From Conexibacter woesei Iso977N (GTDB taxonomy: Bacteria; Actinomycetota; Thermoleophilia; Solirubrobacterales; Solirubrobacteraceae): a DNA stretch of 64,000 bases. Positions 1 through 64,000 of the stretch are shown here, piece after piece. Where the stretch lies: contig NZ_AUKG01000001.1 in NCBI RefSeq assembly GCF_000424625.1, forward strand, positions 372,001 to 436,000, in the 5' to 3' direction. Each line of letters starts with the position of its first letter. Within the stretch, counting starts at the first letter, position 1. Under the pieces are notes generated by a model. The model was not told where the DNA came from. It worked only from the letters and a program-made list of their open reading frames with translations, and did no database searches. A program made the translations under genes and the position numbers.

Positions 1-532
1 AGTGCGCCATGCTGAGGTCGCCGACGTCCCGCGGGGTCAGCCCGAGGCTCTCGATGAACGCCGACACCCTTGCCTTGGCCTGCGCGTCGTCGCCGGCCAG
101 GAAGACGTCCAGCGGGCCGCCCGCGGCCAGGACGTCGCGGAAGAGGGTGTTGAACGCTTTGACCACGTGAGCGGTCGCGGGCGCGGCCGCGGCGATCAAC
201 TGCGCGTTGGACGTGCCGTCCGGGGTGGCCAGCCCGGTGGCGGTGGCGTTGAAGGGGTTGGTGATGTCGACGAGCACCTTGCCGTCCAACGCGTCGCCGA
301 ACTGGCCGACGACGTCGACCGCGCTCTCGAACAGCACGGCGAGGACGACCACGTCGCCCGCCGGAGCGGCGCCCCACGCCCCGGCCGTCGCGCCGTCGCC
401 GAGCTGCTGGGCCAAGGACTCCGACTTGGCCGCGTCGCGACCGATGACCTCGACGGCGTTGCCGCCCCTGAGGGCCAGGCCGCCGATGGCGCTGGTCATG
501 TTCCCCGAGCCGATGATGCTGATGGTGCTCAT
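1..532 (-). CDS. NADPH-dependent F420 reductase-like protein (3' end off window)
   Basis: The reading frame starts with ATG at 532 and runs off the left edge, so 177 codons are visible and the C-terminus is missing. The protein opens with a Rossmann strand and a glycine-rich loop, IIGSGNMTSAIGG at residues 6-18, followed by a basic residue cluster (IGRDAAKS) of the kind that selects NADP. The segments DVVVLAVLF and LVDITNPFNAT are typical of the F420H2:NADP oxidoreductase and coenzyme F420-dependent NADP reductase family. By family knowledge it would shuttle hydride between NADP and F420 in the cytosol, but many actinobacterial members are annotated only as NAD(P)-binding proteins, so the substrate is uncertain. 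A ribosome binding site (AAGGAG) lies 7-8 bases before the ATG, and an inverted repeat lies just upstream. Confidence 0.8.
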   Translation of the reverse strand, partial: MSTISIIGSGNMTSAIGGLALRGGNAVEVIGRDAAKSESLAQQLGDGATAGAWGAAPAGDVVVLAVLFESAVDVVGQFGDALDGKVLVDITNPFNATATGLATPDGTSNAQLIAAAAPATAHVVKAFNTLFRDVLAAGGPLDVFLAGDDAQAKARVSAFIESLGLTPRDVGDLSMAH

Positions 533-552
533 GTTGCGCTCCTTCTTGCTAG

Positions 553-570
553 GTACACCGATTGGTGTGC
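553..570. promoter_or_regulatory. Candidate operator upstream of the F420 reductase-like gene
   Basis: The sequence GTACACCGATTGGTGTGC is an inverted repeat of seven base pairs per arm with one mismatch and a four-base centre. It sits about 20 bases upstream of the start codon at 532 on the minus strand, where a repressor would cover the promoter or leader. Dyads of this size suit HxlR, MarR or TetR regulators, which often control such reductases. The regulator is not identifiable here. Confidence 0.4.
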
Positions 571-602
571 TTAGCCTACCCCGCACGGCCTGACCCATGC
601 AC

Positions 603-638
603 GACGACGAGCCCCCGCTGGCGCAGGGGCTCGTCGTG
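603..638 (-). terminator. Hairpin terminator after the hydrophobic protein gene
   Basis: Bases 604-615 pair perfectly with 626-637 (12 bp, GC-rich, ten-base loop). The hairpin lies between the 3' end of the minus-strand gene at 669-806 and the next minus-strand gene at 532. There is no clear U-tract, which is common for actinobacterial terminators. Confidence 0.55.
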
Positions 639-668
639 CTACGGAACGGCTGTTCGAGATGCCGCGGG

Positions 669-806
669 CTAGACGGCGCGACCGCCACGGCCGTTGGCGA
701 AGAACAACACGAGCGCCACGATCGCGAGCGCGAAGAGGAGCGGGTGGATGATGACGCCTCCGGCGATCGCGATGATCAGCAGGATGACGGCGAGGATCAG
801 CAACAT
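669..806 (-). CDS. Small hydrophobic membrane protein, 45 residues
   Basis: This short gene encodes MLLILAVILLIIAIAGG, then a second hydrophobic stretch (HPLLFALAIVALVLFFA) and a basic tail ending NGRGGRAV. Two closely spaced membrane segments joined by a small turn give a hairpin that would sit almost wholly in the membrane, with the positively charged tail inside. Very similar 45-50 residue hydrophobic proteins occur widely in actinobacteria and are related to the lmo0937-type small membrane proteins; no function is established for them. A GGAG ribosome binding site precedes the ATG, and a strong hairpin follows the stop codon, which supports a real monocistronic gene. It diverges from the Crp-type regulator gene. 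Confidence 0.75.
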   Translation of the reverse strand: MLLILAVILLIIAIAGGVIIHPLLFALAIVALVLFFANGRGGRAV

Positions 807-933
807 GGTGCGAGCTCTCCTGGTCGAAGGAAGGGCGAACGACCGTACGAACCCGCCGCGCCGGCGCCCAGCGGCCAGGTCGGGGCGTCGACGTCAGCAC
901 TCCGACCTGCCGGTTCTGGGTACCTGAACACCC

Positions 934-1662
934 GTGGTCTCCACCATCAGCCTGATCGAGGCCGATCCGGACTTCGCCGACGGCCTGTCGCCCGAGGCGA
1001 TCGAGCGCGCCCGCAGCGAGACCCGGACCCGGCTGCAACGCCTGAGCCCGGGGCCGTGGGACGCCACCGCGGCGATGGAGCCCGAGGTCCACCACCGCGG
1101 CTTCCTCATCGTCGACGGCCTGCTGGCGCGCGACGTCGAGGTGCTCGGCCGCGCCTGCACCGAGCTGCTCGGCCCGGGCGACGTGATGCGGCCCTGGCAG
1201 TGGGACCCCGAGGGCTCGCACGTCCAGGCCGAGGTGGGCTGGGAGGTCCTCGATCCGACCCGGTTGGCGGTGCTCGACCACTCGCTGATCCAGCGCCTGA
1301 CCCCGTTCCCGACGATCGGCGCCGAGCTGTTCAGCCGCGGCATCCGCCGGGCGCACGCACTGGCCGTCGCGTTGGCGATCAACCACCACCAGCGCGTCGA
1401 CGAGCGCCTCTGCCTGACCCTCTGGCACCTGGCCGAACGCTGGGGACGGGTCACGCCGGACGGCATCGTCGTGGAGCTGCCGCTCAACCACCAGCGGCTC
1501 TCGATGCTCGTCGGCGCCCATCGCCCGTCGGTGACCACCGCGATCGGCGACCTCGCCCGCGCCGGCAAGGTCAGCCGCCGCGACGATGGCTGCTGGATGG
1601 TGCACGGCGAGCCACCGGACCAGCTCCGCCACCACCGGCTCGCCGCCGCGCTCACGGGCTGA
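934..1662 (+). CDS. Crp/Fnr-family transcriptional regulator
   Basis: The 242-residue protein has an N-terminal region matching a cyclic nucleotide-binding-type beta-roll (GFLIVDGLLARDVEVLGRAC with a following GPGDVM turn, about residues 53-90). A C-terminal winged helix follows, in which LPLNHQRLSMLVGAHRPSVT (about residues 189-208) is the typical helix-turn-helix of Crp/Fnr proteins. It presumably dimerises and binds DNA in response to a small effector; the effector is not evident and the Fnr-type cysteines are absent. The best start is the GTG at 934, which gives a full-length family member. The gene stands alone, divergent from the small hydrophobic protein and convergent with a membrane protein. 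Confidence 0.8.
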   Translation: MVSTISLIEADPDFADGLSPEAIERARSETRTRLQRLSPGPWDATAAMEPEVHHRGFLIVDGLLARDVEVLGRACTELLGPGDVMRPWQWDPEGSHVQAEVGWEVLDPTRLAVLDHSLIQRLTPFPTIGAELFSRGIRRAHALAVALAINHHQRVDERLCLTLWHLAERWGRVTPDGIVVELPLNHQRLSMLVGAHRPSVTTAIGDLARAGKVSRRDDGCWMVHGEPPDQLRHHRLAAALTG

Positions 1663-1673
1663 AGGGCCGAGGC

Positions 1674-2468
1674 TCAGAAGAGCCGCGAGAACAGCGACCG
1701 GCCGTGATGCTCGTGGCCGCCGACCACCGTGGCGGAGACCACGCGATCGGCCGGCACGTCCTCGTAGCCCGTGCCGCTGACGACGAACCAGCCGGCATCG
1801 GTCCGCAGCAGCAGCACCCCTTCGCGGTGCTGACCGTTCTGGTCCGTCAACGTGACCTTGGGCAATGGTGTCGGGGAGACGAACGCGTCGGCGAGCAGGA
1901 ACGCGACGGTGAACGTCAGCAACAGCAGCGTCAGCGGCCTGTCGCCGCCGGCGCCTTGCGCCAAGACCAGCGTCAGCGTGATCGCGACCAGCAGCGTCAC
2001 GCCGGCGGCGATCAGGATCGCCGCCAACCAGCGGGTTGGCAGGAAGACCACGATGGCGAGCACCGCGACCACCGCCAGCTCGGCGACATGCCGGCGCCGA
2101 GAGCCGGACCGCAGCGCGGCGCCGATCGAGGCCTCGACCCTCGACTCCCACGCGAACGCGAGCGTCAGCACGAACACGGCCACGAACGTCGCCGGCTGCA
2201 TCAGGTACTCCAGGCCGCGAGCCAGATGCTGCGCGATCGGCACCTGGGGGAAGATCTCCTCCGCGCCCACGCCACTGCGCAGGAACTGCGCCAGCGTCGC
2301 GATGGCTCCGGTGGCGTAGATCGCCCCTGCGCCGACCCCGACCATGATCGGCAACGTCGACGTCAGCAGGCCGGCCGGCCGGCGGCCGGCCGCGCCCCCC
2401 ACCGTCTGCCGGGGCTCGGATGACATTCGCTCGCCGATGGTAGGCGAGCCACTGGCGTTCGTCATCAT
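1674..2468 (-). CDS. Multi-pass membrane protein of unknown function
   Basis: I do not recognise the family. The protein has about six hydrophobic segments: LPIMVGVGAGAIYATGAIA, ATFVAVFVLTLAFAW, VAELAVVAVLAIVVFLP, LAAILIAAGVTLLVAITLTLVLA and LTLLLLTFTVAFLLADAF. A soluble tail of about 60 residues, rich in beta-strand-like sequence (GVLLLRTDAGWFVVSG), follows. The layout suggests a membrane anchor with a C-terminal domain on one face. A GAGGTGGAG ribosome binding site favours the ATG at 2468 or 2465 over the GTG at 2474. It follows the DUF4173-like gene by 27 bases on the same strand, so it may be the last gene of the two-component operon. Confidence 0.6.
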   Translation of the reverse strand: MMTNASGSPTIGERMSSEPRQTVGGAAGRRPAGLLTSTLPIMVGVGAGAIYATGAIATLAQFLRSGVGAEEIFPQVPIAQHLARGLEYLMQPATFVAVFVLTLAFAWESRVEASIGAALRSGSRRRHVAELAVVAVLAIVVFLPTRWLAAILIAAGVTLLVAITLTLVLAQGAGGDRPLTLLLLTFTVAFLLADAFVSPTPLPKVTLTDQNGQHREGVLLLRTDAGWFVVSGTGYEDVPADRVVSATVVGGHEHHGRSLFSRLF

Positions 2469-2495
2469 CTCCACCTCAGAGAAGATCAGCGACGC

Positions 2496-3848
2496 TCAGT
2501 CGACTGGCGTGCGCGCCCGCGCGCGTGAGGCGTTGAAGCCGAAGACGCCGTCGGCGCGCGCGAGGCGCGCCGCGCGGATGTGGGCCAGGATGCGGGTGCG
2601 CTGGGGGCCGGGCGGGAGGTGCTGCAGCGCCGGAAGGGCGTCGGCGCTGAGGCCGGAGAGGTAGCCGGTGTCGATCGGCTTGCCGGCGCGGGCGCGGTCG
2701 GTGGCGGATTGGGCGATGTGGCGGTCGGGGTCGCTCATGCTGAACACGAGCACGCCGGCGAGCGCCAGCGTCGTCGCCAGGAACGGCAGGCGGCGCGCGA
2801 TGCGGCGGCTCAGCCCCGCGGCCAGCACCAGCGCGAACGCGAGCGAGATCGCGATGATGATCGCGTGGCCGGCGTAGCGGACGCGCGTCGCGCCGTAGGC
2901 GTCCTCGACCAGGTCCAGACGATGCTGGGCGCTGGCCATGACCACGAGCGTCAGGATGCACAGCGCGCCGAGCAGGACGCGGACCGCGCGGTCGCGGCTG
3001 CGTGCCGCGGCCACCGCGATGATCGCGAGCGTCAGCGATGCCACCAACAACAGCTCGACGAACCCGTGCCGCGCGTACTCGCCGTAGCCGAGCCCGGTCG
3101 TGGCCCGCACGTAGCCGGCCCCGCCGAAGAGCACCCGCAGCTGAACCCCCACGAACACGGCGAAGATCGCGACCACGGCGACGAGCGGGATCAGCAGCTC
3201 CGCGCGTTCCGGCCGCCAGCGCGGCGCCCGGCCGGGACCGCTGGCCGGCCCCACGACCGCTGCCCGCGCCAGCGCGCCCGCACCCGCCAGGACGCCGAGC
3301 CCGAGCACGCAGCGCCACACCAGCGTGTCGGTGCGCAACTGCACGTCGACGTCGACGAGCTGCGCGAACGCGCTGTCGGCGGTCGCGAACAGGACCGCGA
3401 AGACCGCCACCAGCACGCCGGCCAGGACGCCACCGCGCACGACGACGCCGGCGCCGCCGCGGCGCACCGCCGGACGCCCGAGCGCCAGCCCGGCCCGCGC
3501 CACCGCCCTGCCCCCACCGACCACCAGCCATGGCGCGAGCGCGACATGGCCTGCGTCGGCCCAGCGCCGCGCCGGCACCACCGCCGCGGCGCCGGCCACC
3601 AGCGCGGCGACGACGTCGATCGCCACGACCCAGCCGGCGTCCCACAGCAGCGGCTGCGCGGCCAGCGCGACGGCCAGCACGGCGAACCCGAAGCTCACGC
3701 GGGAGCGTGACGCCGCGGCGACGGCCGCCCCGACCATCACCACCAACATGACCGCCAACGCAAGACCTACAGGTCGATCGGCCACCGCGATTCCCGCGAG
3801 CAGCGCGGCGGCGACCGCGCACGCGAGCGCGGACTTGGACATGGGCAT
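2496..3848 (-). CDS. DUF4173/DUF4153-type polytopic membrane protein
   Basis: The 450-residue protein has roughly eleven hydrophobic segments. Near the middle it carries GLGYGEYARHGFVELLLVA, a signature of the DUF4173/DUF4153 membrane family, whose function is unknown. The C-terminal 60 residues are soluble and rich in Arg and Ala. The ATG at 3848 is preceded by GGGAGG at good spacing. It lies 59 bases downstream of the histidine kinase gene on the same strand, so it is a plausible target or partner of that two-component system. That link rests only on position. Confidence 0.7.
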   Translation of the reverse strand: MPMSKSALACAVAAALLAGIAVADRPVGLALAVMLVVMVGAAVAAASRSRVSFGFAVLAVALAAQPLLWDAGWVVAIDVVAALVAGAAAVVPARRWADAGHVALAPWLVVGGGRAVARAGLALGRPAVRRGGAGVVVRGGVLAGVLVAVFAVLFATADSAFAQLVDVDVQLRTDTLVWRCVLGLGVLAGAGALARAAVVGPASGPGRAPRWRPERAELLIPLVAVVAIFAVFVGVQLRVLFGGAGYVRATTGLGYGEYARHGFVELLLVASLTLAIIAVAAARSRDRAVRVLLGALCILTLVVMASAQHRLDLVEDAYGATRVRYAGHAIIIAISLAFALVLAAGLSRRIARRLPFLATTLALAGVLVFSMSDPDRHIAQSATDRARAGKPIDTGYLSGLSADALPALQHLPPGPQRTRILAHIRAARLARADGVFGFNASRARARTPVD

Positions 3849-3907
3849 GGCTGGACCTCCCGGGGTCGGGTCGTTGTCGAACAGGCGAAGCGGAGAAGCG
3901 GCGCGCG

Positions 3908-4837
3908 CTAGGGCAGGTCGACGACCATGCGGCAGCCGTGCGGGACGGCGGGCTCGGCGCGGATCGTCCCGCCGTGCAGCTCGACGATCGACCGCGCGAT
4001 CGCGAGCCCGAGGCCCGCGCCGGCGACCGACCGCGACGCGTCGGCGCGGCTGAAGCGGTCGAAGATCCGTTGCGCCTCGGCGGGTGCGATGCCCGGGCCG
4101 CGGTCCTCGACCTCCAGCCGCACGCCGCCGGCCGGCGCCGCCGCGGCGCGCAGGATCACCGGCGCGCCGGGCGCGTGGCGCTCGGCGTTCTCCACCAGGT
4201 TGCGCACCACCTGGCGCAGGCGGTCGGGGTCGCCGCGCAGCTGCACGTCGGCCGGGACGAACGCGGCCGACAGCTCGGCGACCGGGAACGTCCGCCGCGC
4301 CAGCGCGGTCGCGCCGCCGGCCTCCAGGGCCGACAGATCCAGGAGCTGGTCGGCGAGCCGGCCGAGGCGCTCGACCTGCGCCAGCAGCGCCGGGAGGTCC
4401 GGCGCCTGCACGCCGTCGACCGCGTTCTCCAGCGACGCGCGCAGCACCGTGATCGGCGTGCGCAGCTCGTGCGCGGCGTCGGCGACGAAGTCCCGGCGGG
4501 CGCGGTCGAGCGTCTCGAGCTCGGCGGCCATCGTGTTGAACGACGCGGCGAGCTGGCCGACCTCGTCGCGCGACGTCGTCCGGACGCGCTGGCCGTGGTC
4601 GCCGCGGGCGATCGCGTCGGCCGCGCGCGCCATCGCGCGCAGCGGCGAGGTCATCCCGCGCGCGACGAGCTGGACCGACAGCAGCGACGCGATCAGCGCG
4701 GCGAGCGCGCCCCAGCGCGGGCGGTAGCCCAGCCGCGCCGTGACCAACATGGTGGCCAACGTCACGCCGATCGCGACCGCGATCACCAACCCCAACTTGA
4801 TCTTCAGCGACGGGATCCGGGCCAGCGGGCTGGTCAC
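3908..4837 (-). CDS. Sensor histidine kinase (two-component system)
   Basis: The 309-residue kinase has two membrane segments (about 14-33 and 42-60) joined by a very short loop, so there is almost no extracytoplasmic sensor domain. A HAMP region (60-112) follows, then a HisKA domain with the phospho-acceptor His123 in AAHELRTPIT. The ATPase domain carries an N-box (NLVENAERH, 213-221), a G1 box (DRGPGIAP) and a G2 box (GAGLGLAI, 273-280). It would phosphorylate the response regulator encoded immediately upstream. The GTG start at 4837 overlaps the TGA of that gene by four bases, which indicates translational coupling. Lack of a sensor loop suggests it reads a signal in the membrane or from a partner, perhaps the downstream membrane protein. 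Confidence 0.92.
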   Translation of the reverse strand: MTSPLARIPSLKIKLGLVIAVAIGVTLATMLVTARLGYRPRWGALAALIASLLSVQLVARGMTSPLRAMARAADAIARGDHGQRVRTTSRDEVGQLAASFNTMAAELETLDRARRDFVADAAHELRTPITVLRASLENAVDGVQAPDLPALLAQVERLGRLADQLLDLSALEAGGATALARRTFPVAELSAAFVPADVQLRGDPDRLRQVVRNLVENAERHAPGAPVILRAAAAPAGGVRLEVEDRGPGIAPAEAQRIFDRFSRADASRSVAGAGLGLAIARSIVELHGGTIRAEPAVPHGCRMVVDLP

Positions 4838-5529
4838 GGCGCGTCGCTCCCGAGCGCGTAGCCGAAGCCCTGCACGGTCCGGACGATCCCGGCCGAGACC
4901 TTGCGCCGCAGGCCCGCGACGTGCGAGTCGACCGTGCGCGTCGCGGCGCTCCCGGACCGCCAGCCCCACACGGTCTCCAGCAGCTCGTCGCGCGAGAACG
5001 CGCGCTCGGGCCGCCCGGCGAGCGTGGCGAGGAGGTCGAACTCGGTCGGGGTCAGCGCGATCTCGCCGCCGCCCTCGCGCAGCAGGCGCCGGCCCTCGAG
5101 GTCCACGACGAGCGACGCGCCGACCGCGATCCGCGCGGGCGCCGCGGCCGGCTCGGCCGCCGCGCGCGCCGTCCGGCGCAGGATCGCCTGGACGCGCGCG
5201 ACGAGCTCGCGCGGGCTGAACGGCTTGGTCATGTAGTCGTCGGCGCCGATGCCCAGCCCGACGAGCACGTCGGCCTCGGCATCGCGCGCGGTGAGGAACA
5301 GGACCGGCACCGGCCGCTCCTCCTGGATGCGCCGGCAGACCTCGATGCCGTCGTAGCCGGGCAGCATCCAGTCCAGGACGACGAGGTCGGGCGCGACGCG
5401 CCGGCACAGCGCGACGCCGTCCGGACCGGTGCCGGCGACCTCGACCACGAAGCCCTCGGCCCGCAGCCGCGCGGCGACCGCGCCGGCGATCCGCTCCTCG
5501 TCCTCGATCACCACGACAGTGGTCCTCAT
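4834..5529 (-). CDS. OmpR/PhoB-family response regulator
   Basis: The 231-residue protein has a receiver domain with the acidic pocket E9-D10, phospho-acceptor Asp53 (VVLDWMLPG), switch residue Thr80 and Lys102 (YMTKPF). A winged-helix DNA-binding domain of the OmpR type follows, ending in RTVDSHVAGLRRKVSAGIVRTVQGFGYAL-like sequence. It is phosphorylated by the kinase encoded next to it and would act as a dimer on tandem half-sites. A perfect 11-bp tandem repeat upstream (5577-5598) looks like its own binding site. The stop codon overlaps the start of the kinase gene. Confidence 0.93.
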   Translation of the reverse strand: MRTTVVVIEDEERIAGAVAARLRAEGFVVEVAGTGPDGVALCRRVAPDLVVLDWMLPGYDGIEVCRRIQEERPVPVLFLTARDAEADVLVGLGIGADDYMTKPFSPRELVARVQAILRRTARAAAEPAAAPARIAVGASLVVDLEGRRLLREGGGEIALTPTEFDLLATLAGRPERAFSRDELLETVWGWRSGSAATRTVDSHVAGLRRKVSAGIVRTVQGFGYALGSDAP

Positions 5530-5576
5530 CGGTGCGGGATGCTACGGGCACCGCCGTCGAGATCGGGTCGGCGGGA

Positions 5577-5598
5577 TGTGCAGATCCTGTGCAGATCC
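5577..5598 (-). promoter_or_regulatory. 11-bp tandem direct repeat, candidate response regulator site
   Basis: TGTGCAGATCC occurs twice with no gap (5577-5587 and 5588-5598), 48-69 bases upstream of the response regulator start. OmpR-family proteins bind head-to-tail half-sites spaced about one helical turn apart, so this spacing fits autoregulation. It lies in the short gap between the PPOX gene stop and the regulator gene. Confidence 0.5.
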
Positions 5599-5599
5599 C

Positions 5600-6010
5600 T
5601 CAGCCGGGGCGGTGCTCGAACGGGAGCTCCTGCAGCAGCACGCGCTCGGGCTCGATGAGCATCACGATCGCCGAGCGGACCGGGAAGTCCTGGCCCACGT
5701 AGCGGTTGCTCATCCGGTCCATGATCGCGATCGCCTCGTCACCGTCGAGCTCCTCGACGACGCGTCCGCGGATGACGGCCGAGCGATAGGGGTTGTGCTC
5801 GTCGGTCACCGAGATCCCGATCCGGGGATCGCGTCGCAGGTTGCGGATCTTCAGGTGCGCCTCGGTCGAGAAGATCGCCAGCCGGTCGCCTTCGACGGCG
5901 ATCCACACCGGCGAGACGTGCGGCGCGCCGTCCCTCATCAGCGTCGCGACATGGGCCATGTTCCGGCCCTGCAGGAGCTCGAGCACCGCGGGCGTGAGCG
6001 TCTCGGACAT
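5600..6010 (-). CDS. PPOX-class flavin/F420-binding oxidoreductase
   Basis: The 136-residue protein matches the pyridoxamine 5'-phosphate oxidase-like split-barrel fold. It opens with a helix and the strand NMAHVATLMRDGAPHVSPVW, a family hallmark, followed by IFSTEAHLKIRNLRRDPRIGISV, which forms part of the cofactor pocket. Such single-domain actinobacterial proteins are commonly F420-dependent reductases acting on aromatic or biliverdin-like substrates; flavin binding is the alternative. The start at 6010 is supported by a TAGGA sequence upstream. It precedes the two-component genes on the same strand with a 70-base gap that holds the tandem repeat, so it is probably a separate transcription unit. 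Confidence 0.82.
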   Translation of the reverse strand: MSETLTPAVLELLQGRNMAHVATLMRDGAPHVSPVWIAVEGDRLAIFSTEAHLKIRNLRRDPRIGISVTDEHNPYRSAVIRGRVVEELDGDEAIAIMDRMSNRYVGQDFPVRSAIVMLIEPERVLLQELPFEHRPG

Positions 6011-6030
6011 GAACGCATCCTAGAACCGGC

Positions 6031-6771
6031 TCAGGCGCGACCGGCGATGGCGGCGCGGATGTCGGTCGCGGTCCGGTCGGCGTTCCCGCAGCGCGTGTCG
6101 CGGGCGTCGCTGAGCCCGAAGCCGGAGACGAACGCCTCGCGCGCGCAGGCGTAGAACCTGTCCTTGCTGTCGGGCCGCGCGACGTGCGCCGTCCAGGTGG
6201 CGCGGATGTCGCCGGGCGCGACGCGGCGCAGCCGCGTGCTCGGGAGCATCCGGACCGCACCGCCCCTGGCCGGCGCGATGTAGAGGAAGACCCTGGCGGC
6301 GCGGTTGGGCCGGGCGCCTGACGGCGCGCGGAGGCGGAGCGTGAACCGCGCACGGCCGGCGCCGACGAGGCGGCCCTGGAGGTGGCCCGGCAGGTTGACG
6401 CCGACGAGCTCCGCGCTGCTGTGCTGGCGGCCGTGGTCGGCGCGCAGCTCATAGGCGAGCGTGCGATCCGGACGGACGCTGAACGTCGCCCGGCGGGCGG
6501 CGGCCTCGGACGCGACCCGTCGAGCGCCGTCCGGATGGCCGGGAACGTAGGACCACAGCTCGACGGGGACCGCGCCGCCCGTGGCGCCGCCGCCGACGGT
6601 CGCGTGCAGCACCACGCTGCGTCCGCGAGTGATCGTCGGCCTCTGCGCGGTGAGCGCCATGCGGTAGGTCGGCGTGGCGGCCGCCGTCGTCGTCCGGGCG
6701 CTCCCGCCACTCCCGCCGCACCCGGCGATCCCGACGATCGCAACCAGGAGGACCGGCGAGGCGTTTCGCAT
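6031..6771 (-). CDS. Secreted lipoprotein of unknown function
   Basis: The protein begins with MRNASPVLLVAIVGIAGCGG, a signal peptide ending in a lipobox (IAGC) with the acyl-anchored cysteine at residue 18. A Gly/Ser/Thr linker follows. The mature part is rich in beta-strand-like sequence; segments such as YRMALTAQRPTITRGRSVVL and RFTLRLRAPSG look like immunoglobulin-like repeats seen in actinobacterial surface proteins. Two cysteines in the C-terminal part (YACAREAF and DTRCGNAD) could form a disulfide. I do not recognise a catalytic motif. It would sit on the outer face of the membrane. Its start codon lies 56 bases from a divergent methyltransferase gene. Confidence 0.7.
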   Translation of the reverse strand: MRNASPVLLVAIVGIAGCGGSGGSARTTTAAATPTYRMALTAQRPTITRGRSVVLHATVGGGATGGAVPVELWSYVPGHPDGARRVASEAAARRATFSVRPDRTLAYELRADHGRQHSSAELVGVNLPGHLQGRLVGAGRARFTLRLRAPSGARPNRAARVFLYIAPARGGAVRMLPSTRLRRVAPGDIRATWTAHVARPDSKDRFYACAREAFVSGFGLSDARDTRCGNADRTATDIRAAIAGRA

Positions 6772-6827
6772 GATCAGCGCAGTACCCAGTTCGCCGCGCG
6801 ACGGGCGCGAGCGGGAAGATGAAGCGC

Positions 6828-7583
6828 ATGGACGACGACTTCGAGGCGCTGCTCGCGGCGGGTGCGGCGGCGGACGTGTCCGGGTGGGACTTCGGCTGGC
6901 TGGACGGCCGCGCCACCGAGGAGCGCCCGCCGTGGGGCTACGCGCGGCAGCTCGCCGGCCGCCTCGCCCGGGCCTCGGCGTCGCTCGACCTCCAGACCGG
7001 CGGGGGCGAGGTCCTCGCGGAGGCGGCGCGGTTCCCGCCCACGGCCGTGGCCACCGAGTCCTGGCCGCCGAACGTGGCGCGCGCGACCGAGCTGCTCCAC
7101 CCCCGCGGCGTGGTCGTCGTCGCCGACGCCGACGAGCCGCCGCTGCCGTTCGCCGACCAGGCCTTCGACCTGGTCACCAGCCGGCACCCGGCGACGATCT
7201 GGTGGGACGAGATCGCTCGCGTGCTCCGGCCCGAGGGCACGTACTTCGCCCAGCACGTCGGCCCGGCGAGCGCGTTCGCGCTGATCGAGATCTTCCTCGG
7301 CCCGCAGCCCGGCGCGCGCCGTACGCGGGACCCCGGCGACGAGGCGGCGGCCGCGACCGCGGCGGGCCTGGAGATCGTCGACCTCCGGACCGCGCGGCTG
7401 CGGATCGAGATCCACGACGTCGCCGCCGTCGTGTACCTGCTGCGCAAGGTGATCTGGTGGGTGCCGGGGTTCACCGTCGAGCGACACCGCGACCGGCTCC
7501 GCGCTCTGCACGACCGCATCCAGGCCGACGGGCCGTTCGTCGCCCACTCCACGCGCCACCTGATCGAAGCCCGGCGGCGCTGA
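6828..7583 (+). CDS. SAM-dependent methyltransferase, class I fold
   Basis: The protein has a degenerate motif I (LDLQTGGGEVL), a motif II acidic strand (GVVVVADADEPPLPFADQAFDLVTSRH), and the sequence IARVLRPEGTYFAQHVG, a standard post-motif strand. This order is diagnostic for class I methyltransferases of the Methyltransf_11 type. The substrate cannot be told from sequence. I favour the ATG at 6828 because GGAAG lies about nine bases before it; an in-frame ATG at 6819 would add three residues. The gene converges on a secreted protein gene with a 12-base gap. Confidence 0.8.
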   Translation: MDDDFEALLAAGAAADVSGWDFGWLDGRATEERPPWGYARQLAGRLARASASLDLQTGGGEVLAEAARFPPTAVATESWPPNVARATELLHPRGVVVVADADEPPLPFADQAFDLVTSRHPATIWWDEIARVLRPEGTYFAQHVGPASAFALIEIFLGPQPGARRTRDPGDEAAAATAAGLEIVDLRTARLRIEIHDVAAVVYLLRKVIWWVPGFTVERHRDRLRALHDRIQADGPFVAHSTRHLIEARRR

Positions 7584-7595
7584 GCGCCCGCGGCC

Positions 7596-9041
7596 TCAGT
7601 CGTGCAGCGGCGCCGCCACGAGCATCCGCACGAAGCCCGGCGCCGCGCTGGGCGCCGTGCCGCGCGTGCCCCGGAAGGCGGCCGTCGCGCGCCAGCGGCC
7701 TTGTGAGGACGGCGTGAAGGGCACGGTCGCGACGCCCGCGTGTGCCGCGGCCTGGACGCGCCGCACGTACTGCCAACCGCTGAGCGGATCGAACTGCTCG
7801 AACGTCACGGTGACCGGCCCGTCGACGACCGGCTGTGTCCGCACGGTGATCGTCGCCGACTGGCCGGGCGTGAGCAGTGCCTGGCCGCCGCCGTCGACGC
7901 GCAGGGACGTCTTCGTGATCGTGCGGGAGGCGCGCAGGAGCGTGTACGGCGCGCTCGCGCCGCCGCGGGCGCGCGCCGCGACGAAGTAGCGGCCGGGCCT
8001 CAGCCCCTTGACCAGCCGTGCGTTGCCGGTCCCGTCGCACGCGCAGCGCACGACGTTGCCGAACGGGTCGAGCAGCACGAGGTCCAGCGCCGCCCTGCGG
8101 TCCGGCGTGCGCAGGCCGAGGAACAGCGCGCTGCGGCGGGTCACGTCGAAGCGGAAGAGGTCGACGTCGTCGACGCCCGATCCGTCGAGCCTGCCACGCA
8201 CCCGCCCGTAGTTGGCGACGAGACGCCCGGGCGCGCTGTCGTCGCGGCCGGCCGGCGCGGCCTGCAGGTGGTAGCGCTGCTGGCCGCGCACGCCGCCCGC
8301 CGCGAAGACGAAGATGCTGAACCGCGTGCCCTGCCCGGGGCGCGGCGTGAACAACCCATAGCCGTCGCATCCGATCCGGGCGAGCGCGTCGCCGTCGCTC
8401 GGGCCCCGGCCCGCCCGGTAGACCGACGCGCGCAGGCAGCCGGGTCCGTCGTGCAGGAGACGGATGCGGTAGCGGCGCCCCTGCTGCATGGGCGTCGACC
8501 ACACCTGCAGGGTGCGCCCGACGCGGTCCAGGCTGCCGCTGATCCCGCCGTCCGGCAGCGGCGCGCCGGGCAGCCGCGCGGCCGGCGCGGCGGCCACGCG
8601 CAGCCTGAAGTCCCCGGACACCGAACCGGAACGCTGAGCGACACGGATCAGGTAGCTCTGCCCGCGCTGGGCGGTGAACGCGACCGCGGCGCGGCCGTTG
8701 CGGTCGCCGGCGTCGCACGTCAGCGGCGTCTGCTGCGAGCGCTCGCGCAGGTCGACGTCGAGCACCGCGTCGAGGTCGCCGCCGGCCGCGAGCTTCGCGA
8801 CGATCCGCTGCGTCCTGCGCGCGTCGAACCGGTACCAGACCGAGCCATCGGAGTCGCCGCACGCCGAGGTCTCGCCATCTTCGGCATGGGCGTCGCGGGT
8901 CGTGCCGGAGACCAGCTGCGCCGTCCCCTTCAGCAGCGTCGCGTCGTCGCGGCCGTCGTTGGAGGGATCGCTGAGCGCGACCGGCACCGCCGCCAGCGTG
9001 GTGACGGCAGCGACCGCAGAGACCAGCAGCCAAGTTCGCAT
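7596..9041 (-). CDS. Secreted protein with PPC-type (pre-peptidase C-like) domains
   Basis: The 481-residue protein has a signal peptide (MRTWLLVSAVAAVTTLAAVPVALS). It then carries two modules of the pre-peptidase C-terminal type. The first is DGSVWYRFDARRTQRIVAKLAAGGDLDAVLDV with a C-terminal SYLIRVAQRSG; the second is DDVDLFRFDVTRRSALFLGLRT with RPGRYFVAARARGG. A final Ig-like segment follows (ATITVRTQPVVDGPVTVTFEQFDP). Paired cysteines suggest disulfides. No peptidase or other catalytic motif is present, so it is likely a structural or binding surface protein. It stands alone between a convergent methyltransferase and a tetR gene on the same strand. Confidence 0.72.
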   Translation of the reverse strand: MRTWLLVSAVAAVTTLAAVPVALSDPSNDGRDDATLLKGTAQLVSGTTRDAHAEDGETSACGDSDGSVWYRFDARRTQRIVAKLAAGGDLDAVLDVDLRERSQQTPLTCDAGDRNGRAAVAFTAQRGQSYLIRVAQRSGSVSGDFRLRVAAAPAARLPGAPLPDGGISGSLDRVGRTLQVWSTPMQQGRRYRIRLLHDGPGCLRASVYRAGRGPSDGDALARIGCDGYGLFTPRPGQGTRFSIFVFAAGGVRGQQRYHLQAAPAGRDDSAPGRLVANYGRVRGRLDGSGVDDVDLFRFDVTRRSALFLGLRTPDRRAALDLVLLDPFGNVVRCACDGTGNARLVKGLRPGRYFVAARARGGASAPYTLLRASRTITKTSLRVDGGGQALLTPGQSATITVRTQPVVDGPVTVTFEQFDPLSGWQYVRRVQAAAHAGVATVPFTPSSQGRWRATAAFRGTRGTAPSAAPGFVRMLVAAPLHD

Positions 9042-9095
9042 GGCCTTCCAACGCCACGACCGCCGCGAGGTGACGCGGCCGGCGCGTGCCGTGTC

Positions 9096-9812
<717 letters not shown>

Positions 9813-9838
9813 GGGCCACATCGTAACGAGTCTTGAGC

Positions 9839-9888
9839 TTGACAATAGATCTCTCGTGTCGTTATAACCCTCTAACTCAACTAGGAGG
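9839..9888 (+). promoter_or_regulatory. Sigma-A-type promoter and ribosome binding site of the efflux pump gene
   Basis: A consensus -35 (TTGACA, 9839-9844) and a -10 (TATAAC, 9863-9868) are separated by 18 bases. The -10 overlaps the palindrome GTTATAAC (9861-9868). ACGAG at 9826-9830 and CTCGT at 9853-9857 form short inverted arms around the -35, where the divergently encoded TetR could bind. AGGAGG at 9883-9888 precedes the ATG at 9894 by five bases. This is the closest match to a textbook promoter in the window. Confidence 0.65.
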
Positions 9889-9893
9889 GCATC

Positions 9894-11423
9894 ATGAGTC
9901 TCACGAACATCACACCACCACGAACCCCGGACCCGCGCCGCTGGAAGGCGCTCTCGATCCTCGCGCTCGCCGACTTCGTCGTCATCCTCGACGCGACGAT
10001 CGTCAACATCGCGCTGCCGTCGATCGGCCGCTCGCTGCATGCCTCGACCGAGAGCCTGTCCTGGGTCGTCACCGCCTACATCCTGGCCTTCGGCGGCCTG
10101 CTGCTCCTCGGCGGCCGGCTCGCCGACCTCTTCGGCCGCCGCCGGCTGTTCATCGGCGGCCTCGGCGTCTTCGGCGCCGCGTCGCTGGCCGCCGGGCTGT
10201 CGAGCTCGATCGAGATGCTGATCGCCTTCCGCGCGCTGCAGGGCGCCGGCGCCGCGGCGCTCGCGCCCGCCGCCCGCGCGCTCGTCACGACGCTGTTCGC
10301 CGAGGGCCCGGAGCGCAACAAGGCGCTGGGCCTCTGGGCGGCGGTCGCGGGCTCGGGCACCGTCGTCGGGCTAATCCTCGGCGGCGTCCTCACCAGCGGC
10401 CTGGGCTGGGAGTGGGTGTTCTTCGTCAACGTGCCGGTCGTGCTCGGCGCCGCGCTGCTCGCGCCGCGGCTGATCGACGAGTCGCGCGCCGAGACCGCCG
10501 ACCGCTCGACCGACGTGCCCGGCGCCCTGCTGGTCAGCGGCGGGCTCGTCACGGCCCTGTACGCCATCACCCAGGCCGGCGACGCCGGTTGGGGCTCGAC
10601 CCAGACGCTCGGCCTGCTCGCCGCGGCCCCGGCCCTGCTCGCGCTGTTCGCCGGCGTCGAGTCGCGCACGCGCTCGCCGCTGGTCCCGCCGGCGATGCTC
10701 CGCCTCGGCTCGGTCCGCGGCGCGAACGTCGCGATGGTCCTGATGTCGGCGGCGATGGTCGGGATGTTCTTCGTCCTGACGCTCTACCAGCAGCAGGTCC
10801 AGGGCTACAGCGCGATCCAGGCCGGGCTCGCCCAGGTCCCGCTGGGCGTCGTGCTGATCGGCCTCGCCGGCGCGGCCGGCCCGCTGGTCGAGCGCCTCGG
10901 CGTCAAGCCCACGCTGCTGGCCGGCCTGGCGCTGTTCGCCGGCGGCATCGCCTGGCTGGCGCAGATCACCGCACAGGGCAGCTACCTCACCGAGGTCCTC
11001 GGCCCGAGCGTCGTCATCGGCGCGGGCCTGGCGTTCGCGTTCGTGGCGCTCACCGTCGCCTCGGCCAGCGGCGTCGACGAGGCCAACCACGGCACCGCCG
11101 GCGGCCTGATCAACATGACCCAGCAGATCGGCGGCGCCGTCGGCCTCGCCGTGACGACCGCGGTCGCGACCGCCGGCACCCATGGCGGCGCGGACGCCGT
11201 GGCGCTGACCGACGGGTTCCGCAGCGCCCTGCTCGTCAGCGCCGGCATCGCCGCCGCGGCCATCGCCGCGACGGTGCTGGCCCTGCCGGGCCGGTCAGCC
11301 CTCGGGCGGGAGCGTCGCGACGATGCCGCGGAGGCCGCGCTCCCACATCGCGTCGCGGTCCTGGGTGGGCGGGATGCGGTCAGCGCGCGCACGGCTCGCT
11401 CCGGGCGGGCCGGCGTAGCTTGA
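9894..11423 (+). CDS. MFS drug exporter, DHA2 (EmrB/QacA) type, 14 membrane segments
   Basis: The 509-residue protein shows the motif LDATIVNIALPSIGRSL, diagnostic of the DHA2 family (motif D1, first helix), then the loop motif GGRLADLFGRRRLFIGG between helices 2 and 3, and GSGTVVGLILGGVLTSGLGWEWVFFVNVP, the antiporter motif C followed by the DHA2 signature. Fourteen hydrophobic segments fit the length. It would export drugs or dyes by proton antiport. The last 50 residues are charged and not membrane-like. It is under the consensus promoter at 9839 and divergent from the tetR gene. Confidence 0.9.
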   Translation: MSLTNITPPRTPDPRRWKALSILALADFVVILDATIVNIALPSIGRSLHASTESLSWVVTAYILAFGGLLLLGGRLADLFGRRRLFIGGLGVFGAASLAAGLSSSIEMLIAFRALQGAGAAALAPAARALVTTLFAEGPERNKALGLWAAVAGSGTVVGLILGGVLTSGLGWEWVFFVNVPVVLGAALLAPRLIDESRAETADRSTDVPGALLVSGGLVTALYAITQAGDAGWGSTQTLGLLAAAPALLALFAGVESRTRSPLVPPAMLRLGSVRGANVAMVLMSAAMVGMFFVLTLYQQQVQGYSAIQAGLAQVPLGVVLIGLAGAAGPLVERLGVKPTLLAGLALFAGGIAWLAQITAQGSYLTEVLGPSVVIGAGLAFAFVALTVASASGVDEANHGTAGGLINMTQQIGGAVGLAVTTAVATAGTHGGADAVALTDGFRSALLVSAGIAAAAIAATVLALPGRSALGRERRDDAAEAALPHRVAVLGGRDAVSARTARSGRAGVA

Positions 11424-11472
11424 GACGGATCCGAGACGGTCTCTGTGCCCGCGCGGGGTGAGAGTGGCGAGG

Positions 11473-14400
11473 ATGCCCGCTCCCCGCCGTGCCCTCCCCG
11501 CGCTCTCGAAGCTGCTCGCGCTCGCCCTCGTCCTCCTGGCCGCCCTCGCGACGGCCGCCGATGCCGGCCCGCTCGACCTGGATCCCGGGTTCGGCTCGGG
11601 CGGCGTGGTGCTCACCGGTGGTGCGCAGGGTGGGCGGTGGGCGGCGGTCCATGGCTTCGCCGACGGCAGCTTCCTCGCCGCCGGCGAGGTCGCCAACGAC
11701 ACGCTCGCGCTCACCAAGCGCCGGGCCGATGGGACGCCCGACCCGGCCTTCGGCTCCGCCGGCCTGGTCACCTTCGGCGGCGGGCAGGGCTCGGTGCTGG
11801 CGCGCAGCGTGATCGTGCTGGCCGACGGCCGGATCCTCGTCGCCGCGACCGCGACGGCGGCCACACCGGTGATCGTCGTCGCGCGCCTCAGCGCCACGGG
11901 CGTGCTCGACAGCAGCTTCGGGACCGGCGGCATCGCGACCGTCACGACGTCGGGCGGCGGCGTCCGCCTCGGCCACGCCGCGCTGCAGTCCGACGGCAAG
12001 ATCGTCCTGGCCGGGACGCATCCGGGCACGACCGACGCCGGCATCCTCGCCCGGCTCACCGCCGACGGCCAGACCGACGCCGGCTTCGGCTCGGGCGGCC
12101 AGTCCCGCGTCCTGCTGGGCGCCGCACCCACGCGCCTCGACGACGTGGCCATCGATGCCGCGGACCGCATCGTCGTCGCCGGCTGGCGCGCCGTCAGCGG
12201 CGCCGCCGGCGCCAAGGGCCGGCTGGTCGCCGCGCGCTACACCGCCGCCGGCACGCTGGACACCACCTACGGCACCACCGGCTACACCGCGACCGACCTC
12301 GACGGCGCCGACCCCGCGACCTACGACGTCGAGGCCCGCCGGCTGCGCCTCGCCGCCGGCGGCACCGCCACGATCGCGGCGACCGTCGTCGCCCAGGGCG
12401 TCGCCCACCACGTCGGCGTCGCGCGCCTGAGCCCGGACGGCGCGGTCGTCGCGACCACCACGCAGGACCCCAGCCCGTCGCACATCACCGACATCGAGGA
12501 CCTCGTCGTCGCGCCGACCGGCGCCCTCACGCTCGTCGGCCGGATGAGCGTCGCCTCCACCCAGCAGGTCGCGGTCGTCACCTACAACAACGACCTCACC
12601 GCCGGCCCGGTGCGCAACCTCGCGGTCTCCGACGGTGGCGACGACGAGGCCTACGCCGCGGCGCTCGGCGCCGACGGGCACACCATCGTCACCGGGCGCG
12701 TCTCCGAGCAGGCCGGGAACTCGGGCTTCTTCGCCCGCCTCGGCGCGGCCGGCGACGCGCCGGTCGCATCGTTCACCACCAACTACACGCCGACCCGCCC
12801 CGGCCGTGCCCTGCGCCCCGGCCAGCCGGTCACCTTCGACGCCGCGGCGTCGAACGATCCCGACGGCACGATCGCGACCTACGCGTGGGACTTCGACGGA
12901 GACGGCCAGCCCGACGCGACCGGCCCCACGGTCACGACGAGCTTCGCGTCCGCCGGCAGCCACAGCGCGCTGCTGAAGGTCACCGACAACAGCGGCCTGA
13001 CCGGGACGACCGGTGTCACGCTCTCCGTCAAGGCCAACAACAACCCCGGCGTCGCCATCGTCGAGCCCCCGGCCCAGCCGCAGGCGGGCAAGGCCTTCAC
13101 CTTGACCGCGCTGGCCGGAGACGCCGACGGCGCGGTCGCCGCCTACGCCTGGGACCTCGACGGCAACGGCAGCTACGAGACCTCGACCGGCGCGACGCCC
13201 AGGGTCACCACCACCTACACCACGGCCGGCCAGCACCTGATCGGCGTCCGCGTCACCGACGACGAGGGCGGGGCCGGCACCAACACCGACAACCTCAAGG
13301 TCGGCGAGGGCCCCTGCGTCGAGAACCCGATCGTGAAGATCGAGAAGGCGGTCATCGTCACCCAGGGCACGGCGCAGTCGGGCACCGGCTGCTTCCACCT
13401 GACGACCGTCGACAGGGACGGCATCCGGACCCAGACCTACACGACCGACGGCCACTTCCGCGTCAACGGCCTGGAGGTCGACACGAAGCTGACGTCCAGG
13501 GCGGTGTTGACCTGGAAGCGCAAGCTGGTCAGGGTCCCGAACAAGAACACGTCCGCGCCGGGCGACACCGTCTCGGCGACGCTGACCGCTGCCAACGTCT
13601 CAGTCGTCGGCACCTACAAGCAGACCGACTTCGCGTTCATCGACGGCAGGATCGCGTGGGACCTCGCGGGCGCGACGATCGCCGGCTTCAGGGTCGACCC
13701 CACCGCCGGCATCGGCGGCCTCCCGCTGAAGGTCAGCGGCGAGCCCAGGCTCGACGCCAACGGCACCTCGACCCTCGACATCCTCCCCGGCACGCCGCCC
13801 GAGCTGCTGGGCAAGACGCCGAGCCAGCCGACCCACGCCGTGTTCGGCCCCGCCGCCAGCGCGGCGGACCTCGCGCCGTTCAGCTACACGGTCGACGAGA
13901 TCCCGCTCGGCGTCATCACGCTCGGCCCGGTCAGGATCACCTACAGCGGCGACGGCAACTGGGCGATCGACGCCAAGGCCAGCATGGCCGTCCCGGTCCC
14001 GACCAGCCTCGCCGGCAGGCTCGAGCTGGCCAGGGGCAGGGTCAAGATGGTGGACCTGCAGTTCGAGGGCGCGATCACCGTCGGGCCGCTGCTGATCACC
14101 CACGTCGGGCTGACGATCGACTTCGGCCCGAGGGTCACGGCCAACGAGAACTGCGTCAAGCACGTCGGCCTCGAGGACATCACGCCCTACGCGGGCTGGG
14201 ACGCGCTCGACAGGCTGCTGCCCGGCTACAAGTCCTACGTGTTGGCCCACGACGGGCCCAACCAGGTCCTGTTCCACCAGCTGTTCATGAACTACAAGAC
14301 GCCGACCTTCGCGCTCTGCGGGTCGATCGGCCTCAGCGTCGCGAAGCTCGTCGAGGCGCGCTTCGGCTTCGGCTTCGCCCGCTACCCGAGCCCGCTGCCC

Positions 14401-15855
14401 AACGTCTTCTTCTTCCACGGCGAGGGCACGCTGATCGAGGTCATCAGGGCGACGATCGACGCCGAGATCACGACCGAGGGCTACGTCCACGTCGGCGCCG
14501 CGGTCAGGGGCGGCTACCCGACCGCCGACCCCTGGATCGGCTGGGACCTCGGGCTCGACTTCGAGTACTTCAGGCAGCAGTTCAACGCGCAGGCGTGGGC
14601 GAAGATCTCGATCATCCCGCTGGACTTCACCGCGGGCGCCGAGCTGTTGGCCTCCAACAAGGGCATCGTCGGCTGCCTCACGTTCGACACGGTCTTCGGC
14701 GACTGGCACCCGGGCGGCGGCGCGAAGTGGGGCCACGGGCCGAAGCTGTACCTGTTCGGCTGCGACGTCGACGACTACAGGGTGGTCATCAGGAACGCGC
14801 TGTCGGGCGACCTGGTGATCGGGCCGCCGCTGCACGGCGTGAGGGCCGGCGCCGCGCGCGCCGCCGGCGTCAGGACGATCCCCGCGGGCGGCCGCGGCAA
14901 CGAGGCGACGCTCGTCCGCTACACCGGGCCGAGCCTCGCGAAGGCCCACGCCGCCCAGGCGGGCGGCGCGGCGGGCGCGATCGACATCCCGGCGGGCCTG
15001 CCCGGCACCGCGATGGGCTTCAAGGGCGCGGGCGGCGCGCCGCACCTCGTCCTCCACGGCCCGAGGGGCGAGACGATCGACACCGGCGCCGGCAACGCGC
15101 CGATGCAGACGCCGGGCGTCGCCGCGCTGAAGGACCCGGCGACGGGCATCACCGAGGTCGTCGTCGCCAGGCCGTCGGCCGGGCGCTGGACGGTCGAGGT
15201 CGCGCCGGACTCGGTCCGCCTCGTCGAGGCGATCCAGGCCAACGGGACCGTGCCCGCCAGGATCGCCGGCAGGGTCGGCGGCACCGGCCAGGACCGGACG
15301 TTGTCCTACAACGTGACCGGGCTGGGCAGGGGCGCGCGCGTCGACTTCGCCGAGGTCGGCGCGGCCGCGGGCAGCGTCATCGGCCGCGTGACCGCCGACG
15401 GTCGCGGCACGCTGGCCTTCCATCCGGGCCAGGGCGCCGCCGGCACCCGCGCGGTCCAGGCGATCGTCACGAACGCCGACGGCTACGTCGCCGACCGCGT
15501 CAAGCTCGGTACCTACAAGGCGCCCAGCGCCCCGCGGCCGGCCGCGCCCAGGCGCCTGACGCTCAAGCGCAGGGGCGCGTTCCTCGCGCTGTCCTGGCCG
15601 CGCGACGCGACGGCCAAGACGACGCTGGTGGAGATCCGCAGCTCCAACGGGCTCAACATCGCCAGGACGGTCAAGCGCCCGGCGCTGCGCCTGAAGGCGC
15701 CCCCGGCGGGCACGAGGCTCACGATCACTCTGACCGCCACGTCGAGGACCGGCGTCCTGGGCCGGGCCGGCCGCTTCAGCCGGACGCTGCCCAGGGCCAA
15801 GCCCAAGGCCACCAAGAAGCCCAAGACCCATAGGAAGGCCGCCCGACACCGCTGA
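11473..15855 (+). CDS. Giant secreted delta-60 repeat and PKD-domain protein
   Basis: The protein has about 1,460 residues with a signal peptide (MPAPRRALPALSKLLALALV and following). Residues about 28-430 hold delta-60-type repeats, seen as recurring LDPGFGSGG, PDPAFGSAG, LDSSFGTGG and DAGFGSGG blocks spaced about 50 residues, which probably form a beta-propeller. Two PKD domains follow (about 430-612), each with the YAWDFDGDG or YAWDLDGNG core. The remaining 850 residues match nothing I recognise; they include beta-rich segments and a basic tail, TKKPKTHRKAARHR. Arg codon use changes sharply at the end of the second PKD domain (see findings). GTG codons at 11458 and 11464 are alternative starts; the ATG at 11473 gives the cleanest signal peptide. 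Confidence 0.8.
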   Translation: MPAPRRALPALSKLLALALVLLAALATAADAGPLDLDPGFGSGGVVLTGGAQGGRWAAVHGFADGSFLAAGEVANDTLALTKRRADGTPDPAFGSAGLVTFGGGQGSVLARSVIVLADGRILVAATATAATPVIVVARLSATGVLDSSFGTGGIATVTTSGGGVRLGHAALQSDGKIVLAGTHPGTTDAGILARLTADGQTDAGFGSGGQSRVLLGAAPTRLDDVAIDAADRIVVAGWRAVSGAAGAKGRLVAARYTAAGTLDTTYGTTGYTATDLDGADPATYDVEARRLRLAAGGTATIAATVVAQGVAHHVGVARLSPDGAVVATTTQDPSPSHITDIEDLVVAPTGALTLVGRMSVASTQQVAVVTYNNDLTAGPVRNLAVSDGGDDEAYAAALGADGHTIVTGRVSEQAGNSGFFARLGAAGDAPVASFTTNYTPTRPGRALRPGQPVTFDAAASNDPDGTIATYAWDFDGDGQPDATGPTVTTSFASAGSHSALLKVTDNSGLTGTTGVTLSVKANNNPGVAIVEPPAQPQAGKAFTLTALAGDADGAVAAYAWDLDGNGSYETSTGATPRVTTTYTTAGQHLIGVRVTDDEGGAGTNTDNLKVGEGPCVENPIVKIEKAVIVTQGTAQSGTGCFHLTTVDRDGIRTQTYTTDGHFRVNGLEVDTKLTSRAVLTWKRKLVRVPNKNTSAPGDTVSATLTAANVSVVGTYKQTDFAFIDGRIAWDLAGATIAGFRVDPTAGIGGLPLKVSGEPRLDANGTSTLDILPGTPPELLGKTPSQPTHAVFGPAASAADLAPFSYTVDEIPLGVITLGPVRITYSGDGNWAIDAKASMAVPVPTSLAGRLELARGRVKMVDLQFEGAITVGPLLITHVGLTIDFGPRVTANENCVKHVGLEDITPYAGWDALDRLLPGYKSYVLAHDGPNQVLFHQLFMNYKTPTFALCGSIGLSVAKLVEARFGFGFARYPSPLPNVFFFHGEGTLIEVIRATIDAEITTEGYVHVGAAVRGGYPTADPWIGWDLGLDFEYFRQQFNAQAWAKISIIPLDFTAGAELLASNKGIVGCLTFDTVFGDWHPGGGAKWGHGPKLYLFGCDVDDYRVVIRNALSGDLVIGPPLHGVRAGAARAAGVRTIPAGGRGNEATLVRYTGPSLAKAHAAQAGGAAGAIDIPAGLPGTAMGFKGAGGAPHLVLHGPRGETIDTGAGNAPMQTPGVAALKDPATGITEVVVARPSAGRWTVEVAPDSVRLVEAIQANGTVPARIAGRVGGTGQDRTLSYNVTGLGRGARVDFAEVGAAAGSVIGRVTADGRGTLAFHPGQGAAGTRAVQAIVTNADGYVADRVKLGTYKAPSAPRPAAPRRLTLKRRGAFLALSWPRDATAKTTLVEIRSSNGLNIARTVKRPALRLKAPPAGTRLTITLTATSRTGVLGRAGRFSRTLPRAKPKATKKPKTHRKAARHR

Positions 15856-15894
15856 GGACCTCCGACCGGAACGAGCGCCCGGACCAGTCGTCGT

Positions 15895-15940
15895 GCGTCC
15901 CCGCCATGGGCAGCTACGCTGCCGCCCATGGCGGGGACGC
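15895..15940 (+). promoter_or_regulatory. 17-bp perfect inverted repeat spanning the ATPase start codon
   Basis: Bases 15895-15911 pair perfectly with 15924-15940 around a 12-base loop. The right arm contains the ATG at 15928 and the next three codons. In the mRNA this would bury the start codon in a very stable stem, and in DNA it is a large dyad a repressor could use. It also lies 40 bases after the preceding stop codon, so it might act as a terminator of the upstream gene. Confidence 0.6.
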
Positions 15941-17937
15941 TCGCGGACCGGCTCCGCGCACGCGACGTGGAGCGGTTCGTGGGTCGCGCGGCCGAGCTGC
16001 GCGTGTTCGCCGAGCTGTTCGTCGACGAGCCGCCGTCGAGCGTCGTGCACGTCCACGGTCCCGGCGGCATCGGCAAGAGCGCGCTGCTGCGCCAGGTCGA
16101 GCGGCTCGGCGCCGCGGCGGGCTGGTCGCCCTGGCGGATCGACGGCCGTGAGCTGCCGCCCGCCCCCGGCGCGCTGGAGGCGATCCTCGCCGCGGCCCAG
16201 GCCGAGGAGCGGCCGCTGCTGCTGTTCGACACCTACGAGCAGATCTCGGCGCTGGACGGCGCGTTGCGCGAGCGGCTCCTGCCGGCGCTGCCGGCGCGGT
16301 CGATCGTCGTCCTGGCCGGCCGGGAGCGCCCGGCGCCGGAGTGGTTCCAGGGCGGCTGGGAGCACCTGACGCGCGCGCTGGCGCTCGCGCCGTTCAGCGC
16401 CGACGAGGGGCGCCAGTTCGTGGGCGCGCACGGGATCACCGACGCCGCGACGGTCGCCGCGCTGGTGCGGTGGTCGAGCGGCTCTCCGCTGGCGCTCGGG
16501 CTCGCCGCGGCGATCGCGCAGCGCGAGGGCCGCTGGCACGACGACCACCTCGCCGCCGACCCAGAGCTCGTCGAGCAGCTCGTCGGCCGCCTCGTCCTGG
16601 GCCGGCCGGACGCCGCCGCCGGCCGCCACGACGACGTCACCGCGGTCGCGGCGATCGCGCGCGTCACGACCGCGTCGCTGCTGGCCGACGTCCTGCCGGG
16701 CCTCCCGCCCAACGAGGCGCAGGCGTGGCTGCGCGCGCAGTCGATCGCCGAGCCGGTCGGCGACGGCGTCGCGATGCACGAGCTGGTCCGCAAGGCGCTC
16801 CGGGCGCAGCTGCGCGCCCAGCGCCCGGAACGCGAGCGCGAGCTGCGCCGCCGCGTCGCCGATCACCTCCACCGCCACGCGGTCGCCGACGACCCGCGCC
16901 TGGTCGTCGACCTCGCCGAGCTGATCGAGGACCCGGCGCTGCGCTGGGGCTTCGGCGCGGACGCGGCGCGCGTGCTGCGTCCCGACGCGCTCCGCCCCGG
17001 GGAGCTCGACGCGCTGCCCGCGCACGTGCGCGCGGGAGTCGATCCGGCGTGGTGGGAGGCGACGCGCGTCCTGGCCGCCGCGGCGCCGGAGCACTTCGTC
17101 GTCGCCCGCGACCACCACGAGGCGCTCTGCGGGATGGCGATCGCCGGGACGCCGGCCGGCGCGTCGCCGGCGCTGCGCGCCGACCCCTACGTCGGGCGCT
17201 GGATCGCGCACGCCGCTGAGCACGTTCCCAACGGCAATGCCTTGATCTGGCGTGACGCGATGGACCTCACCGCCGGCGAGCAGGGCGACCTCGCGTCGCG
17301 CGTGCTCGCGGTCATCAACACCGGCACGATCCTGCGCTCCGGGCTGCCGAACCCGCGCTGCTTCTACATCCCGATCAGCCCGGTCAACCGGGCGTCGGTC
17401 GCGTTCATGGAGCAGGCCGGCGGGCGGCGGGTCGACGGGCTCGACGTCCGGGTCGGCGAGCACGTCCACGAGTGCTACGTGATCGACCACGGTCCCGGCG
17501 GCGTCCTGGGCGGGATGCGCGCGACGATCTACGCCGAGCTCGGCCTGCCGCGCCCCGAGGACGACCGGCCCGCACGGCACCTGCCGCTCGCCGCGCCCGC
17601 GATCCGCGAGGCCGACGTGCGCCAGGCGCTGCGCGACCTGGACCGGCCGACCGCGCTGGCGGCGAGCCCCCTCACCGCGATCGCCGGGCCCGGGAGCGAC
17701 GCGGTCCGCGCGCTGCTGATCCGCGCGATGACCGAGTCGTTCGGCGCCGGCCCGGACGAGACGCTCCAGCGCCAGATCGCCTTCGCGGCCTACTCCGGCC
17801 GCACCGCGCCGCACGAGGACGTCGCGTTCACGCTGCACGTCTCGCGCGCGACCTACTTCCGCCGCCTGCGCCAGGCGACCGAGCGGGTCTGCGACTACGT
17901 GCTCGCCGCGGCGACCGCGCAAGCGCGCGCGGCCTGA
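15928..17937 (+). CDS. STAND-type ATPase with C-terminal helix-turn-helix-like region
   Basis: The 669-residue protein has a P-loop, VHGPGGIGKSALLRQ (about 42-56), and a Walker B-like strand, RPLLLFDTYEQIS (about 94-106). SIVVLAGRERP and SSGSPLALGLAAAIA are typical NB-ARC/STAND elements. The middle contains VNRASVAFMEQAGGRRVDG, which resembles the acyl-CoA site region of GNAT acetyltransferases, but I could not confirm a full GNAT fold. The C-terminus, HVSRATYFRRLRQATERVC, looks like a short DNA-binding helix pair. It is probably a signal-responsive regulator; the partner is unknown. The start codon lies in a 17-bp hairpin arm. Confidence 0.65.
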   Translation: MAGTLADRLRARDVERFVGRAAELRVFAELFVDEPPSSVVHVHGPGGIGKSALLRQVERLGAAAGWSPWRIDGRELPPAPGALEAILAAAQAEERPLLLFDTYEQISALDGALRERLLPALPARSIVVLAGRERPAPEWFQGGWEHLTRALALAPFSADEGRQFVGAHGITDAATVAALVRWSSGSPLALGLAAAIAQREGRWHDDHLAADPELVEQLVGRLVLGRPDAAAGRHDDVTAVAAIARVTTASLLADVLPGLPPNEAQAWLRAQSIAEPVGDGVAMHELVRKALRAQLRAQRPERERELRRRVADHLHRHAVADDPRLVVDLAELIEDPALRWGFGADAARVLRPDALRPGELDALPAHVRAGVDPAWWEATRVLAAAAPEHFVVARDHHEALCGMAIAGTPAGASPALRADPYVGRWIAHAAEHVPNGNALIWRDAMDLTAGEQGDLASRVLAVINTGTILRSGLPNPRCFYIPISPVNRASVAFMEQAGGRRVDGLDVRVGEHVHECYVIDHGPGGVLGGMRATIYAELGLPRPEDDRPARHLPLAAPAIREADVRQALRDLDRPTALAASPLTAIAGPGSDAVRALLIRAMTESFGAGPDETLQRQIAFAAYSGRTAPHEDVAFTLHVSRATYFRRLRQATERVCDYVLAAATAQARAA

Positions 17938-17946
17938 GCGACCCGA

Positions 17947-17973
17947 AGTTCCAGGATCCTGTGCCCTGGGTAC
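17947..17973 (+). promoter_or_regulatory. Possible stress-sigma (SigB/SigF-type) promoter
   Basis: GTTC at 17948-17951 and GGGTAC at 17968-17973 are separated by 16 bases, close to the actinobacterial SigB/SigF consensus of GTTT and GGGTAT. The -10 is ten bases before the start at 17983, which would give a nearly leaderless transcript. This is a motif match by eye only. Confidence 0.3.
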
Positions 17974-17982
17974 TGCTGAGCG

Positions 17983-18972
17983 ATGAGAACCAGGGTCCTC
18001 CTCGCGTCTGCCGTCGCCACCGTCCTCGCCGCTGCCGCCTTCGCCGGCCCCGCCGCGGCGGCCGATCCGAACTTCCGGTGCCTGAACGACAACACGGCCA
18101 ACGACGACGCGACGCCCTGGTTCGATGCCAACTACAGCCCGAGCCACGCGCTCAGCCGCAGCCTGCTGGACCAGCACGTCCCGCAGGGGCTGGCGGCATG
18201 GCCGTCGTACTTCGGCGCCGGCCAGGACCTGCTCGTCTACACCGCGTACAGCCAGTCGGACGGCCGCGCGCGGATCCAGGGGATCGACCCGCGTGACGGC
18301 TCGCTGACCAACTACGCCCAGCTCCAGTCCGGCATCCACGCGGGCGGCGTCGCGATCGCCGGCGGCTGGGCGTTCGTGCCCGGCGTCAACGCCGGCGCCG
18401 TGCGGCGCTACAGCCTCTCCAAGCTGTCCGGCATCTTCGCGCACGGCCCGTCGAGCGACGCGCTCGACGGCACCTACGCGGGCGCCGTCGTCGGCACGGG
18501 CTTCCTGAGCCAGGAGGGCAACACGGTCTACGCGGGCACGTTCAACGAGAACGGGCTCGGCGTGATGCGCACCTACTCGGTCGACGGCGCCGGCAACCTG
18601 CACCAGAGCTCCGGCGACATCGAGGTGCCCAAGAAGACCCAGGGCCTGCTCGTCCTGCCCAACTACTTCGTGTTCAGCACGTCCTACGGCCGCGACAGGC
18701 GCAGCAACGTCTACGTCGTCAAGCGCGGCTACAGGTCGCTGACCACGTCCTACAGGAACGGCAACCTGCGCTGCGTCCGGATCCCGACGATGTCCGAGGG
18801 CGTCTCGATCGCCAACGACAGGATCTACCAGCTGTTCGAGTCCGGGGCCGACTGCTACCGCTACGGCGAGCCCGCCTGCGGCTCCAACACGACCCCCGAC
18901 CGCGTGATCACCCACCTCTACCGCACCCCCCGCACGTCGCTCGTCGACGGCCTGCCCGTGTTCCGCGGGTAG
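17983..18972 (+). CDS. Secreted protein of unknown function, possible beta-propeller
   Basis: The 329-residue protein begins with a signal peptide (MRTRVLLASAVATVLAAAAF, cleavage near AAA-DPN). The mature region opens with FRCLNDNTANDDATPWFDAN and contains several short strand-rich blocks: DLLVYTAYSQSDGRARIQGIDP, GGVAIAGGWAFVPGVNAGAVRRY and NTVYAGTFNENGLGVMRTYS. This spacing suggests blades of a propeller, as in secreted binding or hydrolytic proteins. No catalytic motif is recognisable. The cysteine pair near the C-terminus (GADCYRYGEPACG) could be a disulfide. It is followed by another secreted protein gene 22 bases later, so the two may be co-expressed. Confidence 0.65.
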   Translation: MRTRVLLASAVATVLAAAAFAGPAAAADPNFRCLNDNTANDDATPWFDANYSPSHALSRSLLDQHVPQGLAAWPSYFGAGQDLLVYTAYSQSDGRARIQGIDPRDGSLTNYAQLQSGIHAGGVAIAGGWAFVPGVNAGAVRRYSLSKLSGIFAHGPSSDALDGTYAGAVVGTGFLSQEGNTVYAGTFNENGLGVMRTYSVDGAGNLHQSSGDIEVPKKTQGLLVLPNYFVFSTSYGRDRRSNVYVVKRGYRSLTTSYRNGNLRCVRIPTMSEGVSIANDRIYQLFESGADCYRYGEPACGSNTTPDRVITHLYRTPRTSLVDGLPVFRG

Positions 18973-18993
18973 CGCGCGGCTAGGGTCGGGAGC

Positions 18994-19530
18994 ATGGCCC
19001 GACTCCTCCCCGCGATCCTCGCCGCTGCCGTCCTCCTCGTGCCCTCCGCCACCGCGTCGGCGGAGGGCACGCACCTGCTCGACGGTCCCGTCGCGGCGGG
19101 TGGGTCGTGGGAGCTGTCGATCCACCGGCAGAGCATCGGGCCGGTCGCGGGGGTCTGCATCGACCTCGGCGCCACGCTGCCCGACGGCAGCGATGCCGGT
19201 ACCGCGACCGGCTGCGCCGCCGGCAGCCTGAAGGTCGACCACGGGCTGTTCCCGCTGACCTCCACCGCGCACGCGGGCGACCAGCTGACCAGCGCGGTCA
19301 TCGGCGGGATCGTCACCGCGAGGGCGCACGAGGTCCGGGTCGTCTTCAGGGACGGCAAGCACCTCAGGCTCCCGGTCAAGACCGGCCCGAGGGCGTGGCG
19401 CCACGTGCTGAAGATGGACGTCCGCTACTTCGGCGGCGACCTGATGGCGGTGTCGAGCAGCGACGTCGCCTCGGTCTCCGCCTACGACCGCCGCGGCCAC
19501 CGCCTCGCCCGGACCAGGCCGCACCGATGA
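18994..19530 (+). CDS. Small secreted protein of unknown function
   Basis: The 178-residue protein has a signal peptide (MARLLPAILAAAVLLVPSAT, cleavage near ASA-EGT). The mature part is beta-rich with two cysteines (GVCIDLGATL and GCAAGSL) that could be bonded. Nothing in it matches a family I know. The start ATG lies in the loop of a 6-bp GC hairpin (18985-19003). The stop codon overlaps the next start as ATGA, suggesting translational coupling to the metallo-beta-lactamase-fold gene. Confidence 0.6.
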   Translation: MARLLPAILAAAVLLVPSATASAEGTHLLDGPVAAGGSWELSIHRQSIGPVAGVCIDLGATLPDGSDAGTATGCAAGSLKVDHGLFPLTSTAHAGDQLTSAVIGGIVTARAHEVRVVFRDGKHLRLPVKTGPRAWRHVLKMDVRYFGGDLMAVSSSDVASVSAYDRRGHRLARTRPHR

Positions 19531-20330
19531 GTCCGGACGACCCGCGCCGTCCCAGTGAGATGAGCACGCTGAACGAGGTCGCCGACGGCGTCTGGGTCCG
19601 CCAGAGCGGGTGGATGTGGACCAACTCGATCGTCGTCCGTGGTGACGACGGGCTGATCGTCGTCGACCCCGGCATCACCGGCGCCGAGCTGGACGCGCTG
19701 GCCGACGACGTCGCGGCGCTCGGGATCCCGGTCGTCGCCGGGTTCTCCACCCACCCGCACTGGGATCACCTGCTGTGGCACCCGCGCCTCGGCGACGTCC
19801 CGCGCTACGCGACCGCCGAGAACGCCGCGCTCGCCGCCGTCGCGCAGGACCGCGCCCGGGCGATGGCGGCGGAGTCGGCCGAGGGCGTCCCGCTGGAGCT
19901 CGTCGCGCTGGTGCAACCGCTCCCGAGCGACGACGACGCCAACCCGCTGCCCGGCGCGTTGATCGTGCACAACGCCCACGCCGTCGGCCACGCCGCGATC
20001 CTCCTCGCCGACCGCGGCGTCCTGCTCGCGGGCGACATGCTCTCCGACATCATGATCCCGCTCTTCGACCCGCGCCAGGACGACCAGCTCGGCGCCTACG
20101 AGACCGCGCTCGCGCAGCTGGACGAGGTCATCGACACGGTCGACGTCGCGATCCCCGGACACGGCGCGGTCGCGCCCACCAACGCTGAGGCCACCGCCCG
20201 CCTGGCCGCCGACAAGGACTACATCAACGCACTCCGCCGCGGCGACGAGCCCGCCGACGCGCGCCTCGGCCCGCACGCCGAGTGGCTCGACGGACCGCAC
20301 CGGTCGAACGTCGAGCGCGCTCGCGGGTAG
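19527..20330 (+). CDS. Metallo-beta-lactamase-fold hydrolase
   Basis: The protein has the MBL zinc motif HPHWDHLLW (HxHxDH type, preceded by FST) and further ligand positions in AVGHAAILL, LLAGDMLSD and VAIPGHGAV. These define a class B-like hydrolase fold binding one or two metals. The substrate is unknown; glyoxalase II and lactonase-like activities are common in this fold. The ATG at 19527 overlaps the upstream stop codon as ATGA. An in-frame ATG at 19560, giving MSTLNEVADGVWVRQ, also looks like a natural start. The gene is followed after nine bases by a VOC protein gene on the same strand. Confidence 0.8.
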   Translation: MSPDDPRRPSEMSTLNEVADGVWVRQSGWMWTNSIVVRGDDGLIVVDPGITGAELDALADDVAALGIPVVAGFSTHPHWDHLLWHPRLGDVPRYATAENAALAAVAQDRARAMAAESAEGVPLELVALVQPLPSDDDANPLPGALIVHNAHAVGHAAILLADRGVLLAGDMLSDIMIPLFDPRQDDQLGAYETALAQLDEVIDTVDVAIPGHGAVAPTNAEATARLAADKDYINALRRGDEPADARLGPHAEWLDGPHRSNVERARG

Positions 20331-20339
20331 GACGCGCGC

Positions 20340-20735
20340 ATGCCCAGCAGACGCGTCGTCATCGACCACCTCGCCATCGGCGTCAGCGACCTCCGCGCCA
20401 GCCGCAGGTTCTACCTCGCCGCGCTCGCGCCGCTGGGGTTCGGCGAGCTGAACGAGTGGACCGAGGACCGCCACGACCTCGCGTTCGGCCCGGCGGGCTT
20501 CGACGACTTCATCATCTCGACCAAGTACCCCGTCAACGGCGGCGGCCACATCGCGTTCGCCGCCGACTCACGCGAGCAGGTCGACGGCTTCCACGCCGCC
20601 GCGCTCGCCGCGGGCGCCACCGACAACGGCGCCCCCGGCATCCGGCCCGGGTACTCCCCCGGCTACTACGCCGCGTTCGTGCTCGACCCCGACGGCTACA
20701 ACGTCGAGGCCGTCTTCCACGAGCCCCAGGACTAG
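20340..20735 (+). CDS. VOC (glyoxalase/bleomycin resistance)-family protein
   Basis: The 131-residue protein is a single vicinal-oxygen-chelate module pair: IDHLAIGVSDLRASRRFYLAALAPLGF at the N-terminus, GHIAFAADSREQVDGFHAAALAAGA in the middle, and AAFVLDPDGYNVEAVFHE at the C-terminus, with His and Glu at the usual metal positions. Such proteins act as metal-dependent isomerases, dioxygenases or binding proteins; the substrate here is not predictable. It follows the MBL-fold gene by nine bases. Its TAG overlaps the stop codon of the convergent RibD-like gene in a shared CTAG (20732-20735). Confidence 0.85.
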   Translation: MPSRRVVIDHLAIGVSDLRASRRFYLAALAPLGFGELNEWTEDRHDLAFGPAGFDDFIISTKYPVNGGGHIAFAADSREQVDGFHAAALAAGATDNGAPGIRPGYSPGYYAAFVLDPDGYNVEAVFHEPQD

Positions 20736-21292
20736 CGCCGCACGCGGTAGCGCGAGACGACCGTCTGCGACGCGAACGGCCGGGACTCGACGAGCTCCAG
20801 GCCCAGCCGGCGCTCCAGGCCCTGCGGGTAGAGCGGCCGCCCGCCGCCCAGCAGCACCGGGACCACGCGCGGGTGGTACTCGTCGAGCAGCCCCAGCCGC
20901 GCCGCCTCGCCCGCGAGCTCCGCGCCGCCGATCGCGATGTCCCCACCGCCGGGCCCCGCCGCCGCCCGCAGCGCCTCCAGCTCCTCGCCCAGACCGCCGG
21001 TGGCCAGCCGCGCGTTGCCCTCCACCGCCGTCAGCGTCCGCGAGAACACGACCTTCGGGAGCGGCAGCCAGACCGCCGCCCACGCGCGGTCGTCGTCGTC
21101 GGCCAGCTCGGCCGTCTCCCAGTACAGCATCGTCTCGTACAGCCGCCGCCCCATCACGTACGCCGACAGCTCCCGCGTCTGCTCGGTCACGTACCGGAAC
21201 AGCTCGACGTCCTTGCCGCTCCAGTTCAGGTCGCCGTCCGGATCGGTGATGTAGCCGTCGAGCGAGACGACCATCGTGCAGACCACGTTCAT
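20732..21292 (-). CDS. Dihydrofolate reductase-like (RibD C-terminal domain) protein
   Basis: The 186-residue protein begins MNVVCTMVVSLDGYITDPDG, the diagnostic start of the RibD C-terminal/DHFR-like family, and has YVMGRRLYETM and GGDIAIGGAELAGEAARLGLLDEYH, both standard elements of the NADPH-binding fold. It is a stand-alone domain without the deaminase part of RibD, so a riboflavin role is not implied. The ATG at 21292 lies in a perfect 14-bp palindrome (21289-21302). A similar stand-alone protein is encoded at 46977. Confidence 0.85.
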   Translation of the reverse strand: MNVVCTMVVSLDGYITDPDGDLNWSGKDVELFRYVTEQTRELSAYVMGRRLYETMLYWETAELADDDDRAWAAVWLPLPKVVFSRTLTAVEGNARLATGGLGEELEALRAAAGPGGGDIAIGGAELAGEAARLGLLDEYHPRVVPVLLGGGRPLYPQGLERRLGLELVESRPFASQTVVSRYRVRR

Positions 21293-21306
21293 GGCGCCAT
21301 GATCGC

Positions 21307-23073
21307 TCACCGCGCGGCGACCGGGACCGAGGCGCTCGACCCAAGGACCCTGCCCTGCCGGTCGAGCGCACGCACGACCACGCGGTCGGCATCGCCCGTC
21401 AGCACCAGCCCGGTCTCGAAGCCCGTGCGCGTGGCGGCTGCCACCGGCGCGGTCCCGCCGTCGGCCAGGACCTGCCAGCCCGCCACCTCGGTCGCGCCGT
21501 TCCAGGACGCCGTCACCTGCACCGCGCCGGTCGTCGCGTCGTGGTGCGCCTCGACGTCCGGCCTGGTCGTCGGCCGCGCGTGCCACGCCGCACGCAGCGT
21601 CCGGTAGCTGCCGTCGCCGTCGGGCAGCGACGCGTCGAACACGCGCCGGCCGCCGGGCGTGAACTCCGAGAACGGCCCGGCCGCGCCGAAGCCGACGAAC
21701 AGGTTGCCGCTGCCGAGCTCCTGCACGCTGCCCTCGCTCTGGGCGCTGGTGTCCTCCGCGCGCGTGACCGACGCCACCACCTTCGCGGTCTTGTGCTTCA
21801 TGTCGAGTTGCAGCACAAGCCCGCGCGACGCGCCCTTGCGCGGCGGCCCGGCCTCGTCGTCGAACAGGCTGACGCGGCCGCCCGCCAGCATCCGCGCGTC
21901 GTGCTGCAGCCAGAAGCGCGCGCCCGGGCCCATCCGGAACGTGCTCCGGCGCCCGCCGAGGCGCCACGCGATCCGGCCGCTGCGCGCGTCGACCGCCCAG
22001 ATCGCCGACGCGTCGCGGGCGGAGACCAGCAGCCGCCGCCCGCCGTCGATCGGCTGGACCGAGTTGATGTGGTAGACGTCGTTGGCCGCCGAGACCGCGG
22101 GCGAGGCGTAGGACTCGCTCAGCGGGACGTGGCCGAGCGCATGCCACTCCCACACGACCAGCCCGGTCGCGACGTCGATGCGCTGGATGATCGAGTCGAG
22201 CACCGGCCTGCCGCCGACGAGCACCGGCGAGTACACGGTGACGAGCGCGTCGCCGTCGCCGGTCAGCCGCAGCTCGTGGATGTCCATCCTGTAGCCGTTG
22301 CCCGCCCGGATCCTGGCGATCGTCTTGTAGGACTCGTCGGCGATGATCCCCTCGCCGAGCCCGAAGGCCTGGACGGTCACCGGGCCCTGCCACCACGTCA
22401 GCACGCGCCTGCCGCGGTAGGTCTGGACGGCGAGGTTCGCGGCGACGTCAGGCGCGGCGAGCGGCCTGAACCACACCAACTTGCCGTGCGGGTCGACGAT
22501 CATCGGCCCGCCCGGGCCGACCGGCGCGATCGACACGGTGTTCTTGCTGTCGGGGTGGATCACCGGCGACGGCAGCGGCGTCATCAGCGTCATCGCCGAC
22601 GAGCTCGACCGGTCCTGGGCGACCGTGATCCGCGGCGCCAGGAGGTCCGGCCGCGTGGCGAAGTGCTCCAACTTGCCCGGCTGCATGCTGGGCAGGTTGA
22701 GGACCGGCGGGATCGGCGCGAGCGTCGCGACCGTGAACGACGACCTCAGCGCACGCACCGCGCTGCCTCGCAGCCGCACGGTCACCGCCACCCGCTCCCC
22801 CGCCGCGAACGGCCTGGCCGGGACGAACGACGCCCCGCGCCCGCCCGAGTAGTCCTTCAACTTCCCGGAGTGCGCACCGCTCCTCGCGCCGACCGCGCGG
22901 ACCGCCGCGATCCTCGACGGCGCCACGCCGAGGACGCTGATCTGCGTCGCCGGGTTCGCGTCCGGCGTGCCGTCGAGCGGCGAGACCGCGACCGTCGCGT
23001 GCACGGCCGGCGCCACCGCGAGCAGCGCGGCGACGGCGACCCCCAGCGGTGCGGATGAGCGGGACAGCAGCAT
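21307..23073 (-). CDS. Secreted arylsulfotransferase (ASST)-family protein
   Basis: The 588-residue protein has a signal peptide (MLLSRSSAPLGVAVAALLAV, cleavage near VHA-TVA) and an N-terminal Ig-like region. A central domain of about 330 residues has propeller-type blocks typical of the ASST family: MIVDPHGKLVWFRPL, MDIHELRLTGDGDALVTVY, VVWEWHALGHVPLSESY and ARFWLQHDARMLAGGRVSLFDDE. The histidines in MDIHEL and WLQHDA match positions conserved in the family. The C-terminal 80 residues form an Ig-like module. Family knowledge suggests sulfuryl transfer between phenols in classical members; many actinobacterial relatives are uncharacterised. Confidence 0.78.
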   Translation of the reverse strand: MLLSRSSAPLGVAVAALLAVAPAVHATVAVSPLDGTPDANPATQISVLGVAPSRIAAVRAVGARSGAHSGKLKDYSGGRGASFVPARPFAAGERVAVTVRLRGSAVRALRSSFTVATLAPIPPVLNLPSMQPGKLEHFATRPDLLAPRITVAQDRSSSSAMTLMTPLPSPVIHPDSKNTVSIAPVGPGGPMIVDPHGKLVWFRPLAAPDVAANLAVQTYRGRRVLTWWQGPVTVQAFGLGEGIIADESYKTIARIRAGNGYRMDIHELRLTGDGDALVTVYSPVLVGGRPVLDSIIQRIDVATGLVVWEWHALGHVPLSESYASPAVSAANDVYHINSVQPIDGGRRLLVSARDASAIWAVDARSGRIAWRLGGRRSTFRMGPGARFWLQHDARMLAGGRVSLFDDEAGPPRKGASRGLVLQLDMKHKTAKVVASVTRAEDTSAQSEGSVQELGSGNLFVGFGAAGPFSEFTPGGRRVFDASLPDGDGSYRTLRAAWHARPTTRPDVEAHHDATTGAVQVTASWNGATEVAGWQVLADGGTAPVAAATRTGFETGLVLTGDADRVVVRALDRQGRVLGSSASVPVAAR

Positions 23074-23121
23074 CGGCCGTGCCGATTAGAACACGTCGCC
23101 GGAACCCATGCCGCGTCTGCG

Positions 23122-24003
23122 ATGCTCGGCGACATGTCGGGAGCCGATGATCTGCAGGCGGTCGCCGAGCTGGAGCGGGTCGACCTCGCGCTGCCGGAGG
23201 GGTTGGAGATCCGGTGGCTCGGCGTCTCCGGCTACCGGCTGACGTACGAGGGCGTCTCGCTGTTCATCGACCCCTACGTGTCGCGCGTGCCGCTGCGGTC
23301 GCTGCTACTGAGGCGGCTGGCGCTGCAGGACGCCGAGCTGGTCGCGCGCTACGGCGGCGCGCCCGGTCCGGTGGCGGGCGTCCTGGTCGGGCACACGCAC
23401 TTCGACCACGCCGTCGACGCGCCCGCGCTGGCGCGGATGCACCAGACCAAGGCCTACGGGTCGGCGTCGCTGGTCAGGTTGATGGCGTTGCACCGCCTCG
23501 AGCAGCAGGCGGTCGAGGTCGCAACGCGCCGCCCGTACGAGCTGGGCCCGTTCGCGGTGACGTTCATCCCCAGCCGCCACTCGAAGCTGCTGTTCGGCCG
23601 CAAGGTGCCGATGGACGGGCCGCTGACCTGCGACCACCTCGACGGCCTCGCGCCCGGCGCCTACCGCTGCGGCGCGGTCTACGGGATCCGGATCGAGGTC
23701 GCGGGCCTGTCGCTCTACCACCAGGGCAGCGCCGACCTGATCGACGCCGAGCTCCCCGACCAGCAGGTCGACGTCTTCCTCGCCGGCGTCGCCGGCCGCC
23801 AGGTCACGCCCCGTTACTGGGAGCGCGTCCTGCCCAAGCTCGACCCGCGCTACGTCGTCCCGACGCACTACGACAACTTCTTCTCGCCGCTGGGCCGCGC
23901 GCAGGACATGGTCCGCAAGGTCGACCTCGCCGACGTCCCGGACGAGATCCGCCGCGTCTCCCGCGACGCCCAGGTCGCCGCGCTGCCGCGGATCGACGCC
24001 TGA
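23122..24003 (+). CDS. MBL-fold hydrolase, UlaG/lactonase-like
   Basis: The protein of about 293 residues has the motif GHTHFDHAVDAPALA (HxHxDH), then FIPSRHSKLLFGR, LYHQGSADLID and VVPTHYDNFF, which give the remaining metal-binding histidines and aspartate. The spacing resembles UlaG-like L-ascorbate-6-phosphate lactonases and related Zn/Mn phosphodiesterase-like proteins. The strand order is complete. An in-frame ATG at 23134 is an alternative start; neither has a clear ribosome binding site. It is divergent from the ASST gene. Confidence 0.75.
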   Translation: MLGDMSGADDLQAVAELERVDLALPEGLEIRWLGVSGYRLTYEGVSLFIDPYVSRVPLRSLLLRRLALQDAELVARYGGAPGPVAGVLVGHTHFDHAVDAPALARMHQTKAYGSASLVRLMALHRLEQQAVEVATRRPYELGPFAVTFIPSRHSKLLFGRKVPMDGPLTCDHLDGLAPGAYRCGAVYGIRIEVAGLSLYHQGSADLIDAELPDQQVDVFLAGVAGRQVTPRYWERVLPKLDPRYVVPTHYDNFFSPLGRAQDMVRKVDLADVPDEIRRVSRDAQVAALPRIDA

Positions 24004-24034
24004 AACGGCACGGCCGCCGGGTATAGGCCGATGC

Positions 24035-24865
24035 ATGGCCTCTCCCAAGACGTGGTTCATCACCGGCACCTCGCGCGGCTTCGGGCGTGAGTGGGCGGTC
24101 GCGGCGCTGGAGCGCGGCGACAGGGTCGCCGCGACCGCCCGCGACGCCGCCTCGCTCGACGACCTCGTGGAGAAGTACGGCGACGACAACGTGCATGCGC
24201 AAGCGCTCGACGTGACCGATCGCTCGGCGTGCTTCAGCGCCGTCGCCGCCGCGCACGAGAAGTTCGGCCGCCTCGACGTCGTCGTCAACAACGCGGGCTA
24301 CGGGCACTTCGGCATGATCGAGGAGATCACCGAGGCCGAGGCCCGCGACCAGATGGAGACCAACCTCTTCGGGGCGCTCTGGGTCACGCAGGCGGCGCTG
24401 CCGTTCCTGCGCGAGCAGGGCTCCGGGCACCTCCTGCAGGTGTCGTCGATCGGCGGGATCAGCGCGTTCGTCGAGGTCGGGATGTACCACGCGTCGAAGT
24501 GGGCGCTGGAGGGCTTCAGCCAGTCGCTGGCCCAGGAGGTCAAGGACTTCGGGATCCACGTGACGCTGATCGAGCCCGGCGGCTTCTCGACCGACTGGGG
24601 CGGCTCGTCGGCGCGCCACTCCGAGCGGCTGGACGCCTACGACGCCGTCCACCAGGCCTCCGACGAGCGCCGCGCCTCGATGAGGGGCAAGGCGGGCGAC
24701 CCGACCGCCTCGGCCGCGGCGGTCCTGAAGATCGTCGACGCCGACGAGCCGCCGCTGCGCTGCTTCTTCGGCTCGGCCCCGCTGAGGATCGCCGAGGCCG
24801 ACTACGCGTCGCGGCTGGAGACGTGGCGCGCGTGGCAGCCGGTGGCCGAGCTGGCCCAGGGGTGA
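24035..24865 (+). CDS. Short-chain dehydrogenase/reductase (classical SDR)
   Basis: The 276-residue protein shows the cofactor motif TGTSRGFG (10-17), a following Arg typical of NADP preference, VVNNAGYG, the catalytic serine region LLQVSSIGGIS and the active pair Tyr151/Lys155 in YHASK. The C-terminal LIEPGGFSTDWG is also a family element. It would oxidise or reduce a hydroxyl or carbonyl on an unknown substrate. The sequence is typical of the SDR family often labelled oxidoreductase with a TGTSxGxG start. It stands between an MBL-fold hydrolase and a CapA-type protein on the same strand. Confidence 0.9.
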   Translation: MASPKTWFITGTSRGFGREWAVAALERGDRVAATARDAASLDDLVEKYGDDNVHAQALDVTDRSACFSAVAAAHEKFGRLDVVVNNAGYGHFGMIEEITEAEARDQMETNLFGALWVTQAALPFLREQGSGHLLQVSSIGGISAFVEVGMYHASKWALEGFSQSLAQEVKDFGIHVTLIEPGGFSTDWGGSSARHSERLDAYDAVHQASDERRASMRGKAGDPTASAAAVLKIVDADEPPLRCFFGSAPLRIAEADYASRLETWRAWQPVAELAQG

Positions 24866-24880
24866 TACAACCACCTCAAC

Positions 24881-26113
24881 TTGCGCAACGCTGACCGCCA
24901 GAGGCAGCTCACCACTCGCCGCCTCGCGGCCGCGCTGGCGATCGCGGTGTGCGCCGGCACGGCCGGCGCGCTGGTGGGCGCCGGCGACCATGGCGACGGC
25001 GCCGCGGATGCCGCGGTCGCCGCCGCCAGGCTGCCGCCCGGCCGGCCGCTGACGGTGATCTGGGGCGGCGACGTCACGCTCGGCTCGCGGTACGGGCTGC
25101 CGCCCGACCACGCGCGCGGCATGCTCGCGGGCGTCGCGAGCACGATGCGCGCCGCCGACCTGACGACCGTCAACCTCGAGGGCACGCTCGGCGCCGGCGG
25201 ATCGACGAAGTGCCCGGTCCCGACGCCGACGTGCTTCGCGTTCCAGGCGCCCGCGGGCAACGCCGCGGGGCTGACGCGCGCCGGGGTCGACGCGGTCAAC
25301 CTCGCAAACAACCACGCGTGGGACTTCGGCGCGACCGGCCTCGGGCAGACGATCCTGGCGCTGCGCCACGTCGGCGTCGCCTTCACCGGGCGGCCTTCTG
25401 AGATCACCTACATCTCGCTCGACAGGACGCGCGTCGCGTTGTTGGGGTTCTCGGCCTACCCGTGGACGTCGCCGATCCGCGACCTCGTCGCGGCCCACCG
25501 CCTCGTCGCGCAGGCCGCGGCGAACGCCAACGTCGTGATCGTCTTCATGCACGGCGGCGCCGAGGGCGCCGGGCAGACCCGCGTGCCGTTCGGCGAGGAG
25601 CAGGCGTTCGGCGAGCTGCGCGGCAACCTGCGCGCGTTCGCGCACACCGCCGTCGACGCGGGCGCCGACCTCGTCCTCGGCTCCGGCCCGCACGTCCTGC
25701 GCGGGATCGAGATCTACAACAGGCGCACGATCGCCTACTCCCTCGGCAACCTCGCGGGCTACAGGAACTTCGCCCGCGGCGGCGTCCTCAGCCTCAGCGG
25801 CCTGCTGCGCGTCGACCTCAACGCCACCGGCGCGCTGACCGGCGGCCGCTTCCTGCCGCTCAAGCTGACCGGCCCGGGCCTGCCGCACGTCGACCCCACC
25901 CACGCGTCCGCCCACCTCGTCGCGCGCCTCTCCAGGCTCGACTTCGGCTCCCGCGCGCTGCGCCTCTCACCGTCGGGCCAGATCACCAACCCGCCCGCGC
26001 AGAAGCCCAAGCCGCCGAGGCCCAAGCCGCAGCCCTCGACGCCGGCCCCGCCGACGACCTCCACCCCGCCCGCCACTACCGCTCCACCGAGCACCACCGC
26101 ACCGCCCGCCTAG
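24881..26113 (+). CDS. Exported CapA-type (poly-gamma-glutamate capsule) metallophosphatase-fold protein
   Basis: The protein of about 410 residues begins at TTG 24881 with a basic N-terminus and a hydrophobic segment (LAAALAIAVCAGTAGALVG), so it is exported or anchored. The body carries WGGDVTLGSRYG, NLEGTLG, NLANNHAWDFGATGL, VIVFMHGGAEG and VLGSGPHVLRGIEIYN, the conserved Asp, Asn and His blocks of the PGA_cap family with a calcineurin-like fold. The last 45 residues are Pro/Thr/Lys-rich (AQKPKPPRPKPQPSTP and threonine-proline repeats), typical of a wall-spanning linker. Many family members lack a capsule operon, and none is seen here. No strong ribosome binding site precedes the TTG. Confidence 0.8.
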   Translation: MRNADRQRQLTTRRLAAALAIAVCAGTAGALVGAGDHGDGAADAAVAAARLPPGRPLTVIWGGDVTLGSRYGLPPDHARGMLAGVASTMRAADLTTVNLEGTLGAGGSTKCPVPTPTCFAFQAPAGNAAGLTRAGVDAVNLANNHAWDFGATGLGQTILALRHVGVAFTGRPSEITYISLDRTRVALLGFSAYPWTSPIRDLVAAHRLVAQAAANANVVIVFMHGGAEGAGQTRVPFGEEQAFGELRGNLRAFAHTAVDAGADLVLGSGPHVLRGIEIYNRRTIAYSLGNLAGYRNFARGGVLSLSGLLRVDLNATGALTGGRFLPLKLTGPGLPHVDPTHASAHLVARLSRLDFGSRALRLSPSGQITNPPAQKPKPPRPKPQPSTPAPPTTSTPPATTAPPSTTAPPA

Positions 26114-26168
26114 CAACGGATCAGGAATGGAGAAGCGCGGCCGCGGGGCCGGACGTAGGTTGCTTCCC

Positions 26169-26807
26169 ATGCCCACCGCAACGCAGACCGCGATCGCATC
26201 CGTCGTCCTCGAAGCCGCCGATCCCGGCGCCGCCGAGGCGTTCTACGAGGAGGCGTTCGGCCTCGGCGACCGGGTGCAGGTGCGCGCCGCCGGCGCCGAG
26301 CCGAGCACCGGCTTCCGCGCGTTCACGCTGTCGCTGGTCGTCGCGCAGCCGAGCGTCGTCGACTCCTACATCAACTCCGCGAAGGCCGCCGGCGCGACGG
26401 TGATCAAGGACCCCAAGAAGTCGATGTGGGGCTACGGCGGCGTCGTCCAGGCGCCGGACGGCACACTCTGGAAGGTCGCGACGTCGGCCAAGAAGGACAA
26501 GGGCCCGGCGGTCCGCGCGATCGACGAGCTCGTGCTCCTGCTCGGCGCCGACGACGTCAAGGAGAGCAAGCGCTTCTACGAGCAGCAGGGCCTGACCGTC
26601 GACAGGTCCTTTGGCAGCAAGTACGTGCAGTTCGCCAACAACGACCCGCACGCGATCAAGCTCGCGCTCTACGGCCGCGGCGCGCTGGCCAAGGACGCGG
26701 GCGTCGCGCCCGAGGGCAGCGGCGCCCATCGCATCGCGATCGTCACCGGCGACACCGCGCCGTTCACCGACCCGGACGGCTTCGCCTGGGAGCACCCCAC
26801 GCGATAG
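26169..26807 (+). CDS. Two-module VOC (glyoxalase-like) protein
   Basis: The 212-residue protein starts MPTATQTAIASVVLEAADPG and has two VOC-type modules. The first, about residues 1-110, contains FYEEAFGLGDRVQVRAAG and GYGGVVQAPDGTLWKVAT. The second is AIDELVLLLGADDVKESKRFYEQQGLTVDRSFGSKYVQFANNDPHAI with a closing TDPDGFAWE. Some metal ligands of the classical enzyme are not obvious, so it may be a binding protein. The start at 26169 is chosen because the 14 extra upstream residues do not fit the family. Confidence 0.8.
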   Translation: MPTATQTAIASVVLEAADPGAAEAFYEEAFGLGDRVQVRAAGAEPSTGFRAFTLSLVVAQPSVVDSYINSAKAAGATVIKDPKKSMWGYGGVVQAPDGTLWKVATSAKKDKGPAVRAIDELVLLLGADDVKESKRFYEQQGLTVDRSFGSKYVQFANNDPHAIKLALYGRGALAKDAGVAPEGSGAHRIAIVTGDTAPFTDPDGFAWEHPTR

Positions 26808-26846
26808 CGGTGGCCCGCCTTGCGCTGAGCAACCGGTCGCCCTACG

Positions 26847-26874
26847 CTTACGTACATGCGTGCACGTATGTCAG
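26847..26874 (+). promoter_or_regulatory. TetR-type operator over the start of the DUF2867-tetR operon
   Basis: An imperfect 28-bp palindrome, CTTACGTACATGCG followed by its near-complement, has 10 of 14 pairs matched and is centred between 26860 and 26861. It contains both candidate ATG codons of the DUF2867 gene (26856 and 26868). A tetR gene is the second gene of the operon, so autorepression through this site is likely. Confidence 0.6.
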
Positions 26875-27446
26875 AGAGCGGCCGGTTGCCCGACAGCGCG
26901 CATTCGGCCTACCCCTGGGCGATCCACGCGGTCGCCCCGGACTTCGCGCTGGAGGACGTCTGGGCCCTGCCGGTGACCGCGGGGCCCGACGACTTCCCGC
27001 AGGTCGTCGACCAGGTCTGCGCGCTCGACGCCGAGCGCGGTGGGCCGCCGGCCGTCCGGGCGCTGTGGGCGATCCGCTGGAAGCTCGGCGCGCTGCTGGG
27101 CTGGGACGGCGACGACGCCGGGACCGGCGGGCGCGTCGCGACGCTGCGCGACCGCGTCCCGGACGACCTGCGCGACACCGCCGCCGCGCGCTCCCGCGCG
27201 TTCGCGCACCTGCCGTTCGCGCCGCTCTACGAGACCCACGACGAGTTCGCCGCCGAGGTCGCGAACGCCACGATGCACGGCGTGATGCACCTCGGCTGGG
27301 TCCCGGCGGGCGACGGCACGTACCGCGCGCAGATGGCGGTGCTCGTCAAGCCCAACGGCGTCAAGGGCAAGGCGTACATGTTGGCGATCCGCCCGTTCCG
27401 GCGCCTGCTCGTCTACCCCGCGCTGATGAAGCGCGTCGCGGGGTGA
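26856..27446 (+). CDS. DUF2867-type protein
   Basis: The 196-residue protein starts MRARMSESG and resembles the DUF2867 family: PDFALEDVWALPVTAGPDDFPQVVDQVC, then ALWAIRWKLGALLGWDGDD, and a C-terminal strand set ending in KAYMLAIRPFRRLLVYPALM. The family is small, alpha/beta and without known activity; some members sit beside NAD-epimerase domains. The gene overlaps the downstream tetR by four bases (GTGA), and an operator covers the start, so its expression is probably de-repressed by a ligand. An in-frame ATG at 26868 is an alternative start that would give a leaderless-type mRNA. Confidence 0.72.
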   Translation: MRARMSESGRLPDSAHSAYPWAIHAVAPDFALEDVWALPVTAGPDDFPQVVDQVCALDAERGGPPAVRALWAIRWKLGALLGWDGDDAGTGGRVATLRDRVPDDLRDTAAARSRAFAHLPFAPLYETHDEFAAEVANATMHGVMHLGWVPAGDGTYRAQMAVLVKPNGVKGKAYMLAIRPFRRLLVYPALMKRVAG

Positions 27447-28024
27447 GCACGCAGGCCCAGCGCCGCGCCGCCTCGCGCGCCGCGCTGCTGGAGGCGACCG
27501 CGCGCGGCATCTCGCGCGGCGGCTACGGCGCGCTGAAGCTCGACGACGTCGCGACCGCGGCGGGCTACACGCGCGGCGCGCTCTACCACCAGTTCAAGGA
27601 CAAGGACGCGCTCGTCCTCGCGACCGTCGCCTGGGTCCGCGAGACCTGGGAGGCCGAGGTCGGCACGGTCCTGCAAGATGATGGACTCGATCCGGTCCAG
27701 GCCCTGACCGAGCTCGCCCGCCGCCACGCGGTCTACTGCCGCCGCGACGTCGCCGGCGTGATGATCGTCCTGCGCGTCGAGACCGCCGGCGCGCCGATCG
27801 CCGCCGCCGTCCAGGACCACGTCGCCGACCTCGTCCAGCGCGTCCGCCGCCTGATCCTCGCGGGCCGCCGCACCGGCGCGATCGGCCCCGGCCCCTCCGC
27901 GACCGTCCTCGCCGGCTCCCTGCTCGCCGCGATCGAAGCCGCGACCCTCGCTCTCCGCGGCCGCACCGACACCGCCGACGAGGAGGTCGCCCAACGCATC
28001 GTCCGCGGCCTGCTGCTCGGCTAG
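27443..28024 (+). CDS. TetR-family regulator, likely autorepressor
   Basis: The 193-residue protein has a TetR HTH (LKLDDVATAAGYTRGALYHQFKDKDALV, about residues 32-59), then an all-helical C-terminal ligand domain. It starts at GTG overlapping the stop of the DUF2867 gene, and the palindrome at 26847-26874 is its probable operator. The last five residues and stop (GLLLG and TAG) lie inside the left copy of the 35-bp direct repeat (28007-28041), so the insertion left the gene intact. Before the insertion its TAG would have overlapped the stop of the luxR gene in a CTAG. Confidence 0.9.
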   Translation: MSTQAQRRAASRAALLEATARGISRGGYGALKLDDVATAAGYTRGALYHQFKDKDALVLATVAWVRETWEAEVGTVLQDDGLDPVQALTELARRHAVYCRRDVAGVMIVLRVETAGAPIAAAVQDHVADLVQRVRRLILAGRRTGAIGPGPSATVLAGSLLAAIEAATLALRGRTDTADEEVAQRIVRGLLLG

Positions 28025-28041
28025 GCGCAGGGCAGCGCGTC
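28007..28041. repeat. 35-bp direct repeat, left copy
   Basis: Bases 28007-28041 are identical to 29452-29486; the match ends by mismatch on both sides. The copy contains the last five codons and stop of the tetR gene and, read on the minus strand, the last codons of the luxR gene. Confidence 0.95.
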
Positions 28042-29451
28042 CTTGTGGATCACTCGTCGATGAGCGTCCGTGCGTGCGGTGGAAAGGCCACTTTCAGACC
28101 GAAGCGATCGCACAGCGCGAGCCAAAGCTCGTCAGGCTCCCGTTCTATGTAGATACGCGCTTCGACCGCCTCGCCGAAGCGCCTCTCAGCGCCGAGCTGA
28201 TAGCGGAGCACTTGCGCGAACGCTGCACGGATCTGCGCTTCGCCGGTATCGATGTCCGCAGACTTCACCTCGCAGATCACGAGGGTGCCTGCTTGCGAAC
28301 GCCATGCGATATCGAACCTCGGATCGCGATGGGGTGAGAGCGGAACAAGCCCAGCCGCACGCGCGAGATCAGCGAGTTCGTTCTGAAGCCGCGCATGTGA
28401 TCGCCACGCCGCCCGCACGAGTTCCGGGTCGGGTGCGGCGAGAGCAGCTGGGTTCGGATCTGCCTCCTCGTCGGCAGGCCGATATGGCACTCCGACCTCC
28501 TCCACCGGAGGGTTGCGGTCGTCATTTGACAATCCCTCACCAGCTTGACCTTGGACCGCCAGGATCGGCTCGCCGCTCTCCGGATCCGGCTCAACCCGCT
28601 CGACTCCCGGGAGGTCCGTTCGGGGTAGCGAGATGTTATGGATGATCTCCCACGCGGAAAGCCGAGCATCCTGCCACCCGTCTATGAACTTCCGGGCCGA
28701 AGCCGACGACGGGACGTCAGAGCGACCGGCGGACCACGCGTCATACACCGCGACCGTCGGTGGGCCACCCAAATCTCGCCAGCACTCGACGACGGCTGCG
28801 ACCACCGCTTGACGCGTCAACGCGCTTCGCGGCCCGAGTCGCGGCCCGACCTCCAACCCCGCGTTCTTCAATGCGGCCCGCCACGACCCCCAGCGGAGTG
28901 CCATCGTCTGGTGGGTAGGCGCTGAGCGGCCATCATCAAATTTCTGTCCCTGCGCCCAGGTGTTATACGCGTCGTGAGCCAACGGCTCGTGCAATTGCTT
29001 TGCGGCCTCACGCAGGAGCCTGATGAGATCCAGGTCGCTATACCGCGGCTGATGGGCCGTCGGCCGTTGTCTGAGCACCTTTGTGTCAGGCAGACGCCCA
29101 TCTACGACCGCTTCGACGTCTGCTCTCCGGAGCCCCAATCGTTCGGCGACAAGCGCATCGTCGCGTTCCTCAAGGAACGCCTGCTCGATCTCGTCGCCGC
29201 GCGTCTCGGACAGCCAGGCCACTCGCCGCGCTTGAGCATCGCGGTTGTTCAGACCCATGTCTTCGAGGAGCTGGCGTGCTCGTTCTCGCGTGATGCCGAA
29301 GGCATGCCCCATGTCTTCAAGCGTCCGGCCCTCGGCGTGAAGCCGTCTGAGAGTCGTTTCGCGGGAACTGTCGGTATCTGCTCCAAAATCATCAGAAGCC
29401 ATCAGTGATGACCTTCTCAGATGCCGAGGCCGTCGTGCCGACCCCGGAGCG
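28042..29451 (-). mobile_element. Putative nuclease-encoding mobile element, 1,410 bp
   Basis: This block lies between the two 35-bp direct repeats. It is clearly lower in GC than its flanks: 35 of 60 bases in 28261-28320 against 51 of 60 in 27841-27900, by hand count. Its only convincing gene is a nuclease-like protein filling most of it (28050-29402). Removal of the block with one repeat recreates an intact tail-to-tail junction of tetR and luxR. There is no transposase, integrase or terminal inverted repeat. The most economical reading is a small selfish element inserted at the junction. Whether the repeat is a target duplication or an attachment core is not resolved. Confidence 0.75.
28050..29402 (-). 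CDS. HTH, homing-endonuclease-repeat and PD-(D/E)xK nuclease-like protein
   Basis: The 450-residue protein has a sigma-70 region 4-like helix-turn-helix (residues 24-51, RTLEDMGHAFGITRERARQL). Two repeats, 120-183 and 194-253, resemble homing-endonuclease-associated repeats: YSDLDLIRLLREAAKQLHEP ending in WGSWRAALKNAGL, and LTRQAVVAAVVECWRDLGGP ending in a Trp-containing block. An acidic linker (260-325) leads to a nuclease-like core with Asp364 (RFDIAW), Glu378-Val-Lys380 (LVICEVKSA) and Gln397 (FAQVLRYQL), the order expected for PD-(D/E)xK enzymes. Cleavage is inferred, not shown. Codon use and GC differ from neighbours. An AAGG precedes the ATG by nine bases. It follows luxR on the same strand, so read-through is possible. 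Confidence 0.75.
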   Translation of the reverse strand: MASDDFGADTDSSRETTLRRLHAEGRTLEDMGHAFGITRERARQLLEDMGLNNRDAQARRVAWLSETRGDEIEQAFLEERDDALVAERLGLRRADVEAVVDGRLPDTKVLRQRPTAHQPRYSDLDLIRLLREAAKQLHEPLAHDAYNTWAQGQKFDDGRSAPTHQTMALRWGSWRAALKNAGLEVGPRLGPRSALTRQAVVAAVVECWRDLGGPPTVAVYDAWSAGRSDVPSSASARKFIDGWQDARLSAWEIIHNISLPRTDLPGVERVEPDPESGEPILAVQGQAGEGLSNDDRNPPVEEVGVPYRPADEEADPNPAALAAPDPELVRAAWRSHARLQNELADLARAAGLVPLSPHRDPRFDIAWRSQAGTLVICEVKSADIDTGEAQIRAAFAQVLRYQLGAERRFGEAVEARIYIEREPDELWLALCDRFGLKVAFPPHARTLIDE

Positions 29452-29486
29452 GGCCTGCTGCTCGGCTAGGCGCAGGGCAGCGCGTC
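29452..29486. repeat. 35-bp direct repeat, right copy
   Basis: This copy, identical to 28007-28041, carries the last seven codons of the luxR gene including its TAG (29466-29468). It restores the luxR 3' end in the way the left copy restores the tetR 3' end. Confidence 0.95.
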
Positions 29487-32189
29487 GCGCAGTTCGTGGC
29501 GGGTCGAGACGTCGAGCTTGCGGTAGACCTTGTGCAGGTGGTACTCGACGGTGCGCGGGCTGATGTAGAGCTGCGCGCCGATCTCCGGGTTCGTGTGGCC
29601 CGCCCGCGCCAGGCGCGCGACCTCCGCCTCCTGCGGCGTCAGGACCGGACGCCCGCCGTCAGCCGGGGCCGCCACGACCGCCTCGCCCGTCGCCAGCAGC
29701 TCGCGCCGCGCGCGCTCGGCGAACGCGGCCGCGCCGAAGCGCGTGAAGTCGCTGTGCGCGGCGCGCAGCTGGTCGCGCGCGTCGCCGCGCCGCCCGGCCG
29801 CCCGCAGCCACTCGCCGTAGCCGAGCCGCGCGCGGGCCAGGTCCAGCGCCGCGCGGCTGCGCTCCAGCAGCGCGATCGACTCAAGGTACTTGTCTTCGTC
29901 GCCCGTCACGAGCGCCGCGCAGCGCGCCTCGACGCCCAGCGCCCACGGCGTCCCGGCCGCCTGCGTCCGCTCGCGCAGCTCGCCCAGCGCGGCGCCCGCC
30001 TCCTCCGGCCGGTCGCAGCGCACGGCCGCCTCGACCAGCTCGGCCAGCGCCCAGCCGTAGGCGATCACGTCCTCGTACTCGCCGACCTCACGCGCGGACA
30101 GCAGCGCCTCGTCGTGGCGCCCCGCGCCGTTGTGCATGAGCGCGAGCATCCACGTCGCCACGCCGAGCGCCGACCCCTCGCCGCGCTCGTTCGCGCTCGC
30201 GAACCCGAACCGGAACATCCCCGCGGCCGCCGCGTCGTCGCCCTGCGCCGCGACGACCATGAACGCCCCGTACTTCAGCGGCGGCAGGCCGGTCGCGGCG
30301 GTCAGCGCGTCGACCTCGTCGGCCAGCGCCGCGCCCGCCGCCAGTGCCCCGGAGTGCACGCGGTAGACCGCCAGGTAGTTGGCCATCGACGGCAGCAGGT
30401 GCAGCGCGCCGGTCTCGCGCGCGACGCGGACGCCGCGCGTCGCGAGGTCGTGCCACAGCTCGTCGTCCCACAGGTCCTGCGCCATCCGGCACGCGAGCCA
30501 CAGCCAGCGGCGCTCGGCGTCGGTGCCGCCGTCGGGGTCGAACGCGCGCAGCGCGGCCCGGATCGGCTCGGCGGCCGCCGCGTAGCCGTCGGTGAAGCGC
30601 ACGACCAACCCGTTCAACAACGCGTCGGCCGCGCCCAGCTCCGGAGCGACCCCATCAACAACGGCGCGCGCGATCTCCGCCTCGTCCGGGCCGTCGCCGA
30701 GCCGCCCCGCGTACGTCGCGGCGGCCAGGGCCTCCAGGTAGGTCGCGCGCGCCATCCCGGCGTCGAGCGCGTCCAGCCGCTGCGCCGCGGCGAGCAGGAG
30801 CGGAGCCGCCTCGCGCCCGCGCCAGCGCGCGAACGCGATCTGCGCGCCGAGCCGCTCGACCCGCGCGCGGCGCAGGTCGTCGAGGGCGACACCGTGCTCG
30901 GCGACCGCCAGGAGGTCCGCCGCCGCCGCGGCGTCCGCGACGTCGAGCTTGGCCTGCGCGGCGTCCAGCGCCCGGTCCACCCGCACGACGCCCGCCGGCG
31001 TCAGCTCCGCCGCGCGCTGCAGGAACGCGGCCGCCGCCGCCAGCCCGCCGCGCCGCCGCGCCCGCGCCGCCGAGGACGCCAGCTCCGCCGCGACCGCCGC
31101 GTCGGGGCCGGTCGCCGCGCCCGCGAGGTGCCAGGCGCGCCGGTCCGGGTCCAGCGCCGCATCGGTCGCCGCGGCCAGCGCGGCGTGGACCTCGCGGCGC
31201 GCCCCCGCGCCCGCGGCGCGGTAGACCGCCGAGCGGACCAGCGGATGGGTGAAGCGCACGCGCGCGCCGAGGTCGATCAGGTCCGCCGTCTCGGCCGGCC
31301 ACGCCGCCTCGGTCCCGACGCCGAGCGCGTCGGCCGCGCGCCACAGCAGCGCGGTGTCGCCGACCGGCTCGGCGGCGGCGATCAGCAGCAGCGTCTGGGT
31401 CGCGGCGGGCAGCGCGGTCACGCGCGCGTGGAACGTCTGCTCGATCCGGCCGGCCAGCGGGCGCGCGTCCGGAAGGCCGAAGCCGCCGGCCAGCTCGGCG
31501 GGCGCCAGGCCGCGCGGCAGCTCCAGCAGCGCGAGCGGGTTGCCGCGCGTCTCGGCGAGGATCCTGTCGCGCACGGGCGCGTCGACCGGGCCATGGAGGG
31601 TGGCCTGCAGGAGCGCCAGCGCGTCGGCGTCCGAGAGCCCTTCGACCCGCAGCTCGGGCAGCCCCGCGAGCTCGGCGCCGCCCTGGTCGCGGACCGCGAA
31701 GACCATCCCGATCCGCTCGGCCAGCAGCCGCCGCGCGACGAACGCCAGCACCTGCGCCGAGGCGGAGTCCAGCCACTGCGCGTCGTCGAACAGGCACACC
31801 AGCGGCGCCGCCTCGGCGGCCTCGGCGAGCAGGCTCAGCGTGGCGAGCGCGACCAGGAAGCGGTTCGGCGTCTCGCCCTGCTGGAGGCCGAACGCGACGC
31901 GCAGCGCGTCCTGCTGCGGGGCGGGCAGCGCGCGCAGGCCGTCGTCGAGCAGGCCGCCGCAGAGCTGGTGCAGGCCGGCGAACGCCAGCTCCATCTCGCC
32001 CTGGACGCCAACGCAGCGCGCGACCCGGACGCCGCCCGCCGTCGCCTGCTCCGCGGCGTGCTCGAGCAGGACGGTCTTGCCGATCCCGGCCTCGCCGCGC
32101 AGGACCAGGACCTCGCTCTGGCCGCCGCGCACGTGCGCCAGCAGCGCGTCGAGCGCGGCGCACTCGTCCCGGCGACCGCGCAGCTTCAT
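29466..32189 (-). CDS. Large LuxR-family ATPase regulator (LAL/MalT-like)
   Basis: The 907-residue protein has an N-terminal AAA/STAND module with Walker A GEAGIGKTVLL (near residue 32) and Walker B-like VCLFDDAQWLDSASA. A central region of about 500 residues is Ala-rich and helical, consistent with TPR-like repeats. The C-terminal 60 residues form a LuxR DNA-binding domain: LTPQEAEVARLARAGHTNPEIGAQLYISPRTVEYHLHKVYRKL. Proteins of this class integrate ATP binding and a ligand signal to activate transcription. I start it at ATG 32189 (MKLRGRRDE); a GTG at 32243 would add 18 residues. The stop codon lies in the right 35-bp repeat. Confidence 0.9.
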   Translation of the reverse strand: MKLRGRRDECAALDALLAHVRGGQSEVLVLRGEAGIGKTVLLEHAAEQATAGGVRVARCVGVQGEMELAFAGLHQLCGGLLDDGLRALPAPQQDALRVAFGLQQGETPNRFLVALATLSLLAEAAEAAPLVCLFDDAQWLDSASAQVLAFVARRLLAERIGMVFAVRDQGGAELAGLPELRVEGLSDADALALLQATLHGPVDAPVRDRILAETRGNPLALLELPRGLAPAELAGGFGLPDARPLAGRIEQTFHARVTALPAATQTLLLIAAAEPVGDTALLWRAADALGVGTEAAWPAETADLIDLGARVRFTHPLVRSAVYRAAGAGARREVHAALAAATDAALDPDRRAWHLAGAATGPDAAVAAELASSAARARRRGGLAAAAAFLQRAAELTPAGVVRVDRALDAAQAKLDVADAAAAADLLAVAEHGVALDDLRRARVERLGAQIAFARWRGREAAPLLLAAAQRLDALDAGMARATYLEALAAATYAGRLGDGPDEAEIARAVVDGVAPELGAADALLNGLVVRFTDGYAAAAEPIRAALRAFDPDGGTDAERRWLWLACRMAQDLWDDELWHDLATRGVRVARETGALHLLPSMANYLAVYRVHSGALAAGAALADEVDALTAATGLPPLKYGAFMVVAAQGDDAAAAGMFRFGFASANERGEGSALGVATWMLALMHNGAGRHDEALLSAREVGEYEDVIAYGWALAELVEAAVRCDRPEEAGAALGELRERTQAAGTPWALGVEARCAALVTGDEDKYLESIALLERSRAALDLARARLGYGEWLRAAGRRGDARDQLRAAHSDFTRFGAAAFAERARRELLATGEAVVAAPADGGRPVLTPQEAEVARLARAGHTNPEIGAQLYISPRTVEYHLHKVYRKLDVSTRHELRDALPCA

Positions 32190-32272
32190 CGGCGCAGTAT
32201 CGCGTGTCCGCGGATCCTCGACCTTCGGGTAATAGGTAGCCACAGGTGTGTCCGAACGGTTAGAGTCTGCAC

Positions 32273-33097
32273 GTGCGCATTCGAGTGGTCGGGTTCATCG
32301 TCGCGATCGTCGCGCTGGCTCTGTCGGCTGCAAGCGCGGGCGCCGCGACCGTCAGCGGGTCGCTGCAGGTCACCGCGACCGACGCCACGACCGTGACGTT
32401 CAACGTCACCGCCCAGCGCACGTGCGCGCCCGACGAGCAGTGCGACTACTACGCCGACCTCGAGAACTTCTTCGGCGACGGCGACTGCCCGACGACCTAC
32501 CCCGCCGATCCGTTCAACGCGTGGAACGGCGACGTCCAGAACACCGGTCCGACGACCGAGGTCGGGATGATCACGCCACGCGCCTGGACCGGCGCGGCCG
32601 ACCCGGGGCCGGAGCGGCTGTGCCTCTACATCTTCGCCGACAGCGTGTACTACTACGTCGGCGGCACGGTCATCAACCGGCCGGCCGGGGCGCCGCCCGC
32701 CGGTGCGAGGACCATCCCGCCCGGCGGGATCACGCTGCCCGGCGGCGGGAGGACCGGCGGCGGCTCGACCACGACGCCCGGCGGTGGGACCACCGGCGGC
32801 GCGTCGACCAGGACGCCCCCGTCGTCCAGGACCGTCGCCGTTAGGACGGTCGCGCTGACGAAGGCGGCGGCCTCCGCGAAGGCCGCGCTCAAGAAGTCCT
32901 ACGGCAAGAAGTTCACGCAGGGCAAGCGCTACAGGGCGAGCTGCAAGCGGGTCGGGACGTCCAGGATCCACGTGCGCTGCACGGTCTCCTGGCAGCGCGC
33001 CGGGACCTGGAGGGGCACGGTCGACGTGACCGGCGCGGTCAGGGGCGGCAGGCAGGTCCTGGTCACCAGGGTGAGGGTCCGCAAGCCGAAGGGGTGA
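32273..33097 (+). CDS. Secreted protein with Gly/Thr linker and basic C-terminal domain
   Basis: The 274-residue protein begins at GTG 32273 with a signal peptide (MRIRVVGFIVAIVALALSAA, cleavage near AGA-ATV). The first mature domain (about 25-140) holds four cysteines (RTCAPDEQCDYY, GDCPTTY, RLCLY), suggesting two disulfides. A Gly/Thr/Pro linker follows. The last 90 residues are strongly basic and may bind wall polymers or nucleic acid; they contain SCKRVGTSRIHVRCTVSWQR with another cysteine pair. Arg is almost only AGG after the linker but CGN before it. The family is not known to me. It diverges from the luxR gene. Confidence 0.6.
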   Translation: MRIRVVGFIVAIVALALSAASAGAATVSGSLQVTATDATTVTFNVTAQRTCAPDEQCDYYADLENFFGDGDCPTTYPADPFNAWNGDVQNTGPTTEVGMITPRAWTGAADPGPERLCLYIFADSVYYYVGGTVINRPAGAPPAGARTIPPGGITLPGGGRTGGGSTTTPGGGTTGGASTRTPPSSRTVAVRTVALTKAAASAKAALKKSYGKKFTQGKRYRASCKRVGTSRIHVRCTVSWQRAGTWRGTVDVTGAVRGGRQVLVTRVRVRKPKG

Positions 33098-33127
33098 GCA
33101 ACCGCGCGTCCTGGGCGCGCCGCAGGG

Positions 33128-33781
33128 CTAGTCGATCCCGAGCCGGACCTGGAACTGCGCGCGCTCGGCGTGGTGCTGGAAGAGCAGGTCGGCGACCTCG
33201 TCGGGCTCGTGGTCCTCGCCCGGCGCGATCCGGCCGGCGATCGCCGTGTGGCCGACGTGGATGCCGCGGTCGCGCAGCTCGTCGTGGAGCATCCGCGCGT
33301 AGGCGACCTCCCCCGCGAACGAGATCCCGACGCCCGCGCGCAACGGGTACGGGTTGATCGCCGCGCCGCCGGTCGTGAACAAGATGGTGCCCTTGCCCGC
33401 GTCGAGCATCGCCGGCAGGACCGCGGTCGCCGCGGCAACCGAGCCCAGCACGCTGAACTCCAACGGCCCACGGACATCGTCGACCGTCGTCTCGAGGATC
33501 GGCTTCATGAACTCCCTGGCGGGCAGCGGCGAGTACTCCAGCACCTCGACCTCACCGAGCGACGCGGCGAGCGACCTGATGGCCTCGCTCAACCCCGCGC
33601 TGTCGCGGATGTCGGCCGCGGCGGCATCGACGGTGAGCCCATCCTCCCGCAGCTCCCCCGCCAACCGCTCCAACTTCTCCCGGTTGCGCGCGACCAACCC
33701 CACCGCCATCCCCTCGCGCCCGAACCGGCGCGCCACTGCCGCACCGAGGTTGGGTCCCGCACCGACGATCACGATCGACAT
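33128..33781 (-). CDS. SDR-fold protein lacking the YxxxK active site
   Basis: The 217-residue protein has the Rossmann start MSIVIVGAGPNLGAAVARRF and VGLVARNREKLERLAG, then SVLGSVAAATAVLPAML and ILFTTGGAAINPYPLRAGVG. Where classical SDRs carry Tyr-x-x-x-Lys, this one reads PLRAGVGISFAGEVAYARM, so the usual catalytic pair is absent. It may be a non-catalytic NAD(P)-binding regulator or use another residue. It sits downstream of the epimerase gene on the same strand. Its start codon lies in a 12-bp perfect hairpin (33777-33807). Confidence 0.8.
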   Translation of the reverse strand: MSIVIVGAGPNLGAAVARRFGREGMAVGLVARNREKLERLAGELREDGLTVDAAAADIRDSAGLSEAIRSLAASLGEVEVLEYSPLPAREFMKPILETTVDDVRGPLEFSVLGSVAAATAVLPAMLDAGKGTILFTTGGAAINPYPLRAGVGISFAGEVAYARMLHDELRDRGIHVGHTAIAGRIAPGEDHEPDEVADLLFQHHAERAQFQVRLGID

Positions 33782-33807
33782 GCCCCGGGCCTTCCCCGGG
33801 GCATGTC
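33777..33807 (-). promoter_or_regulatory. 12-bp perfect hairpin over the SDR start codon
   Basis: Bases 33777-33788 pair with 33796-33807 around a 7-base loop; one arm holds the ATG at 33781-33779. It lies between the upstream epimerase stop (33843) and this gene, so it could terminate the former or hide the start of the latter. Confidence 0.6.
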
Positions 33808-33842
33808 GCGCTACGCGTGCCGGCGACGCCGAGGACGACGTC

Positions 33843-34748
33843 CTAGCTCTGGAAGTAGTGCCCCGCCTCGAGGTCCTCGATCAGGCCCGGGCCGGTCGGC
33901 GTCCAGTTGTAGGTGTTGCGGGTGAGCTCCGACGACATGGGGTTGTCGAAGCCGATGAAGCCGGCCATCCAGGCGAAGTGCTCGGCGGCCTGGTCGGCGG
34001 GGATCGACTCGACCGGCAGGTCGAGGTGGCGGCCGATGACCGTCGCGATGTCCTTGATCGGGACGCCGGTGTCGTCGATCGCGTGCAGGACCGAGCCGGG
34101 CTGCGCGCTGTCGGCCGCGAGCCGGAAGACGCGGGCGGCGTCGCTCACGTGCGCGGCAGGCCAGCGGTTGGCGCCGTCGCCGACGTAGGCGGAGCGGCCG
34201 TGCTCGCGCGCGCAGCTGATGATCCACGGCACGAAGCCCTTGTCGCCGTCGCCGTGCACGGTCGGCGGGAGGCGCACGACCGAGCTGCGCACGCCGCGGT
34301 CGGCGAGCGCCAGCGCGGCGATCGCGTTGAGCGGGCGCTCGAAGCCGGGGATCTCCGGCGCCGGGTCGGACTCGACGGCGAGGCCGCCGCCGGGGTGGGT
34401 CACGCCGAGCGAGCCCGACGCGATGACCAGCGGCTTGTTGGTGTTCTCGAGGATGTCGCCGAACAGCGCGATCGCCGCGCGGTCCGTGAGGGCGGCGGCG
34501 TTGAGCTGTGAGAAGTCGTCGTGCTTGAACGCCAGGTGGATGACGCCGTCGCTCTGCTCGGCGCCGGTGCGCAGCGAGTCGAGGTCGTCGAGGTTGCCGC
34601 GCAGGACGTCGCCGCCCGCGGCCTCGACGCGGGTGGCGCCCTCGTCGGAGCGGGCGAGGCCGAGCACGGAATGGCCGCTGGCGACCAGGTCCTGGACCAG
34701 CGGGATGCCGATCCAGCCCGACGCGCCGGTGACGAAGTAACGAGCCAT
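33843..34748 (-). CDS. NAD-dependent epimerase/dehydratase-family protein
   Basis: The 301-residue protein starts MARYFVTGASGWIGIPLVQDL with the GxxGxxG cofactor motif of extended SDRs, then GDVLRGNLDDLDSLRTG and GVIHLAFKH. VRSSVVRLPPTVHGDGDKGFVPWII and DDTGVPIKDIATVIGRHLDLP follow the pattern of the atypical NmrA/epimerase-like subgroup. The catalytic YxxxK is not obvious, as in many members of that subgroup. Regulation is suggested by two operators upstream (34782-34846) shared with a divergent tetR gene. The substrate is unknown. Confidence 0.85.
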   Translation of the reverse strand: MARYFVTGASGWIGIPLVQDLVASGHSVLGLARSDEGATRVEAAGGDVLRGNLDDLDSLRTGAEQSDGVIHLAFKHDDFSQLNAAALTDRAAIALFGDILENTNKPLVIASGSLGVTHPGGGLAVESDPAPEIPGFERPLNAIAALALADRGVRSSVVRLPPTVHGDGDKGFVPWIISCAREHGRSAYVGDGANRWPAAHVSDAARVFRLAADSAQPGSVLHAIDDTGVPIKDIATVIGRHLDLPVESIPADQAAEHFAWMAGFIGFDNPMSSELTRNTYNWTPTGPGLIEDLEAGHYFQS

Positions 34749-34781
34749 GGGGAGTCTCCTCAGGGGTCAGAGGGGTATTCT

Positions 34782-34846
34782 GATGACATTCGGTGTCATC
34801 GCCGTGAAGGCAGCGTAGCACGCCTGATGGCACCCGGTGACATCAG
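34782..34846. promoter_or_regulatory. Paired inverted-repeat operators between epimerase and tetR genes
   Basis: The first dyad, GATGACA at 34782-34788 and TGTCATC at 34794-34800, has seven perfect pairs and a five-base centre. The second, at 34824-34846, pairs 10 of 11 positions (CTGATGGCACC opposite CGGTGACATCAG). Both fit one consensus, TGATG-N-CA ... CGGTG-N-CATC. They lie in the 113-base divergent gap between the epimerase gene (start 34748) and the tetR gene (start 34862), so this TetR is the probable ligand. Confidence 0.7.
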
Positions 34847-34861
34847 GGTAGACTCCCGGAC

Positions 34862-35437
34862 GTGGCCCGCTGGTTACCCGACGCACACGGCCGCCTGGGA
34901 CAGGCGGCGATGGAGCTCTTCGCCGAGCGCGGCTACGACGCCACGACCGTCGCCGACATCGCCGAGCGCGCGGGGCTGACCAAGCGCACGTTCTTCCGCC
35001 ACTTCGCCGACAAGCGCGAGGTGCTGTTCGGCGGCGGCGAGATCCTGCAGGACGCGATGACCGCCGCGATCGCCGGCGCGCCCGCCGACGCCACGCCGAT
35101 CGAGGCCGTCGCGCTGGCCCTGACCGCGGGCGCCGACCTGGTCGGCAGCGACCTCGATCACACCCGCGAGCGCCAGGCGATCATCACCGCGCACCCCGAG
35201 CTGCAGGAGCGCGAGCTGATCAAGATGGCGAGGATCGGCGCCGCGCTGGCCGCCGAGCTGGAGGCCCGCGGCACCGACGCGACGACCGCGTCGCTCGCCA
35301 GCCAGGCGGGGTTGGCGGCCTTCCGCGTCGGCTTCGAGCGCTGGGCGGCGATCCCGCCGACGCGCAGGCGCGTCCCGAAGCTCGCGAAGGTGATCGCCGA
35401 CTCGCTCGACGAGCTCCAGGCGATCGTCGCGGCCTGA
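34862..35437 (+). CDS. TetR-family regulator of the divergent epimerase gene
   Basis: The 191-residue protein begins at GTG 34862 with a classical TetR N-terminus: LGQAAMELFAERGYDATTVADIAERAGLTKRTFFRHFADKREVLF. The C-terminal domain is helical and lacks recognisable ligand residues. Divergent orientation with the epimerase gene and two near-identical operators in the gap make it the likely repressor of both itself and the epimerase. It is followed 19 bases later by the exonuclease III gene on the same strand, but a functional link is not evident. Confidence 0.9.
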   Translation: MARWLPDAHGRLGQAAMELFAERGYDATTVADIAERAGLTKRTFFRHFADKREVLFGGGEILQDAMTAAIAGAPADATPIEAVALALTAGADLVGSDLDHTRERQAIITAHPELQERELIKMARIGAALAAELEARGTDATTASLASQAGLAAFRVGFERWAAIPPTRRRVPKLAKVIADSLDELQAIVAA

Positions 35438-35456
35438 CCCCGTACCGTTGCGAGCG

Positions 35457-36332
35457 ATGCGGATCGTCACCTGGAACGTGAACAGCGTCAAGCAGCGGCT
35501 CCCGCGGCTGCTGCCGTGGCTCGACGAGCGCCGGCCGGACGTCGTCTGCCTGCAGGAGACGAAGCTCACCGACGACGCGTTCACCGAGCTGTTCGGCGAC
35601 GAGCTGAGCACGCGCGGATACGAGGTCGCGACGTACGGCGAGGTGTCGTGGAACGGCGTCGCGATCCTGTCGAAGGTCGGGCTGGAGGACGTCGTCCGCG
35701 GCATCCCGGGAGGGCCCGGCTTCCCGGATCCCGAGGCGCGCGCGGTCAGCGCGACGTGCGGCGGCGTGCGCGTCACCGGCGTCTACGTCCCCAACGGGCG
35801 CTCGCCGGGGAGCGACCACTACAACTACAAGCTGGCGTGGCTGAAGGCGCTGAAGGACATGGTCGCGCCGGACGCCGCACGCGCGGTCGTGTGCGGGGAC
35901 ATCAACATCGCCCCGACCGACGACGACGTCTTCGACCCCGAGGCCTACGAGGGCCACACGCACGTCACCGCGCCGGAGCGCGACGCGCTCGCCGACCTGC
36001 AGTCGATCGGCCTGCACGACGTCGTCCGCGACCGCTGGCCCGACGAGCGCCGCCTCTTCACCTACTGGGACTACCGCGCGGGGATGTTCCACCAGGACCT
36101 GGGGATGCGCATCGACCTGGTCCTGGCCGGCGAGGAGATCGCGCCGCGGGTCGCCGCCGCCTGGGTCGACCGCAAGGCCCGCAAGGGCAAGGGCCCGAGC
36201 GACCACGCGCCGGTGATCGTCGACCTCGACGAGGCGCCCGACGGCGACATCGGCCCGGTCGTCCCGCCCGCCTCGGCGCCCGCGCCGCTGCGCGGGGCCA
36301 AGAGGCTCCCGCAGGGCTCGCCCGCGGACTGA
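35457..36332 (+). CDS. xth: Exonuclease III / AP endonuclease family protein
   Basis: The 291-residue protein begins MRIVTWNVNSVKQRLPRLLPWL and has QETKLTDD with the catalytic Glu, GVYVPNGRS, VVCGDINIAP with the Asp and Asn, and GPSDHAPVIVDL with the essential His. These are the standard sites of the exonuclease III family, which removes AP sites and 3' blocks in base-excision repair. The last 40 residues are a Pro-rich tail not needed by the fold. I choose the ATG at 35457 over the upstream TTG at 35448. It converges on the LigD-type polymerase gene, with stop codons one base apart. Confidence 0.92.
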   Translation: MRIVTWNVNSVKQRLPRLLPWLDERRPDVVCLQETKLTDDAFTELFGDELSTRGYEVATYGEVSWNGVAILSKVGLEDVVRGIPGGPGFPDPEARAVSATCGGVRVTGVYVPNGRSPGSDHYNYKLAWLKALKDMVAPDAARAVVCGDINIAPTDDDVFDPEAYEGHTHVTAPERDALADLQSIGLHDVVRDRWPDERRLFTYWDYRAGMFHQDLGMRIDLVLAGEEIAPRVAAAWVDRKARKGKGPSDHAPVIVDLDEAPDGDIGPVVPPASAPAPLRGAKRLPQGSPAD

Positions 36333-36333
36333 G

Positions 36334-37395
36334 CTAGTCCTCGTCCCTCGGCCGGTCGCGGTCGCGCGAGGGCTGGACGCGCTTGGGCTCGCCGGGCATC
36401 TTGGGGTAGTCGGGCGGGTAGGGCATGTCGCCCGCCTCGTCCTTCTCATACATGTCGAGCAGCGGCTGCAGCGAGTGGTGGACGTCGTCGATCGTTGCGT
36501 GCAGGTCGCCGACCTCCGCGAAGCGCGCGGGCATCGTGGCGACCGTGAAGTCCTCGGGCCGGATCGCGGGCAGCTCGTCCCACTCCACGGGCGCGCTGAC
36601 CGGCGCGCCCGCCCTCGGCCGGATCGAGTAGGGCGACGCGATCGTCCGGTCGCGCGCGTTCTGGTTGTAGTCGACGAAGATACGCTCACCGCGCTCTTCC
36701 TTCCACCACTTGGTGGTGACCTCGCCGGGCAGCCGCCGCTCCAGCTCGCGGCCGAAGGCGATCGCCGCGTGGCGGACGTCGGTGAACGTCCACCGCGGCT
36801 CGATCCGGACGTAGATGTGCACGCCGCGCCCACCGGACGTCTTGGGGAAGCCCACGTAGCCCAGGTCCCTCAACAGCTCGCGCGCGGTCCCGGCGACGCG
36901 GACGGCGTCGTCGAAGTCGGTCCCGGGCTGCGGGTCGAGGTCGATGCGCAGCTCGTCCGGGTGGTCGACGTCGGCGCGCCGGACCGGCCACGGGTGGAAC
37001 GTGATCGTGCCCATCTGCGCGCACCAGCCGACGACGGCCAGCTCGGTCGGGCAGACCTCGTCGGCGAAGCGGCCCGACGGGAACGCGATCCGCGCCGTCT
37101 CGACGTAGTCCGGGGCGCCCCTCGGGATCCGCTTCTGGAAGAACGCGTCGCCGCCGCCCCTCTCGCGCGTGGAGACGACGATCCCGTCGTGCACGCCCTT
37201 CGGCCAGCGCTCCAGCGTGACCGGCCGCTCGCGCAACGCGCGCATGATCCCGTCGCCGACGCTGAGGTAGTACTTCACCACGTCGAGCTTCGTGACCGCC
37301 GCCGTGCGGTCGGTCTCCGGGAAGATGACCCGCGAGCCGCTCGACACCCGCAGCTCGCGCCCATCCACATCGATCGTCGTGGCCTCGGACGCCAT
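36334..37395 (-). CDS. LigD-type primase-polymerase domain protein
   Basis: The 353-residue protein matches the polymerase domain of bacterial DNA ligase D. It has DVVKYYLSVGDGIMRALRERPVTLERWPKGVHD, then QKRIPRGAPDY, GTITFHPWPVR, DELRIDLDPQPGTDFDD with the catalytic aspartates of the archaeo-eukaryotic primase fold, and FPKTSGGRGVHIYVRIEP. This domain fills gaps in non-homologous end joining and can add ribonucleotides. It has neither ligase nor nuclease domains, and no ku or ligD is in the window, so the complex must be supplied elsewhere. Start is the ATG at 37395. Confidence 0.88.
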   Translation of the reverse strand: MASEATTIDVDGRELRVSSGSRVIFPETDRTAAVTKLDVVKYYLSVGDGIMRALRERPVTLERWPKGVHDGIVVSTRERGGGDAFFQKRIPRGAPDYVETARIAFPSGRFADEVCPTELAVVGWCAQMGTITFHPWPVRRADVDHPDELRIDLDPQPGTDFDDAVRVAGTARELLRDLGYVGFPKTSGGRGVHIYVRIEPRWTFTDVRHAAIAFGRELERRLPGEVTTKWWKEERGERIFVDYNQNARDRTIASPYSIRPRAGAPVSAPVEWDELPAIRPEDFTVATMPARFAEVGDLHATIDDVHHSLQPLLDMYEKDEAGDMPYPPDYPKMPGEPKRVQPSRDRDRPRDED

Positions 37396-37424
37396 GCCCC
37401 GTAGTTCTACGGCATCCACGGCGA

Positions 37425-37455
37425 CCCTCTCGGCGGCTCGACGCCGCCGAGAGGG
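37425..37455 (-). terminator. Strong hairpin terminator of the RHS gene
   Basis: Bases 37425-37437 pair perfectly with 37443-37455 (13 bp, five-base TCGAC loop). It lies 10 bases past the RHS stop codon on the minus strand and just upstream of the LigD-type gene, so it separates the two transcription units. Confidence 0.75.
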
Positions 37456-37464
37456 CCGCGACGA

Positions 37465-40400
37465 TCAGCAGAACTTCTTCTTGTCCACCTTCGGGACGCG
37501 CGTCGGGCCCTGGCCGTCGGCCTGACCGGCGGCGACCGAGCTCGTGACCGACAGCGTCGGCTCGGCCACGTTGTTGACGATCTGCGCCCGGTCTTTCATC
37601 GCCTCGGAGGCGTCCTTCGTCCACGCCTTGGCCTGGAACGAGAGCGCGCCCCCGCCGAACCCGCCGCCCGCGCCGGAGACCATCCCCTGCACGACCTGCG
37701 ACGTCGAGGCGTTCGGGTTCGTCTCGAGCGTCTCCTGCGCGCCGCCCGCGGCACCGCCGCCGGCGCCCGCGGCCATCTGGACGGCCGCGCTCTCCGCCAC
37801 CTTCTTGGAGACCTGCCGCTCGACGACGTACTCGATGCCCTCGGTCACCTTCGCGCCGCCGTAGGCGCTGCTGGCCACCGCGCCGGCGAACTTCCCGACC
37901 TCATGGGCCGTGCCCCAGCAGTCCGCCCCGAACGCCTTGCTCGGGAGGTCGCCGAAGGTGCCGTCGAGCGCACCCGCCGCGAAGTCGCTGACGTCGCCCC
38001 TGACGCTCAGGCCCAGGGGGTCGACTGCGCCGATCGGCGCCTGCCAGACGTAGCCGTACATGTTGGTCCCGCCGCCGGGCCCGAGCGGGTCCTCGCTGAT
38101 GAACGTCCCGAGCTTCGGGTCGTAGTAGCGGTTGCGGCGGTCGACCAGGCCCGCGGCGTCCTGCCGGCCGCCGCCCCACTGGTCGGTCGCCGACGGCGTG
38201 CCGCCGGTGCGGTTGCCGAACGGGTCGTGGGTCACGCCGGACGTCGTGACGCCGGCCGCAGTGCCACTGCCGGCCGTCGTGTTGTCGAGGTCCTTGAGCA
38301 TCGCCAACGTGTCGTCGCCGGTCGTCGTCGCCAGGACGTCGTCCAGCGAGGCGCCGTTGAGGATCTGCGTCGCCGGGTTGCTGCCGGTCACCGACGACAC
38401 CGCGCTCCAGCCGTCGAACACCGACGTCGTGGTCGACCCGCCGGTGGTCGTCACGTCGTGGCGCCCGAGCGCGTCGTAGCCGTAGCTGGTGTCGACGCCG
38501 CCGTGCGTCACCTTCGTCAGGCGGTTGCGCGCGTCCCAGGTGAACGTCCGGGAGCCGTCGCCGGTGAGGTTGCCCTCGGCGTCGTAGCTGTAGTTCACGC
38601 CGCCGCGCGCGATCACGCGGTTGGCCGGGTCGAACGTCGCCGTCGCCTGGGCGGCGGGCAACGTCGTGGTGTCCAGCGAGCCCCAGCTGGCGATCGGCTG
38701 GCCGGTCGCGTCGTAGGCGTAGTTGACGGTCGCCCCCGGGGCGTTGCCCATCGCGTAGTGGCGGCTCAGCAGCCGGCCGGCGGCGTCGAGGTCGTCGGTC
38801 TGCGCCACACCGCCGGGCAGCGTCGTGCCGGTCTGGCGCCCGGCCGCGTCGTAGCTGAACGTCGCGGTCACCGACCCGCGCGTGATGCTCGTGACGCGAC
38901 CCGCGTCGTCGTAGGCGTAGGACACCTCGGTGCCGTCGGCCAGCGTCATCTTCGTGCGGCGGCCGGCGGCGTCGTAGTCATAGGCGATGGTGTCGCCGTC
39001 CTGCGTGACGCCGGTGAGGTCCCCCAGGTCGTCGTAGCTGAGCTCGATCGTGCCGTCCTGGGAGTCCTCGACCTTGGCGATCGCCCCGCGGTCGTTGTAG
39101 GTGATCCTCTCGGTGGCGTCGTAGGCCTGGCCGCCGCTGCCGTCGTCGTGCGCGCCGTAGCCCACGAACTTCAGCTGGTCGGCGCCCGTGTACTGCATCA
39201 CGGTCCGCTGACCGCGGCGGTCGATCTCCTGGGTGATGTTGCCGTCGAGATCGCGCGTGAAATGCCGCTCGGCGCCGTCCTGGTCGGTGCTCGAGACGAT
39301 GTTGTCCATGTCGTCGTAGGTCGCCTCGATCGATTTGCCGCGCGCGTCGGTCAACTTGGTCATGTTGCCGTTGGCGTCGTAGTCGAACGACGTCGTCAGG
39401 CCTTTCGGGTCGGTGACGCTCGTGACCTCGCCGTCGTCGTCGTAGGAGACCAGCGCGGAGTGGCCGAGCGGGTCGGTGAACTTGATCGGCCACCCGGCCG
39501 CGTCGGAGGAGACCGTCGTCGTGTTCCCGAGCTCGTCGGTCGCCGTGGCGAGGTCGCCGTTGCTGTACGTCGCCCGCAGGGTCCCGCCGCCCGGCGCGGT
39601 GATCCGCGTCGGCCGCGGGTCGCTGCCCGAGTAGCCGTACGTGGTCTTCCGGTAGGTCGGATCGGTCACGGCGATCACCCGGTGCTTGGCGTCGCGGTCG
39701 ATCGTCGTCGTGTGCCCGGACGCATCGCGGATCGACATCAGGTCGGTGCCGGCGTAGCCGTAGACGTTGCCCCAGCTCGGGCCGTTTCCGTACTGCGTCT
39801 GGGTCGCGAGCACGTTGTCGTCGGTGCCGTACGAGTACGTCGTGGTGACGCCGTCGACGATCAGTTGCTTGAGACGGTAGGCGCCGTCGAGCTTCTCCGT
39901 CATCGTGCCCTTGGGGCTGGTCTCGGTCCAGCCGCCGTCGTGGTTCCAGTCGACCCTGGTCAGCGACCCGTTGGGGTTCTTGATCAAGGTGTACAGGTAC
40001 GGGTCATCGCCGCAGGGGCCGTTGGCCGCCAGCTCGTCGGCGGTGTCCTCCGGATCGATGCCGTCGGTCTTATGGGCGGACTCCGCCATCATGATGCCGG
40101 GCGACATCGCCGGGCCGCCGCCCACGCCGCCACCACCGCCGCCACCACCGGAGTCACCGCCACCGCCGCCGGCCGCGCCGTCCAGCCACTTCGCGCGCGG
40201 GACGCAGACGTACTGGAACTGGAACGTCCCCTCGTTGGCCAGCGTCTGCTTGGTGATGACGTTGCCCTGGCCGTACTCGTTGCGCAGGAAGGTGTGCCCA
40301 CGGCCGTCGGTGATCGCGGTCAGCTTGCCCGTCTCGGGCCCGCTGCCAGTGCCGTAGTCGTAGTGGGTGGTGTGCCCGGCCGCGTCGGTCACGTCGGTCA

Positions 40401-43400
40401 GGCGCCGGTTGGAGTCCTCCGTGTAGGTGACCCTGCGGCCGGAGCTGTCGGTGATGCCGCCGTTGGTGATCAGCAGCCAGCGGCCGTCCGGGAAGTTGAC
40501 CTGGTCGACCGACCCGATGATGTTGCGGTACCCGCGCTTGATCGTGATCCGCTGCCCGCTGGCGCTGACGATCGCGGTGACGGGCGAGCCGAGGTCGAAC
40601 TCCATGCCGGACCCGTCGGGCCGCACGAGGCGCCACATGCCGGTGTCGGTGCGGTACTTGACGACCGTCCCGCCCCAGCCCGGGCTCTGGTAGGGCCGGT
40701 AGGTCTCGTTCGGGCCGTCGGTCGCGCTCGGGTCCTCCTTGAAGCGCGTCTCCTGCGCGCCCTGGGTGATCAGCTTGACTTTGCTGGAGTTGTCGGGGTC
40801 GAACACCAGGCGCGTGTCGAAGATCGTGCTGAAGCCGACGCCGGCCTCGTAGGCGTTCGAGTCGACCGGGTTGTAGGTCCGCGTCAGCGTCAGCGGCATC
40901 GGGCCGGAGATGCTGATGTCGGCCTTGGTGTAGGCGAACAGGCCGGAGAACGGGTCGACGGGGTCGCCCGACGGGTCGACGCCCTTGCGGGTGTGCTTCC
41001 ACGCCGGCCCCGGGTTGGTCGCCGCCATCGCGCCGCTCAGCTTCCAGACGCGCACGCCCGGGTCCGGCACGATCTGCTTGCCGTTGGCCGTGACGTGGCC
41101 CTTGCCGTACTCGAACCAGCCGCGGTCCTTGGCGTCGTAGTCCCAGAAGGTGACGCGCTGCTTGGGTGGCAGGTGGTGGTAGTTGGGGTAGACGATCTGC
41201 GCGCCCTTGGAGAAGTACGCGCCGCCCGGCTGCACGGTGAAGTACGCCGAGACCGTCACGCCGCGCGGCAGCGCGAACGGCGGCCGGTCGAGCGGGACCG
41301 CCGACAGGTTGAGGTGATGCAGGACCTTGCCTTGGCGGTCGGTGACGCGCGAGCCCGCCGGGATCCGGACCTCGAAGCCCGGGATCTTCGGGTTGGTCAT
41401 CTTGATGGCCTTGGTCGTCGGGCTGGCGATCCTGCGATCGCCGGCCGCGTCCAGGCGCGTCATCCAGACCGTGTCGGTCAACTCGGTCGTCACGTTGGCC
41501 TTGAACGTCTCGACCATCTCGTAGTCGCCGTAGCGCCGCTTGCCCTTGGAGGCGGCGCTGCCCTCGATGCGCAGCGTGTGCTTGCCGGCCGGGATCCCGG
41601 TCAGCACGAAGCGGCCGGCTGCGTCGGTCGTCGTGACCGGGTCGGCGCCGACGACGCTCACGCGCACGCCCTTCAGCGGCATGCCGTTGAGCTTCAGCGT
41701 CTGGCCCGACACGGCCGTCACGCCGAGGCCGCCCTGCAGCATGGCGATCCCCGCCCACGGCGACGCCTGGCGCCCGGTGACCCAGCCACCGCGCTGGCGG
41801 TCGCTGCGCTGGGGCCGCCAGATCTCCGGCTCCCCGTTGGGCTTGCGCATCCGCGGCGACAGGACCGGCCGCGCCGCCGCGGCCCTCTGCGCCTTCTCGG
41901 CCTTCGCCTTGGCGGCGGCCTCCTTGCCGGAGCGCTTCTGCTCGCCGGCGACGAACGCCTCGGCCAGCGTCGCCGCCGCCGCAACCCGCGGGGCCTTCGC
42001 CTTCTTGAGGACCCCGGTCGCCGGGAGCGCCACGCGGCCGCGGCGCTTGACGCCCGCCTCGTAGGCCTTCAGCGTCGGGTACTTCGCGGCCTCGCCGCGC
42101 TTCGGGTCGATCTTCACGCCCTTGCGCGTGGCGCCCTTGACGGCACGGGCGCGCGCCGAGGACGCGCCGCCGTTCTGCGGCGTCACGCTGACGTCGCTCG
42201 AGCCGGTCGTCTCGTACATCGGGTCGAGCACGATCGTGTACTGGCCGGTCTGCGGCAGCGTCAGGTTGCTGCTGCCGCCCCACGGGAAGCCGATCTGCTG
42301 GCCGTCGGGCTCAAACAGGTACTGGTTGAACCAGCCCGCGGTCAGGTTGGGGAAGTCGACGTGGACGACGTCCCCGGCCTGGCCGCTGAACGTCACGCGG
42401 GCGTTGGCGCCCGGCGTCGACATGTCGAGGTGCGTGCTGCCCCCGGCGCTGCCGAGGTCGCGGACGATGTCGGCGGCGTCGTAGACCTTGATCGTCGTCG
42501 CGCCGGGCGCTTGGCCCTGCTGCGTGGCGGCCAGCACCGAGACGTCGCCGTCGGCCGGGACCGTCGTCTGGTCCAGGAAGCCGCCGGGCGCGTAGAGCCA
42601 GCGGTTGCCGCTGGCGCCCTGCCAGAACGCCCAGACGCTCGCCGAGCTGGTGATCATCGCGGAGTACTTGTCGCCCGCGTGTGCGGCGATGTGCGCCGAC
42701 GCGCTCTGGAACGGCGTCAGCTGGAACGTCGCGGTGTCGCCGGCGAAGGTCGGCGTGACGTTCGCCGACAGGTCGGCCGGGACGTCGTAGAGCGTCATCT
42801 GCAGCGAGCCGTGGTCGCCCATCTGCGGCCTCAGGACGACCGTGTAGGTGCCGTCGGCCGGCAGCGTGATCGGGTTCCCGTAGGAGTTGGCGCCGCTCGG
42901 CAGCCAGCCGACGCTGCTGCCGTCCGGCGCGTAGAGGGCGGCCCACGCCCAGACCGCACCGCCGAACGTGTCGTCGCCGGTGGTGGACCCCAGGCGCTCG
43001 CCGGCGCGGCCGGTGAACGTGAAGCTCGGCGTCTGGCCGGGCACGGTCGCGGTCATCGTGGTCGTCGCGCCGGCGGCCGTCGGCGTGACGCTCCCCGGCG
43101 CGGTGTCGGTCGAGTCGTAGAACGACAGGTCGACCGAGCCGCTGCCCTGGTTGCTCGGCGTGACGCGCAGGATGTAGTCGCCGGACGCGTCGAACCTCGT
43201 CGGCCCGAACCAGAAGGCCTGGTTGGAGTAGTTGTAGCCGTAGTCGAGCGGCGTGCCGTCGGCGCGCAGCCACTGCAGGGTCACGTAGGGCATCGCCAGG
43301 TTCGTGGCCAGGACGCTGATCTTCTGGCCCGCCTCGGCGTGGACGTGGACGTTCGCCACCTGGCCCGGCGCGGGCAGCCTCACCGACGTGGGCGTGCTGC

Positions 43401-45510
43401 CGCTCGTGGTCGGCGTCGCGGTCTGGTCGAGGTCGTCGGGGACGTTGTAGACCGTCATCCCGATCACGCCGGAGATCGGGTTGTCCGGGTCGACGACGAT
43501 CTTGTAGTCGCCGTCGGCGGGCAGGCGCACGGGCGTACCGAAGTCCGTGATCCACCAGTACGACGAGAGCGCGGCGCCGCCGGGCGTCAGCAGCGTCATG
43601 TGGATCCAGCCGTCGCGCACCGTGGTGTCGTCGGTGGACTTGAACGAGATCCGCTGGTTGGCGGTCCCGTGGAAGTTGAAGACGACGTCTTGGCCCGGAA
43701 CGTCGGTCGTCGCGTGGCCGGTGTCGCCGTCGTCATCGGGCGTCACCGTGACGGTCTTCGGGGTGGCGTCGTAGGCCGTGACGTCCAAGGACCCCGTGTT
43801 GGTCCCGTTCGGGTCGACGCGCAACGTCCACTGGCCGGTCGTCGGGATCGTGGTCGAGTCCCACCAGCCGCTGTCGCCCCAGAAAGCGGGGCTGACCGCC
43901 TCCTCCTGGCCGTCGGGCCCGTATAGGCGCATGGCCGCGTAGCCGACGGTCGAGTTGGCGGCCTTGAACGCGATCGCCTGGCCGGCGGTCAGGTTCATGT
44001 GGATGCCGGGGTTGTCCCCCGCGATAGCCGTCGTCAGGTGCGCGGTCGCGCCCTCCTTGGTCGGCTGCAGGTCGACGAAGGTGTTGTTGACCTCGTGCAC
44101 GGTCAGCTTCGCGTGGGCGCCGTTGCCGCTGAAGTAGACGGCCTGGTAGACGATCGAGTAGGTCCCGTCGGTGGGCAGCGTGATCGTGTCGAGGAAGTTC
44201 TGGGAGTTCTCGTACGCGCTGAAGCTGCCCACCTTGTCGCCGTCGGGCGAGTAGACGTCGATCGACGCGTAGCCCGACACCTCCGCGGCGTCGATCGAGA
44301 CCTGCTCGCCCATCCTGCCGTCGAAAAGGAGATCGGACTTCTTGTAGGCCGCGGTGACCGCCACCTGCGTCGGGGTGCCGACGGTCGTGCGCTGGGTCTC
44401 GTCGACGTCCTGGGCCCCGACGCCGACCGGCATCTCGTACAGGTCGGGGCCGGTGTCGCTGCCGTCGGGCGTCGTGACCGACACGCGGCCGCCGTTCGTG
44501 CCGGGCGGCGGGTCGATGACGAGCTGCGTCGGCGAGACCGACATCAGCTGCGCGCGGCGGCCGTTGACGTAGGCGACGTTGTCGCTCAGCCGCGGCGCGA
44601 AGTGCGAGCCGGTGACCGTCACGTCGCCCTCGGACTGCCAGAGGTTCGGGCTGGCGATGATCGTCGGCGAGATCCCGGTGATGTGCGGGGAGCGATCGCT
44701 GGTCGCGTCGAAGCCCTCCGGGCTGGTCGCGGTGCCGCCGGGCGCGGTGACCGTGACCGCGCCGTCGGCCGCCCCGCTGGGCACGACGACGACGAGCTTC
44801 GTCGTGCTCGCGTCGAGGACGTGCGCCTCGGTGCCGGCGAACTTCACCGTGTCCTGCGAGATGTGCTTCGAGAAGCCGGTGCCCGAGATGACGACCTTGG
44901 TGCCGGGCAGGCCGCTGGAGCGGTCGAGCTCGTCGATGACCGGGGCGGCGCCGTCGCGGCGCTCGATCGAGAGCAGGTTGCCGACCGCGTCCCAGTGGTA
45001 GACGGCGGACTGCAGCGGGTCGCCGGGGACCGCGCTGGCGTCGTGGCCGACGACGGTCCGCAGCCGGCCCGCGAGGTCGTACTCGTACCGCGTGGCGGTG
45101 TCCGGCGCGTCGGCCGCGGCCTCGCCGGTCCCGACGACGTCGGACGCGGTCGTGACGGTGCTCGTCGCGCCCGCGGCGTTGGCGGCGGTGACGACGACGC
45201 GCAGCGTCGCGCCGACATCGGCATCCGCGAGGCGGTAGGTCGTGTCGATCGCCTGGTCGATGTCGGCGCAGGCGTCGCCGTGGCTGTCGCAGCGCCGCCA
45301 CTGGTAGGCGTAGGTGATGGTCGGTGTTCCGGTCCAGCTGCCGTGGTCGACCGCGAGCTGATGACCGAGCAGCTCGGAGCCGGAGAGCGACGGCGCGGTG
45401 GCGTTGACCGGCGCGACGTCGTCGGCGAAGGCCGTGGCGGCGCCGGAGAGCGAGAGCGCCAGCGCGAGCGCGAACGCCACGGGAGCGAGCGCACGCATCG
45501 AGTTGTACAT
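37465..45510 (-). CDS. Giant secreted RHS/YD-repeat protein, 2,681 residues
   Basis: The start at ATG 45510 gives a signal peptide (MYNSMRALAPVAFALALALS). Domains follow in order: an Ig-like module (to about 120), an isolated YD block, two IPT/TIG domains (about 185-360), a long run of PPC-like beta modules (about 390-1110), a basic linker, a carboxypeptidase-regulatory-like domain (about 1270-1325), a DUF6531-type segment (about 1510-1550, FSGLFAYTKADISISGPMPL) and many YD repeats (about 1600-2400). The RHS core ends near residue 2490 (YYDPKLGTFISEDPLG at about 2462). The variable tip of about 180 residues is Gly/Ala-rich with two cysteines and no toxin fold I recognise. No immunity gene follows; the next gene is the LigD-type polymerase. 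Confidence 0.85.
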   Translation of the reverse strand: MYNSMRALAPVAFALALALSLSGAATAFADDVAPVNATAPSLSGSELLGHQLAVDHGSWTGTPTITYAYQWRRCDSHGDACADIDQAIDTTYRLADADVGATLRVVVTAANAAGATSTVTTASDVVGTGEAAADAPDTATRYEYDLAGRLRTVVGHDASAVPGDPLQSAVYHWDAVGNLLSIERRDGAAPVIDELDRSSGLPGTKVVISGTGFSKHISQDTVKFAGTEAHVLDASTTKLVVVVPSGAADGAVTVTAPGGTATSPEGFDATSDRSPHITGISPTIIASPNLWQSEGDVTVTGSHFAPRLSDNVAYVNGRRAQLMSVSPTQLVIDPPPGTNGGRVSVTTPDGSDTGPDLYEMPVGVGAQDVDETQRTTVGTPTQVAVTAAYKKSDLLFDGRMGEQVSIDAAEVSGYASIDVYSPDGDKVGSFSAYENSQNFLDTITLPTDGTYSIVYQAVYFSGNGAHAKLTVHEVNNTFVDLQPTKEGATAHLTTAIAGDNPGIHMNLTAGQAIAFKAANSTVGYAAMRLYGPDGQEEAVSPAFWGDSGWWDSTTIPTTGQWTLRVDPNGTNTGSLDVTAYDATPKTVTVTPDDDGDTGHATTDVPGQDVVFNFHGTANQRISFKSTDDTTVRDGWIHMTLLTPGGAALSSYWWITDFGTPVRLPADGDYKIVVDPDNPISGVIGMTVYNVPDDLDQTATPTTSGSTPTSVRLPAPGQVANVHVHAEAGQKISVLATNLAMPYVTLQWLRADGTPLDYGYNYSNQAFWFGPTRFDASGDYILRVTPSNQGSGSVDLSFYDSTDTAPGSVTPTAAGATTTMTATVPGQTPSFTFTGRAGERLGSTTGDDTFGGAVWAWAALYAPDGSSVGWLPSGANSYGNPITLPADGTYTVVLRPQMGDHGSLQMTLYDVPADLSANVTPTFAGDTATFQLTPFQSASAHIAAHAGDKYSAMITSSASVWAFWQGASGNRWLYAPGGFLDQTTVPADGDVSVLAATQQGQAPGATTIKVYDAADIVRDLGSAGGSTHLDMSTPGANARVTFSGQAGDVVHVDFPNLTAGWFNQYLFEPDGQQIGFPWGGSSNLTLPQTGQYTIVLDPMYETTGSSDVSVTPQNGGASSARARAVKGATRKGVKIDPKRGEAAKYPTLKAYEAGVKRRGRVALPATGVLKKAKAPRVAAAATLAEAFVAGEQKRSGKEAAAKAKAEKAQRAAAARPVLSPRMRKPNGEPEIWRPQRSDRQRGGWVTGRQASPWAGIAMLQGGLGVTAVSGQTLKLNGMPLKGVRVSVVGADPVTTTDAAGRFVLTGIPAGKHTLRIEGSAASKGKRRYGDYEMVETFKANVTTELTDTVWMTRLDAAGDRRIASPTTKAIKMTNPKIPGFEVRIPAGSRVTDRQGKVLHHLNLSAVPLDRPPFALPRGVTVSAYFTVQPGGAYFSKGAQIVYPNYHHLPPKQRVTFWDYDAKDRGWFEYGKGHVTANGKQIVPDPGVRVWKLSGAMAATNPGPAWKHTRKGVDPSGDPVDPFSGLFAYTKADISISGPMPLTLTRTYNPVDSNAYEAGVGFSTIFDTRLVFDPDNSSKVKLITQGAQETRFKEDPSATDGPNETYRPYQSPGWGGTVVKYRTDTGMWRLVRPDGSGMEFDLGSPVTAIVSASGQRITIKRGYRNIIGSVDQVNFPDGRWLLITNGGITDSSGRRVTYTEDSNRRLTDVTDAAGHTTHYDYGTGSGPETGKLTAITDGRGHTFLRNEYGQGNVITKQTLANEGTFQFQYVCVPRAKWLDGAAGGGGGDSGGGGGGGGVGGGPAMSPGIMMAESAHKTDGIDPEDTADELAANGPCGDDPYLYTLIKNPNGSLTRVDWNHDGGWTETSPKGTMTEKLDGAYRLKQLIVDGVTTTYSYGTDDNVLATQTQYGNGPSWGNVYGYAGTDLMSIRDASGHTTTIDRDAKHRVIAVTDPTYRKTTYGYSGSDPRPTRITAPGGGTLRATYSNGDLATATDELGNTTTVSSDAAGWPIKFTDPLGHSALVSYDDDGEVTSVTDPKGLTTSFDYDANGNMTKLTDARGKSIEATYDDMDNIVSSTDQDGAERHFTRDLDGNITQEIDRRGQRTVMQYTGADQLKFVGYGAHDDGSGGQAYDATERITYNDRGAIAKVEDSQDGTIELSYDDLGDLTGVTQDGDTIAYDYDAAGRRTKMTLADGTEVSYAYDDAGRVTSITRGSVTATFSYDAAGRQTGTTLPGGVAQTDDLDAAGRLLSRHYAMGNAPGATVNYAYDATGQPIASWGSLDTTTLPAAQATATFDPANRVIARGGVNYSYDAEGNLTGDGSRTFTWDARNRLTKVTHGGVDTSYGYDALGRHDVTTTGGSTTTSVFDGWSAVSSVTGSNPATQILNGASLDDVLATTTGDDTLAMLKDLDNTTAGSGTAAGVTTSGVTHDPFGNRTGGTPSATDQWGGGRQDAAGLVDRRNRYYDPKLGTFISEDPLGPGGGTNMYGYVWQAPIGAVDPLGLSVRGDVSDFAAGALDGTFGDLPSKAFGADCWGTAHEVGKFAGAVASSAYGGAKVTEGIEYVVERQVSKKVAESAAVQMAAGAGGGAAGGAQETLETNPNASTSQVVQGMVSGAGGGFGGGALSFQAKAWTKDASEAMKDRAQIVNNVAEPTLSVTSSVAAGQADGQGPTRVPKVDKKKFC

Positions 45511-45686
45511 CTTGATTGGACCGGAGAGCACGGCGCGGCACTTTGACGATCGACACGGCTGCGCAACATCGAACAAACGTCCAAGAACGTTGAGCAATGG
45601 ACCAGATGGCAGCGCTGAGTCCGGTGGAGGACGTTGTCTGCGGACGCGCTCTAAACTCCGCGCCGCCGATGGCCGATGCACGCGCG

Positions 45687-46931
45687 ATGACGACTCCCGA
45701 TCAGGCCCCTCCACGCGCGCGGAACGCCGTGTCCCGCCGGGGTTTCCTGGGGGCCGGAGCCACCGCCGCGGCGGCCGCGGCAGTGGCCGGCTGCGGGCCC
45801 GGCAGCCCTTCCGGCAAGACCCGAACGACCGTTGGGGCAGCCTCCGCGCCCGCGGCGCAGCAGGTCGCCTTCCACGGCGCCCACCAGGCCGGGATCGTCA
45901 CACCTCAGCAACAGCATCTGCGCTTTGCCGCGTTCGACCTCAAAACAGAGAACCGCGATGAACTTGCGGATCTCCTTCGCGTTTGGTCGGACACGGCCGC
46001 CGGGCTCATGGCCGGCGCCGCGCGCGACGCGACCGGCGAGGCGCGCGAGCTTGCCCCGGCGCGGCTGACGCTCACGTTCGGCCTCGGGCCCGGGCTGTTC
46101 GCCGCCGACCGCCGGCTCGGGCTCGCCGACCGCCGGCCCGCGGCGCTGGCGGCGATCCCGTCGTTCGGCGCCGACGCGTTCGACCGGCGCCGCTGCGACG
46201 GCGACCTCGGCGTCCAGATCTGCAGCGACGACGCCCAGGTCGCCTTCCATGCCTTCCACGCGCTGTCCAACGCCGCGCGCGGCGTCGCCGAGCCGCGTTG
46301 GCTGCAGGCCGGCTTCCTCGGCGAGCGGCCGAGCGGCACGACGAACCGCAACCTGCTCGGCTTCAAGGACGGGACGCGCAACCTCGACGTCCGCGACGCC
46401 GGGACGACCGGCGCCCAGCTGTGGGCAGCGGCCGGCGACGGCGCGCCGTGGATGGCCGGCGGGACGTACCTGGTGGCGCGACGAGTCCGGACCGTCCTCG
46501 ACGTGTGGGACGCGACGTCGGTCGCCGGCCAGGAGCAGACGATCGGCCGGCGCAAGGACACCGGGGCGCCGCTCGGCGGCCGGGCCGAGCACGACGCACC
46601 GGACTTCGCCGCGTCAGGGCCCAACGGGCCGACGATCCCCGCCGACGCCCACGTCCGCCTCGCCGCGCCCGAGCACAACGGCGGCGCGCGGCTGCTGCGG
46701 CGCGGCTACAACTACGACGACGGGATCGACGCCGACACCGCTCAGGTCGACGCCGGGCTGTTCTTCATCAGCTTCCAGCGCGACCCGCGGCGGCAGTTCG
46801 TGCCGATCCAGCGCCGGCTCGCGGCGAGCGACGCGCTCGGCCAGCACCTGATCCACACCGCGAGCGCGGTGTTCGCCTGCCCGCCGGGCGCGGCCGGCGG
46901 CGGCTACGTCGGCGAGGGCCTGTTCATCTAG
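45687..46931 (+). CDS. efeB: Tat-exported Dyp-type heme peroxidase (EfeB-like)
   Basis: The 414-residue protein begins MTTPDQAPPRARNAVSRRGF with a twin-arginine signal (SRRGFLG) and a lipobox-like AGC after the hydrophobic stretch, so it may be a Tat-exported lipoprotein. The body shows GFKDGTRNLDV, the GxxDG motif of Dyp peroxidases, plus GGTYLVARRVR, RRGYNYDDG and GLFFISFQRDPRRQF. EfeB removes iron from heme or acts as a peroxidase in the periplasm or wall. The usual partners EfeU and EfeO are not in this window. Upstream in-frame ATG codons (45597, 45669) are disfavoured because they precede the Tat motif without a family match. Confidence 0.87.
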   Translation: MTTPDQAPPRARNAVSRRGFLGAGATAAAAAAVAGCGPGSPSGKTRTTVGAASAPAAQQVAFHGAHQAGIVTPQQQHLRFAAFDLKTENRDELADLLRVWSDTAAGLMAGAARDATGEARELAPARLTLTFGLGPGLFAADRRLGLADRRPAALAAIPSFGADAFDRRRCDGDLGVQICSDDAQVAFHAFHALSNAARGVAEPRWLQAGFLGERPSGTTNRNLLGFKDGTRNLDVRDAGTTGAQLWAAAGDGAPWMAGGTYLVARRVRTVLDVWDATSVAGQEQTIGRRKDTGAPLGGRAEHDAPDFAASGPNGPTIPADAHVRLAAPEHNGGARLLRRGYNYDDGIDADTAQVDAGLFFISFQRDPRRQFVPIQRRLAASDALGQHLIHTASAVFACPPGAAGGGYVGEGLFI

Positions 46932-46976
46932 CGTGGCCCGATGTCGAGAGCGCGCCGTCCGCTCCGACCCAACGCC

Positions 46977-47498
46977 ATGAAGATCGTCTCCCGCCTGTCG
47001 ACGTCCGCCGACGGCTACGTGTCGACCCCCGACGGGTGGCCGTCGCAGTTGGCGGATCCTGCGTTCGCGTCCGGCTCCAGCCACGGGATCGTGGAGTTCC
47101 TGGAGGGCAAGGAGGCCGCGCTGATGGGCGCGACGACGTTCGCGCCCGCGCTCGGCGCGCCGCGCTGGCCGTGGCCGGGGCTCGACGTGTTCGTGCTCGG
47201 CAGCGGGCGGCCCGAGGGGACGCCGGACGAGGTCGTCATCGACCACGACCCCACGGCGCTCCTGGAGCGCGTCCGCGCGACCAACCGCGGCGGCGACGTC
47301 CACCTCGTCGGCGGCCCCAAGACGATCGCCACCTTCCACACCCTCGGCGCGCTCGACGAGCTCCAGCTCGTCATCCTGCCGATCCTGCTCGGCGCCGGCC
47401 TTCGCCTCACCGACCACCTCGACCCCGCGACCCAGCTCACCTTCACCCACTCCCGCCCGCTGACCGGCGGCAGCGTCGAGATCATCTACGAGGTGTAG
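46977..47498 (+). CDS. Dihydrofolate reductase-like (RibD C-terminal) protein
   Basis: The 173-residue protein starts MKIVSRLSTSADGYVSTPDGWPS and has ALMGATTFAPAL, VHLVGGPKTIATFHTLGALDELQLVILPILLGAGLRL and the C-terminal strand pair of the RibD C-terminal fold. It should bind NADPH and reduce an unknown substrate. It is a second stand-alone copy of the domain found at 20732-21292 but is clearly diverged in sequence. It lies 45 bases after the peroxidase gene on the same strand. Confidence 0.85.
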   Translation: MKIVSRLSTSADGYVSTPDGWPSQLADPAFASGSSHGIVEFLEGKEAALMGATTFAPALGAPRWPWPGLDVFVLGSGRPEGTPDEVVIDHDPTALLERVRATNRGGDVHLVGGPKTIATFHTLGALDELQLVILPILLGAGLRLTDHLDPATQLTFTHSRPLTGGSVEIIYEV

Positions 47499-47518
47499 GA
47501 CCCACGCCATGGCGGTAG

Positions 47519-50500
47519 ATGGCGTCCGTGCCGTCCATGCAGGGGACCCACCGCTCAGCACCCGTGCGCTTCTGGCGCAGCGTCGAGCTGTTCAGCCCGC
47601 AGAACATCCCGCCGGTTCGGCGCGACAATGACGTCATCACGGTGACCCACGGCGGCGGCGAGCCGCTGCCGTGGGAGGACGGTGCGCGCCTGCGCCCGCC
47701 GCCGCCCCGGGCCCGCTGGCGCCACACGGTCTTCCTCGGCGTCCACTCACTGAAGCGCGTCCGCGACGTCGTCGAGGAGCACCTCGGCCGCGACCCCGAC
47801 GACTACGACGAGCGACCCCGCGGCGAGAGCGCGATCGCCGCGCTGATGGTCACCGACAGGGGCGTGCTGATCGACGACTCGCCGCTGCTGTCCTCGTGCG
47901 CGTGGGCGACCGGGCAGCTCGCCGCCGGCGACGACCTCGGCGACCTCGACGGCTTCGGCAGCGACACGTCGGAGTTCCGAGCGCTCGTGCACGCGCACGT
48001 GGGCGACGCGCCGCTGACGCGCGACGACCTCGCCGCGCTGGTCTCCGTCGCCGCGGCCGCCACCGGGACCGGCGGCGGCCTGCTCGCCACGGGCCAGGAG
48101 ATCCGGATCCAGTCGCTGTGGGTCGCCGAGCGCAACGCGGCGAAGACCGACGGCAGCGACTTCCTCAACAGCTTCCACGCCGACGACCTCGCGCGCGTGA
48201 CAGCCGCCCTCGACGCCGCCGACGCCGGGCCCGCGCTGCACGCGTACCTGACCGACGCGGCCACCGCGGCGAGCGCGCCGCGCGTGGACGTCCGCCACCG
48301 GCTCGACGACGTCAAGGCCGCGACCGCCCCGGGCCGCGTCCCGGCCGGCCGCTGGCTCGCGGACCCGGAGCACGTCCCGGCACTCGGGCAGCAGCTCGCC
48401 GTCACGCTGGCGCTGGAGCTCGATCGCGGCCTGCTCGGCGTCAACGGGCCGCCCGGCACGGGCAAGACCACCATGTTGCGAGACGTCGTCGCGGGCGTGC
48501 TCGTCGACCGGGCCCGCGCCCTCGCCGCCCTGCAGCGCCCCGCGGCCGCGTTCGCGGGCGACGAGAGGTGGTCGACCGAGAACATGAACCACAGCGCGCC
48601 ACGCTGGATCGACGCGCTCTGCGGCTTCGAGATGGTCGTCGCCTCCTCCAACAACGGCGCGATCGAGAACGTCACCCGCGACATCCCCGGCCGCAGCGCG
48701 ATCGGCGCCGGCTGGCACGGCGCGGTCGCGGGCCTGGACTGGTTCGCCGGGCCGGCCGGGCGGATCGAGGGTGTGCACGACGCGTGGGGCCTGATCGCCG
48801 CGCCGCTGGGCCGCAAGGAGCGGCGCGCCGCGTTCGTCGAGCGCGTCCTGTGGGGCGCCAAGGACACCAACTTGGGCGAGCCCGGTGTGATCCGCGTCCT
48901 GAGGGCGTGGCAGGACGAGCCGGCGCCCGCTCCAGACGCGTGGGCCGACGCCGTCGCCGCCTTCCGCACCGCGGAGGAGCGCGTGGAGGTGCTGCGCGCT
49001 GAGCGTTCGCGCGTGTACGAGGACCAGCAGCGCGTCGTCGCGCTGGAGGCCGAGCGCGCGCCCGCGGCGGCCGCGCTGACGGCTGCGGACGCGGAGGCCG
49101 AGCGCACACGGGCGCGCGCCGCGCAGGCCGCCGAACGGCGCGCCGACGCCGAGGAGGACCACGCGCTGCTGGAGGGCGACCACGAGCGCCACGCCGAGCT
49201 CCGGCCCGGATGGCTCGCGCGCCTGTGGCCGTTCGGCACCCGCGTGCGCGCGTGGAACGCGAAGCGCGCCGAGATCGCCGACGCGCTCGGTGCAGCGGCC
49301 CACGACCTCCGGGACGCACGCCGCGCCGCCCGCGACGCGGACCAGGCCGCCGACGCCGCAGGCGCGGCCGTCGCCACTGGCCGCGCGGCCGCCGCCCGGA
49401 TCGAGGCCGAGCTCGCGCAGCTGAGCGCCGCGCTCGACGACGACCAGCGCCGGCTCGGCGCGCACTTCCCGGACCCCGCGTGGGAGCACGACCGCGACCG
49501 GCGCGAGACCGTCGCGCTGTGGACCGACCCGGAGTGGAACGAGGCGCGCAGCGCCCTGCTCGTCGCCGCGCTCGCGCTGCACCAGGCGTTCCTGCGCCAC
49601 GAGGCGCGGCGGATGTCGCGCGCGCTCATGGCCGCCGCCAACCTGCTGAAAGGCGACGCGCCCGCAGACCTCTCGCGCGACGCCGCGCTCGCGGCCTGGC
49701 GCGCGCTGTTCTTCGTCGCCCCGGTCGTCTCGACGACGTTCGCGTCCGTGCCGCGCATGTTCAGCCACCTCGGCCGCGAGGACCTCGGCTGGCTGCTGAT
49801 CGACGAGGCCGGGCAGGCCGCGCCTCAGCATGCGGTCGGCGCGCTGTGGCGCTCACGACGGGCGGTGGTCGTCGGCGATCCGCTGCAGCTCGAGCCGATC
49901 ACGACGCTGTCGCACCGCGTCCAGCGCGCGCTGGCCCGCGAGCACGGCGTCGACGACGAATGGCTCCTGCGCGGGCTGTCGGCGCAGGCGCTGGCCGACC
50001 GCGTCTCGGACCACGGCACGACGCTGGAGGGACGCGGGCCGGACGGCGCGGACCTCTGGGTCGGGACGCCGCTGACCGTCCACCGGCGCTGCGACCGGCC
50101 GATGTTCGACGCGGTCAACGCCATCGCCTACGACGACCTGATGATCTTCGCGACGCCGCCGCGGCCGGGCGCGATGTTCCGCGCGGAACATCCCGCGGTG
50201 CCCGAGGCGCAGTGGCTGCACGTCGCGGACGACTCGCGCGCGCAGGGCCACTGGATCCCGGCCGAGGGCGAGTCGCTGCACGCCCTCCTGCGCACGTTGC
50301 TGAGCGATGGGGTTCCGGGGCGGGACATCCTGGCGGTCAGCCCGTTCAGGGACGTCGCGCGCCGGCTGTCCGACCTGAAGCGGCGGGCGGAGCTGTCCGA
50401 CATGACCGCCGGGACCGTCCACACCGCGCAGGGCAAGGAGGCCGACGTCGTCATCCTGGTGCTCGGCGGCGATCCCGCCAAACGAGGCGCGAAGGCCTGG

Positions 50501-50635
50501 GCCGCACGGCGCCCGAACCTCGTGAACGTCGCGGTGAGCCGTGCGCGGCGGCGGCTGTTCGTGATCGGCGACCGCGAGGCGTGGTCGCAGCGCCCGTACT
50601 TCGACGCGCTGGCCGACCGCCTCGACCGCGGCTAG
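47519..50635 (+). CDS. Large superfamily I (DNA2/NAM7-like) helicase
   Basis: The 1,038-residue protein has Walker A GPPGTGKTTMLRDVV (near 311), Walker B LLIDEAGQAAP (near 761), GDPLQLEPI (motif III), the motif IV-V region TAGTVHTAQGKEADVVILVL and motif VI NVAVSRARRRLFVIGD. That order is SF1B, the UPF1/DNA2 group. An insertion of about 180 residues between the P-loop and motif II is Ala/Glu/Arg-rich and likely a coiled coil (about 480-660). The first 280 residues form an uncharacterised domain, starting VRFWRSVELFSPQNIPPV. No nuclease domain or defence partner adjoins. An in-frame ATG at 47537 is an alternative start. Confidence 0.85.
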   Translation: MASVPSMQGTHRSAPVRFWRSVELFSPQNIPPVRRDNDVITVTHGGGEPLPWEDGARLRPPPPRARWRHTVFLGVHSLKRVRDVVEEHLGRDPDDYDERPRGESAIAALMVTDRGVLIDDSPLLSSCAWATGQLAAGDDLGDLDGFGSDTSEFRALVHAHVGDAPLTRDDLAALVSVAAAATGTGGGLLATGQEIRIQSLWVAERNAAKTDGSDFLNSFHADDLARVTAALDAADAGPALHAYLTDAATAASAPRVDVRHRLDDVKAATAPGRVPAGRWLADPEHVPALGQQLAVTLALELDRGLLGVNGPPGTGKTTMLRDVVAGVLVDRARALAALQRPAAAFAGDERWSTENMNHSAPRWIDALCGFEMVVASSNNGAIENVTRDIPGRSAIGAGWHGAVAGLDWFAGPAGRIEGVHDAWGLIAAPLGRKERRAAFVERVLWGAKDTNLGEPGVIRVLRAWQDEPAPAPDAWADAVAAFRTAEERVEVLRAERSRVYEDQQRVVALEAERAPAAAALTAADAEAERTRARAAQAAERRADAEEDHALLEGDHERHAELRPGWLARLWPFGTRVRAWNAKRAEIADALGAAAHDLRDARRAARDADQAADAAGAAVATGRAAAARIEAELAQLSAALDDDQRRLGAHFPDPAWEHDRDRRETVALWTDPEWNEARSALLVAALALHQAFLRHEARRMSRALMAAANLLKGDAPADLSRDAALAAWRALFFVAPVVSTTFASVPRMFSHLGREDLGWLLIDEAGQAAPQHAVGALWRSRRAVVVGDPLQLEPITTLSHRVQRALAREHGVDDEWLLRGLSAQALADRVSDHGTTLEGRGPDGADLWVGTPLTVHRRCDRPMFDAVNAIAYDDLMIFATPPRPGAMFRAEHPAVPEAQWLHVADDSRAQGHWIPAEGESLHALLRTLLSDGVPGRDILAVSPFRDVARRLSDLKRRAELSDMTAGTVHTAQGKEADVVILVLGGDPAKRGAKAWAARRPNLVNVAVSRARRRLFVIGDREAWSQRPYFDALADRLDRG

Positions 50636-50645
50636 GGTCCGCGCC

Positions 50646-51407
50646 ATGGCGCGCGAGCCGTTGATCCTCATCCATGGGTTCACGGATACGTGGCGGACGT
50701 GGGAGCTCGTCGTGCCGTGGTTGGAGGAGCGACATGATGTGGTTGCTGTTGCGTTGCCGGGGCATGTGGGTGGGCCGGAGATCGGCGACGTCGTCGAGGG
50801 GGATGTCGCGGTTGCTGAGGTGGAGCGGGTGATGGATGAGCGGGGGTGGAGCAGCGCTCATGTCTGTGGGAACTCGCTCGGTGGGTATGTCGCGTTGCAG
50901 CTCGCCGAGCGGGGGCGGGCCAGGACGGTCGTGGCGTTCGCCCCGGCGGGAGGGTGGGCCCCGGGTGATGACGCGTATCGCGAGGTGCTCGCGCACTTCC
51001 CGCAGGTGCAGGCGGAGGTGCGGGCGTACGTGGGTCAGGCCGATGCGCTCATGCAGACCGAGCTGGGGCGGCGTCGAGCGACCGCGACAACAACGGTCAA
51101 CTACCAGCACATCCCGCCGGAGCTCCTGGCGCATCAGTTCCGGGCGGTCGCGGCGTGCACCGCCGTGGAACCCATGACGAAGCTGGCCGAGACGCAGGGC
51201 TGGACGCTGGACCCCTCCCGCGTCGACTGCCGGCTGCGCTTCGTCTGGGGCACCGACGACGTCCTGCTCCCCTGGCCGCGCGCGGCGGCGCGCTACCGCG
51301 CGTGGTTCCCGACCGCCGACTGGATCGAGCTGCAAGATGTAGGCCATGCGATCCAGCTCGACGTGCCGCGGGAAGCGGCGCAGCTGATCCTCGGCTTCAC
51401 GACCTAG
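50646..51407 (+). CDS. Alpha/beta hydrolase
   Basis: The 253-residue protein begins MAREPLILIHGFTDTWRTWE, with the oxyanion-hole motif HGF, and carries the nucleophile elbow GNSLGG with Ser77. The acid is in VWGTDDVLLPW and the catalytic His in DVGHAIQLD. This is a complete triad of the alpha/beta hydrolase family; substrate range cannot be inferred. Codon use in the first half is unlike that of its second half and of its neighbours (see findings). Its TAG overlaps the stop codon of the convergent MFS gene in a shared CTAG. Confidence 0.88.
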   Translation: MAREPLILIHGFTDTWRTWELVVPWLEERHDVVAVALPGHVGGPEIGDVVEGDVAVAEVERVMDERGWSSAHVCGNSLGGYVALQLAERGRARTVVAFAPAGGWAPGDDAYREVLAHFPQVQAEVRAYVGQADALMQTELGRRRATATTTVNYQHIPPELLAHQFRAVAACTAVEPMTKLAETQGWTLDPSRVDCRLRFVWGTDDVLLPWPRAAARYRAWFPTADWIELQDVGHAIQLDVPREAAQLILGFTT

Positions 51408-52606
51408 CGGCGCAGCGCGACGAGCCCCACCGCGGCGGCGCCCGCGCCGACCAGGCCGCAGACGATCATCGCGGTGCCGGCATCGAGCAGCGCCACGATC
51501 GGCCCGCCCGCCGCGCTGCCGACCGCGAACGCGCCCTGGAAGACCCCGGACGCCGCGGCGAACGCCCGCCCGCGCGTCGCGTCCGGCACCCGCGTGGTCA
51601 CCAGCGCGTTCTGCGCGACGTTCGCCATGCCGTTGCCGATCCCGCCCAGCAGGCTGCTCACGTAGGCCACCGCCAACACCGGCGCGACGCCGATCCCGGC
51701 GATCCCGAGGCTCAGCACGAGCTGGCCCACGGCCGGGACGTACCGCGCCGCGCGCGCCGGCAGCCGCGGCGCGATCTGCGCGCCCACGCCCATCCCCGCA
51801 CCCCACAGCGACAGGTAGATCCCGTACCCCGTCGCGGTCGTCCCGAGCTGGTCGATGAACCGGAACGGCGCGGCGACGTTGTCGACCACCGACGCCGCGG
51901 TCACGACGGCGGTGACCGCGAAGACCGCGCGCAGCACGCGGTCGTCCCACAGCGCCGCCCAGCCCGCGCGCCGCGCCGTGCGCGCCGATTCCACGACCGC
52001 GTTCGGATCGACCGGCGCCGGGACCCGGCGCGTCCGCAGCCCCAGGCACAGCACGGCCAGCACCAGGAACGTCCCGGCGTCGATCAGCAGCGCGGTCGTC
52101 GCGCCGAACGCGGCGGTCAGCACGCCACCCAGAGCGGGGCCGAAGACGAACCCGAACGACATCGCCAGCGCCAGCCTCGCGAAGCCGCGCGTCGCCTCCG
52201 CCTCACCGGCGATCGCCGGGATCAGCGCGTTGGTCGCCGGCCGGACCGCCGCGTTGAAGACCCCGAGCGTGAAGAACAGCGGCACGATCAGCGCCGGTGC
52301 GTGGGCCAGCGCCAGCGGGATCGCCACGAGCGCCTGGCCGACCACGGCGTACAACAACACGCGCCGCGTCTCGGTCCGGTCGATCAGCATCCCGATGAAC
52401 CCCGCGAGCAGGATCATCGGCGCCACCTGCGCGGCCAGCAGCGCGGCGACCCAGCCGGTCCCGTGCGGGCGCAGCCGCAGCAGCAGGGCGACCGACGCGA
52501 ACTGGTCGCCCATCGTCGACACGGCGACGCCCGCGGCCAGCAGGCGCAGGTCGCGCCTCCCCTGCCCCGAGATCGCCGACACGCCTGCGATCCTACGGAC
52601 CGCCAT
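51404..52606 (-). CDS. MFS exporter, 12-helix type
   Basis: The protein of about 400 residues has LLLRLRPHGTGWVAALLAAQ, then GFIGMLIDRTETRRVLLYAVVGQ, the loop motif between helices 2 and 3, RGFARLALAMSFGFVFGPALGGVL and a second six-helix half. This is the layout of MFS_3-like (enterobactin exporter-type) proteins. The ATG at 52606 overlaps, head to head, the ATG of the divergent DsbA-fold gene (CATG, 52604-52607). A GTG at 52582 with a better upstream purine stretch could be the true start. The substrate is unknown. Confidence 0.8.
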   Translation of the reverse strand: MAVRRIAGVSAISGQGRRDLRLLAAGVAVSTMGDQFASVALLLRLRPHGTGWVAALLAAQVAPMILLAGFIGMLIDRTETRRVLLYAVVGQALVAIPLALAHAPALIVPLFFTLGVFNAAVRPATNALIPAIAGEAEATRGFARLALAMSFGFVFGPALGGVLTAAFGATTALLIDAGTFLVLAVLCLGLRTRRVPAPVDPNAVVESARTARRAGWAALWDDRVLRAVFAVTAVVTAASVVDNVAAPFRFIDQLGTTATGYGIYLSLWGAGMGVGAQIAPRLPARAARYVPAVGQLVLSLGIAGIGVAPVLAVAYVSSLLGGIGNGMANVAQNALVTTRVPDATRGRAFAAASGVFQGAFAVGSAAGGPIVALLDAGTAMIVCGLVGAGAAAVGLVALRR

Positions 52607-52614
52607 GGCGGTCC
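52597..52614. promoter_or_regulatory. 18-bp perfect palindrome at overlapping divergent starts
   Basis: GGACCGCCATGGCGGTCC reads identically on both strands and is centred on the overlapping CATG of the two divergent start codons. A dimeric repressor could cover both starts. Confidence 0.55.
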
Positions 52615-53171
52615 TGCACTACGACCTCGCCTCACCGTACGCGTACCTCGCGGTGTCCCGCGCGCGCGAGGTGCTGCCCGAGCCGCCGCGGCTGCAGCCG
52701 GTCCTGGCCGGCGCGATCTTCGCCCACCGCGGCTGGGGCTCGTGGGCCGACATGGACACGCGCGGCGCCAACATGGTGGAGATCGCCGCGCGTGCCGCGC
52801 GCTACGGGCTGCCGCCGATCACGTGGCCGCCGGGCTGGCCGCCGAACTCCCTGCAGGCGATGCGCGCGTGCGTGTGGGCCGAGCGGGTCGGCGGCGCCGA
52901 GTGCGCCGAGCGGTTCGCGCTGACCGCTTTCCGGGCGGCGTTCGCCCAGTGCGCGGACCTGAGCGACATGATGGTCTTGACCGCCGCCGCGCACCGCGCC
53001 GGGCTCCCGGCCCACGAGCTGCCGGACGGGATCGCCGACCCGGCGGTCAAGCAGGCGCTCAAGGACGCGACCGACGCCGCGATCGCCGCCGGGGTCAACG
53101 GCGTCCCGACGCTGATCACCGACGCCGGCGCCGTCCTCTTCGGCGACGACCGCCTCGAAGAAGCGGCCTAG
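52605..53171 (+). CDS. DsbA-fold protein, 2-hydroxychromene-2-carboxylate isomerase-like
   Basis: The 188-residue protein begins MAVLHYDLASPYAYLAVSRA, with SPYAYLA replacing the CxxC of thioredoxins as in the HCCA isomerase/GST-kappa family, and has NGVPTLITDAGAVLFGDDRLEEA with the cis-proline. Family enzymes use glutathione for isomerisation of aromatic degradation products. Actinobacteria usually lack glutathione, so the physiological thiol and substrate are open. The TAG overlaps the stop of the convergent ABC transporter gene in a CTAG (53168-53171). Confidence 0.8.
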   Translation: MAVLHYDLASPYAYLAVSRAREVLPEPPRLQPVLAGAIFAHRGWGSWADMDTRGANMVEIAARAARYGLPPITWPPGWPPNSLQAMRACVWAERVGGAECAERFALTAFRAAFAQCADLSDMMVLTAAAHRAGLPAHELPDGIADPAVKQALKDATDAAIAAGVNGVPTLITDAGAVLFGDDRLEEAA

Positions 53172-55000
53172 CCGGCGGCGGCAGCGGGTGGCGCCACGGG
53201 CGCGCCGACCTCGCCGGTCTGCACCGCCCAGAGCGCGGTGTACATCCCGCCCGACGCGACCAGCTCGTCGTGCGTCCCGGTCTCCGCCACCACGCCCGCC
53301 TGCAGCACGTGGATCGCGTCCGCGTGGCGGATCGTCGACAGCCGGTGCGCGATCACGATCGTCGTCCGCTGGTGCGACACGCGCAGCAGCGAGCGCTGGA
53401 TCGCCGCCTCGGTCTCGTTGTCGACGGCCGACGTCGCCTCGTCCAGGACCAAGATGGAGGGGTTGCGCACGAGCGCGCGGGCGATCGTCAGACGCTGGCG
53501 CTGGCCGCCGGACAGGCGCACGCCGCGCTCGCCGACCGGCGTGTCGTAGCCGTGGGGCAAGGCCATGATGAACTCGTGGGCCTCGGCCAGCGCCGCGGCC
53601 GCGCGCAGCTCGTCGTCGGTCGCGTCCGGCGCGCCGTAGCGCAGGTTCTCGGCGACGGTCCCGTCGAACAGGAACGTGTCCTGCCCGACGTAGCCGATCG
53701 CCCCGCGCAGCGACATGAAGGACAACTCTTCCACCGCCACGCCGTCGATCGTCACGCGCCCCGACTGCGCCTCGTACAGCCGCAGCAGCAGCTTGACCAC
53801 CGTCGACTTGCCCGCGCCCGTCGCGCCGACGATCGCGTGCGTCTCCCCCGCCCCGACGTCGAGCGACAGCCCGCGCAGCACCGGCCGCGCGCCGTTGTCA
53901 TAGGAGAACTCGACGTCCTCGAAGCGCGCCGCGCGCGCCGGCACGGCGTCGCCGCCCGGCAGCGGCGGCAGCTCGGCGACGCCCGGGACGATCGCGATCG
54001 GCGCGTCGATCAGGTCCAGGATCCGCCGGATCGACGCGCAGCCGCGCTGGTAGAGGTCGAGCGTCTCGCCCAGCTCGGTCAGCGGCCACAGCAGCCGCTG
54101 GGTCATGAACACCAACACGGAGTACAGCCCGATCTCCAGCGTCCCGTTCAGCGCCATGTGGCCGCCGAGGACCAAGGTCACCATGAACCCGGCGAGGATC
54201 GCCATCCGGATCAGGGGAACGAACCCTGCTGAGAGCGCGATCGCGCTGCGGTTGACGTCCGCGTACGCGCGCGAGGCCTCGTCGACGCGCGCCGCCTCGC
54301 GCTCCTCGGCGCCGAACGCCTTGATCGTCGCGATCCCGCCGAGGTTGCCGCCGATCAGCCCGCCGAGCCGCCCGGCGCCGTCGCGCACCGCCTCGTAGCG
54401 CGGCGCCAGCCGCCTCTGGAACAGCAGCGAGCCGCCGATGATCACCGGGATCGGCAGGAACGCCAGCACCGCCAGCAGCGGCGAGATCGCGAAGAACACC
54501 GCGCCGACGCCGACCACGTTGACCGCCGTCAAGATGATGTGCTGCGCGCCGACGTCGAGGAAGCGCTCGAGCTGGTTGACGTCGTCGTTGAGGACGGTCA
54601 GCAGCCGGCCGGACGCGCGGTCCTCGAACCAGGCGAGCTCCAGGTCTTGGACATGGCGGTAGGCCTCCAGGCGCAGGTCATGTTGGAGGTCTTGGGACAG
54701 CTCGCGCCAGATCCGCGCGCTGAGGTACTCGGTCAGCGACTCGAGGATCCAGACGATCGCGGTCGCGCCGGCCAGGAAGAGCAGCTGGTCCTCGCGGTCG
54801 TGCACGCCGAACCAGCGCGAGACCATCGAGTCCTGGTCGCGGACGACGATGTCGATCGCGACGCCGATCAGCAGCTCGGGCGCGATGTCGAAGAGCTTGT
54901 TCAGCGCGGTCAGGACCGCGCCGCGCAGGATCTTCCCGCGGTGGCGCGGGGCGTGGCGCCACAGGCGCCGGAGGGGATGCACGTCTTGGGGAGGGGCCAT
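53168..55000 (-). CDS. ABC exporter half-transporter (membrane domain fused to ATPase)
   Basis: The 610-residue protein has six hydrophobic segments in the first 320 residues, beginning with VLTALNKLFDIAPELLIG, the ABC exporter type-1 domain. A nucleotide-binding domain follows, with Walker A GATGAGKST (about 390-398), Q-loop YVGQDTFLFDG, signature LSGGQRQR (about 498-505), Walker B ILVLDEATS (about 515-523) and the H-loop in IVIAHRLST. It would dimerise and export lipids, peptides or drugs. The ATG at 55000 sits in the loop of a 7-bp GC hairpin (54991-55009). Confidence 0.93.
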   Translation of the reverse strand: MAPPQDVHPLRRLWRHAPRHRGKILRGAVLTALNKLFDIAPELLIGVAIDIVVRDQDSMVSRWFGVHDREDQLLFLAGATAIVWILESLTEYLSARIWRELSQDLQHDLRLEAYRHVQDLELAWFEDRASGRLLTVLNDDVNQLERFLDVGAQHIILTAVNVVGVGAVFFAISPLLAVLAFLPIPVIIGGSLLFQRRLAPRYEAVRDGAGRLGGLIGGNLGGIATIKAFGAEEREAARVDEASRAYADVNRSAIALSAGFVPLIRMAILAGFMVTLVLGGHMALNGTLEIGLYSVLVFMTQRLLWPLTELGETLDLYQRGCASIRRILDLIDAPIAIVPGVAELPPLPGGDAVPARAARFEDVEFSYDNGARPVLRGLSLDVGAGETHAIVGATGAGKSTVVKLLLRLYEAQSGRVTIDGVAVEELSFMSLRGAIGYVGQDTFLFDGTVAENLRYGAPDATDDELRAAAALAEAHEFIMALPHGYDTPVGERGVRLSGGQRQRLTIARALVRNPSILVLDEATSAVDNETEAAIQRSLLRVSHQRTTIVIAHRLSTIRHADAIHVLQAGVVAETGTHDELVASGGMYTALWAVQTGEVGAPVAPPAAAAG

Positions 55001-55028
55001 GCGCCCCTCAGCCTAAGGGCTCCCTAAC

Positions 55029-55520
55029 TCACGGCGCGGCGAGCCTCGAGCCGACCGGCTCGCCGCCGCGGGCGATCGCCGCCAGCGGACCCATCATCAG
55101 CCGGACGGCCAGTGCGCGCGTGCGGCCGCGACGGCGCGCGACGCGCGGGCCGAGCGCGGCGGCCATCGTCAGCAGGCCCGGCATCGGGCGGACGAAGATC
55201 TCGATCTCGGCGATCAGGCCGTCGTCGTCCAAGGTGAACAACAACGTCTCGGCGAAGCGCTGCTTGCCGATCCGGCCGACGAGCTTCATTGCGCGCGTGT
55301 GGTCGTCGCCGATGTCGAGGACGTGCGCGCCCTCGTCGACGGTCGCCAGGACGTCCTCGAACAGGTTCCGGAGTTGTTGGTGTCCTTCGAACGCGAAGCG
55401 GTCGGTGATCGGGGAGACGAGGCGGACGTCGGGGCGCAGCGTGGCGACCAGCGCGTCGACGTCGTGCGCGTCGTAGGCGGCCCGGTAGGCGGAGAGGGGT
55501 GATTCGACGGCGAGCTCCAT
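55029..55520 (-). CDS. SnoaL/NTF2-like fold protein
   Basis: The 163-residue protein begins MELAVESPLSAYRAAYDAHD, then DALVATLRPDVRLVSPITDRFAFEGHQQL and LLFTLDDDGLIAEIEIFVRPM, the alpha-plus-beta cone of the SnoaL/nuclear-transport-factor-2 superfamily. Members are polyketide cyclases, isomerases or binding proteins. The C-terminal 40 residues are basic and outside the usual fold. It is divergent from the CdaR-type regulator with only 20 bases between start codons, so they may be co-controlled. Confidence 0.72.
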   Translation of the reverse strand: MELAVESPLSAYRAAYDAHDVDALVATLRPDVRLVSPITDRFAFEGHQQLRNLFEDVLATVDEGAHVLDIGDDHTRAMKLVGRIGKQRFAETLLFTLDDDGLIAEIEIFVRPMPGLLTMAAALGPRVARRRGRTRALAVRLMMGPLAAIARGGEPVGSRLAAP

Positions 55521-55540
55521 GCATGCGAAGGTACGCACGA

Positions 55541-56683
55541 ATGTCCGCGCGATCCACGGCCCGGAAGCGTGAAACGACCGTCGAGCTTCATCACGAAGCT
55601 CTGAACGCGCTCGCGGTCCGGATGCGCGCCGAGCTGCCCGCGATGGTCGAGGAGACGATCGCCGTCGTGCTCCGCGACCACGCCGACCTGGCCGTGCGCG
55701 TGGGCGCCGCCGACGTCCGGATCGGGATCGGCCACACGCACGAGCGCTTCGTCCGGATCCTGGAGGGCAGCGGCGACGACGACGGCGGCGCGAACGTCGC
55801 CTTCGGCGCGGCGGCCGCAGCGGTCGGCGCGAGCGTCGAGGGGCTGATGGCGGGCTACCGCGTCGGCGCGCAGGTCGGCTGGCAGCGCGTGCTGCGGATC
55901 GCCGAGGAGCTCGACCTGCCCGGACCGGTCGCGCTGCACGTCGCCTCGTTGTCCATGAACTACATGGACGAGCTGACCGCCAACTCGCTCGAAGGCTTCG
56001 CGCGGGAGGCGGAGGCAGCGCAGGGCGCGCGGGCCCGCGCCCGCCAGGCGCTGCTCGACGCGCTGCTGGACGGCGCCGAGAGCGACCACACCATGTTGGC
56101 GGCCGCCGCCGGGTGGGTCGTTCCGGAGCGGGTGCGTGTCGCCGTCCTGCTGGCGGCGGAGACGCGGCGCCTGGACGACCGCACGCTGTTGCTCGGGCGC
56201 GCCGGTGGGGTTGCGGTGGCGGTGAGCGGCGACGAGGGGGCGCTCGATCACGTCGCGTGCGCGGCGGGGCCGGAGGTGGCGGTGGGCGAGGCGGCGCGGT
56301 CGCTGCACGGTGCGCGGCGGCTGGCGGAGCTGGTCGTCGACGGCGTCCTGCCGGGCGAGACCACGCTGCGGTGGGAGGACCATCTGGCGGAGCTGGTCGT
56401 CCATGCCGACCGCGATGCGGCGCAAACGCTCGCCGACGTGCGGCTCGCTCCGCTGCGCGACGCGTCGCCGGCCCGTGAGGCGCTGCTGCGCGAGACGCTC
56501 GTCGCCTGGCTCGACCATCCCGGCCGCCCGCGCGAGATCGCGCGGGACCTGCACCTGCACCACCAGACCGTCCGCTACCGCCTCGCCCGCCTGCGCGAGC
56601 GGCTCGGCGACGACGCCCTCGACGACCCGCAGCAGCGCTTCGAGCTGCAGCTCGCGCTGCGCGCTACACGACCTCGAAGCTGA
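55541..56683 (+). CDS. CdaR/PucR-type transcriptional regulator
   Basis: The 380-residue protein has an N-terminal helical sensor region (ELPAMVEETIAVVLRDHADL and FAAAAVGASVEGLMAGYRVGAQ-like sequence). The C-terminal domain, RETLVAWLDHPGRPREIARDLHLHHQTVRYRLARLRERLGD, is the PucR/CdaR C-terminal HTH. It binds DNA near purine or sugar catabolic genes in known cases, but nothing here ties it to a pathway. The ATG at 55541 is preferred over upstream in-frame starts. Its last 20 bases overlap the convergent saccharopine dehydrogenase-like gene. Confidence 0.82.
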   Translation: MSARSTARKRETTVELHHEALNALAVRMRAELPAMVEETIAVVLRDHADLAVRVGAADVRIGIGHTHERFVRILEGSGDDDGGANVAFGAAAAAVGASVEGLMAGYRVGAQVGWQRVLRIAEELDLPGPVALHVASLSMNYMDELTANSLEGFAREAEAAQGARARARQALLDALLDGAESDHTMLAAAAGWVVPERVRVAVLLAAETRRLDDRTLLLGRAGGVAVAVSGDEGALDHVACAAGPEVAVGEAARSLHGARRLAELVVDGVLPGETTLRWEDHLAELVVHADRDAAQTLADVRLAPLRDASPAREALLRETLVAWLDHPGRPREIARDLHLHHQTVRYRLARLRERLGDDALDDPQQRFELQLALRATRPRS

Positions 56684-57839
56684 TCCCGGACCGCACGAGC
56701 CGCGCCCGCAGCGCCGGGCCGAGCGCCTGCGCGGTCGTGACCTGCCCGGCGCAGTCCGGCAAGTCCTCGTCGAACGCCGTGCTCAGCGTCGCCTCGGCGA
56801 GCATCCGCGACGTCTCGCGGTAGCCCGGGTCGCCGCCGCGCACCTCGGTCACCACGCGCTCGGCGCCGTCCGCCGTCTCGCCCACGAACGTGACCGAGAA
56901 CCACGACCTGTCCATGCGCTCGGCGCTCGGGCCCTCGCCCGAGGGCAACCGCGACAACAACGCGCGCCGCGCCGGCCCGACCTGCGCGACCGCCATCAAC
57001 CCCAACATGCCCGCCGCGCCGCCGAGCGCGACCGGCAGGTGGTTGGCCAGCGCGTAGTGCCCGTACTTGAAGTCCGGCCCGTACAGCGCGGCGTCGGCGC
57101 GCGCCGAGCGGCCGACGATCGCCGGGTCGACGGTCGGCAGCGGCAGCGCCCAGGCGCCCAAAGCACGGTGCGGCGTGCCCGGCTCCTCGATCGTCACGTT
57201 GGCCGGCTTGCCCTCCAGCCTGCGGCGCGCCCTCTGTGCGGCGAACGTCTGCCTCGTCCGCGCGAACGCGCCCAGGGCGCTGGCGAACGTCCCACCGCTG
57301 AAGCGCGCACCCGCGCGCACGTAGCCGCGGACCCGCAGCGGCACGTCACGCGGCAGCTGCTCGACGGTGAACTGCACGCCGAGGTCGTGCGGGATCGAGT
57401 CGAAGCCGCAGCAGTGGATCAGCCTCGCACCCGACGCGACCGCCGCGTCGTGCTGGCGCAACCGCGTGTTGTCCACGAACTCCGGCTCGCCGGTCAGGTC
57501 CAGGTAGTGCGTCCCCGCCGCCGCGCAGGCCGCCACGACCGGCTCGCCGTAGAGCGCGTACGGGCCAACTGTGGAGGTCAGGACGCGCGTCATCCGCGCC
57601 ACCGCGTCCAGCGAGGAGCGATCGCCGACGTCGGCGACCAGGACGTCCGGGACCGGCGCGTCCGGGTGCTGGGCGACGACGCGGTCGCGGACCGCCTCGA
57701 CCTTGGCGCGTGTCCGCCCGGCGACCGCCCAGCGCGCACCCAACGGCGCGCGCGCCGCCAGCTCCGCCGCCGTCAGCGCGCCGGTGAACCCGGTCGCACC
57801 GAGCAGGACGATGTCGTATTCCCGCTCCGTTTCGGCCAT
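56664..57839 (-). CDS. Saccharopine dehydrogenase-like NAD(P)-binding protein (trans-enoyl reductase type)
   Basis: The 391-residue protein begins MAETEREYDIVLLGATGFTG with the Rossmann GATGFTG motif, and has RVLTSTVGPYALYGEPVVAACAAAGTHYLDLTGEPEFV and HCCGFDSIPHDLGV, diagnostic of the saccharopine dehydrogenase-like group that includes mycobacterial trans-acting enoyl reductases. It likely reduces a fatty-acyl or polyketide double bond with NADPH; a lysine-pathway role is not supported. It is monocistronic here, upstream of an unrelated LAxTG gene on the other strand. Confidence 0.85.
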   Translation of the reverse strand: MAETEREYDIVLLGATGFTGALTAAELAARAPLGARWAVAGRTRAKVEAVRDRVVAQHPDAPVPDVLVADVGDRSSLDAVARMTRVLTSTVGPYALYGEPVVAACAAAGTHYLDLTGEPEFVDNTRLRQHDAAVASGARLIHCCGFDSIPHDLGVQFTVEQLPRDVPLRVRGYVRAGARFSGGTFASALGAFARTRQTFAAQRARRRLEGKPANVTIEEPGTPHRALGAWALPLPTVDPAIVGRSARADAALYGPDFKYGHYALANHLPVALGGAAGMLGLMAVAQVGPARRALLSRLPSGEGPSAERMDRSWFSVTFVGETADGAERVVTEVRGGDPGYRETSRMLAEATLSTAFDEDLPDCAGQVTTAQALGPALRARLVRSGISFEVV

Positions 57840-57923
57840 GCCGGGCAGCCTCTCACATGCACGACGGCGCCCACCCCGCAAGCTTGCAGGTCTGCGACCG
57901 ATGACCAATAGGACAGTGCATCG

Positions 57924-57940
57924 CCGTTTTAAACGGGTAC
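57924..57940 (+). promoter_or_regulatory. Palindrome with SigB-like -10 before the LAxTG protein
   Basis: CCGTTTTAAACGG (57924-57936) is a perfect 13-bp palindrome with a single central base, followed by GGGTAC (57935-57940), a match to the -10 of SigB/SigF promoters. No clear GTTT is at the expected -35 distance, so the promoter call is weak; the palindrome may be an operator for the gene starting at 57983. Confidence 0.35.
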
Positions 57941-57982
57941 GATCGCTGTCGTCCTTCTCGATCTACCAAGGGATTCACGATC

Positions 57983-58333
57983 GTGCGCTTCCGCATTGCC
58001 CTGGCTGTGATGGTCGCGGCCCTGATGCTCTCCGCCGGCATCGCCTCGGCCCAGTCCACCACCGACACGACCACGTCGGGCTACACCAACACGACGAGCT
58101 CCACGACCGAGGTCACGCCGACCTCGACCACCGAGGGCACGACGACGTCGGCCACCCCGACCACCGAGGGGCAGTCGCAGAGCTCCGCCGCGCCGTCCGT
58201 CGCCGCTCAGCAGGCGCCGAGCAGCCTCGCGTTCACCGGCGGTGAGCCGCTGCTGTTCATCTTCGCCGGCCTCGCGATCGCCGGTGGCACCGCCACCCTG
58301 CTGGTCCGCGACCGCCGTCGCAACCAGAACTAG
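57983..58333 (+). CDS. Sortase substrate with LAxTG-type wall-sorting signal
   Basis: The 116-residue protein starts at GTG 57983 with a signal peptide (MRFRIALAVMVAALMLSAGI, cleavage near ASA-QST). The middle is Thr/Ser-rich with TEV- and TTEG-like repeats, a typical wall-spanning stalk. It ends with LAFTG (residues 82-86), a hydrophobic segment (EPLLFIFAGLAIAGGTATLLV) and a basic tail RDRRRNQN. LAxTG is the signal recognised by class E sortases. A class E-like sortase gene begins seven bases after the stop codon, so the pair forms an operon. Confidence 0.85.
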   Translation: MRFRIALAVMVAALMLSAGIASAQSTTDTTTSGYTNTTSSTTEVTPTSTTEGTTTSATPTTEGQSQSSAAPSVAAQQAPSSLAFTGGEPLLFIFAGLAIAGGTATLLVRDRRRNQN

Positions 58334-58339
58334 CACCGC

Positions 58340-59311
58340 ATGTCGTCCGGCGACGACGCGCGCGTCACGTCCCTCGGGACGCGGCGCAGCGCGTCGTCCG
58401 CCGACCTGCGCGCCGAGGTCGAACGCCTCTCCGACGCGCTGACGCTCGCCGAGCAGCGCCGCCGCACCGCGGAGCGCACGCTGGCCGACGTCGCACGCAT
58501 GGCCGCGGCCGACGCCGCGGATCTCCGCGCCCGGCTCACCGAGCTGGAGGCGCGCCTCGCGCTGGCCGAGACGCCCGCGTCTCCCGCGCCGCCCGCAGCC
58601 GCTGAGTCATCCACGCCCGCGGCCGCCGCCGCGCCGCCGCCCACGCTGCGCCGCCGCGCCAGGCGCGGCCTGCTGCTCTTCGGCCTGCTCGCCGGGCTGC
58701 TGCTGATCACCGACGGCGTCCTGACGATCTTCTGGCAGGAGCCGATCACGGCGATCCAGCAGCACCGCGACCAGGCGGCGCTGCGCGGCGACCTCAGGGG
58801 CCTGCAGAGGACGCTCCAGGCCGCCACTCCGAAGGTCCCGCACGAGACCGCCAAGGCGCGCATGCAGCGCCAGGCGACCGCGCTCGACCGCGCCGGCCGC
58901 AGCGCAGGCTCGGCGATGGGCTCGATCTCGATCCCGAAGATCGGCCTCAGGACCGTGTTCGTGGAGAACACCAACCACGCCGCGCTCAAGCGCGGGCCGG
59001 GCCACTACAAGGGCACGGTCCTGCCCGGGATGACCGGGACCGTCGGCCTCGCCGGGCACCGCACGACCTACGGCGCGCCGTTCAGGCGCGTCAACGAGCT
59101 GAAGGCCGGCTCCACGATCGTCGTGAACATGCCCTACGGGAAGTTCACCTACAAGGTGATGGGCTGGCACATCACGACGCCGAGCGACGCGTCGTCGCTG
59201 GTCTCCCACGCCGGCCAGCACCGCCTCGTCCTGACCGCCTGCCACCCGCTCTACAGCGCGGCGCAGCGGATCGTGGTCACGGCGAAGCTGACGAGCTCGA
59301 CGCCGGCGTAG
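58340..59311 (+). CDS. Class E-like sortase
   Basis: The 323-residue protein has an N-terminal coiled-coil-like region (SADLRAEVERLSDALTLAEQ and on), one membrane segment (ARRGLLLFGLLAGLLLITDG, about 107-126), then the sortase domain. It includes GSISIPKIGLRTVFVENT, GTVGLAGHRTTYGAPFR with the catalytic His near 239, LVLTACHPL with the Cys near 301, and AQRIVVTAKL with the Arg. It would attach the LAFTG protein encoded upstream to the wall. The long N-terminal coil is unusual for a sortase. Its last 35 bases overlap the convergent DNA methyltransferase gene. Confidence 0.9.
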   Translation: MSSGDDARVTSLGTRRSASSADLRAEVERLSDALTLAEQRRRTAERTLADVARMAAADAADLRARLTELEARLALAETPASPAPPAAAESSTPAAAAAPPPTLRRRARRGLLLFGLLAGLLLITDGVLTIFWQEPITAIQQHRDQAALRGDLRGLQRTLQAATPKVPHETAKARMQRQATALDRAGRSAGSAMGSISIPKIGLRTVFVENTNHAALKRGPGHYKGTVLPGMTGTVGLAGHRTTYGAPFRRVNELKAGSTIVVNMPYGKFTYKVMGWHITTPSDASSLVSHAGQHRLVLTACHPLYSAAQRIVVTAKLTSSTPA

Positions 59312-60173
59312 CGCCGTCGTCGTCGTCCAGAACGCCCAGGCGCCCCTCGCAGACGCCGATCGCGTCCGGCGACGCGTCGACGAGCACGTAGCGGCGCCCC
59401 AGGGCGGCGGCCGCCGCGCCGAGCGTCCCGGAGCCGGCGAAGAAGTCCAGGCACCAGCCGTCCGGCCGTGACGACGCCGCGACGATCCGCTTCAGCACGC
59501 CGAGCGGCTTCTGCGTCGGGTAGCCGGTGCGCTCGGCGCCGTTGGTCGTGACGATCGTGTGCCACCAGACGTCGGTCGGCCGCTTGCCGCGCTCGCGCTG
59601 CTCGGGCGTGACGAGGCCGGGCGACATGTAGGGCTCGCGGTCGACCTCGGCGTCGTCGAACCAGTACGCGGCCGGGTCCTTGACGTAGACGAGGATCACG
59701 TCGTGCTTGGCGGGCCAGCGCCGGCGCGGCTTGGCGCCGTAGTCATAGGCCCAGATCAGCTCGTTGAGGAACGCGTCGCGGCCGAAGATGGTGTCCAACA
59801 GCACCTTGACGTAGTGCGACTCGCGCGGGTCGAGGTGGACGTAGAGCGTCCCGTGGTCGGCGAGCAGCCGCCATGCCTCGCGCAGCCGCGGCTCGAGGTA
59901 GGCGGGCAGGTCGTCGAACGCGTCGGCGTAGGCCATCGAGCCGACCGCCTCGGTCCGGTAGCGGCGCCCGCCGAATCCGGTGCGCGTCCCGTTCTCGGCG
60001 TCGGCGACCACCCTCAGCGTCGTCCGGACCTGCCGGCGCCCGGTGTTGAACGGCGGGTCGATGTAGACGACGTCGAACGCGCCGTCGGGCAGCAGCGGCA
60101 GGACCGACAGGTTCTCGCCCTCGATCACGAGGTCGTCGTCCAGCGTCAACCGGTCGGATGTGACATGTCGCAC
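59277..60173 (-). CDS. Orphan site-specific DNA methyltransferase (beta class)
   Basis: The protein of about 298 residues has motif IV DPPFNTGRR at 39-47 before motif I CLDFFAGSGTLGAAA near 243, the order of beta-class amino-methyltransferases that make N6-methyladenine or N4-methylcytosine. Its target motif cannot be read from sequence. The start is taken as GTG 60173 (VRHVTSDRL); in-frame GTG codons lie a little upstream. There is no restriction endonuclease next to it, so it appears orphan and could have a regulatory role. It is divergent from a transglycosylase gene and overlaps the sortase gene tail to tail. Confidence 0.85.
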   Translation of the reverse strand: MRHVTSDRLTLDDDLVIEGENLSVLPLLPDGAFDVVYIDPPFNTGRRQVRTTLRVVADAENGTRTGFGGRRYRTEAVGSMAYADAFDDLPAYLEPRLREAWRLLADHGTLYVHLDPRESHYVKVLLDTIFGRDAFLNELIWAYDYGAKPRRRWPAKHDVILVYVKDPAAYWFDDAEVDREPYMSPGLVTPEQRERGKRPTDVWWHTIVTTNGAERTGYPTQKPLGVLKRIVAASSRPDGWCLDFFAGSGTLGAAAAALGRRYVLVDASPDAIGVCEGRLGVLDDDDGATPASSSSASP

Positions 60174-60212
60174 GACGCGCACGGCCCGCGAGTCTGGCAC
60201 GGTGTCGGGACG

Positions 60213-61601
60213 ATGCGACAACGCACCATCCAACGGCGGCGCCTCGCGGCGCTGCTGGTGGCGGTCGTCGTCGTGGCGGGGGTCGTGGTGGTCCTGCTCG
60301 GGCGCGGTGGCGAGTCGAGCGGGCCGCGGCGGCTGGCGCCCGGCGCCGGGACCACCGACGCCACGCGTGACCCCTTCGGCTACGACGCCAGGCACCAGGC
60401 CGACTTCGAGACCGCCGCCGCGGCGGGCCTCAGCCACCCCCTGTACGACAAGTCGCCGGGCGGCGCCTACGCGACCGCGCAGCGCGTCGCGCGCTTCCGG
60501 CCCGTGATCGAGGACGTCGCCAGGCGCGCCCACCAGGACGCCAACACGCTGGAGGCGATCGTCTTCCTGGAGTCCGCGGGGCGCAGCGACGCGATGGCGT
60601 CCGACGACCTCAACAGCGCCGTCGGGCTGACGCAGATCCTGGCCCAGACGGCGACCGGGTTGTTGGGGTTGAAGGTCGACGTGGCCAAGTCCACCAGGTT
60701 GACCCAGCAGATCGGGCGCTCGCAGTCGTTCAAGCACATCGCCCAGCTGAAGCGGCGGCGCGCCCAGGTCGACCAGCGCTTCGACGCCCACCAGGCGCTG
60801 ATGGCGACCACGCGCTACCTGGAGTTCGCCCAAGACAACCTGCACGGGCGCGCCGACCTGGCGGTCGAGAGCTACCACATGGGCGTCGGCAACCTGCAGC
60901 GCGCGCTCAAGGCCTATGGGAACTCCGACATCCCGTACGCCCAGCTGTTCTTCGACTCCACCCCGGCGCGCCACGCGGCGGCGTGGAAGGTGCTGAGCAG
61001 CCTCGGCGACGACTCCTCCACCTACCTGTGGCGGATCGGCGCGGCCAAGGACATCATGAAGCTCTACCGCGACGACCCGGCCAAGCTGAAGGCGCAGGCC
61101 GCGCTGCAGGACTCGCCCGGCGGCGAGCGCGTCCTGCGCCCGCAGTCGACCTCCACCGCGTTCGCGAACGCCGACGCGCTGAGGACCGACGCGCTCGTGC
61201 AGCTGACCGGCGCCGCCCTGCGGCCGAGCGCCGCGCTGGCCAGGGCGCCCACCGGCCAGGACGCGCTGCGCCCCGACGCACTGCGCCTGCTGCGCTACCT
61301 CGCGCTCGGCGTGCGCGGGTTCTCGAGGACCGCGCCGGTCGTCGTGACGTCCGCGGCGCGCTCCGTGGCGCAGGAGGACCGCGACACCCGCGGCGCGTTC
61401 GGGACCGCCGAGGCAGCGCCGTCGACCCACACGACCGGCTTCGCCTTCGACCTGTCGCGCGCCTACCGCTCCGACGCCCAGGCTCAGGCGCTCCAGTTCT
61501 GGCTGGACCGCCTGACCGCGCTGAACGTGATCGCCTGGACGCGCGAGGCCGACGTGATCCATGTCACCGTCGGCCCGCGCGCAGCCAGGCTGTCGCAGTA
61601 G
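60213..61601 (+). CDS. Lytic transglycosylase fused to M15-like peptidase fold
   Basis: The 462-residue protein has a membrane anchor near the N-terminus (LAALLVAVVVVAGVVVVLL). A transglycosylase-type domain follows, with VIEDVARRAHQDANTLEAIVFLESAGRSDAMASDD and AVGLTQILAQTATG, where the Glu in FLESAGR is the catalytic candidate, and SYHMGVGNLQRAL. The C-terminal 130 residues carry VVTSAARSVAQEDRDT, STHTTGFAFDLSRAY and VIHVTVGP, spaced as in M15/VanY-like zinc peptidases (His, Asp, His). It would cut glycan and possibly stem peptides of peptidoglycan outside the membrane. Confidence 0.8.
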   Translation: MRQRTIQRRRLAALLVAVVVVAGVVVVLLGRGGESSGPRRLAPGAGTTDATRDPFGYDARHQADFETAAAAGLSHPLYDKSPGGAYATAQRVARFRPVIEDVARRAHQDANTLEAIVFLESAGRSDAMASDDLNSAVGLTQILAQTATGLLGLKVDVAKSTRLTQQIGRSQSFKHIAQLKRRRAQVDQRFDAHQALMATTRYLEFAQDNLHGRADLAVESYHMGVGNLQRALKAYGNSDIPYAQLFFDSTPARHAAAWKVLSSLGDDSSTYLWRIGAAKDIMKLYRDDPAKLKAQAALQDSPGGERVLRPQSTSTAFANADALRTDALVQLTGAALRPSAALARAPTGQDALRPDALRLLRYLALGVRGFSRTAPVVVTSAARSVAQEDRDTRGAFGTAEAAPSTHTTGFAFDLSRAYRSDAQAQALQFWLDRLTALNVIAWTREADVIHVTVGPRAARLSQ

Positions 61602-61610
61602 CGAGGAGTC

Positions 61611-63638
61611 CTACGAGTTGGTGGCGGCGAGGAGGTCCTTCGCCGTCTGCGCCACGTTCTCGCCGGTGATCCCGAGCTTCTCCAGGACCTCGGGGCCCGG
61701 CGCGGAGGCGCCGAAGCGGTCGACGCCGACCGAGCGGTCGACCCAGCGCTCCCAGCCCATCGTCACCGCGGCCTCGACCGAGACCTTCGGCAGCGTCGGC
61801 GGCAGCACGTCGTCGCGGTAGCTGTCGTCCTGGTCGGCGAACAGCTCCCACGACGGGAGCGAGACGACGCGCGCGCCGATGCCCTGTCCGGCCAGGATCC
61901 TCTGCGCCTCGATCGCCGTGTGGACCTCGGCGCCGGTGCCGACGAGCACGACCTGCTCGTCGCCGGACGCGGGCGAGACCACGTAGCCGCCGCGGCCGAC
62001 GCCGTCGAAGTCGATGTCGAGGATCGGCAGGTCCTGGCGCGACAGCGCCATCAGCGCCGGGCCCTCGAGGTCCTCGAGGATCACGCGCCACGCCTCGGCG
62101 GTCTCGTTGGCGTCGGCGGGCCGCAGCACGACGAGGCCCGGGATCGCACGCAGCGCGGCGAGGTGCTCGACCGGCTGATGGGTCGGGCCGTCGGCGCCGA
62201 GGGCGATCGAGTCGTGCGTGTAGACCCACGCGACGCGCAGACCGGTCAGCGCGCTCAACCGGATCGAGCCGCGCATGTAGTCGGAGAACTGCAGGAACGT
62301 CGAGCCGTACGGGCGCAGGATGCCGCCGTGGGCCGCGAGGCCGTTGACCGCGCCGCCCATGCCGTGCTCGCGCACGCCCCAGTAGACGTTGCGGCCCGCG
62401 TGGCCGCGCGAGAAGCGCTCGTCCTCACCCGGGAACTCGGTCTTGGTCGACTCCGACAGGTCGGCCGCACCGCCGACCATCGTCGGGACGAACGGCGCCA
62501 TCGCGGCCATCGCCTTCTGGCCGGCGACGCGCGTGGCGAGCTGCTCCTTGCCGCCCCAGTCGACCGAGCGCAGGACGTCCTTCAGGCCCGGCAGCGGCTT
62601 GCCGCCGTACGAGCCGCCCTCCCACGCGAGGTCCCACGCCTTGCCGTCCTCGGCGTTGTCGCCCTTCCACGCGTCCAGGCGCTCCTGCCACTCGGCCTGC
62701 AGCGCGGCACCGCGCTCGGCGTTCTTGGCGTACTCCTCGTAGACGCCGTCCGGGACCAGGAAGTGGGCGTCGGGATCCCAGCCCATGACCTCCTTGGTCG
62801 CGCGGACCTCGTCCTCGCCGAGCGCCGCGCCGTGGGCCTTCGACGTGCCCTGCTTGTTGGGCGACGGGTAGCCGATGATCGACTTGACGACGATCAGCGA
62901 CGGCTTGTCGGTCTGCCGCTGGCCCTCCCTGATCGCGGACTCCAGCGCGACCAGGTCGTTGGCGTCGTGGACCTCCAGGACGTGCCAGCCGTAGGCCTCG
63001 AAGCGCTGCGGCACGTTCTCGACGTCGAAGCTCAGGGACGTCGGGCCGTCGAGCGAGATCGAGTTGTCGTCGTAGAGGTAGACGAGCTTGCCGAGGCCGT
63101 ACTGGCCGGCGATCGACGCGGCCTCGGAGGCGACGCCCTCCATCAGGTCGCCGTCGGAGACGATCGCGTAGATGAAGTGGTCCATCACGTCGGACCCGTA
63201 CTTCTCGCGCAGGAACTCCTCGGCGAGCGCCATGCCGACGCCGTTGGCGAAGCCCTGGCCGAGCGGGCCGGTGGTGACCTCGACGCCCGGCGTGACGTGG
63301 ACGCGGTCGCGCTCCGGGTGACCTGGGGTCAGCGAGCCCCACTCGCGGAACTGCTTGAGCTCGTCCATCGGCAGGTCGTATCCGGCGAGATGCAGCGAGC
63401 TGTAGAGCAGCATCGAGCCATGACCCGCGGACAGGACGAAGCGGTCGCGGTCCGGCCAGTCCGGGTCCTTGGGGTTGTGGCGCATGACCCTCGCGTACAG
63501 GACGTACGCAGCAGGAGCCATGCCCATCGGGAGGCCCGGATGGCCGTTGTTCGCCTTCTGGATGGCGTCCATCGACAGCGTCCGGATCGTGTCGACGGCC
63601 AGCTGATCGATCGAAGTTGAGGAGGTGGCGGCTTCCAT
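61611..63638 (-). CDS. tkt: Transketolase
   Basis: The 675-residue protein starts [20 protein letters not shown] and carries the thiamine diphosphate elements [41 protein letters not shown] and the GDG motif [18 protein letters not shown]. The second half has [34 protein letters not shown] and [21 protein letters not shown]. It transfers two-carbon units in the pentose phosphate and related pathways in the cytosol. The length is normal. The ATG at 63638 is preferred; an AGG sequence lies about nine bases before it. A short hairpin follows the upstream SDR gene on the same strand. Confidence 0.96.
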
Positions 63639-63668
63639 GCAGGACAACCTACCCCCCGCGCGGCCCCG

Positions 63669-64000
63669 TTACGGGGTCAACTGCCTGGTTGGGTCACCGG
63701 CCTCGAGCGCCGGATCGGAGTGCGAGGCGCGCAGCTCGTAGGCCGCGCGCTTGCCCGGGTCGATCTGGGCGAGCACCTGGTCGGCCTTCAGCGCGCGGCT
63801 GAGTCCCTCGCGGCCGGAGCGCGGGAGCAGGTTCATCACCTTGGTGATGCCCGCGACCGAGCGCGGCACGAAGACGTCGAAGCGCGCCTCCTTGAGCGCG
63901 GCGACGATCTCGTCGGCGACGTCGGACGGCTCGACCTGCTTGACGCCGCGCGTCGGCGTCAGGCCGCTGGCCAGCTCGGTGTTGACGACGACCGGCATGA
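63669..64000 (-). CDS. C-terminal part of a short-chain dehydrogenase (5' end off window)
   Basis: Only the last 110 or so residues are visible: VVVNTELASGLTPTRGVKQVEPSDVADEIVAALKEARFDVFVPRSVAGITKVMNLLPR and a polar tail. The VNTELASG block and the following helix are typical of the SDR C-terminal segment, with the substrate-binding region upstream lost. The frame is open to the right edge, and the stop is TAA at 63671-63669, in the loop of a short GC hairpin. The M at 63998 is internal. Confidence 0.72.
   Translation of the reverse strand, partial: MPVVVNTELASGLTPTRGVKQVEPSDVADEIVAALKEARFDVFVPRSVAGITKVMNLLPRSGREGLSRALKADQVLAQIDPGKRAAYELRASHSDPALEAGDPTRQLTP

What the first reader, a model, noticed from the sequence alone, without database searches (positions are those of the whole stretch)
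28007..29486. A 1.4-kb low-GC nuclease element bracketed by a perfect 35-bp direct repeat at a convergent gene junction
Seen directly: bases 28007-28041 equal 29452-29486 with mismatches immediately outside. The copies carry the last codons and stops of tetR (plus strand) and luxR (minus strand), so both genes stay intact. Deleting one copy and the 1,410 bp between them recreates a junction in which the two stop codons overlap in CTAG. The block has one good gene and is much lower in GC than its flanks. Inference: this is a recent insertion of a minimal mobile element. A 35-bp duplication is far longer than usual transposon target duplications, and no transposase or integrase is present, so the mobility mechanism would be unusual: an attachment-like core, a staggered cut by the encoded nuclease, or capture during end joining.
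Basis: partly seen in the sequence, partly recalled or inferred. Interest (0 to 1): 0.92.

Follow-up and report, generated by a model that had tools for sequence, protein, structure and literature searches.

The report
Foreign nuclease gene in duplicated site
A single foreign DNA-cutting-enzyme gene appears to have dropped into an actinobacterial chromosome and left a 35-letter copy of the target on each side; this resembles a known but poorly understood way in which restriction-enzyme genes move.

Summary
A perfect 35-bp direct repeat (28007-28041, 29452-29486) brackets 1,410 bp holding one gene (28050-29402, minus). Each copy carries the overlapping ends of tetR and luxR. The repeat is far beyond chance. 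The gene looks foreign: GC3 0.69 against 0.96-0.97 for three neighbours. Its product joins an HTH/HNR DNA-binding half to a PD-(D/E)XK half with conserved active-site residues. That nuclease half also occurs beside DNA methyltransferases in distant relatives, so it looks like a restriction-enzyme domain. No transposase, integrase, methyltransferase or terminal inverted repeat of 12 bp or more was found with it. [quoted passage not shown] Best reading: a new variant of that, a solitary nuclease gene inserted with a 35-bp target duplication, perhaps during break repair (the genome has three Ku matches). No empty site could be shown: none of the relatives searched has the tetR-luxR junction. Self-mobility is unproven and this may be a single event.

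The parts
28007..28041 (.). left copy of the 35-bp direct repeat; holds the last 5 tetR codons, the tetR stop and a copy of the luxR end
29452..29486 (.). right copy of the 35-bp direct repeat; holds the luxR end and a copy of the tetR end
28042..29451 (.). inserted segment, 1,410 bp, 64.1% GC
28050..29402 (-). solitary nuclease gene, 450 aa (P0001); stop codon 8 bp from the left repeat, first ATG/GTG/TTG of the frame 49 bp from the right repeat
   Evidence: GC3
29265..29348 (-). HTH resembling sigma-70 region 4 (residues 19-46; below Pfam cut-off)
   Evidence: E 8.8e-4
28851..29042 (-). HNR, homing endonuclease associated repeat PF18780 (residues 121-184)
   Evidence: E 4.7e-9, above cut-off
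28653..28823 (-). second HNR-like repeat (about residues 194-250), by alignment with HTH-HNR proteins only
   Evidence: inference, modelled with low confidence
28053..28502 (-). PD-(D/E)XK nuclease domain (residues 301-450); D364, E378, K380, Q397, Y401 conserved
27443..28024 (+). tetR-type regulator, target neighbour
29466..32243 (-). large AAA/LuxR regulator, target neighbour

Best explanation
A solitary restriction-type nuclease gene, acquired from another organism, was inserted at the point where the convergent tetR and luxR genes overlap by their stops, and 35 bp of target were duplicated (shown: repeat, gene content, unusual composition; inferred: direction and recency). This is the pattern called 'insertion with long target duplication', known from restriction-modification genes. 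The most likely route (inferred) is repair of a break with a long stagger or two spaced nicks: both ends were filled in, giving two copies of the 35 bp, and a linear DNA fragment carrying the gene was joined between them, for which the genome's Ku genes make end joining plausible. The nuclease itself may have made the cut, but this is not needed. The insertion could persist because both host genes stay intact. The protein probably binds a long site through its HTH and HNR half and cuts through its PD-(D/E)XK half, which would let it live without a methyltransferase (inferred).
For: Perfect 35-bp repeat with single-gene content; foreign GC3; no nuclease within 1.5 kb of 9 of 9 tetR relatives, all 9 with DUF2867 nearby; PD-(D/E)XK fold, block means of pLDDT 80-97 over residues 301-450, best Z 11.1 to EndoMS; active-site residues invariant in the 16 rows of A4; same domain beside a C5 methyltransferase and Vsr (L031), beside a D12 methyltransferase (L048), and fused to Methylase-associated X1 (L060); three Ku matches in the genome; published pattern for R-M genes.
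Against: No empty site: none of 9 tetR relatives has luxR beside it and none of 19 fetched luxR relatives has tetR within 1.5 kb. The published duplications are of the order of 100 bp and variable; 35 bp is shorter. There is no methyltransferase, so it is not an R-M system. Distant relatives show no such repeats. Foldseek's own best match is weak (E 4.2e-3, none under 0.001). One relative, L005/L066, lacks D364 and Y401. Ku presence does not show that end joining did this.
Confidence: 0.6

Rival explanations
1. Remnant or passenger of a site-specific element: the 35 bp are attL/attR cores made by an integrase acting on gene 3' ends, and the rest of the element was lost or the integrase acts in trans.
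For: A perfect repeat covering gene 3' ends is usual for integrase cores (recalled knowledge); an HNR-tailed protein that reads like a serine recombinase exists in the class (L126; the recombinase label is my reading of the sequence).
Against: The insert is one gene filling 1,353 of 1,410 bp; no integrase in it or among 13 neighbouring predicted genes; one copy only in the genome.
Confidence: 0.17
2. Homing-type self-insertion: the protein is a free-standing homing endonuclease that cuts this junction and copies its own gene into empty alleles.
For: HNR is named for homing endonucleases; PD-(D/E)XK is one of the six known homing-endonuclease families (start of the abstract of PMC6083498 in the listing); solitary; conserved active-site residues.
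Against: Homing between alleles copies the insert by recombination and does not by itself create a 35-bp duplication (recalled knowledge); the duplicated target stays whole on both sides; no relative was seen at other sites with repeats.
Confidence: 0.13
3. Ordinary transposon-like insertion by an unlinked transposase with an unusually long target duplication.
For: Direct repeat of target sequence.
Against: No inverted repeat of 12 bp or more links the two ends of the insert (shorter ones were not sought); no transposase in it or in 13 neighbouring predicted genes; 35 bp is long for a transposon target duplication (recalled).
Confidence: 0.05
4. Not an insertion here but an old gene lost elsewhere by deletion between the repeats.
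For: Repeat-bracketed indels in Haloquadratum were mostly deletions where direction could be told (10 of 11; passage in PMC3119063).
Against: Foreign GC3 and stops that overlap as CTAG in the single-copy junction favour insertion; the gene is absent beside all 9 tetR relatives found.
Confidence: 0.05

Closest known systems
Insertion with long target duplication of restriction-modification genes (Nobusato et al. 2000; Furuta et al. 2010, both known to me only through citing passages)
   Same: Gene with a restriction-type nuclease bracketed by a long direct repeat of local sequence, no transposase
   Different: Solitary nuclease without methyltransferase; 35 bp instead of the order of 100 bp; no empty allele in hand; an actinobacterium (probably Solirubrobacteraceae, inferred from L005 of the same family being identical in protein to L066, titled so) rather than Helicobacter
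Solitary restriction endonucleases (Ershova et al. 2012, PMC3488263, passages)
   Same: Restriction-type PD-(D/E)XK gene with no methyltransferase found beside it
   Different: N-terminal half is an HTH/HNR DNA-binding module; no NCBIfam family over its cut-off (BbrUII/HgiDII only at E 0.031)
Free-standing homing endonucleases (PD-(D/E)XK type such as I-Ssp6803I, recalled)
   Same: PD-(D/E)XK nuclease plus homing-associated DNA-binding repeat, sits between genes
   Different: 35-bp duplication of the site; no evidence of cutting or homing
HTH-HNR proteins L106, L107
   Same: 37-41% identical over residues 14-259
   Different: No nuclease half in the locus, no flanking repeat over 13 bp

Membership tests
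Insertion with long target duplication (R-M genes) | insert bracketed by a long direct repeat of local target sequence | tested here: met
   35/35 identity, carries both host gene ends; shorter than the order of 100 bp given in PMC3874152
Insertion with long target duplication (R-M genes) | related genome holds the empty site with one copy | tested here: inconclusive
   no genome searched has the tetR-luxR junction
Insertion with long target duplication (R-M genes) | insert carries restriction-modification genes | tested here: inconclusive
   restriction-type nuclease domain yes; methyltransferase absent from the insert
Insertion with long target duplication (R-M genes) | no transposase or integrase in the insert | tested here: met
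   one gene of 1,353 bp in 1,410 bp
PD-(D/E)XK nucleases | fold core with D and ExK active site | tested here: met
   model residues 301-450, Z 11.1 to 5gke, 10.8 to 2vld (Foldseek itself gave no match under E 0.001); D364, E378, K380 invariant in 16 rows
Type II restriction-modification system | cognate methyltransferase beside the nuclease | tested here: not met
   none in the insert or among 13 neighbouring predicted genes, 21310-36329; rest of genome not searched for one
Homing endonuclease | HNR or other homing-associated domain with nuclease | tested here: met
   PF18780 E 4.7e-9
Homing endonuclease | cuts the empty site and spreads into it | not testable with these tools
   needs biochemistry or crosses
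DNA transposon | transposase and terminal inverted repeats | tested here: not met
   no transposase domain; no inverted repeat of 12 bp or more joining the ends
Integrase-borne element | integrase within the repeats | tested here: not met
   single gene, no recombinase domain

The most novel reading that the evidence does not exclude
The gene is a self-sufficient one-gene mobile element: its HTH/HNR half picks the site, its PD-(D/E)XK half makes two nicks or a break about 35 bp apart, and host end joining seals a copy of the gene between the filled-in ends, so that the protein alone produces long target duplications and could also promote clean excision by annealing of the repeats.
Probability: 0.12. 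Interest if true: 0.8.

Novelty: new variant of a known kind. Interest (0 to 1): 0.45.

Why it matters
Long target duplications around restriction genes have been reported since 2000 (cited in the passages), and the passages I read give no settled mechanism. A case reduced to one gene, with a perfect short duplication at a place that breaks no gene, is a very simple substrate on which to test whether the nuclease itself, or only host repair, makes the duplication. The HTH-HNR-nuclease fusion also suggests how a restriction domain could gain a long enough site to live without a methyltransferase.

Tried and rejected
Searched for an empty site through both flanks. LuxR: 40 relatives plus own genome, 19 relatives' loci fetched, none with tetR within 1.5 kb. 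TetR: 60 relatives plus own, then 232 genomes of the order, own included; 9 others match at E below 1e-35, none with luxR or the nuclease within 1.5 kb. The junction is not conserved there, so neither an empty nor a filled site was seen.

Searched for full-length relatives: own genome 1 copy; 101 genomes, own included, 9 with a match at E 1e-5; 396 of the phylum, 2 at E 1e-20, own included; 232 of the order, 12 at E 1e-8, own included; phages none; plasmids none; genome collection none by single-protein patterns, 18 loci by profile; viral contigs none by single protein, 2 by profile. Listed matches other than the own gene cover only one half. A profile of the HTH-HNR half matched 137 of 399 genomes of the class; of its loci 30 were fetched, and the 29 other than our own hold no nuclease-domain match at E 1e-3. 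One unfetched match (G622 C249, 406-aa frame) was not examined.

Flanking-repeat test: 26 relatives, longest 7-14 bp. L002 and L004 are HNR proteins; L005/L066 and L049/L058 are the same loci twice by their identical proteins, leaving about 22 distinct nuclease loci. L053 (same locus as L048) was not tested because the contig end cuts it. Five had under 600 bp on one side (L056 2 bp, L057 330, L049 414, L002 476, L008 549). The test looks 600 bp beyond the gene, so it would miss repeats around a larger R-M unit. HNR proteins gave 10-13 bp in 8 of 8 (L002 and L010 are one locus) and 8-13 bp in the 23 of 29 loci tested (six had matches too weak to place); several loci recur between the calls, and L124, L120 and L112 had very short flanks or an unclear frame. 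The 16-row alignment A4 holds our protein and 15 of the 20 loci; left out were L053, L062, L064, L066 and L068, of which L066 lacks two of the active-site residues.

Inverted matches between the insert edges and the tetR interior (27600-27612 with 28034-28046; 27654-27667 with 29434-29447) are among 21 such pairs and were set aside as chance. Extension of the repeat to the right was judged chance. Promoter scan 0 and terminator scan 1, within shuffles. Rfam none at 27000-33500. PADLOC none. PDB sequence search: 18 weak hits (E 0.016-1.1), mostly sigma-factor HTH, none for profile A2. The HNR region was modelled poorly (pLDDT mostly under 50).

Full report
What is there. The two 35-bp copies are exact and end abruptly. 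Between them lie 1,410 bp, 1,353 of them one open reading frame on the minus strand (28050-29402). The stop codon is 8 bp from the left copy and the first start codon of the frame 49 bp from the right copy. Each copy holds the end of tetR and the end of luxR, whose stops overlap in CTAG. The repeat is far beyond chance by composition (about 8e-11 pairs expected within 2 kb) and by random placements in the window (270 placements, longest 19 bp). In a 400-kb sample of the same genome, repeats of 30 bp or more occurred in 3 of 20 stretches: inside a diverged duplication of about 800 bp and as a multi-copy 31-bp motif 6.8 kb apart (L087), in a tandem array (L089), and as a pair 155 bp apart (L092). 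The gene looks foreign: GC 64.1% and GC3 0.687, against GC3 0.96-0.97 in the three neighbouring genes measured. It is single-copy.

What the protein is. Residues 19-46 resemble the HTH of sigma-70 region 4 (E 8.8e-4, below cut-off) and residues 121-184 are an HNR, the homing endonuclease associated repeat (PF18780, E 4.7e-9, above cut-off). Stand-alone HTH-HNR proteins elsewhere in the class are 37-41% identical over residues 14-259 (L106, L107). Residues 301-450 match a nuclease domain at 31-41% identity. The model of this part has block means of pLDDT 80-97 and aligns with PD-(D/E)XK proteins: EndoMS Z 11.1, Can2 10.9, 2vld 10.8, McrBC 8.4, although Foldseek itself gave no match under E 0.001 (best 4.2e-3). 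D364, E378, K380, Q397 and Y401 are invariant in the 16 rows of A4; L066, left out of A4, lacks D364 and Y401. The domain sits beside a C5 methyltransferase and a Vsr gene in L031, beside a D12 methyltransferase in L048, and is fused to Methylase-associated X1 in L060, so I take it for a restriction-enzyme domain. No relative with both halves was found among the matches examined. That the protein cuts DNA, and where, is inference.

Insertion or not. Nine tetR relatives in 231 other genomes of the order at E below 1e-35 have a DUF2867 match within 1.5 kb; none has the nuclease or luxR there. So the gene is not an old part of this tetR neighbourhood, but the junction itself is not conserved and an empty site cannot be shown. 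The closest luxR relative (66%) is in G020, which has no tetR match at the threshold. Perfect identity of the copies, including the halves that are free to drift, suggests that the event is recent; with about 34 such positions this bounds divergence only loosely (my estimate).

Mechanism. No transposase, integrase or terminal inverted repeat of 12 bp or more was found, and none of 13 neighbouring predicted genes between 21310 and 36329 matched a mobility or methyltransferase family. Restriction-modification genes are reported to insert with long and variable target duplications, of the order of 100 bp, without a known mobile element, and single component genes of some systems appear mobile (passage in PMC3874152; also PMC3031569; PMC1643837; PMC4978471). 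The present case fits that description except for its shorter duplication and its lack of a methyltransferase. The genome has three Ku matches, so capture of a fragment at a long-staggered break by end joining is possible; this step is inferred.

Against the reading. The prediction that relatives are repeatedly bracketed by local repeats was not met in any relative tested, though all are distant and the test covers only 600 bp around each gene. Repeat-bracketed indels can also arise by deletion in other strains (passage in PMC3119063). The event may be a one-off. I hold the insertion itself at about 0.9, the long-target-duplication type with a repair route at about 0.6, and self-mobility by the encoded nuclease at about 0.12.

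Literature seen. Passages only of PMC3874152, PMC3031569, PMC1643837, PMC4978471, PMC3154945, PMC4389544, PMC3488263 and PMC3119063; the start of the abstract of PMC6083498 in a listing. Nobusato 2000 and Furuta 2010 were not read. A search for the phrase 'homing endonuclease associated repeat' gave no paper.

Noticed in passing
window 32521-32718 (-): ARAGORN calls a tmRNA here, overlapping an open reading frame; Rfam finds none in 27000-33500, so it is probably a false positive.
   Followed up: partly
L126 133-2040: A 635-aa protein that reads like a serine recombinase (my reading, no family search) with HNR-like repeats at its C-terminus: HNR may serve as a DNA-binding tail on several kinds of DNA enzyme.
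   Followed up: no
L031 309-3148: A relative of the nuclease sits between a C5 methyltransferase and a Vsr gene, a likely restriction-modification system.
   Followed up: partly
window 28053-28502 (P0001 residues 301-450): Four relatives of the nuclease domain show weak, below-cut-off similarity to XisH (Pfam E 0.002-0.014), and XisH structures, one titled fdxN element excision controlling factor, align at Z about 9.
   Followed up: no
own genome C3:535366-536678 (L073, L074): Two Ku matches side by side plus a third on C1.
   Followed up: no
L087 5866-5896 and 12692-12722: A 31-bp exact repeat 6.8 kb apart whose core also occurs at 12859: a small dispersed repeat of unknown nature in the same genome.
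   Followed up: no
window 28034-28046 and 29434-29447: Both edges of the insert have 13-14-bp inverted matches inside tetR, 54 bp apart (27600-27612 and 27654-27667); likely chance, but could mark template switching.
   Followed up: no
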